Shown here one piece after another: positions 1 to 25,581 of a stretch of DNA of 25,581 nt; position 1 is the stretch's first letter, and each line of letters starts with the position of its first letter. The notes beneath the pieces are model-generated. The model saw nothing but the letters and a program-made list of their open reading frames with translations. It did not search any database and was not told where the DNA came from. The stretch lies in the IMG/VR virus record IMGVR_UViG_3300030107_003133, positions 1 through 25,581 of that record; one strand, given 5' to 3'. Source of the stretch: a virus. Position numbers and translations under genes: made by a program.

Positions 1-132
1 ATCAATAACAGATACTAATCTTGCAGTACCACCGTTATTAACAAGACGCACTACTGTCGCACTACCAAAAGTAGATGATCCAGCAGCGTCAGTGCCACAT
101 GCTGCTTGAGCTCCTTTTACGTTAGTTAACAT
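1..132 (-). CDS. Small conserved phage structural-type protein, N-terminal part (runs off left edge)
   Basis: An ATG at 132-130 opens a frame that stays open for 44 codons to the window edge. The product begins MLTNVKGAQAACGTDAAGSS and continues with a Gly/Ser/Thr- and Val-rich segment (TVVRLVNNGGTARLVSVID). The sequence resembles small beta-rich proteins common in marine T4-like phages, where a short Gly/Ala-rich N-terminus precedes strands carrying a conserved NNGGTARLV-like motif. Their function is not established. The start is supported by a late-promoter-like AATAAATA 24 bp upstream and by GGGAC in the leader. It is the last gene of the series transcribed leftward, 29 bp after the 642-residue protein. 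In T4 the large terminase gp17 follows gp16, so it may lie just outside the window. The reading frame is well supported; the family assignment is recalled and less certain. Confidence 0.7.
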   Translation of the reverse strand, partial: MLTNVKGAQAACGTDAAGSSTFGSATVVRLVNNGGTARLVSVID

Positions 133-155
133 GATTTTTTAATGTCCCGTAGTTC

Positions 156-163
156 TATTTATT
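156..163 (-). promoter_or_regulatory. Putative T4-type late promoter (AATAAATA)
   Basis: On the minus strand the octamer AATAAATA matches the T4 late-promoter consensus TATAAATA except at its first base. It overlaps the TAA stop codon (164-162) of the upstream gene, reading T-AATAAATA-G. A start about 6 nt downstream would give a leader of roughly 18 nt before the ATG at 132. T4 late promoters need only this -10-like octamer, read by gp55 sigma with gp33/gp45. Whether this phage uses the same factors is inference. Confidence 0.5.
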
Positions 164-2090
164 AAGCACTGTCTTGTGCTGCCTTCTCGTCATCACGAAC
201 TTTTTTAGTAGATTTTAAGAATTTTTCAAGATTCTTTTGTGACTTCTCATCACTTGCCTTCAACTTTTCGAGGTTTGCTCTCATAGCATCAGCAATTCTA
301 CCTTCATTCATAAAACCCCTTAAAGACTTAAGAAGTTCTTCCTTCTTCACCTTTTTCAAATCTTTAAAAGATCCTTTACCCTGTCTGATATTGGACTTAC
401 CATATGGATATCTTAATTCCATTTCTGGACTATCAGCAGACTTACGATATGATGGTGGGTTTCCTCTCTTACCTGCTTTCTTTCTATCTCCAAAATTAGC
501 CTTATCTAATCTTCTACCATGCTTGTAAGCAAAACCTTTACTTACTTGAGTACTCGCCATGTCTTTTTGAGCATCAGACATACCAGCAGTATGTGATGCA
601 AAGCGATTCTCATACTGAGGATGACCTTTTATGTTCTCCTCTCCACCATGCTTTTTAGCAAGAGCCTTTCTCTTCTTCTCATAATCAGGAGATTTTGTAT
701 TGTCATACTTTGCCTTTGCTTCTGTTACTGGAGAACAATCACAATCATCTCCACATTCTTGATGAGATTCATGTGTATCACAACCACAATCTTTAGATTC
801 TTTAGTTACCTTAATAAGAGGATTCCTATCATTATCAAATTGTGCTTCATTACTTGGAATTTCGTCCCTTTGGAAGTAAACAACTTTACCACCAGGATAT
901 ACTTTTACAATTTCATGCTGAACATCACTCCTTGAAGGCATTTTTGCTTGGGGGAAGAACATTCTAATGTTGTACATTTTAGCTCGCCATTGCACACCAA
1001 CTTGAACGATGTGACCGAATTCTGATGGTAGCCTTACTGCTTCATCAACTGTCATTTGGAGTTCCTCCGATTGTTTTTTCTTCTCAGGTAAACCTTTGTG
1101 CTTTGTAGATGCAAAATCTTTTACATCTTTAGTCTTCATACCACAAGCAGCTTTTGCAACCTCTGGTGTAGAAGCATTACCAGTTCTTTTCGCATTAAGA
1201 ACTGCACCCATAAATCTTTGCTGTTTTTTAGAGACTGCTTCTTCTGATTGAGTAGCAGCAGCAACTTTTCTATCTATCTCTTTAGATATACTTGCTCTTT
1301 CTTTTGCTTTGTGACTTGCCTTTGCAACTGCTTGGGCACGTTTAGCAAATACACCCCGTACATCAGATTGTGATGACTTTGCTTTTTGTTGAGATGAAGC
1401 AACATTTGCTTTTTGCTTCTGAACATTTGCAAGTCTTTTAGCATCAAGATCTTCATTGACATCTACATTACCTTTGGTATCAGTAGGTGAATGAACACTT
1501 CTATGTCTTTGATCTCTTGCCTTTTTAGTTGCTTTTAGTTCTTTTTTCGCTTGAACATAAGTATCTTCTTCACTAACCCATTGATCAGCAGCATGCATTT
1601 TAGGCATGACATCTTCTGGTCGAATTAGATCAATAATCTCAGCAAACTTCTCACCAGTGCATGTGCGGAGAACTAGGTTCTCACCCATTCCACCACCATC
1701 ACCATTACCACCTTCACCACCATTACCGCCATTGCCATTAGTGTCATTTTCATCCCCATCATCTTCGTCTTGAACGAGACGACCTCTACCACCTATATGG
1801 TATCCAGAAGGAATCTTTTTACACTTTTTATCGGTATGACAATAATAATATCCCTTTTTACAGGACTTATTCATTTGGTCTTCAAAAACGTCGTTATTAA
1901 TCTCAGTAACAATCAAATCTACAATCTTCAATCCTTCAATCTGTGGATTGGGAGGAAGGTCAATTTTAGACTTTAATTTACTTTTTGCCACATTTTTCTC
2001 ATTAGGATTTGACGATTTAGTCATATTCCTAATCTTAGCCTGTTTAGAAGCAGCTTTATGTAATTTTTTGTCAATAGCAAAACTAGGCAT
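162..2090 (-). CDS. Basic, multi-module protein of unknown function (642 aa; DUF3008-like segment, Cys-rich patches)
   Basis: The product is a 642-residue, Lys-rich protein. The ATG at 2090 is preferred because an earlier in-frame Met would place 45 basic residues over the end of gp16. It also sits 19 bp after the gp16 stop, behind a late-promoter-like octamer. Visible modules: a Cys patch CKKGYYYCHTDKKC (77-90); a Gly/Asn linker (about 118-136); Lys/Ala/Gln-rich, probably helical sequence (about 175-290); a DUF3008-like block with KKQQRFMGAV (288-297) and FASTKHKGLPEKK (326-338). Then come MFFP...KVYPGGKVVYF (377-406), a block with C435, C437, C446, C450, C452 and two His, SPDYEKKRKALAKKHGG (467-483) and a charged helical tail. 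I recall similar pieces as separate modules in other marine T4-like phage proteins. A role as an internal virion, scaffold or packaging-associated protein is guesswork from its place after gp16. Confidence 0.75.
   Translation of the reverse strand: MPSFAIDKKLHKAASKQAKIRNMTKSSNPNEKNVAKSKLKSKIDLPPNPQIEGLKIVDLIVTEINNDVFEDQMNKSCKKGYYYCHTDKKCKKIPSGYHIGGRGRLVQDEDDGDENDTNGNGGNGGEGGNGDGGGMGENLVLRTCTGEKFAEIIDLIRPEDVMPKMHAADQWVSEEDTYVQAKKELKATKKARDQRHRSVHSPTDTKGNVDVNEDLDAKRLANVQKQKANVASSQQKAKSSQSDVRGVFAKRAQAVAKASHKAKERASISKEIDRKVAAATQSEEAVSKKQQRFMGAVLNAKRTGNASTPEVAKAACGMKTKDVKDFASTKHKGLPEKKKQSEELQMTVDEAVRLPSEFGHIVQVGVQWRAKMYNIRMFFPQAKMPSRSDVQHEIVKVYPGGKVVYFQRDEIPSNEAQFDNDRNPLIKVTKESKDCGCDTHESHQECGDDCDCSPVTEAKAKYDNTKSPDYEKKRKALAKKHGGEENIKGHPQYENRFASHTAGMSDAQKDMASTQVSKGFAYKHGRRLDKANFGDRKKAGKRGNPPSYRKSADSPEMELRYPYGKSNIRQGKGSFKDLKKVKKEELLKSLRGFMNEGRIADAMRANLEKLKASDEKSQKNLEKFLKSTKKVRDDEKAAQDSA
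1684..1750 (-). repeat. Gly/Asn-coding triplet-rich low-complexity tract
   Basis: This imperfect trinucleotide-rich stretch (plus strand: accacc, attacc, ttcacc units) encodes residues of about 114-136 of the 642-residue protein. These read as a run of Asn-Gly, Gly-Glu-Gly and Asp-Gly. It separates the N-terminal Cys patch from the rest of the protein and looks like a flexible linker. Such tracts are prone to length change. Confidence 0.7.
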
Positions 2091-2109
2091 TTTCAAACGC
2101 AGTTTTTTT

Positions 2110-2541
2110 CTATTTATCTTTTTCTTCTGCTTTGTTCTTTTTAAGTAACTTAGATAATTCTGCTGTTGATCCAAAGAACATAGCATTAGTAACGTTGGTT
2201 GGACCTTTTGGATTATCCTCTTCAACTTCTTTAATTTTCTTCTGAAGATCCATTAACTTATCTGTTGTATCAGAAACAGATTTAATAAGTTGTCCAACAA
2301 CTTCAAATGCTCTTGCATTACCCTGATCAACTGCTATCTCTAAAGCACTATCTAATGCTTCTTGTCCCTTCTCAATAATAGAATATAATTGTCCTCTTGT
2401 ATAATCATAATCTTTCTCTATATCAGCATCTTTATTCTTAGAAGTAGGTACTGGTTTTTTAGATTCTGATTTTACAACCTCAGTCTCAACAACCTCATCT
2501 ATATCAAAAGTGTCGTTTAGATCTTTAAATTTATCAGTCAT
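2110..2541 (-). CDS. 16: Small terminase subunit, gp16-like
   Basis: This 143-residue protein matches gp16-type small terminases of T4-like marine phages. These form a ring that recognises viral DNA and regulates the gp17 motor during head filling. The diagnostic stretches are IEKDYDYTRGQLYSIIEKGQ (41-60), AFEVVGQLIKSVSDTTDKL (78-96) and GPTNVTNAMFFGSTAEL (113-129). The first 40 residues are acidic/polar and probably disordered; residues 45-110 should be helical. The start at 2541 is chosen because ATG overlaps the TGA of the oxygenase gene as ATGA, giving a protein that begins MTDKFKDLND like its relatives. An upstream ATG at 2580 would add 13 residues read from inside the neighbouring gene and is unlikely. 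T4 gp16 is slightly longer (164 aa). Identification rests on recalled motifs plus position after gp13-gp14-gp15. Confidence 0.88.
   Translation of the reverse strand: MTDKFKDLNDTFDIDEVVETEVVKSESKKPVPTSKNKDADIEKDYDYTRGQLYSIIEKGQEALDSALEIAVDQGNARAFEVVGQLIKSVSDTTDKLMDLQKKIKEVEEDNPKGPTNVTNAMFFGSTAELSKLLKKNKAEEKDK
2111..2118 (-). promoter_or_regulatory. Putative T4-type late promoter (GATAAATA)
   Basis: On the minus strand GATAAATA forms the last codons of gp16 (GAT AAA TAG), so the promoter-like octamer includes the first two bases of the stop codon. It lies 20 bp upstream of the ATG at 2090. Only the first base departs from T4 TATAAATA. Because Asp-Lys-stop would produce the same bases by coding alone, this site is weaker evidence than the two AATAAATA sites. 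Confidence 0.4.
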
Positions 2542-3167
2542 AGTCTTACCCAATCTCGTTCTTGGTATATACCACCCCAAGGATCAGTAGGCACTGGCAT
2601 TGCAAAGCTTACAGATAATCTAGAAGTAATTGAGGTTGCCAGGTGTGGATAATATGCAGGAATGAATACTGCATCTCCTGGTTCCATAATAGTATCTATA
2701 ATAGGTTTACTTACTATGTTCATTTGTTTTGAATATTGCTCCCTATCAAATACTTCATCCCATATTTTCCAATGAGTTGTTCCCTCACACTGAACTATGA
2801 CATTATCATTTCCATCAAAATGAATTCCAAAAGGATGATCTTCTGGCTTTATACATGAATAGATGTGAGCATCAACTGCTGATTTACACTCTAATTCAAG
2901 TTTATGAGTAGCAGCATTTAAAGTCTCTGTAGATCGAGACATCTCAGTAAACCAACAAGTATATTTCTTAATTGCTTCTCTAAGAACAGTAGGTGGATAA
3001 CATCCTGGATTAGTTGTCCATACATCATTATCCCAAAACATCTCTGCCTCTGGAGCAAGTATATGAACCCTTTCCTGAGACATTAATGGTCGTATGTTTA
3101 TTATATTCTCGAATTCATGCCAAGATAATAAATTAGGATGATAATCCTTCACATATTGTGGTTTCAT
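2538..3167 (-). CDS. JmjC/cupin-like Fe(II)/2-oxoglutarate-dependent oxygenase (putative hydroxylase)
   Basis: The 209-residue protein has a double-stranded beta-helix oxygenase signature: H116-F-D118 in GIHFDGNDNVIVQ, a distal H175 in PGDAVFIPAYYPHLATS (163-179), then R183-L-S185. HxD...H is the iron-binding facial triad, and RxS near the C-terminus matches the 2-oxoglutarate-binding motif of many such enzymes. The layout (HxD, then EGTTHWKIW, then PGD-hydrophobic-P...H) resembles JmjC/cupin_8 proteins such as ribosomal oxygenases and FIH. The position aligning with the 2-oxoglutarate-binding Lys of FIH appears to be Thr131, so R183 may take that role. No signal peptide or membrane segment is seen. 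ATGA overlaps join it to gp15 upstream and gp16 downstream, so it is made with tail and packaging proteins. The substrate is unknown; a virion or host protein is likely. The fold is fairly secure, the reaction is inferred. Confidence 0.8.
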   Translation of the reverse strand: MKPQYVKDYHPNLLSWHEFENIINIRPLMSQERVHILAPEAEMFWDNDVWTTNPGCYPPTVLREAIKKYTCWFTEMSRSTETLNAATHKLELECKSAVDAHIYSCIKPEDHPFGIHFDGNDNVIVQCEGTTHWKIWDEVFDREQYSKQMNIVSKPIIDTIMEPGDAVFIPAYYPHLATSITSRLSVSFAMPVPTDPWGGIYQERDWVRL

Positions 3168-4165
3168 GTTCCACTAAATCCAAAATCATCTCCTGCTTCT
3201 ATAAGTGCATTATCAGCACTAGTAATTCCTTTGACATCACTACCACGAACATGTTCTATGGCAGTTGTATTATAAGAAGCACGTTTTACAGTTAGTTTAT
3301 TACCAGTAATATCGGTAATATACATTGTCTCATTATTAATATCAATAAATGTATTTTCTACTAATCCTGCAGAATCATCTACTGGAATAGTAACTGCTGT
3401 TGCAAGAACATCTTCTGCAAGGTTTGCAATAACATCTCCAGTGTAATTCTTAGTAGCAACTGGTGTAGCATATGTAAGTTGACGACCTGAACCATATGCT
3501 GCACTTTGCTCTCCAGGTGTAATACCAATAGATACCTTCTTGATAAGATCCTTCGGTGTAGTTGGAACAGGACCAAATAGGTATGTCTTAGCAGTAAAAC
3601 TCAAGGTATACAGTAATACCCTTCTTGATGTATAATCTCCTTCATAGTTGTCTTCAAAAGCAACATTATCTAGAGTAATTGGAATATCTTTCTTCTCTCC
3701 AATAGTATCTACTAGATCAACTGTAATAGTATAATTTGGTTGAAAATATGGAAGTATTTGCTCTACGATTTGTAATGCGTCATCATTTAGCAAAGTCATT
3801 ATGGACAACTCAAACTGCATGTTATAAGGAACAGGCATATAAACCTTACGAACATCCTTTTTATCAGTTTTTATTGAAGTTACAAAAGTCTGTGTTGCAC
3901 CTACCTTCCTAGTAGTATCATATTCAATACCTGTAAATTCAAAAGACATTCTAGGCAAACTAATAGATACTGGTTTATTCAGATCTGGTTGTTGCTCAAT
4001 TCTTGCTAGAAACTTTTGAGTGGGACCATATGCCAATGGAACTTTAATAATTGCAGACGGGTCATTAGCAGCATCACCATCTCTATGGATAGTGATCCCG
4101 TTAAACAAAGTACCAAATCCAATTACGGTCTTTCTAAAAATTTGATGGTAAAAATGATCAAACAT
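3164..4165 (-). CDS. 15: Tail completion / proximal tail sheath stabilisation protein, gp15-like, with extra C-terminal domain
   Basis: The 333-residue product resembles T4 gp15, which forms the ring capping the tail tube and sheath and accepts the head. It begins MFDHFYHQIFRK (T4: MFGYFYNSSFRR). It carries LQIVEQILPYFQP (131-143), nearly identical to T4, then the DYTSRRVLLYTLSFTAKTYLFGP block (177-199), which matches the T4 segment LSRRRIEWSLTFEVNGWMYPP. It sits 2 bp after gp14, the T4 order. T4 gp15 is 272 residues. Here about 85 residues are added, including a module at about 250-316 with INNETMYITDI and LTVKRASYNTTAIEH. A similar pattern occurs in the giant protein (VEDEIMLIAGV...LTIRRGWMGTT) and near the end of the DUF4815 protein (INEEIISYTGI...LTGITRSVD). 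The stop overlaps the oxygenase start as ATGA. Confidence 0.9.
   Translation of the reverse strand: MFDHFYHQIFRKTVIGFGTLFNGITIHRDGDAANDPSAIIKVPLAYGPTQKFLARIEQQPDLNKPVSISLPRMSFEFTGIEYDTTRKVGATQTFVTSIKTDKKDVRKVYMPVPYNMQFELSIMTLLNDDALQIVEQILPYFQPNYTITVDLVDTIGEKKDIPITLDNVAFEDNYEGDYTSRRVLLYTLSFTAKTYLFGPVPTTPKDLIKKVSIGITPGEQSAAYGSGRQLTYATPVATKNYTGDVIANLAEDVLATAVTIPVDDSAGLVENTFIDINNETMYITDITGNKLTVKRASYNTTAIEHVRGSDVKGITSADNALIEAGDDFGFSGT
3218..3418 (-). other. gp15 C-terminal add-on module shared with other virion proteins
   Basis: This DNA encodes residues 250-316 of the gp15-like protein, beyond the region that aligns by eye to T4 gp15. The pattern is a strand, AGL/AGF, a second strand with IN-E-x-M/I-x-I, a turn, then LT-V/I-x-R and a Thr/His-containing end. 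The same order is seen in the giant protein at about 25090-24885 and in the DUF4815 protein at about 7900-7700. This suggests a small mobile beta-rich domain. Confidence 0.55.
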
Positions 4166-4167
4166 AA

Positions 4168-5577
4168 TTATACATTTCCAAATGGGTTACTTTCGCTAAA
4201 GTCTAAAAGATCATCTGCTTCAGACTCTATAGTTGCATTTTGTGGGTATCCAGTTTCTGGAAGATCATCACTATTTAGATCGCTTATACAGAACCTTGTA
4301 GAGGTTTCTTGTCCAACAATGTATTCACCTTTCTGGAAGGTTCCAACAATCTGACCTATTCGTAATTCTCTAGTTACAGCATTCCAAGTCTTAACTTGTG
4401 CCGTTGCACTACTTGCAGTACCAACTATATCCTCTCCTCTATTAAATGAACCAGTTCCTCCAGTTTGTACTGGTGGTGCAATTAATATCTCAGGTGAATC
4501 AGTATACCATCCACCACAATCTTCGTAAACAAGTGCAGTAACTGAACCTGCAGCAGATACAACAGCATGCACTACTGCTGGTATAGTTGTACTACCAATA
4601 CCACTATATCCATCAGGTGCAAATGCTACAGTTGGAATTCCAACATACCCACCACCACCATTAGTGATAGTAATAATACCACAAACACCATCAGCAATTT
4701 GGGTTATTCCATAAGCACCACGTCCAGTATCAGTCATAAAACCAACCCTTGGTGCTACAGTATATCCAGATCCTGGATTTGTTAAATTAACTGCTTGAAC
4801 TCTTGATAGATCTGCATTTGGTTCGCAGAAGTCTACAAGACCAGATATCATTGATGTTACACCAACCGTTGTTTGACCTCCAGCAGGAGCAGAAGAGAAT
4901 GCAACTTGAGGTGGATGAGTGTACCCAGATCCTCTTCTAGAGACTATAACTTTACGAACACCACCATCAACTAACGTTGTTACAGCAGTTGCTTGTGATG
5001 CTATTCCAGCAAGAGTCATTGTTTGTATATAACCTTCCTCTTCAACATTATCATCAATAAAGTCTATTCCTGTATCAACCTCTTCATCGTTGTACATGAA
5101 TAGCTCACATCTCAATTCATAAACATAATTCTTTTGTAATTGATAGAATGGTTTTTCATGCTCTACATATTTGATTTCAAATAACCTATCACCTAATGGA
5201 AAATATACTAAATCTCCTTCCTTAGGTCTACTTGCTAATTTAATACCTTTTATTGGTTCTATACGTTTTTGTATCTCTTCCTCATACCTTTCTTTAGAGA
5301 TAATCAATGTTAGATCATCTAACTCTTGAACACCAAACTTAGATAGAAGTGTTCCCGCACCAGAATATCCATCAAACGTCTCAACATATGCTTCTAAAGG
5401 AACAGCATTAGCAAAGTTAGATCTGGAGACTTCCTCCATAACTGTTTTCTCTGCACCATAAGTTCTTGGTATGTAATAAACTTCCACACCAAACATCTTT
5501 AATTGTTCATTCACTAAGTCCTGAACAAGATTTTGTTCTCCTTTAGATCCGTGAAGGAAGAATGGATTAAGTGCCAT
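4168..5577 (-). CDS. 14: Neck protein gp14-like, enlarged by inserted repeats
   Basis: The 469-residue product has the conserved core of T4 gp14, which with gp13 forms the neck joining the filled head to the tail. Matches include VEVYYIPRTYG (31-41; T4 VECYYVPREY), FDGYSGAGTLLSKFGVQ (68-84), PKEGDLVYFPL (118-128), LFEIKYVEHEKPFYQL (132-147) and the ending SNPFGNV (T4 SPFDNDFMD). T4 gp14 has 256 residues. The excess lies between about residues 185 and 435: four Gly-Tyr repeats (around 216, 270, 308, 356) followed by GSFNRGEDIVGTASSATAQV and GTFQKGEYIVGQETS, a duplicated GEx-I-V-G motif. The insert is probably beta-rich and surface exposed, decorating the neck. The gene lies 4 bp after gp13 and 2 bp before gp15, the T4 order. 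Confidence 0.92.
   Translation of the reverse strand: MALNPFFLHGSKGEQNLVQDLVNEQLKMFGVEVYYIPRTYGAEKTVMEEVSRSNFANAVPLEAYVETFDGYSGAGTLLSKFGVQELDDLTLIISKERYEEEIQKRIEPIKGIKLASRPKEGDLVYFPLGDRLFEIKYVEHEKPFYQLQKNYVYELRCELFMYNDEEVDTGIDFIDDNVEEEGYIQTMTLAGIASQATAVTTLVDGGVRKVIVSRRGSGYTHPPQVAFSSAPAGGQTTVGVTSMISGLVDFCEPNADLSRVQAVNLTNPGSGYTVAPRVGFMTDTGRGAYGITQIADGVCGIITITNGGGGYVGIPTVAFAPDGYSGIGSTTIPAVVHAVVSAAGSVTALVYEDCGGWYTDSPEILIAPPVQTGGTGSFNRGEDIVGTASSATAQVKTWNAVTRELRIGQIVGTFQKGEYIVGQETSTRFCISDLNSDDLPETGYPQNATIESEADDLLDFSESNPFGNV
4468..4965 (-). repeat. Gly-Tyr (GGxGYxxxPxV) repeat insertion in gp14
   Basis: Residues 205-370 of gp14 contain four related units: VIVSRRGSGYTHPPQVAF, VNLTNPGSGYTVAPRVGF, ITITNGGGGYVGIPTVAF and a divergent one, LVYEDCGGWYTDSPEILI. 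Each reads as hydrophobic strand, Gly-rich turn, Tyr, Pro, second strand. Single copies of the same unit occur in gp8 (residues 257-274), twice in the DUF4815 protein and several times in the giant protein. Confidence 0.8.
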
Positions 5578-5581
5578 GTTC

Positions 5582-6436
5582 CTAACCTATCATATCTAAA
5601 GGTGGTAATTCGTAAGTAGAAGACATCTTCTCAATAATGGCATCCATCTCTCTTTGCCCATCATCCTGTATTTGTCTTCCATTCATCTCGATACCGCCTG
5701 GTAATTTAACTCCTTGGAACTTACTTAAGTTAACACCCCATTGACGCTTAATTAAAGCAGTCAAATAAGGTTTTAAAAATCTATCATTCCATATTTGATC
5801 AGAAGTTGCAGGATCAAGTGCCCTATAACAATCTAAAATTAAATAAGTACCAACTTCAATAGACTTCCAATCAATATCAATATATAACCTATCTTCTCTT
5901 TGATTGTATCTTATTTGTTTTTGTGTTGATAACAACCAATCTAAATCTTCAAGATAACTCTTGGTCATTGAATATGTTAATAATTCAGTTGATCCCAAAT
6001 AATAAATGTCATTCAAGAATAACTGATACTTGATACTGAACATTCCAGCAGAAAGTCCACCACCACCTTCAAATTTAAAAATCTTTGATACACCCATAAC
6101 TGAGGGTGGAACTTTTATATAATTCCCAGTCTCATACCAATCAAAAGTTACATTTCCTTGACCAGGAATATTATCTGTTACAGAGGTAGTTGCAATACCA
6201 ACTTTACCTCCTTCATGTGGATACTCAACAGTACCTCTATCTATGTCATCTTGAGTTATTTGATACTTCAAAAATGCTTGAGTAGTACCATCAAAATGGC
6301 GTTCGTGGAATAATTGAATAGCATCATCTACCAGATCGTCAATCTGCTCATCAGCTACATTGACCTCCAATACAGGAGAACCTAATTGTCTCTTGCAATA
6401 ATCTATTAAAGTTTGGCGACTGGTTGGTTTTGCCAT
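5582..6436 (-). CDS. 13: Neck protein gp13-like
   Basis: The 284-residue protein resembles gp13 of T4-like phages (309 residues in T4), the neck component that closes the portal after packaging and works with gp14. The N-terminal block TSRQTLIDYCKRQLGSPVLE (5-24) continues into a DEQIDDLVDDAIQLFHERHFDG helix region (29-50). The C-terminal block QWGVNLSKFQGVKLPGGIEM (232-251) followed by NGRQI is the most conserved part of the family. Unlike its neighbours it shows no repeat insertion apart from a short Gly run (124-127). It starts 1 bp after the stop of the 76-residue gene and ends 4 bp before gp14, so translation is probably coupled. gp13 identity is firm from motifs and from its place directly before gp14. 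Confidence 0.92.
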   Translation of the reverse strand: MAKPTSRQTLIDYCKRQLGSPVLEVNVADEQIDDLVDDAIQLFHERHFDGTTQAFLKYQITQDDIDRGTVEYPHEGGKVGIATTSVTDNIPGQGNVTFDWYETGNYIKVPPSVMGVSKIFKFEGGGGLSAGMFSIKYQLFLNDIYYLGSTELLTYSMTKSYLEDLDWLLSTQKQIRYNQREDRLYIDIDWKSIEVGTYLILDCYRALDPATSDQIWNDRFLKPYLTALIKRQWGVNLSKFQGVKLPGGIEMNGRQIQDDGQREMDAIIEKMSSTYELPPLDMIG

Positions 6437-6437
6437 C

Positions 6438-6668
6438 TTATTCTTCTAACAGTTGTCGTAACATAGATTTAATATCACTTAGATCGGATTTTAACTCTTG
6501 AACATCATCTTCAAGAGTTTTTACCCTTTCTACATCAATTCGTTTAGACCTTCTTAGGGCAATATATGAAGCATGACCTTTTCTATCAGTATTAATAATT
6601 GCATTGGACTCAGTATCTCTTACGAGATAACTGTGTCCTTCAACTTTTAGAAAACGTGGTTGACTCAT
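6438..6668 (-). CDS. Conserved small protein with C-terminal coiled coil (76 aa)
   Basis: The N-terminal 35 residues form a compact motif (PRFLKVEGHSYLVRDTESNA, then IINTD) followed by a basic stretch (RRSKR, 39-43). Residues about 47-76 make a heptad-patterned helix with regularly spaced V/L/I positions (VKTLEDDVQELKSDLSDIKS), a probable coiled coil. I recall short proteins of this design next to gp13 in marine T4-like phages, without known function. The gene is squeezed 1 bp from each neighbour, with its start just after the stop of the DUF4815 gene. That argues for a real gene translated by coupling even though no clear ribosome binding site is visible. It could be a small neck or baseplate adaptor; that is inference. 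Confidence 0.75.
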   Translation of the reverse strand: MSQPRFLKVEGHSYLVRDTESNAIINTDRKGHASYIALRRSKRIDVERVKTLEDDVQELKSDLSDIKSMLRQLLEE

Positions 6669-6669
6669 A

Positions 6670-9600
6670 TTATGCTAATGCAATTGCCCTCAAGTCTCTT
6701 ACCCTTGGAGGATATGCCTGATTTGTAGATGTTCCAACAATCTTAATGCTGAAGTATCTAAATTCAGGTAAATTATCTATGGTAAATTCATAATCATTAA
6801 ATGGAATCTCATCACTTCCATGTGCCAGTACATCTGTCTTAGGAAGTTTCTTATCTGGGAGACCACTGTTCTTAGCAATATCAATAATATTACCGTTAAC
6901 ATCAAAGTTACCATATCCAGGGAATGGATAATAAATTGGATCAGATTCAACATCATTAGATATTGAATAGAATGCTCTAATATCACTAAATGTGTTTAAG
7001 TAAGCAGCTAAAAGAACCTTAATGGAAGTAGCAGAATTCTCTAATGCAATTGGTTTATTTGCATAAATGAATGCTGTTGGATCTTCCGTTATTGTAGATG
7101 CTCTAGAATCACCTGCATAATCACTAATTGGTTGGTTAACTCTGTTACTAATGAGTACCATACCAACTCTGTCTAAGTCAATAACTGGGGATATATCACT
7201 ATCAGCAGTTGATAATGTAAATACCACTTCCATTGACTTATTGCCTGGACGAGTATCTAATTGCTGGAGTTCATTAACTCTTGAAGCAATCATTCTTGGT
7301 GCTTCAAGGAATGTATCCTCATCCATATTGATAGGAACAGTTTCAGTCTCAACAAATGAAGACTCAGGTCCATCAATACTTGTTGCAGTTGTACTTACTA
7401 ATTCAGCTTTAATTGATGTATTTGGTAATATCATCGACTGAACAATTGGTTTAACTGCTTCAAACTGGATGTTTTGTGTTGCATTAATAATTGCACCACC
7501 AGCAGATTTAGACTCATTAATGAATAGTTTGGGGAATCCAATACCAGTACTTCTATCAGTACCAGTGTTAGCAGACATGTCTACTTTCAAATAATAAGAA
7601 TCAAGAGTTATAGATCTTGTAGGTGTTGCATCTTGCAATGTATGTGTCTTATTAATACGTCTCAAGGAGACACCATTAACTTCATACTTCTCAACTGGAG
7701 TCTTAACAGGATATGTAAATGGAGTTGTTTGATCAACAGATCTAGTAATTCCAGTTAACTGACCAGCAGAAATTCCTGTGTAAGAGATAATCTCTTCATT
7801 GATTTTAATATAACCAGGGTTAGTAGCAGCAACTCCAACATTTTCAAAGGTTTCAAATCCTGCAGTATTAGCAATACCAATAGCAGTAGAACTAGAGTTT
7901 GTATACTCTGCAGATAACGTAGTTGGTTTAGAATCTGTTAAAACGTTACTAATAATAACTTGGTTAATTGGTTCATGCATACCGTGGTTCTTATGGTTCA
8001 CTTTAATATGCATTCCATCTTCCTCTAAAGAATTTAGAGCATAATCACTAATTGTAACGTCAGATCCAAATCCAACAGATACCATCGTAGTAATTCCAGT
8101 AGTTGCACTAATGAATTGAAGTGGTTTTGTAGAACTAATCTCAAAATCACCTTGAACATTATCTAAAACTAATTCATTAGTTCCAGTAATAGCACCTAAT
8201 GATAGTTGCATATTTCTACCCAACTGATCATTACCAATTGTAGGTACTGTTAGAACATCACCAACTTGATATCCAGAACCACCAGAGTTAATGGTTGCAG
8301 CAATAGCAACTCCATTTGAACCACTAGCAGAACCGACAGTAATATCAGCAGTTGCGTTCTTACCAATTCCACTAAAGGATGCTAAAGCAACATTAGAGAA
8401 TGTAAATTGATTACCATCTGAAGGAGTATAACCAATACCAGCATTGATAATACTTAAGTCACCTGTTGCAGAACCACCTGCACCAACATAATCTGCTTGA
8501 GCATTACCATTCTTCTGAATAATTGTATTACCTAGAATTAATCCAGACGTATTTACAATATCATCAGTAGATACAAGTAACTTCTTAGAATTGAATTCAA
8601 ATGCATCATTAACTAGAGTAGCAATTTGGTTATTACCTTTTGCTAGTTCTGGGTTAAAGAATGATACAGTTCCAACTTCTTCTTTAAACTTAGCACCATA
8701 AAGTGTAAATTTAAGATCTTCATACTGACTTGGGTTCCATGTAGATCCGTTCTGTGACTTGAATAGAGAACCAAGCATTGGTTGTGCAGACACAATTACT
8801 TGTCTTGATTCTGGTTGTAGTAAAGTACTAACATCAACTTCACCCATTCTAGAGATCCAAACAGTATATTCGTTAGACTGTGATAGTAAAACGACTGAAT
8901 GATCAGTTCCAGGTTGTAAGTAAACTGGTGATGGGAATGTAATTGTAGTTGGTGTTCCACCATCTACTGATTCAATAATATCCTTAGGTTCAACAATTAC
9001 TTCACCAAATGGATATATCTCTTCCGAAGGTACACCAGCAATCATAGGTCTTAATTGGACCGTTACAGGTAGAAGAGGATCTTTTGTTCTGAAATATACT
9101 TCTATTTCAGTAACGAATAATCCACCACCATTCTGTACTGAGAATGATTGAGCTAGTGGGTCTTTACCACCCCTTGCAGGACGTGGTGCTGGACGAGGAG
9201 GATCAGGTGGACGTGGAGGTCTAGGAGGTCTTGGAGGGACAGGAGGAGTACGCTGAGCTGCTCTTCTTGCCTCAAACCTTGCTATCGCTGCCTGAGTAGT
9301 TGTTAGACCACCTGTTGGAGGTCTCTGAGGAGGAACCTGTGGTATAGGTCTTGGAGGATTTGGGGGTGGTGGTGGAGGTGGAGGTGGGGGTGGTAGCGGT
9401 ACGACACTAGTTTGTGTACTTGTCGTTACTTGCTGTGTAGAGGTAACCTCTGTTGCAGGTCTGGATTCAGTAGCAGCAACAATATCAAATCTAGGTCTTC
9501 TTGTAGACCTGATTGTTTCTTGCATATTGTTGAGAGTACCTTGAGCAAAGTATTGCTCTTCACCAGAAGTTCCTGTCATTCCACCAATAGTACTATTAGT

Positions 9601-12600
9601 AGAACTACTTGTTAATCTGAATATTTTAATTCCAACTTCAAATGATGGATTAGATGGAACATTTGGATCTGGAATATAGAATGATCCAAGAACTGTTCCT
9701 ACCTGATCAGAGAATACTCTTACGTTTGTAACCTCTGCTTCACCATTAGCACCACGTAATCTCATTCCAGTTCTTAACCATCCACTGTAGAGACCTTGAG
9801 TATTATCTGCTAAAGATACAGTATCTACATTAAGGAGAACAGAAGAACTTGAATATGTTTCAGGAATAGTATACAAGTCATCATAAGGACTAGTTGTATA
9901 TACATCTGTTGGTGCAGAGATTGGTCCAATTTTATGATTAGACTGAGCAACTCTGAAAGTTAACCTAGGAGTAGATTGACTAGTACCTGTAACAGCACCT
10001 GTTGCCATTGTTCCTGTAATTAATTCACCAACTTGGAATGTACCACTAATCATCCTAATTTCTAAAAGTTTAGGTATGATAAATGCATTTACATCCTGTC
10101 CATCAAAGAATCCATAAAGTCTTGTTAATGGTTTGAACTTACGTCCAGTAAATTCAATATTCCTAGACCTCATGAATGCAATAATTGAGGTACTTACTAC
10201 CTTATCACCTTCATTTACAACATCAGTTTGCTCACTAATTCTTAATCTATTACCACCTCTAGTTGAAGTACCAGTTCTAGTAGTTGTAGTTGTAGTTGTA
10301 GTCTGGAAGTTATTTGTAGTTACAATTGCACTACCATTGTTTCTAGATGTTGATCCAGTCTGTATTGTTGCTGAATTTGTAGTAGCACTAGATCCTGTCC
10401 ATGTGGTGTTCCATGCACCCCATCTAACTGGTCCTAAACCAGACTGTGGATCATAACCATCAAATTCTAATTGTCTACGTGTTTGAGTATAATTATCAAC
10501 CTCTATTCTCTGAGGTGCTAATCTAACTTGGTCAATCCAAATATCAGATGATGGGAATAGTTGAATATTACCAGTATAAGTTGTTACAAGATATGGAGTA
10601 ACATTCTCAACTCTTGTTGCAAATACTTGTTTAATCTCAGGTTGTGATTCATAATCAAGTGTTAATAATTGACCTGTTCTTCTAATACCAGATCCAACTA
10701 AGTCAGTAACAAACCTAGGATCAGCAGTAGCACTTGCTGTTGTACCAATTCCAATTAAAGACTTAGAACCAATCAATAAATCAACTTCAGTTGTATAGTG
10801 TGTTGGTCTTAATTCTAAGTTTACTGGGTCAACACTATTAGTTACCCTACCTGGTTTTAACTGAGTTGATGTTCCACTAAAGTTATCAACATAGATACCA
10901 GACTTAAATCTAGTTAAACCAGCATTATCAGGAATAAATAGACTTTCTGTATTAGATTCTAGAAGAGAAAGAGCAGTGTAGTACTCTAAATTCTGAATTC
11001 TATTCTCCAATAATGCAATATCTTGCATTCGATATCTCTTATGAGACTTAAGAAGTATCTCTATATTCTCAGCATTACAAATATATGGTGGAAGTTTACA
11101 TGTTGCAACTTCTAATGCATCTTCAATAGGAATTGGAGGTAATGGATCATCAGCAGGAATACCCTTAATTAACTGGAAATCACCATCCTTAGTCAAATAT
11201 AATCTGTCAATTCTTGGTTGATAATAAGAATACTGTATTCTGATTGATTCATCAGACGCTAGAATATTTTTAGCAGAGTTAGTAGCATTAGTAAATACCC
11301 TTGCATTATACTCAAATGGAGATACTCCAGTTGAATCTAAATTAAAATTAGTTACTCTTGGTCTAATATCAATAACATCAGTCAATCTTGTACCTTCTCT
11401 AATATCAGGTAGCACACAGAAATCAATCTGATCATAAGAAGAAACTGTAGTAATATCACCATCATCAGTAGAGGCAAACTCTGCAGATTCAAAAATAATT
11501 CTTAACTTCTTACGAGGATCTTTACTATTAGTCTTCCTTACCAATCTAGAATAATCACAAATAGTTTCTCTTTGTCCACTATCTAAAATAAATCTATCTT
11601 TAATATCAGGATCACCTGGATCAAAGTCATTAATAGTTGCTGTAATTCCACTTTCAGTAAAATTAACTTGCTCATTTAATTCTAATCGTAAATCACTTAA
11701 ATATACAAATGATGCTGTTTGACTATTAATACGTTCAATATACAGACCAATAGCACCTGTTGTTTGCCCAACAAACTCTTCACCAACAATCAAGTCATCC
11801 ACACGTCCAGTTGGTCCATTCATGTTAAACAGACTAACTGTTGGTAATAATGGATCAGCAGTTGCACCAGATTCAAATACACCATAAACTTTGGTTACAT
11901 CAGGTTCTCCAAGACAAATTTCTTTATCCTGAACTCTTAATCCATATCCATAAGATCCATAAGATAATCCATCATTTAAAGTAGTTGTTCCAATACCTGA
12001 AGTTACTAATTTAGATTTATTAACAATAATAGAATTAGTTCTAACCTTATTCTTAACCTTGTTCTTGATATTAATCTTTTGGAGTGTAGCAACTAATCTT
12101 GCAGATCCAGCAGTAGCAGATAAACCAAATATCCTTAATTCTCTACCACCGTTAGTAAAACGAAGTTTATCTGCTGTTAATTCTTCAGTAGTACCAGCAT
12201 CATTAACTAAAATATATCTTTCTTCATCATAAGGTAAGAATGTTTCGTTCTGACCAGACTGAACTGTATTAGTAGCATTAGCAGTAATAGTTACGTCATA
12301 CTCCTTCCTAATTGTAATAGATGACTCTGTTACATCAACATCTGAGATCCACTTCTTAGGTAGAGGTGTATATAAGGTGTTGTCAGAAGAAGATTGGAAT
12401 TTAGCACCAATTAATTGGAAATCTGTTACATTAGTTTGTGCTGTAGGTAATCCACCATCACAAATACCACCTACAGTGTTAATACCTACAATTCTAATTG
12501 CATCTGCATTAACTATAGAATCAACAATAGCAAAACTTCTAACTGGAGTTGCACCAGTATTAATTGCTGGGTTTGTATATGATACAAGATCACCCTTCTT

Positions 12601-14391
12601 TATCTTCTGGAAGAATGAAATGCCAGTACTTGTAACTGTTGATAAACCAGGTGCTGTACCAATTTTAGGAGCAATTTGACATGTTCCAAAATTAAGTTTA
12701 GATGAATTCTTAACATCAGCGTTATATGTACCAACACCAACCGAACTATTAATAGACTTTACATCTGAGATTGAATATGCCGTTACAGCAACAGCAATTC
12801 TATTATCATCAATACCATTGAATATTAGTTTTTCACCAGGTGTAAATGAACCAACTGAGTTATATGCAGTAACAATACCAGTTGTAGTAGCAAATCTTAA
12901 ATGAGCAGTAGCACCACTCGCTTTACCCTTAATAAGTGTTGGTAAAGATAGAGATACTGCTTGGTTTACTGAAAGTTCTGTATATGGTTGAATATCATAT
13001 AAAGTAGCATCCCATTCATTTGTTGCAGGAGTTGCTGAAGAATATGATCCAGATTCTAATGCATAATCATAAACCCTTGCTACACCAATCTCTTTACCAG
13101 CAGCTACATGATCTACTGTACCAATTCTTGAATCTCTAAGACTGATATTTGCAGTTGTAGTAAAACCGATCCTTGGAGCACCATATGCCCTATTAACAGT
13201 CAAAGTTGGACCAGTAAAGTAATTTACTGCTTGATCCTTTAATGTTTTCTTAGTTCTTGTCTTCTCAAAATCAAGATATACAACATTTCTTACAGGTACT
13301 TCAAATCCTCTAATAAATGCTTTACCTGGAGATATTTTATAAGTTCCTAAGTCTTTACTTGGAGTGTTATTACTATATGTTAATTGATTAGCATTAAATA
13401 CACCATTATTACCTTGCTTGTCATTTAAGGACTCTTTTGCTGCAATCTGAAATGGTTTTACATAGAAATCACCAGCATGACTATATGTTCTTCTTGCTAA
13501 TTCTTCACCAAGTTCATTATACCTAATCTTATCATCAATATGAGATATTGATCCACCACGGACAATCAATAATTCAACAAAGTTCTCATTCTTCTCAGAA
13601 TCTAATGACTTTTTAACTAATTCTGCTCTTACCTGTAGTCTATCAGCACCAGGAGCAGCAAAGTTATTAAAACCTTTTGCATTATCAGTAAGAGATGAAT
13701 CTTCACTTGAAGATATAATCTTTTCACTTATTTCTAATCCAACTCTATATGTTGGTGTATCGCTACGTGCATCTAATATTAGTGTTTGTTCTTGAACTCT
13801 TACAAAAGTTCCTCTCAAAAAATAAACACCTTCAGATAAGAATACTGCAGAACCAACACTTGAAGCGTCTGAAGGAGCAGTTTTTGCACATCCTTGTCCT
13901 GCTTGTAATGATATATTATTAGTTTCTTCTACAATATTTTGATCTAGTAATAGAGTTTCATCATCATCAAATTCCTCTTTATCATTAATTCCTTGTCCAA
14001 GATAAGAAACTATTAATGTAACATAACCTCTTTCAGACTGATTGCTCATTGCATGAACAATCTTAGCCTTTACACCAGAATTTGAACCTCTAACTATCTC
14101 ATTTATTAAAACATCCCAATACTTTTTAATATCAATACCAAGAAATGTAGTCTCAACCTCAACAGTAAAAAGTGAATTATTATAGTTAACTTGTCCTGGA
14201 ATTACACACGACCCTTCCTTAAACAGATGAGTACCAACTTGCTCTACCTGATTCTGGAGAATAGATTGTAATGTGGTTAATTCTCTTGCCTGAATTGGCA
14301 ATCCAGGTTTAAATAATACCTTATAAAAATCCTTACTTACATCAAAGTCGTCAAAATAAGGCGATACATTGAGATTAATTTCTTGTGCCAT
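6670..14391 (-). CDS. Giant DUF4815-type virion structural protein (2,573 aa), probably baseplate/fibre region
   Basis: The N-terminus (NVSPYFDDFDVSKDFYKVLF, then KPGLPIQARELTTLQSILQN and KEGSCVIPG) is the signature I associate with DUF4815, a domain of large tail proteins in marine T4-like phages. Further along are a Thr-run (about 1360), RSRNIEFTGRKFKPLTRLYG followed by FFDGQD (about 1410), a polyproline/Pro-Arg hinge (about 1663-1740) and DPLAQSFSVQNGG with a following beta-rich domain. Two Gly-Tyr modules lie near 1990-2085, and a C-terminal domain carries KINEEIISYTGI and VSLRRINKTH. No enzyme motif is seen. It sits between gp8 and gp13, where T4 has gp9, gp10, gp11 and gp12, so a baseplate-periphery or fibre-attachment role is likely by position. 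The start at 14391 is 17 bp after the gp8 stop, with TAAGGTAA upstream overlapping that stop. Confidence 0.88.
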   Translation of the reverse strand: MAQEINLNVSPYFDDFDVSKDFYKVLFKPGLPIQARELTTLQSILQNQVEQVGTHLFKEGSCVIPGQVNYNNSLFTVEVETTFLGIDIKKYWDVLINEIVRGSNSGVKAKIVHAMSNQSERGYVTLIVSYLGQGINDKEEFDDDETLLLDQNIVEETNNISLQAGQGCAKTAPSDASSVGSAVFLSEGVYFLRGTFVRVQEQTLILDARSDTPTYRVGLEISEKIISSSEDSSLTDNAKGFNNFAAPGADRLQVRAELVKKSLDSEKNENFVELLIVRGGSISHIDDKIRYNELGEELARRTYSHAGDFYVKPFQIAAKESLNDKQGNNGVFNANQLTYSNNTPSKDLGTYKISPGKAFIRGFEVPVRNVVYLDFEKTRTKKTLKDQAVNYFTGPTLTVNRAYGAPRIGFTTTANISLRDSRIGTVDHVAAGKEIGVARVYDYALESGSYSSATPATNEWDATLYDIQPYTELSVNQAVSLSLPTLIKGKASGATAHLRFATTTGIVTAYNSVGSFTPGEKLIFNGIDDNRIAVAVTAYSISDVKSINSSVGVGTYNADVKNSSKLNFGTCQIAPKIGTAPGLSTVTSTGISFFQKIKKGDLVSYTNPAINTGATPVRSFAIVDSIVNADAIRIVGINTVGGICDGGLPTAQTNVTDFQLIGAKFQSSSDNTLYTPLPKKWISDVDVTESSITIRKEYDVTITANATNTVQSGQNETFLPYDEERYILVNDAGTTEELTADKLRFTNGGRELRIFGLSATAGSARLVATLQKINIKNKVKNKVRTNSIIVNKSKLVTSGIGTTTLNDGLSYGSYGYGLRVQDKEICLGEPDVTKVYGVFESGATADPLLPTVSLFNMNGPTGRVDDLIVGEEFVGQTTGAIGLYIERINSQTASFVYLSDLRLELNEQVNFTESGITATINDFDPGDPDIKDRFILDSGQRETICDYSRLVRKTNSKDPRKKLRIIFESAEFASTDDGDITTVSSYDQIDFCVLPDIREGTRLTDVIDIRPRVTNFNLDSTGVSPFEYNARVFTNATNSAKNILASDESIRIQYSYYQPRIDRLYLTKDGDFQLIKGIPADDPLPPIPIEDALEVATCKLPPYICNAENIEILLKSHKRYRMQDIALLENRIQNLEYYTALSLLESNTESLFIPDNAGLTRFKSGIYVDNFSGTSTQLKPGRVTNSVDPVNLELRPTHYTTEVDLLIGSKSLIGIGTTASATADPRFVTDLVGSGIRRTGQLLTLDYESQPEIKQVFATRVENVTPYLVTTYTGNIQLFPSSDIWIDQVRLAPQRIEVDNYTQTRRQLEFDGYDPQSGLGPVRWGAWNTTWTGSSATTNSATIQTGSTSRNNGSAIVTTNNFQTTTTTTTTRTGTSTRGGNRLRISEQTDVVNEGDKVVSTSIIAFMRSRNIEFTGRKFKPLTRLYGFFDGQDVNAFIIPKLLEIRMISGTFQVGELITGTMATGAVTGTSQSTPRLTFRVAQSNHKIGPISAPTDVYTTSPYDDLYTIPETYSSSSVLLNVDTVSLADNTQGLYSGWLRTGMRLRGANGEAEVTNVRVFSDQVGTVLGSFYIPDPNVPSNPSFEVGIKIFRLTSSSTNSTIGGMTGTSGEEQYFAQGTLNNMQETIRSTRRPRFDIVAATESRPATEVTSTQQVTTSTQTSVVPLPPPPPPPPPPPNPPRPIPQVPPQRPPTGGLTTTQAAIARFEARRAAQRTPPVPPRPPRPPRPPDPPRPAPRPARGGKDPLAQSFSVQNGGGLFVTEIEVYFRTKDPLLPVTVQLRPMIAGVPSEEIYPFGEVIVEPKDIIESVDGGTPTTITFPSPVYLQPGTDHSVVLLSQSNEYTVWISRMGEVDVSTLLQPESRQVIVSAQPMLGSLFKSQNGSTWNPSQYEDLKFTLYGAKFKEEVGTVSFFNPELAKGNNQIATLVNDAFEFNSKKLLVSTDDIVNTSGLILGNTIIQKNGNAQADYVGAGGSATGDLSIINAGIGYTPSDGNQFTFSNVALASFSGIGKNATADITVGSASGSNGVAIAATINSGGSGYQVGDVLTVPTIGNDQLGRNMQLSLGAITGTNELVLDNVQGDFEISSTKPLQFISATTGITTMVSVGFGSDVTISDYALNSLEEDGMHIKVNHKNHGMHEPINQVIISNVLTDSKPTTLSAEYTNSSSTAIGIANTAGFETFENVGVAATNPGYIKINEEIISYTGISAGQLTGITRSVDQTTPFTYPVKTPVEKYEVNGVSLRRINKTHTLQDATPTRSITLDSYYLKVDMSANTGTDRSTGIGFPKLFINESKSAGGAIINATQNIQFEAVKPIVQSMILPNTSIKAELVSTTATSIDGPESSFVETETVPINMDEDTFLEAPRMIASRVNELQQLDTRPGNKSMEVVFTLSTADSDISPVIDLDRVGMVLISNRVNQPISDYAGDSRASTITEDPTAFIYANKPIALENSATSIKVLLAAYLNTFSDIRAFYSISNDVESDPIYYPFPGYGNFDVNGNIIDIAKNSGLPDKKLPKTDVLAHGSDEIPFNDYEFTIDNLPEFRYFSIKIVGTSTNQAYPPRVRDLRAIALA
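8140..8375 (-). other. Shared ATADI-GGSGYQxGDVL module in the DUF4815 protein
   Basis: This stretch (residues about 2005-2084) reads GKNATADITVGS, then GGSGYQVGDVLTVP, then LGRNMQLSLGAITGTNEL. The giant protein carries the same order at about 16845-16605: GRGATANIEINI, GGTGYQPGDVLFV, SQNMEFTVGAISGPEVL. The match over about 75-80 residues is clearly beyond low-complexity similarity and marks a common domain in two neighbouring genes. Confidence 0.7.
9171..9401 (-). repeat. Polyproline and Pro-Arg low-complexity hinge, G-rich on the plus strand
   Basis: Two proline-rich blocks are encoded here. The first (9403-9353) includes an uninterrupted run of 11 Pro (PLPPPPPPPPPPPNPPRP). The second (9250-9171) is a PPRPPRPPRPPDPPRPAPRP tract. 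An Ala/Arg-rich helix (TTQAAIARFEARRAAQR) lies between them. The plus strand here is a run of ggtggt/ggaggt units. The protein segment is probably an extended, stiff linker between the N-terminal two thirds and the C-terminal part. Confidence 0.85.
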
Positions 14392-14408
14392 AATTGTCGT
14401 GTATTACC

Positions 14409-15992
14409 TTAGAATTGCAAAATAACCTTAATATCTTCTCGCTGGTTAGCAGATCTTGTAATAGAAGGTCTGTTATCAACGTAGAGCACTGTACCAGTGT
14501 ATTTTTCTACTTCAGGGTTAGCAACACCCTTTATAAAAGTCTGTCCCAAATAATATGTTCTATTATTTATTACAGTACTTATACCAGGATTATTATCAGA
14601 TCCGAATCCTGAATCTATGTATAAGTCTTTTGTACCACCTGTAATTTTAAGTTCTCCACCTGCTATTGGTTCTCCAGTAAATTTATTAAGATTAAAACCA
14701 TATGTAGGAGATGTTTTTTGAGTACCATCAGTATTAAATCCAACTAAAGATCTATCCTGCCAATATCTAAGAACACCAGTAGTTTTATCATATGATACAA
14801 CTCTTCCTACAGCAGTTTGTCCTGTTCCAACTTGTTGTGTAACATAACTGTTATTTGCAAAAGTTGTTGTTTTATAATCATCATCATTAGGTGATAAACC
14901 CTTCAATACTACTCCTTGAAGAGCACTTGCTCTATCATCAGTAATAATAGAAGTAGATTCAAATGCCTGTGGATTTTCAATAATTCCAATTCTAGCAACT
15001 TTTGTTCCTGTAACAAAGTCTGGGTTTGCATCATCATTCTCAATTCTTGAGAAGATCAAAACGTTTGATGCTCCTAATTCTTTGTAAATATCATATCCAT
15101 GACCACCTTGAGGTGGAATAATAACATTAAATATTGGAGTTGTACTACCAACAGGAACGTTACCTCCAACCAAATCAACAGAACCATATGTGTACCCACT
15201 ACCACCATTTGATATGGTAATTGATTCTATTTTTGAATCATTGTTAACAACAATAGTACATTCTGCACCAGTTCCATCACCTTTAATTGGAACTCTTGTA
15301 TATGTTGTATTAGCAGGACCAACTAAGAATCCTCTATTAGCAATAGTAGCAACTTTTATTTGACCACTAGTTTTTGCATTATTCCTTATAGGTGTAAAAT
15401 CAGCATTAGTCTCCCAATCTACAGGAAGAGGAATAAAGTTAAGAGAGTCAAACTTAATGATATCACTAGGACTAATAGTGTAAAGATACTTCCAAACATA
15501 TCCATCACCAGAAGTACCAGCAACACGAGGTTCTAAATCAGTAAACTTAGGTTCATCCAAAGATGGTTTACCATTTGGGTTTTCTGGATCAATTCCATTG
15601 TTTAAACAGACGTATACTCGAAACTCGCTGTTTACAATATAGAAGTTAGATGAATATAAACTAGTTTTATTTGATGCATCGGATAACTTATTTCTATTAA
15701 CATCATGCCTATACATGTCATAAATGGTTGCTGATGCCCAAGACAACTTCCGAACAACAGGTCTAATGTCATCCGCAGAGATCTTTTTCATTGCGATCAT
15801 TGTATCCCAATAAAAATGCTCGTCGTCGAAACAATCTCTAGGAGCAGGAGGACTTGTATCCCAATCCGCTTTATTCTCCGTAGCATTAGGGAGACCAATA
15901 AAGGTATAAAATGAATCTGTTGATGATCGAATTTTGTCTATAAAAGACCTTGCATTCTTGATTCTCAACTGATCAGTTATAATCGCAGCCAT
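14409..15992 (-). CDS. 8: Baseplate wedge subunit gp8-like, with inserted Gly-Tyr module
   Basis: The 527-residue protein matches T4 gp8 (334 residues), a dimeric baseplate wedge component. Shared features are ARSFIDKIRSSTDSFYTFIG (14-33), SGDGYVWKYLYTISPSD (161-177; T4 PGDGYVWEYLFEIPPD) and the C-terminus YTGTVLYVDNRPSITRSAN (498-516) then QREDIKVILQF (T4 HSGEMIYMENRPPIIMAMDQTEEINILFTF). The extra length is mostly in the middle. It includes a Gly-Tyr unit (ITISNGGSGYTYGSVDLVGG, 258-277) and GQTAVGRVVSYDKTTGVLRY (391-410), modules also found in gp14 and the giant proteins. The start ATG follows a 33-bp spacer with a late-promoter-like octamer and no strong ribosome binding site. In T4 gp8 is also placed among the wedge genes, after gp7. 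Confidence 0.92.
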   Translation of the reverse strand: MAAIITDQLRIKNARSFIDKIRSSTDSFYTFIGLPNATENKADWDTSPPAPRDCFDDEHFYWDTMIAMKKISADDIRPVVRKLSWASATIYDMYRHDVNRNKLSDASNKTSLYSSNFYIVNSEFRVYVCLNNGIDPENPNGKPSLDEPKFTDLEPRVAGTSGDGYVWKYLYTISPSDIIKFDSLNFIPLPVDWETNADFTPIRNNAKTSGQIKVATIANRGFLVGPANTTYTRVPIKGDGTGAECTIVVNNDSKIESITISNGGSGYTYGSVDLVGGNVPVGSTTPIFNVIIPPQGGHGYDIYKELGASNVLIFSRIENDDANPDFVTGTKVARIGIIENPQAFESTSIITDDRASALQGVVLKGLSPNDDDYKTTTFANNSYVTQQVGTGQTAVGRVVSYDKTTGVLRYWQDRSLVGFNTDGTQKTSPTYGFNLNKFTGEPIAGGELKITGGTKDLYIDSGFGSDNNPGISTVINNRTYYLGQTFIKGVANPEVEKYTGTVLYVDNRPSITRSANQREDIKVILQF

Positions 15993-16019
15993 TTTCGAGT
16001 ATAAGGTTTTGCTATGTTT

Positions 16020-16027
16020 TATTTATT
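16020..16027 (-). promoter_or_regulatory. Putative T4-type late promoter (AATAAATA) upstream of gp8
   Basis: In the longest intergenic spacer of the window (33 bp) the minus strand reads T-AATAAATA-AAAC, with the first AA belonging to the TAA stop of the giant gene. The octamer ends 28 bp before the gp8 ATG, so a start about 6 nt downstream leaves a leader of about 21 nt. It matches T4 TATAAATA at seven of eight positions and is identical to the site at 156-163. It could drive the whole gp8-to-gp16 set. Confidence 0.55.
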
Positions 16028-19000
16028 ATGTAATATAACCGTCATATTTAAGCGGATTTCGCCGTCTTATCAATGGGTTAGTTCCAATACCAGTTTGACT
16101 GGTTCCATGAACCGCTTCAAATGCCTGTTTATTAGACATTCTAACGGTGAAGTTCACTTTACCCCAAGTGTAACTTCCATAAAATGATGTGGTTCCAAAT
16201 CCAACTACATTATCAAAACTAGAGATCTTAGCAATAACTGTTGTAACTGTTGTTGCTATACCTACTGTACTACCACTTATCTCTGATGGAATAAACCTAG
16301 TATTATGAGAGTAGTCTGCAACTTCATAAGTTGCATCCATACAAGTAGTTCCTATACCAAGAACAGAATTATCTCCTCTTAATGTAGTAACTGTGCCATT
16401 TACACCACTACCAATAATATTAAACAAATATCCAGTTTGAATTCCACTTTGTACTAAACCAAATCCTGATTTTAATTTGGAGTTCTGTGGTATATAGAAA
16501 TCGAATGTTATACCAGTTGACGCAACACCTGCAATAGAAGTTGTACCAACACCAACAATTATTCCATAATCACCTTCATAAGTTGCTTTAGGTGACTCTT
16601 CAACCTTTCTTGAAGGTGATGACATTAGAACTTCAGGACCACTAATAGCACCAACAGTAAATTCCATATTTTGTGATAGTGCCCATCTCCTATTTGTAGT
16701 ACCTAATCCAACATTGTCATAAGTATCAACAAATAATACATCACCAGGTTGATAACCTGTTCCACCATCAACTACCGCAACTGAACCAATTTGATAGTTA
16801 ACAATATTAATTTCAATGTTAGCAGTAGCACCTCTACCCATTCCAGTCTTAGTCTTCAACTTAGCATTTTCAAACGTATTAGTTCCATTTTCTAAGAATG
16901 GGAATCCAATACCTTGCTGACCAATTGCTAGTGATGTTAAAGGACCATAAATGTAACCTGTTCCACCACTACCAACAACAATAGATGTAACTATTCCTGC
17001 AGTTATAGAAGCAGTTGCAGTAGCACCATCAGTACTTAATACTTCATTAAATGGTTTCTGAATTGTTACTGATGGTGCTGCAGTATAACCAATACCACCA
17101 TTAGTTATATTAACAGATTGAACCGATCCACTACCAATAATAGTAGTTGCAGTACAAGTATCAGTCTCTTCAGAATGTAAAATCTGTACTTTTTCACTAT
17201 CTAATACCAACATCGCTTCCTTAGGATCATCAAATAGAGATCTTACAGACCAAACAAATGCGGATGTTGAATTTACACCAACATTCTCAAGTATATTTGA
17301 CTGTGGATTAATAATTGGTTCATAATAAACTCTATCCTTAGATATGAAGTTATTATCAATAATCTTATCAATACCTTGCTTAGACCAAGAAATTGGTCTT
17401 GCTAACAGCTCATTTGGTGTTACACCTTGACCTGCATAGTTATTACTTATAATAGTATCTGCAGATTTAACATCCATTACAAGACGTTCATCTTGATTAA
17501 AGGTTACATCTACATCACTATAGAGTTGTACATCATCACCAACTTTAACAGTTGGAAGAACGTCAACAGTCTTAACGTCAATAGATTGAGTACCAGTGTA
17601 CATTAATAGTTTAGCCTTATCTCCAGTTGTAGTGAATCCTGCAACACCACCCTTAGGTGCTTCAGAGAATCTCAGAGTACTACCTCCAGTAAAGGTATAA
17701 CCTTCTCCAGGTGTTTGTAGAACATCATTAACAAATACAAGTAAATTAGACTGTAAGTTAATTCCAGCATTTGCTCTTGCAAAGAATGAAATCCTGTCAC
17801 CATTAAGTGCTAATGGGAATAGTCTTCTATCACCATTAAAGTATGGAGTGATATCATCAAGAACTAAGAAGTCTCCAACATTCCAACCAGAGAACTTAGA
17901 TGCATAAGTTTCATCAACAGTTAACTGGAATTCTTTATAAGATCCAATTCCAACAAATTGATGTGCATATCTCTTACCAACAGGTGCTACACCAACGTTC
18001 ATCTTAATAGTTGTTGGAGTAGTAGAAGCAATACCAACACCACCATAAATTGGGTCAGTTTTTCTTGGATATGGATTTATAGAACCATAATTATCACTAG
18101 AACAACTAAAGAGTATTGATTCATTAGCAAGTCTAACTCTTTCTCCTGTATGTAAATTATGCTGTCCTACAGTTAGAGTTAACCACCCAGTAAATCCATT
18201 ATAATCAGCATCCATCACTTTAAATCTACGTTCAGTAGGTGCTTTACCAATATTCAAAGTAATTGTATCAGCAGTTGTTGATCCAACAGATACTGCATTA
18301 TTATGATAAGGATCTGACGTACTGATTCCAGATTTACCAACATTAATTGTAATACTAGTTGGAGTTGTTGCTGCAATACCTATAGTTGCATTATTTGCAG
18401 GATCAGTTGTTCTTGGATAAGAATGTTCAGTACGATGATCATCCAAATCACAAGTAAATGTTAGAGATTCAGTGAGAATACCAACAGTATTAGAACCTGC
18501 AACCAACTTATGAAGAGAAGTTCCAACATTAACTGTAATAGTATCTAAAGTAGTTGCTGCAATTGCTACATTACTTAATCCATGAATAGGATCTTTAGTA
18601 CGAGGATAAGATTGAACACTGGCATAATTATCTCTAGAACATGTAAATGCTAGAGAACCAGTAGCAATACCAATTGTATTGGAAGTTGTAAGATTATGAT
18701 TAGACTTACCAACAAGAACCTTGAATGTTTTTGCTGTTGTTGATGCAATAGCAACCGTTGATAGATTGTGTATTGGATCTGTTATACGTGGATAAGTTTT
18801 ACTTGTAGCATAATCATCTCTAGCACATTTGAATGCTATAGAATTAGTAGCAATACCAATTGTATTGGAAGTTGTAAGATTATGATCTGCAATGAATGTT
18901 AATTCCAATTCTCCACTCAAAGGATCATAAGTTGCAAAATTAGGACTTAATTTAGTACCACCAGTCCAAACACCAACGGTAACAGCATTTGTTAAAGTAC

Positions 19001-22000
19001 TTCCTGCTGCATCAAATGTATGTGCATAATTGTTATTAAAGTTTAATACCAAATCACCACTAACTGGATTATATGAAGCATCTCTAGGAGTTAATTTATC
19101 TCCACCAGTCCAAACACCAACGGTAACAGCATCATCTAAATTACTAGATCCTGCTATAAAATTATGTCCATAATTGTAATTAAAGTCTAATACAAGATTT
19201 CCATCAACACCATTATAAGATGCTCCTGTAGGTTTAAGAGCATTACCAGTGTTAGGAGTAATAGCATCATCAAGTGACTTTACAAACTTATGTACATTCT
19301 TAGTAACACGAGGGTAACTATGCTCAGTTGCATAATCATCCATCTCACACTTAAATGTAAGTCCATTATCACTCAACCTAATAGATTCACCTGCCTTACG
19401 TAAACCATTTGAAGTCGCAGAGACAAAGGTATGTGGGTAATTACCACCTGTTCTTACTGCATTTGTTGCACTGCTAAGTCCAGCGACAAATCTATGATCA
19501 GAATCAGTTCCAATACCAACAAAGAGTGTAATTGTAGTGTTACCTACACCAGTAATAGGTGTACCAACTCCAGCAATAGGATCAGTTCCTGCACGAGGAT
19601 ATTGGTGAGTAGTTGCGTAGTTGTCCTGAGAGCACTGGAAGTTAATACTATTAGGTGCAATCAATACTGGTTCTCCTGCCTTCTGTAGACCATTTGTATA
19701 GGCAGAGACAAAGGTATGTGGATTGTTTATACCTAAAGTAGCAGTTCCAACTCCAACATTGAAGGTATCATCAGTAACACCAGAGATAACAATAAATTTA
19801 CCACTAATTGGGTCAGTAATAGTTGAACCAGTACCTACAGAACGAGGATAAGACTTAGTACCACCACTACCAAAATTACAACTGAATGATATTGATCCAT
19901 CTTCAAACTTAACCCTATCACCATTAGAGAATCCGTGTGAAGGAACCGTACATGTCATTATACCCGCCATTGGGTCATATATGGCATTAGTTACTGTGTG
20001 ATTACTTGGTCCTGTAAGATTATGCTCTCCAATTGCAAGAGTCATATATCCAGTGGTTGAATTATATTCAGCACCAACAGGTGTATAGTAAACAGTGCCA
20101 GATGCACCAACCATAACTTCAATATTACTTGTTACTACACCAACAACAGGTAACCACTTATTGCTGCTAGGATCAGTTGCTCTTGGATAAGAATGGGTAG
20201 TTGAATTACCATCCATTGCACATGTAAAGCTTATAGAATTATCATTAAATTTAATTCTATCACCAACATTAAGTGCATTAAGTGTTGTAATACCTGATAA
20301 GGTTAATGTCATACCACCAGTACCAGCATTATACAATGCATGAGTCACTGTATAGTCCTCAGAACCCTTCAATCCATGATTAGGGATCGTAAGTACCATT
20401 TCACCAGTTTCAGGGGTATATGTAGCGTTATTGACACTATGACCAACAGTAGCAGATGTACCAACATTAACAGTAATTGTATTTGTATCCTTTGCAGTAA
20501 TTGCAGTTACACCATAACCAAGAACAGGGTCACCAGGTCTTGGATAAGAATGGAGAGTTGCCTGACCATCCATCATACAATTAAATGTAATTGCACCAGT
20601 TGCAAATCCAACAGTTTGACTAGTTGTATATGGATGACCTGCAATGGTTAGAACCATATCACCAGTTGTTGGATTATAAGTTGCATCAGTAGGTGTAAAG
20701 TTTCCAACACCTGTTACTGATACTCCATTTGTAAGAGAACTTACCCATGTATGATCATATCCACCACCACTTATAACAGCACTATTTGCAGCACCAACAA
20801 ATGTATGTGGATAACGACCACCAGAGACTACAGGTAAAACTGCATTTGATGTCTTAGTTTTAAAGGTTGGAATACCAACAGTACCACCAATAGCAACTGT
20901 TAAAATATCATCTGTACCATAATTATATCCAAAATCTGTAATCTCAAAATCTGCTACACCACTTACATTACTAACTTCAACATCAACAGTAGCACCTGTT
21001 CCAAATCCTATCTTAGAATTCTCAGAATATATTAAAGGAATATTCTCATATCCAAGAGGTGAATCAAAACGTACAATTACATCTTGAGTAACTTCACCTG
21101 CTCTCTTATAGAAATGAGGATAAGGTGATGAACCAGAATCACACTCAAATGTATACTCATCAATAATATTAGTTACTGCAGTTCCATCAAATGCAACATC
21201 CTGACTGGATGGCATATTATTAACTGCTCTAGGTGCAAGAATAATTTCTTCAATATAACCACCAGATTTATAGAATGTTGGAACATTAGCAACACCAACA
21301 TTTATCTCAAATTCTGTATTAGAATTAATCCTCGATACCTTAGTTCCAGCATAAGTTGGATCACCTGCTCTTGGATAACGATGTTTAGTAGCATTACTAT
21401 CTTGAGAACATGTGAATACTAATGAGTTTGTAGCAACTTTAACTGTAGTTCCTTTACTTAAACTATGTGAACCTATAGTCAATGCCAAATTACCTGTTGC
21501 TGGGTCATAAGTTGCTCCAGATACACCATAAGGAATAATAGTTGATATACCAACATCAACAGTAATAGTATCAGCAGTTGTTGATGCAACACCAATAACC
21601 TTTCTATAAATTGGATCAGTTGCTCTTGGATAAGCATGCTCACTACCATGTTTATCCATATCACAAGACAACTTGATAGATTCTGTTGCAATTCCAATTG
21701 CATTTTGAGCATGTAAAATACCATTAGAAGTAGCAGAGACAAAACTATGAATTCCAGTATTTGTAGATGGAATACTCTCTAATACATTAACTTCAAACTT
21801 ACCTGCACCAACATTAGATACCTTTAACCAATTTGTTCCTGCTGGATCATGTGGTCTTGGATACTTATGATCCGTAGCGTAACTATCTAATTCACACTTA
21901 AATGTAAATGATTCATCTACAAACTTAACATAATCACCATTAGCAATACTATGTCCAGGAACAGTAACTGTCATAATACCAACAGAACCATCATAAGATG

Positions 22001-25000
22001 CTGTTGTTGCAGTAGTTACTGCTGCACCAGTTAAATTGTGATTAGGTATTGTTAATACTAAGTTACCATTAGCAGCAGAATATTCTACATTAGTTGGAGT
22101 ATACTTAGTATTTGTTCCATCAACACTAATAGAATCATTATCTGCACCAACAAATAGATGATTATAAACACCACCAGTATGAAGAACAGATCTACTTATT
22201 CCACCAGTTGTAGCAGATACAAACGTATGAACACCAACGTTTGTAGATGGAATAGTATCTAAGACCTGAACATCAAAAGTATCTGTAGTGATATTGCTAA
22301 CAGGAATCCACTTATCATAAATTGGATCAGTTGCTCTTGGATAAGAATGATTACCACTACCAGCAGTACAAGTAAATGTTAATGCACTTTGAGCAATTCC
22401 AACATAATCACCTGATTGGAATGGGTGATTAGCAACTGTAAGTGTCATTACACCTGTATTAGGGTTGTATGCTACTGCAGTAGGTGTAAATGTATCTGTA
22501 CCATCAAATGTATGGGTAAACTGATGCTTAGGACCAGAAGGACCAACATCTAAAGTAATAATACCGTTGTTATGAGTAAGATTATTAGGAGTTGATGATA
22601 CAAATGTATGAGTACCTGTGTAAGTAGATGGAAGAGACTCCAATACTTGAACCTTAAAGGTATTAACAGTTGTATTAGCAATTCCTACCCACTGACCATA
22701 AATTGGATCATTCTTTCTTGGGTAAGAGTGTGTTGTAAGATTATTATCTTTATCACATGTAAATGTTAATGATTTTTCTGCAATTCTGATCTTATCACCG
22801 TTATGGAATCCATGACCATTAATAGTAATAGTCATAATACCCGTTGTTGGGTTATATGCTGCAGTCCTTACTGTATGTTCTGTTCCATCTGCAATAATTG
22901 CAACAGATGTATCTGTAATAGTATCTCTATTACGTGGATAAGTATGAACTTCAGTACTCATACCACAAGTCATTCCCAGGCCAGTTAATGCAATATCAGT
23001 ACCAACTTTAAGTTTATGACCTAGTAATACACTACCACCACTTACATAAGTTGATGGAATAGTAGATATTCCTGCATTAAAGACTAATGTATTAGCATCT
23101 GGAGCAGATATAAGCTGGAAGGTATCACCTGTTGGAGAGTTTTGAGCATCTCCTGGGAAGATATCGGTTGTAATACCAACTTGAACAACACCACCAGAAT
23201 CCCATGTATGTCTAATAGTTGTTACACCAACATTAGTAGTAAAGGATGTTGCTGCTACACCAATAGTCTTAAATGAATATCCTTGTGATCCATCTGGGAA
23301 GATAGATGTAGTAAGACCAGCATTAACAGTACCACCAGACACATATGTATGTGCAAGAGTTGAAATACCAGCGTTAAAGGTAAATTGATTTGATGTAGGA
23401 ACAGAAAGTGCAGTAAATGTATATCCTTGAGATCCATCTGGATATACTGAGTTACCAAATGCACAGTTAAGACCAATATTATCCAATCTAACTTCACTAC
23501 CAACTCCAATAACACCACTAATAGATGTTGCAGTAGTTACAGTACATAATCCAGTTAAATTGTCATAAGTAAAGTTATTAATACCAAATTGCTGCCCATA
23601 TCCTTCAGCACCACCAACAGGACATACAAACTTTAATTCTCTTAGTTTAACATCATCAGTAGCAGTTAAACCATGATTACCAACAGTAAAGATTGTTGCA
23701 ATACCTGTTGTATGATCATATTGAGCACTATGTACTGCAAATGTTTGACCATAACCAACACAGGTCATAGCAATACCAGATAAGGCAAATGTTCTACCTA
23801 CTGCAGTCTGTTTAACAAGTCCGTGAGGAATTGCTGTAGTGATAGTTCCAATACCAGTAGTATTTGTATAAACAAAGTCGCTAACGTTAACAGAAGTAAT
23901 TCCTGTTGTTACAGTCATAATACCAGTGGTATTATTGTAAATTGCGTTAGTAATATTAATTGGTGGATAGTAATCACAAGTAAATGCTGCACCAACAATA
24001 GTAATCTCTTCACCAAGACTTAAACCATGTCTTTGAGTAGTTTGTACAGTTGTTATACCTGTAATTGAACTATAACCAACATTAATGATATTTTTTGGTT
24101 TATAGAATCTTTCAACCTTATTGATAGTTACATCAGTAACATGACCATCAGTTATAGTGGCATTACCAACATAAGTGTAACTTGCTATTCCTACACTTCT
24201 AGTTTGAATAGCAACCCCAACAGTTTGTAACCCAGATCTATATCCAGATCCAGTTAAACCAATACCAATTGCAGTAACAGTACCAGCAGAGGATACAACA
24301 GCAGTACCACCTGCAGCAACTAGAGGTTGGAATCCATATCCATCAGTAGACCCAACACTAACAATAATTCCACCTCTTGGAATATTATTAACATTAATAT
24401 CGTTATTTTTACTATAATCACTTACTTCACCATTAAATCCTAATAAAGTTTGTGTATCACCGTTAGTTTTTTCAATCTTATAATCACCAGGAATAGTAGT
24501 AACTTGGTTACCTAATCTTTGTGGACCTTGGAAGATATCATTTATTAGAATAATAGCATTTCCTGCTTCAAGTGTAGTAATATCTTGTCCATTATTTTGA
24601 AGAATAAATGATGTTGTAATACCATTAAACTTGGTTGATAAGTCATCAAATACAACGTTTTCAGCATATGCTTTAACAAAACTAGTTGTAAATGCTTCAT
24701 TAATTGAAGATCTTAAGAATACTCTACCACTAAATCTACTGCTAGTTGTAAGTCCCGTATAATCAATATTATTACTAGTACCAGTTGTTCCCATTCCAAC
24801 TGGAATATCACCCCACATTCCTTCAGAGAAATGAATATCATTATCAACGATATTGTAATTACCCGTATATTTTGTAATAGTTGAGAATGCAGCATGGGAT
24901 GCATCTGTAGTACCCATCCATCCTCTTCTAATAGTCAATAAGTTGTTTGGTTTGTCAACACCAGCAATAAGCATTATCTCGTCTTCTACCTTGACTAAAT

Positions 25001-25581
25001 CACCACTGAAGATTGATGTAATACCAGTTACCCCTATTTGTGTAGAACCAACACCAACTGTTGCAGAACCAATAGAAAGAGTATTTGCTGTAGACACAAT
25101 TGGAGACTGTATTGTTCCATTAACAGTTACCAATAATCTATTATTTGGTTCCTTTCCTCTAAATCTATGAGTACTACCAATACCAACAGAATTAAATCCA
25201 ACAACTACAGGATTAAATCTGAGAGAATCAGTTGCAGATGCAGCAACTTGTATTCTTTGGTTATCTAATTTAACAACATGGAATGATCCAGGTAATTTAG
25301 TAGTAGTTCCAATACCAGGACCAAAGTCAGTAGCAACAATGTCAATTGCATTTGCAAAGTCATTTCCAGGTGGAATATACTCAATCTCTTCACCTGATAC
25401 AAAGTAATGATTACCAAGATTAACTGATTCCTCACTTAAATCAACAATAGTATCATCACTACCATCAAAGCTTTGTTCAAAGATTGGATCACCATCACAG
25501 AATAATCCAAAGTCTCTCTTCTTACCATCAAAATCTACACTAAAATCATCAATAGATAAGACTCTATTACCAATAAATTCT
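16026..25581 (-). CDS. Giant repetitive virion structural protein, 5' end beyond the window (at least 3,184 codons)
   Basis: The frame is open from the window edge (first full codon 25580-25578) to the TAA at 16028-16026. A start at the TTG at 25133 would be false: the 149 codons upstream contain no stop and encode plausible virion sequence, such as NHYFVSGEEIEYIPPGNDFA and GIGTTTKLPGSFHVVKLDNQ. The protein is Thr/Gly/Val-rich and nearly Trp-free, consistent with extended beta structure. Layout: lead-in domain and INNETM-like module; degenerate C/GY units (about 24100-23100); about 16 Cys-x2-Asp...His-x-Tyr-Pro-Arg units (about 23010-17990); a domain with LFPLALNGDRISFFARANAG followed by INLQSNLLVFVND (about 17830-17700); Gly-Tyr modules; and the tail KQAFEAVHGTSQ. 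It precedes gp8, the T4 gp7 position, but I see no gp7 similarity. A baseplate or fibre-like surface role is inferred from size, repeats and position. Confidence 0.85.
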   Translation of the reverse strand, partial: EFIGNRVLSIDDFSVDFDGKKRDFGLFCDGDPIFEQSFDGSDDTIVDLSEESVNLGNHYFVSGEEIEYIPPGNDFANAIDIVATDFGPGIGTTTKLPGSFHVVKLDNQRIQVAASATDSLRFNPVVVGFNSVGIGSTHRFRGKEPNNRLLVTVNGTIQSPIVSTANTLSIGSATVGVGSTQIGVTGITSIFSGDLVKVEDEIMLIAGVDKPNNLLTIRRGWMGTTDASHAAFSTITKYTGNYNIVDNDIHFSEGMWGDIPVGMGTTGTSNNIDYTGLTTSSRFSGRVFLRSSINEAFTTSFVKAYAENVVFDDLSTKFNGITTSFILQNNGQDITTLEAGNAIILINDIFQGPQRLGNQVTTIPGDYKIEKTNGDTQTLLGFNGEVSDYSKNNDINVNNIPRGGIIVSVGSTDGYGFQPLVAAGGTAVVSSAGTVTAIGIGLTGSGYRSGLQTVGVAIQTRSVGIASYTYVGNATITDGHVTDVTINKVERFYKPKNIINVGYSSITGITTVQTTQRHGLSLGEEITIVGAAFTCDYYPPINITNAIYNNTTGIMTVTTGITSVNVSDFVYTNTTGIGTITTAIPHGLVKQTAVGRTFALSGIAMTCVGYGQTFAVHSAQYDHTTGIATIFTVGNHGLTATDDVKLRELKFVCPVGGAEGYGQQFGINNFTYDNLTGLCTVTTATSISGVIGVGSEVRLDNIGLNCAFGNSVYPDGSQGYTFTALSVPTSNQFTFNAGISTLAHTYVSGGTVNAGLTTSIFPDGSQGYSFKTIGVAATSFTTNVGVTTIRHTWDSGGVVQVGITTDIFPGDAQNSPTGDTFQLISAPDANTLVFNAGISTIPSTYVSGGSVLLGHKLKVGTDIALTGLGMTCGMSTEVHTYPRNRDTITDTSVAIIADGTEHTVRTAAYNPTTGIMTITINGHGFHNGDKIRIAEKSLTFTCDKDNNLTTHSYPRKNDPIYGQWVGIANTTVNTFKVQVLESLPSTYTGTHTFVSSTPNNLTHNNGIITLDVGPSGPKHQFTHTFDGTDTFTPTAVAYNPNTGVMTLTVANHPFQSGDYVGIAQSALTFTCTAGSGNHSYPRATDPIYDKWIPVSNITTDTFDVQVLDTIPSTNVGVHTFVSATTGGISRSVLHTGGVYNHLFVGADNDSISVDGTNTKYTPTNVEYSAANGNLVLTIPNHNLTGAAVTTATTASYDGSVGIMTVTVPGHSIANGDYVKFVDESFTFKCELDSYATDHKYPRPHDPAGTNWLKVSNVGAGKFEVNVLESIPSTNTGIHSFVSATSNGILHAQNAIGIATESIKLSCDMDKHGSEHAYPRATDPIYRKVIGVASTTADTITVDVGISTIIPYGVSGATYDPATGNLALTIGSHSLSKGTTVKVATNSLVFTCSQDSNATKHRYPRAGDPTYAGTKVSRINSNTEFEINVGVANVPTFYKSGGYIEEIILAPRAVNNMPSSQDVAFDGTAVTNIIDEYTFECDSGSSPYPHFYKRAGEVTQDVIVRFDSPLGYENIPLIYSENSKIGFGTGATVDVEVSNVSGVADFEITDFGYNYGTDDILTVAIGGTVGIPTFKTKTSNAVLPVVSGGRYPHTFVGAANSAVISGGGYDHTWVSSLTNGVSVTGVGNFTPTDATYNPTTGDMVLTIAGHPYTTSQTVGFATGAITFNCMMDGQATLHSYPRPGDPVLGYGVTAITAKDTNTITVNVGTSATVGHSVNNATYTPETGEMVLTIPNHGLKGSEDYTVTHALYNAGTGGMTLTLSGITTLNALNVGDRIKFNDNSISFTCAMDGNSTTHSYPRATDPSSNKWLPVVGVVTSNIEVMVGASGTVYYTPVGAEYNSTTGYMTLAIGEHNLTGPSNHTVTNAIYDPMAGIMTCTVPSHGFSNGDRVKFEDGSISFSCNFGSGGTKSYPRSVGTGSTITDPISGKFIVISGVTDDTFNVGVGTATLGINNPHTFVSAYTNGLQKAGEPVLIAPNSINFQCSQDNYATTHQYPRAGTDPIAGVGTPITGVGNTTITLFVGIGTDSDHRFVAGLSSATNAVRTGGNYPHTFVSATSNGLRKAGESIRLSDNGLTFKCEMDDYATEHSYPRVTKNVHKFVKSLDDAITPNTGNALKPTGASYNGVDGNLVLDFNYNYGHNFIAGSSNLDDAVTVGVWTGGDKLTPRDASYNPVSGDLVLNFNNNYAHTFDAAGSTLTNAVTVGVWTGGTKLSPNFATYDPLSGELELTFIADHNLTTSNTIGIATNSIAFKCARDDYATSKTYPRITDPIHNLSTVAIASTTAKTFKVLVGKSNHNLTTSNTIGIATGSLAFTCSRDNYASVQSYPRTKDPIHGLSNVAIAATTLDTITVNVGTSLHKLVAGSNTVGILTESLTFTCDLDDHRTEHSYPRTTDPANNATIGIAATTPTSITINVGKSGISTSDPYHNNAVSVGSTTADTITLNIGKAPTERRFKVMDADYNGFTGWLTLTVGQHNLHTGERVRLANESILFSCSSDNYGSINPYPRKTDPIYGGVGIASTTPTTIKMNVGVAPVGKRYAHQFVGIGSYKEFQLTVDETYASKFSGWNVGDFLVLDDITPYFNGDRRLFPLALNGDRISFFARANAGINLQSNLLVFVNDVLQTPGEGYTFTGGSTLRFSEAPKGGVAGFTTTGDKAKLLMYTGTQSIDVKTVDVLPTVKVGDDVQLYSDVDVTFNQDERLVMDVKSADTIISNNYAGQGVTPNELLARPISWSKQGIDKIIDNNFISKDRVYYEPIINPQSNILENVGVNSTSAFVWSVRSLFDDPKEAMLVLDSEKVQILHSEETDTCTATTIIGSGSVQSVNITNGGIGYTAAPSVTIQKPFNEVLSTDGATATASITAGIVTSIVVGSGGTGYIYGPLTSLAIGQQGIGFPFLENGTNTFENAKLKTKTGMGRGATANIEINIVNYQIGSVAVVDGGTGYQPGDVLFVDTYDNVGLGTTNRRWALSQNMEFTVGAISGPEVLMSSPSRKVEESPKATYEGDYGIIVGVGTTSIAGVASTGITFDFYIPQNSKLKSGFGLVQSGIQTGYLFNIIGSGVNGTVTTLRGDNSVLGIGTTCMDATYEVADYSHNTRFIPSEISGSTVGIATTVTTVIAKISSFDNVVGFGTTSFYGSYTWGKVNFTVRMSNKQAFEAVHGTSQTGIGTNPLIRRRNPLKYDGYIT
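16605..16845 (-). other. Shared ATANI-GGTGYQxGDVL module in the giant protein
   Basis: This is the counterpart of the module at 8140-8375. GRGATANIEINI, VAVVDGGTGYQPGDVLFV and QNMEFTVGAISGPEVLMSS occur in the same order and spacing class. Two further Gly-Tyr units lie just upstream (ITNGGIGYTAAPSVTI, about 17120-17060; GSGGTGYIYGPL, about 16980-16945). The C-terminal part of the giant protein is therefore built from the same parts as gp14, gp8 and the DUF4815 protein. Confidence 0.7.
18661..18886 (-). repeat. 40-bp perfect direct repeat inside the giant gene (186-bp offset)
   Basis: Bases 18661-18700 (beginning gtagcaataccaattgtatt) recur exactly at 18847-18886. The offset of 186 bp is 62 codons, so the frame is kept. 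Both copies encode HNLTTSNTIGIAT and mark two adjacent YPR units. The identity at synonymous positions points to a recent duplication or gene conversion. Confidence 0.9.
18958..19131 (-). repeat. 30-bp perfect direct repeat inside the giant gene (144-bp offset)
   Basis: Bases 18958-18987 (beginning ccaccagtccaaacaccaac) recur exactly at 19102-19131. The offset is 144 bp, or 48 codons, again in frame. The repeated peptide is AVTVGVWTGG, within two linker units (ASYNPVSGDLVLNFNNNYAH and relatives) that lack the Cys/YPR half of the full repeat. Confidence 0.9.

Follow-up and report, generated by a model that had tools for sequence, protein, structure and literature searches.

A Lys-rich modular polyprotein beside gp16 of an ocean T4-like virus as a putative substrate of a prohead protease

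In the 25,581-base stretch of DNA analysed here (the window), a linear record from an ocean virus, we find a gene for a Lys-rich polyprotein of 642 residues (Table 1), and we consider it reasonably probable that this is a head-internal protein cut by a T4-gp21-type prohead protease. Here, several small, mostly basic proteins would be translated as a single chain, taken into the prohead and cleaved there at [ILVM]xE↓ sites (the arrow marks a predicted cut or a module boundary). The cut pieces would remain in the capsid alongside the DNA, and some of them, by analogy with the T4 internal proteins, would probably be ejected into the host, while the same modules may also stand as genes of their own behind a T4-like capsid-targeting leader. 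We favor this reading because of where the sites lie and how well they are conserved, the leaders on single-module genes, the layouts with separate genes, the presence of PF03420 in relatives, and the occurrence of S-CREM2 gp160 in the virion. The sequences directly show the modular build, the positions of the sites with their conservation, and the leader on single-module genes; proteolysis probably frees the modules from one another.

Table 1. Features of the polyprotein gene, in window coordinates (arrow, predicted cut).
Feature	Position	Strand	Basis
CDS of modular polyprotein P0002, 642 aa	162..2090	-	ORF reading, orthologs
M1, residues 1-44, N-terminal basic module MPSFAIDKK...KIRNM	1959..2090	-	HMM
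Predicted protease site V-T-E63 (V/I-T-E)	1902..1910	-	16/16 aligned sequences
Predicted protease site V-F-E70 (VFE↓D or IEE↓A)	1881..1889	-	16/16 aligned
M2, residues 72-106, Cys patch CKKGYYYCHTDKKC	1773..1877	-	HMM
Gly/Asn-rich linker, residues 117-137	1680..1742	-	Sequence
M3, residues 136-172, GEKFAEIIDLIRPEDV	1575..1685	-	HMM
Predicted protease site V-S-E174	1569..1577	-	14/14; upstream edge of segment absent from L007/L009
Predicted protease site V-N-E213	1452..1460	-	16/16; downstream edge of segment absent from L007/L009
M4, residues 283-341, DUF3008 (PF11450)	1068..1244	-	Pfam, HMM
Predicted protease site V-D-E350↓A	1041..1049	-	16/16 aligned
M5, residues 348-411, VRLP...MFFP...KVYPGG module, predicted beta-beta-alpha-beta core	858..1049	-	HMM, model
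Predicted protease site V-T-E457↓A	720..728	-	12/15 aligned
M6, residues 498-560, module after SPDYEKKRKALAKKHGG stretch	411..599	-	HMM
Predicted protease site M-N-E596↓G	303..311	-	15/16 aligned
C-terminal basic piece, residues 597-642	165..302	-	Alignment, composition

The open reading frame (ORF) has its ATG at 2090 and its stop at 162-164, on the minus strand; a plus-strand reading of coordinates 162-2090 was ruled out, as it contains stops throughout. Alternative in-frame starts lie 5' of this ATG at 2186 (ATG) and 2225 (TTG), both overlapping gp16, and M[PTA]SFAIDKK forms the N-terminus in most close orthologs. The protein has a pI of 9.5 and 14.2% Lys, and a net positive charge is found in 88 of 94 nonredundant polyproteins. 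The gene content of the window is T4-like and includes large baseplate- or tail-type ORFs, gp13, gp14, gp15, a JmjC_2 protein, gp16, the polyprotein, and the start of phrog_19805. Since the best matches of gp15 are those of cyanophages (60% to Bellamy and 59% to S-SM2), the source virus is, on this sequence evidence, a Kyanoviridae-like phage. Only the gp16 flank of the polyprotein gene is seen in the window itself, and its placement between gp16 and gp17 is read from relatives, with the order gp16 - polyprotein gene - phrog_19805 - gp17 in L010, L013, L018, and L002, and a downstream continuation of phrog_19805 - gp17 - gp18 - gp19 - gp20. A 642-residue Lys-rich ORF next to gp16, as an earlier note on this DNA had described, is thus real, its strand being minus.

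That the polyprotein is a mosaic of modules and not one continuous family was confirmed by sequence comparison. A single whole-protein homology was rejected, since the matches in the phage collection cover parts only; by tblastn against 50,697 phage records, parts of the polyprotein were matched in 135, and at least 80% of it in none. With Pfam, nothing on the polyprotein rose above cut-off besides DUF3008 (PF11450), whose match at residues 285-338 scored 25.9 bits against a curated cut-off of 24 (31.1 bits in the genome search), so that the segment described earlier as DUF3008-like passes as such. From a scan of viral contigs (viral_contigs), 80 of 138 relatives were retained, and the nearer complete ones range from 535 to 944 aa, with modules gained, missing, or relocated between them. 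We then scanned 17 module profiles against the 6,313 distinct ORFs of 301 loci (8,087 before identical ORFs were merged), excluding from the final scans profile M17, which cross-hit other stretches. Here, 307 ORFs were matched, and 203 of these carry at least two different modules, with a maximum of nine. Moreover, there are 104 distinct module orders among these 203 ORFs, 70 among the nonredundant set of 94 to which they were reduced, and 33 module pairs are found in both orders. Complete single-module ORFs occur as well, for DUF3008 (49), WFKG (18), VRLP/YPGG-like (11), and DUF6321 (8) modules.

Individual modules are also mobile in their position. M1 is found internally in L065, L069, L274, L154, and L047, the M2 Cys patch sits at the start or end of other proteins, and SPDYEKKRK-type modules lie beside other modules in L066, L299, and L065. 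One locus appears in two layouts; in L033, two single-module genes accompany an ORF of nine modules, whereas L115 and L118 have four separate genes. Between relatives, modules come and go and change order, and the units in which they do so often terminate at protease-type sites. All four segments named in the earlier note are present in the polyprotein, as is its Gly/Asn linker, and the suggestion that separate modules had been strung together is upheld by the orders, the inverted pairs, and the single-module ORFs; rather than forming a continuous family whose parts never come apart, the modules occur both apart and reordered. The collection of modules in one gene is indeed unusual, as had been remarked, though it proves to be widespread among marine T4-like phages, with 523 places in viral_contigs encoding the VRLP/YPGG module. 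Parts of the S-SM2 GC119 protein are matched in 544 phage records. Among 84,980 species genomes, the VRLP module was found on one contig, from an archaeal MAG, and it is therefore in effect a phage protein.

The position of the gene amid neck and tail genes, along with the T4-GC119 annotation label 'structural protein, cyanophage only', could be taken to mean an external neck or tail component. We regard this as very improbable, since no tail or neck family matched the polyprotein or its relatives in the family scans, some modules lie in genes far from gp16-gp17 (S-CREM2 gp160, Sf-FS3), and DUF6321 stands as a single gene adjoining the capsid gene in a podovirus.

According to the available part of one source, T4 gp21 cleaves after a short L/I-X-E motif (PMC9026906). 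Among the 94 nonredundant polyproteins, [ILV]xE was found among the 16 residues around the module start in 240 of 369 cases (65%), against a background of 3852/22575 (17%) for linker windows away from starts and 2055/17069 (12%) for windows inside modules. When A, G, S, or K was demanded after the Glu, the counts became 172/369 starts (47%) versus 7.9% in linkers and 5.4% inside modules. The seeds of five modules had been cut near the Glu after the motif had been noticed, and in a repeat of the test without these five, the sites were present at 156 of 252 starts (62%). In a random-window version, with 243/369 starts positive, 1,000 draws gave 80 on average and never more than 103. A position-blind count gave 200 [ILVM]xE[AGS] in 43 polyproteins versus 94 in shuffles, though from a redundant set; because of this redundancy, and as the 642-aa protein alone is near chance (3 [ILVM]xE[AGS] versus 1.7 expected), the positional test was adopted. 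By module, the site precedes M5 in 26/27, M2 in 27/31, M8 in 43/51, M4 in 20/24, M9 in 33/41, M10 in 36/55, and M7 in 30/48 cases. Other modules mostly lack a preceding site, namely M18 (1/25), DUF192 (1/9), M3 (4/18), M13 (3/10), and M6 (2/6), and a cut is therefore not predicted at every module edge.

The residues at these sites follow a pattern in which P1 and P3 are kept and P2 is variable. At the start of the VRLP module, all 34 distinct contexts have the Glu, all 34 have A, G, or S next, and all 34 have I, L, or V two before the Glu, with D, E, S, N, K, G, A, or L in between; a Glu is found at P3 in 1 of 23 VRLP starts of the nonredundant test. DUF3008, when embedded in a protein, begins as xE↓KAVSKKQQRF, with the Glu in 32/32 contexts, and when opening a protein, as M↓PAVSKKQQRF, where Met takes the place of that Glu in 13 of 14 N-terminal contexts. 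In other words, at this boundary the Glu occupies the start-Met position of the single-module genes. For DUF6321, an independent set of 80 loci (8 dropped for want of a pattern match) gave 57 distinct embedded contexts, and in 53 of these a Glu lies no more than three residues ahead of the module. We know of no T4 site that has Lys after the Glu, as at the DUF3008 and CWxGY starts.

Cutting-type sites before most modules suggest that the chain is cut up within the head into separate internal proteins. Alternatively, the polyprotein could stay uncut and act as a multidomain virion or packaging protein, the edge Glu then being a linker habit without function. This would suit a motif that is short, a cleavage that is predicted, and the five modules from which the motif is mostly missing, yet we judge it quite unlikely, given that the sites concentrate at module starts over linkers, that a variable P2 lies between conserved P1 and P3 residues, and that the start Met of single genes is replaced by Glu in the chains. 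The motif does over-predict, being short and fitting inside the DUF3008 core, where a site-like LPE336 is present in 13/13 aligned sequences.

Returning to the proposed prohead-protease substrate, the sites predicted for the 642-aa protein were compared in an alignment of 16 sequences, itself included. Here, substrate-type sites at the piece boundaries are conserved and are of the L/I-x-E type, with V and M also at P3. The pieces predicted from these are 1-63, 71-174, 175-213, 214-350 (with DUF3008), 351-457 (VRLP), 458-596, 597-642, and a 7-residue stub, and five of the eight are basic. L007 and L009 are without the segment bounded by the sites at E174 and E213, its flanks being joined there by a single VNE, and DUF3008 is absent from L007, L009, and L024. 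At the DUF3008 start of the 642-aa protein, P3 is Gln rather than I, L, or V.

Single-module ORFs begin with stretches such as MKTFKQFISE, MKNFKQFMSE, MKTFNQFIAE, and MKTFKQFREE, and in the T4 record, the N-termini are MKTYQEFIAE for IPII and IPIII and MKTFKEF for IPI. The first ten residues of IPIII are described as enough for packaging, with residues 4 and 7 serving in targeting and residues 8 and 10 in processing (PMC9026906, in its available part). Such a leader is found in 40 of 287 module ORFs versus 41 of 5,628 other ORFs, and when nonredundant, in 8/92 versus 20/2,023 (Fisher p 1.4e-5). The strict leader regexes used miss near variants, as all five single-gene copies of DUF6321 have a leader of the xE-ending type and one of the five fits the regex. 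Moreover, 21 leader-like stretches lie within polyproteins, against 3.3 in shuffles (maximum 10), several of them as SFQQF[SQA]E before CWxGY. The MK[TS][FY]xxFxxE leader is absent from the 642-aa protein, the N-terminus of which is MPSFAIDKK, and only 5 multi-module ORFs carry one.

Across the whole genomes of S-SCSM1 and S-CREM2, four ORFs have the leader, and three are reported non-structural virion proteins, these being the S-CREM2 SAM hydrolase and cytidylyltransferase, detected with 19 and 3 peptides, respectively (PMC10665884), and the S-SCSM1 NMNAT (PMC9602691, in its available part). The fourth, S-SCSM1_30, has no virion-protein label in its record. NMNAT/cytidylyltransferase is present in eight of nine cyanophage records (the ninth being partial), and all eight copies have the leader, one residue shorter in S-SZBM1 and starting at GTG in Sf-FS3. 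This protein was also detected in virions of S-SM1 (PMC3037559, in its available part) and S-SZBM1 (PMC9146016).

For the polyproteins, the virion evidence comes from homologues and is mixed. In S-CREM2, the homologue gp160, with the modules WFKG-CWPGY-DACYHK, was identified in the virion by 7 unique peptides at 13.1% coverage (PMC10665884). The GenBank record of the homologue S-SCSM1_29 names it a 'virion protein', and the available part of the S-SCSM1 report gives 45 virion proteins by mass spectrometry (PMC9602691). A long DUF3008-headed protein, S-SZBM1_194, is not among the 30 virion proteins listed for S-SZBM1 (PMC9146016), and GC119 is called a hypothetical protein in the available text of the S-SM1 paper.

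These data also bear on whether the protein, while still a prohead-protease substrate, might be core scaffold instead of cargo, filling the prohead core and mostly exiting at maturation, as do T4 gp22, gp67, and gp68. By the available account, cleavage of the T4 core proteins yields several fragments, most of which exit (PMC9026906), and the missing S-SZBM1 homologue and the Lys-rich, variable chain would fit such a role. However, we deem it unlikely in view of the gp160 peptides from S-CREM2 virions, the gp22 already encoded by S-SM2 and S-SCSM1, the DUF192 domain found among the modules, and the single-module genes whose leader resembles that of the T4 cargo proteins. The prohead interior that the earlier note had entertained thus gains support from the sites at module starts, the leaders on single-module genes, and a homologue in virions.

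As for the protease itself, the gp21 family (PF03420) was matched in 17 of the 41 records searched, which belong to loci picked mostly for length from roughly 300. It is present in the relative L011, in the group of L033, L115, L118, L119, and L120, and in four of five isolate genomes (the fifth is a podovirus). Most of the 24 records without a match are fragments, though they include a 152-kb contig; L010 and L013, both without PF03420, are fragments, and the window record stops short of any gp21 gene. Where a maturation site would be expected, the gp23 proteins of S-SM2 and S-SCSM1 have IAE↓Q and LAE↓A as putative sites, and gp22 has LSE↓G.

The VRLP module was modelled as beta-beta-alpha-beta, with a core pLDDT of about 90. 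Its top structural rows, RNA-polymerase epsilon and T7 Gp2, are weak (Z 4.7-4.8, Foldseek E 0.25), and a profile comparison with T7 Gp2 gave an E of 0.97. Pfam revealed no family common to 22 members of the module. As these structural rows are far below confidence, an RNA-polymerase-binding Gp2/epsilon-like fold is at most a lead. The DUF3008 model has three helices (mean pLDDT 78) and no structural match with E < 2. Searched by sequence, solved structures gave no match to the polyprotein better than E 0.2, and the sole NCBIfam row was one below cut-off, GapS6a (18.6 of 90 bits, residues 575-631). Roles in DNA binding or as a packaging helper, both raised earlier, found no backing here, with neither modelled module having a convincing structural match.

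Hypothetical proteins between gp16 and gp17 are recurrent in marine T4-like phages, and the head-internal reading assigns them a testable role. If true, one could read from a 'mosaic hypothetical protein' the set of mature proteins it is predicted to yield, each with exact ends, and the address label would predict which cyanophage proteins are carried within the capsid. More tentatively, and with rather less than even confidence, we suggest the prohead protease as a decoder, such that any small protein behind an [ILV]xE↓ junction, be it in a polyprotein or after a leader, would be packaged, released, and injected. The gene between gp16 and gp17 would then be a fast-shuffling library of injected host-takeover proteins, and the address label would explain NMNAT and SAM hydrolase in virions, thereby offering a candidate answer to the presence of such metabolic enzymes there. 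In a literature search that took in few subscription journals, we found neither a polyprotein of this kind nor a cyanophage capsid-targeting leader described.

Among known proteins, those of T4-GC119 from cyanophages (S-SM2 SSM2_109, S-SM1 SSM1_115, and S-B43) are likewise encoded between gp16 and gp17. The VRLP/YPGG module is common to the polyprotein and S-SM2, S-SCSM1, and S-B43, and the Cys patch to the polyprotein, S-SM2, and S-SCSM1. In contrast, T4-GC119 members carry WFKG, DACYHK, CWxGY, and DUF6321 modules that the polyprotein lacks, whereas its own chain has DUF3008 and M6. Single modules are thus all that is shared, and there is no whole-length orthology; the GC119 proteins of S-SM2, S-SM1, and S-B43 string the same set of parts together differently, with DUF192 and DUF6321 among them. 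DUF3008 (PF11450) itself, although matched over cut-off, is here one module among several. T4 gp22, gp67, and gp68 are similar in that gp21 cuts them into several pieces, but the available part of the same source does not describe them as shuffled modules that also exist as genes (PMC9026906), whereas 104 orders are seen here. By description, the head proteins of the giant phages SPN3US and phiKZ offer a further likeness, with a Glu-directed head protease and many internal proteins (PMC9026906, in its available part). Family scans revealed no kinship of the mature parts with T4 IPI, IPII, and IPIII, though these are likewise small and basic and have an xE↓-ending leader in common with the single-module relatives. 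While IPI, IPII, and IPIII are single genes with one leader each, many such proteins would here be joined in one leaderless ORF. Most likely, then, the logic is related to that of the T4 internal proteins, and the organisation is that of a shuffled chain.

Within the window, the GapS6a antiphage family matched the C-terminal piece of the 642-residue modular protein below threshold (18.6 of 90 bits, E 0.0018), and this match is probably a chance one in a Lys/Glu-rich helix. The gp15–gp16 interval here and in the related record L002 holds a gene for a JmjC_2-type oxygenase (PF08007), which is missing from that spot in the relatives L010, L013, and L018. Near gp17, the phrog_19805 protein weakly matches S-SZBM1_195 (30% over 66 aa, E 7e-4), for which the emPAI is the third highest among those listed for the S-SZBM1 virion (PMC9146016 Table 1).

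As for modules and leaders elsewhere, podovirus P-SCSP1a has a stand-alone DUF6321 gene immediately after its gene for the major capsid protein; the 84-aa DUF6321 product lacks the leader. In a separate phage group (L055, L059, L062, L070, L075, L079, and L081), the DUF3008-bearing ORF is directly preceded by a 201–205 aa gene having an MK[NP]F..YLAE leader.

A T4-like capsid-targeting leader also begins the NMNAT/cytidylyltransferase in all eight cyanophages with a match. As this enzyme is reported from cyanophage virions (PMC10665884 Table 3; PMC9146016 Table 1), the leader is a candidate reason for its occurrence there. The SAM hydrolase of S-CREM2, also detected in virions (PMC10665884 Table 3), has a similarly leader-like N-terminus (MKDFDSFLEE), and is possibly an injected anti-restriction enzyme.

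Locations of the genes and matches discussed (L-numbers, compared loci or records)
Feature	Location	Strand	Remarks
NMNAT/cytidylyltransferase, T4-GC190 type	L344-L350; L304:3850-4710		
SAM hydrolase	S-CREM2 3837-5081, in L333	minus	leader-like N-terminus
phrog_19805 gene	window 1-132; L010:7638-7910		adjoins gp17
Stand-alone DUF6321 gene	L306:3959-4213		84 aa; podovirus P-SCSP1a
JmjC_2-type oxygenase (PF08007)	window 2538-3167		57 bits
GapS6a antiphage family, sub-threshold match	window 198-368		residues 575-631 of modular protein

Follow-up and report, generated by a model that had tools for sequence, protein, structure and literature searches.

A unit with one conserved cysteine is present in 15 strong copies and one degenerate copy in P0001, a protein encoded on the minus strand of the 25,581-nucleotide viral stretch analysed here (the window), and this cysteine is invariant among related units that contain Tyr-Pro-Arg (YPR). 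The open reading frame spans 16026..25580 (-) and gives 3184 residues inside the window, its 5' end being cut by the window edge. The overall reading favoured here, with modest confidence, is that the units form a chain of independent barrels extending a baseplate wedge, with the Cys serving a structural role in a hairpin. The module makes up much of one of the largest virion proteins in hundreds of sequenced marine cyanophages. The analysis supplies its length, predicted fold, residue pattern and virion location, and isolates a sharp question: why one Cys is never replaced while its neighbours are.

A unit profile placed 15 strong units at residues 852-2531 of P0001 (window 17988-23027), with domain E-values of 4.7e-8 to 1.6e-29. 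All units and related stretches lie on the minus strand. Unit 1 (22863..23027; Cys 872, CGMSTEVHTYPR) is the weakest and lacks the Asp. It is followed by unit 2 (22638..22826; Cys 942) and by unit 3 (22257..22439; Cys 1071), which has a CxxG short-loop form and a counterpart of the CxxD form in some orthologues. Units 4 (21777..21965; Cys 1229), 5 (21546..21734; Cys 1306) and 6 (21291..21479; Cys 1391) were used for structure prediction. Units 7 (20457..20648; Cys 1668) and 8 (20103..20285; Cys 1787) precede unit 9 (19743..19949; Cys 1901), a further CxxG form with an insertion after YPR; units 10 (19512..19700; Cys 1983) and 11 (19248..19415; Cys 2078) follow. The His is replaced by Lys in unit 12 (18705..18896; Cys 2252), by Gln in unit 13 (18519..18704; Cys 2314) and by Asn in unit 15 (17988..18173; Cys 2493). 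Units 12, 13 and 14 (18333..18518; Cys 2377) run head-to-tail. The DNA of units 13 and 12 at 18583-18700 and 18769-18886 consists of 83% identical copies, and unit 12 is missing from two relatives (L002 and L004). Besides the 15 C...YPR units, one degenerate C...YPHFYKR unit (21081..21173; Cys 1480, FECDSGSSPYPHFYKR) was seen in the sequence, its profile match not being significant. The initial annotation had placed about 16 repeats at 17990-23010, and its limits were right to within about 20 bases. It had not recorded the related Cys stretches without YPR that lie upstream of the repeats at 23391..24083 (Cys 535, 607, 653 and 706), with weak profile matches at 23622-23744 and 23976-24158.

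P0001 was matched to phrog_2885 (baseplate wedge subunit) with an E-value of 1.4e-248. Residues 1138-3174 align to residues 3015-5172 of P-SSM2 gp7 and reach the end of gp7, so that the alignment extends beyond the repeats and across the non-repeat C-terminus. In the window P0001 precedes gp8, gp13, gp14, gp15 and gp16, with gp8 (14409-15992, PF09215) directly after it, and the gene order in P-SSM2 is gp25-gp6-gp7-gp8. The gp6 side of P0001 falls outside the window; gp6 flanks the homologue in P-SSM2 and S-SM1. This synteny and the alignment to P-SSM2 gp7 identify P0001 as a giant baseplate-wedge protein of gp7 type, from a T4-like cyanophage. The initial annotation had put forward a possible fibre; the gene has the position of gp7, a baseplate-wedge gene. 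A search of PDB sequences returned no match to P0001 at E<=1, so solved T4 gp7 was not matched; comparing profiles with solved structures did not yield a relative that could be used either. In S-SM1 the homologue SSM1_102 (T4-GC969) sits between gp6 and gp9 and contains two strong units, with E-values of 6.7e-26 and 1.6e-23. T4-GC969 was detected by mass spectrometry in purified S-SM1 virions (PMC3037559), which places a homologue of P0001 in the virion, as had been proposed for P0001 itself.

The module was found in 318 of the phage records searched, from marine cyanophages, with 2 to 33 units per protein. In bacterial and archaeal genomes, searched with a single-protein query, only 4 contigs were found, all from marine metagenome-assembled genomes; these are probably phage contamination. 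No Pfam family was found for the unit, no paper found in the library searched describes its function or structure, and the motif string itself gave no literature match.

Residue conservation was assessed on 1891 distinct units, with an effective number of about 640. Cys24 was present in 100% of these, even with the Cys column masked in the search, and the sole non-Cys among YPR-type units was a truncated match. The initial annotation had rated the Cys far above the rest in conservation and had taken its free replacement in relatives as grounds against its own reading; the rating holds, and no replacement was found within YPR-type units. Tyr-Pro-Arg is kept in 95-99% of units (Arg in 95%) and the later Asp of YPRxxD in 93%. 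This Arg and Asp had gone unmentioned before, as had a second conserved His at the unit start (H5, 93%). At Cys+3, Asp (Asp27) is found in 85% of units and Gly in 10%; at the position two residues ahead of Tyr-Pro, His (His33) is found in 66% and Lys in 25%. Within P0001, counted from the sequences, Cys, Tyr and Pro occur in 16/16 units, the Asp in 12/16 and the His in 11/16. Most units do therefore have a Cys, an Asp and a His as first noted, but these are not equally conserved, the Asp and His being optional. In the sister units without YPR the Cys is kept in 88% and is otherwise Thr or Val, which fits the expectation for a packed position. Strong couplings of Cys24 with Pro36 and Tyr35 were discarded, as these columns are near-invariant and the signal came from truncated matches.

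A single unit (unit 6, 21285-21539) was predicted by AlphaFold2 as a small beta-barrel with pLDDT 92.6 and pTM 0.80, in keeping with the beta-rich structure first suggested. The model of units 4-6 gave pLDDT 83 and pTM 0.56; these scores indicate that the barrels are firm and that their mutual orientation is not. Strands were predicted at columns 20-23 and 32-35. Couplings between columns 21-34, 21-32 and 23-32 agree with these strands and support the predicted hairpin register, in which the Cys ends one hairpin strand, the Asp lies in the loop and His-x-Tyr-Pro lies on the second strand. The YPR-DP element had been put forward as a possible turn between strands. Tyr-Pro is predicted to close a strand, and only Arg...Asp-Pro to form the loop after it. 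From strand alternation, the Cys is deduced to lie on the hydrophobic face of the modelled unit.

The predicted models were compared with solved structures using Foldseek. The best fold matches were the glycan-binding beta-barrel of endosialidases (phi92, 4hiz: TM 0.62, rmsd 2.6 A, probability 1.00 with a weak E-value of 0.18, the best for the single unit; K1F, 1v0e: TM 0.60) and the ubiquitin-E1 FCCH domain (2v31: probability 0.93, E-value 0.065). Sub-threshold Pfam matches among 114 units point the same way. End_beta_barrel (PF12195) was matched in 4 of them (best E 0.0035) and E1_FCCH (PF16190) in 5 (best E 0.0047); both missed the curated cut-off, and whole P0001 gave no match to PF12195. 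An 85-residue profile also matched iota-carbonic anhydrase at E 0.0004, but this was rejected, having 4-9 bits per domain and half of the unit covered.

Under the favoured reading, each unit of about 62-85 residues would fold on its own into a small beta-barrel in the same fold class as the endosialidase tailspike barrel and E1 FCCH. About 15 to 30 barrels with variable linkers would form a long, flexible extension of the gp7-type wedge in T4-like marine cyanophages. From gene position and domain architecture, we infer that this extension most likely serves as an arm or scaffold by which other parts of the baseplate and fibres are carried or kept apart; weak multivalent glycan binding by the barrels may accompany this. 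The invariant Cys would end one strand of a hairpin, with its side chain on an inward, conserved Leu-Phe-Cys face. It would lie beside a short helical turn, for which Asp27-Thr31 would form the cap, and opposite the strand with His/Lys33 and Tyr35-Pro36, with Arg37-Asp40 fixing the loop after Tyr-Pro. The Cys would accordingly be a structural residue of the hairpin, not one of three metal ligands. Against this reading, the Foldseek E-values are weak. A purely structural Cys is usually swapped at times for Ala, Ser, Val or Thr, and the absence of any replacement in some 640 effective sequences needs a reason. The Tyr-Pro-Arg loop is also conserved beyond the needs of a plain spacer.

It is unlikely that the array acts mainly through glycans, each barrel being a weak lectin-like module for cyanobacterial polysaccharide or LPS and the number of barrels giving avidity. 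The best solved fold match lends this some weight, since, of the three sites for polysialic acid in the K1F tailspike, one is in the endosialidase beta-barrel, which is also a hotspot of host discrimination (PMC12632334). Unit number also varies between relatives (13 and 15) and reaches as many as 33. However, fold likeness at 9-14% identity is not ligand likeness, most of the residues that are conserved (Pro, Tyr, Cys and the Arg-Asp pair) are structural, and no known receptor binder occupies the position of gp7. Diversifying selection, as expected of a host-range determinant, was sought through dN/dS; the values of about 0.2-0.3, alike in units and linkers, indicate purifying selection and gave no sign of it in either.

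Chemical use of the invariant thiol is distinctly unlikely. With one reactive Cys in each barrel, a protein would offer 2 to 33 sites for covalent links, or for binding, together with Tyr-Pro-Arg, a soft metal or some other ligand. Such bonds would lock the arms of the baseplate in oceanic cyanophages, and may act as a redox switch when the virus passes from the reducing cytosol of its host to oxic seawater.

A covalent crosslink between chains is considered improbable. After release into oxygenated seawater, the Cys of each unit would be joined by a disulfide or another Cys-centred bond to the corresponding unit in an adjacent chain, and the resulting zipper would stiffen the baseplate or fibre. 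The single, never-replaced Cys per unit would suit it, as would the fact that 16/25 Cys of P0001 occupy this one position. Against it, the Cys is placed on the hydrophobic face, and the barrel is predicted confidently from one unit without any bond, so that the fold needs no crosslink. Coliphage T4 has one gp7 per wedge, and the same arrangement here would leave no in-register partner. Bonds between adjacent units of one chain are ruled out as a general rule, since Cys-to-Cys distances of 58 to >150 residues provide no fixed geometry.

Metal coordination had been one of the initial suggestions. Binding of a metal ion by Cys24, Asp27 and His33, which would give the protein about 15 metal sites in a row, is quite improbable. 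In its favour, couplings and predicted strands place the three residues together at one end of a hairpin, Asp27 co-varies with His33 (odds ratio 6.5), and His units stay His between orthologues (0.00 change). Against it, no more than 62% of units have all three residues, the Cys persists at 100% where His becomes Lys or Asp becomes Gly, no fourth invariant ligand is close by except Tyr, and the arrangement is unlike the HxH iron sites known from fibres (PMC11705849). Conservation and co-variation do not support a uniform site of this kind. Mutual coupling links Asp27, Thr/Ser31 and His33, with odds ratios of 42, 17 and 6.5, and the stronger coupling of Asp27 to Thr31 than to His33 reads as a turn cap.

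Among known systems, cyanophage gp7 (P-SSM2, P-SSM4 and S-SSM7; T4-GC 107/397/1328) and S-SM1 T4-GC969 share the gene position of P0001, between gp6 and gp8 or gp9, and carry the same repeat unit; unit number and arrangement differ. The profiles of PHROG 1276, 701, 18802 and 5342 (unknown function, virion structural protein, tail fiber protein) already contain these repeats, without a description of function, fold or conserved residues, and PHROG 1276 and 701 each matched 14 stretches in P0001. The endosialidase beta-barrel of the phi92 and K1F tailspikes likewise belongs to a phage tail and is alike in fold over 82-85 residues. It occurs as one copy, whereas the P0001 units form a tandem array with no enzymatic neighbour and have an extra C-x2-D...YPRxxD hairpin loop. 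The FCCH domain is likewise a small beta-barrel, but of a eukaryotic enzyme, the ubiquitin-activating enzyme E1, and it has no function in common with the unit. The HxH motif of tail fibres (T4 gp37, Alteromonas phage R22Y), for which iron binding has been proposed (PMC11705849), is also a repeated His-containing motif in a marine phage tail protein. The P0001 unit has no HxH, its only conserved His being at columns 5 and 33; in contrast to the HxH fibres, its His is replaceable and its Cys is the invariant residue.

The window is a T4-like marine myovirus structural module on the minus strand. Its repeat protein, P0001 (16026-25580, minus strand; 5' end cut off), is directly followed by gp8 (14409-15992, minus strand; PF09215) and then by a giant DUF4815 protein of 2573 aa with long poly-proline stretches (PPPPPPPPPPNPPRP...; 6670-14391, minus strand). 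Below the latter, the minus-strand gene order is gp13, gp14, gp15, a small protein and the gp16 small terminase. The small ORF between gp15 and the terminase (2538-3167) was assigned to phrog_8014, and its sequence suggests that the product may have a 2OG-Fe(II) oxygenase-like fold. An ORF adjoining the small terminase (162-2225) showed a weak DUF3008 match, a low-complexity Gly/Asp/Asn-rich stretch and a Cys/His cluster (CGCDTHESHQECGDDCDCS).

P0001 matched a PHROG annotated as 'baseplate wedge subunit' (1.4e-248), and its alignment to gp7 of cyanophage P-SSM2 extended through the C-terminus. P-SSM2 has the order gp25-gp6-gp7-gp8, and gp8 likewise comes after P0001. The virion protein of the initial annotation was therefore identified as a giant gp7-type wedge protein of cyanophages. 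The homologue in cyanophage S-SM1, SSM1_102 (cluster T4-GC969), occupies the same place, after gp6, and holds two strong unit copies. It was found in purified virions (PMC3037559); virion location is thus experimentally supported for a homologue.

A profile built from the units detected 15 strong units (domain E-values down to 1.6e-29) at aa 852-2531 of P0001 (17988-23027), plus one degenerate copy near Cys 1480. The motif position holds 16 of the 25 Cys residues in P0001. The minimal unit comprises 62-63 residues, as in three head-to-tail copies at 18333-18896. The usual period among relatives is 85 residues, because many units start with an extra beta-hairpin (ATYDPATGDLVLTIG). A 144-base tandem duplication between units (18899-19186; 76% identical) encodes two copies of a separate, unrelated spacer type without Cys (H.F.A......AVTVGVWTGG.KL.P..A.Y.P.SG.L.L.F).

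Conservation was assessed by alignment column in 1891 distinct units from 256 loci (effective number ~640 at 70% identity). The Cys column was masked in the search profile, so Cys could not be favoured. Cys24 was invariant, the lone exception being a truncated hit, followed by Pro36 (99.5%), Tyr35 (97%), Arg37 (95%), His5 and Asp40 (both 93%) and Phe22 (91%). Asp27 was present in 85% of units (Gly in 10%) and His33 in 66% (Lys in 25%). Cys24, Asp27 and His33, the set for which metal coordination or a Cys-centred bond had been proposed, occur together in 62% of units. Among close relatives, orthologous units showed zero changes at Cys24, His33, Tyr35 and Pro36; therefore His33 units stay His, and Lys, Gln or Asn units likewise stay as they are. 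The Cys 1071 unit differs among relatives: some have CxxG with a short loop, others CxxD. A related unit type lacking YPR retains Cys in 88% of a small sample (effective number ~23), the remainder being Thr or Val.

In the aligned units, direct couplings (21-34, 21-32, 23-32 and 23-29) give an antiparallel hairpin pairing columns 20-23 with 32-35, whose strands agree with both AlphaFold2 models. One face carries columns 20, 22 and 24 (Leu, Phe, Cys) and 31, 33 and 35 (Thr, His, Tyr); columns 21, 23, 32 and 34 are polar and variable. Cys24 directly precedes a three-residue helical turn whose last residue is Asp27. Asp27 and Thr/Ser31 co-vary (odds ratio 42), and each also co-varies with His33, which we read from covariation as a putative hydrogen-bond network capping the turn. 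Arg37-Asp40 (odds ratio 23) is similarly read as a probable second local pair fixing the YPR loop. Cys, Asp and His probably lie near one another, as expected in the initial annotation, but this proximity follows from their shared ten-residue hairpin.

AlphaFold2 modelling of a single window unit with 113 relatives predicted a small beta-barrel (pLDDT 92.6, pTM 0.80) whose strands, numbered along the 85-residue fragment, are 8-12, 17-21, 40-43, 52-55, 66-71 and 76-80. Three consecutive units gave identical strands three times (pLDDT 83, pTM 0.56); in the models, the individual barrels are firm and their relative orientation is not. The top Foldseek match was the phage endosialidase beta-barrel (phi92, TM 0.62; K1F, TM 0.60), and the ubiquitin E1 FCCH domain was also matched, all with weak E-values. 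Two independent profile families, both below cut-off, point the same way: E1_FCCH in five units and End_beta_barrel in four. Other cyanophage tail proteins matched strongly at the level of predicted structure.

In the best-supported reading, independent barrels on a string would lengthen the wedge protein, with unit number shifting through in-frame gain and loss. Two relatives (L002, L004) lack 221 residues that hold two window units, the DNA copies at units 12 and 13 share 83% identity, and other proteins carry up to 33 units. We infer an arm or scaffold role for the string. Values of dN/dS were ~0.2-0.3, alike in units and linkers, indicating purifying selection. For the P0001 gene (16026-25580), synonymous divergence from L005, L007 and L011 was 0.26-0.32 across the unit region and 0.5-0.7 in the flanks, whereas from L004 the unit region diverged more than the flanks; the pattern suggests a mosaic array shaped by recombinational exchange.

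Glycan binding by the barrels is, by analogy, a real possibility: in the K1F tailspike, one of the three polysialic-acid sites lies on the endosialidase beta-barrel, the nearest solved match, and this barrel is a hotspot for host discrimination (PMC12632334), but the selection data lend no support. Cys is more invariant than packing alone would normally require, and the thiol may, with low probability, crosslink or bind a ligand. In Sf-CH1b and S-WAM2 (loci L091, 6003-8559, and L093, 4652-6919), glutaredoxin and CpeT-like bilin-lyase genes lie just upstream of the Cys-repeat gene; both act on thiols, probably a coincidence in a variable region.

The unit has no Pfam family, whole-protein and profile searches of solved structures returned no relatives by sequence, and a literature search with the motif string found no paper in the library covered. 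The repeats are already inside PHROG profiles, without description. We class the feature as small endosialidase/FCCH-like barrels arrayed in tandem, each bearing an additional hairpin with an invariant Cys, within the gp7-type wedge protein of marine cyanophages.
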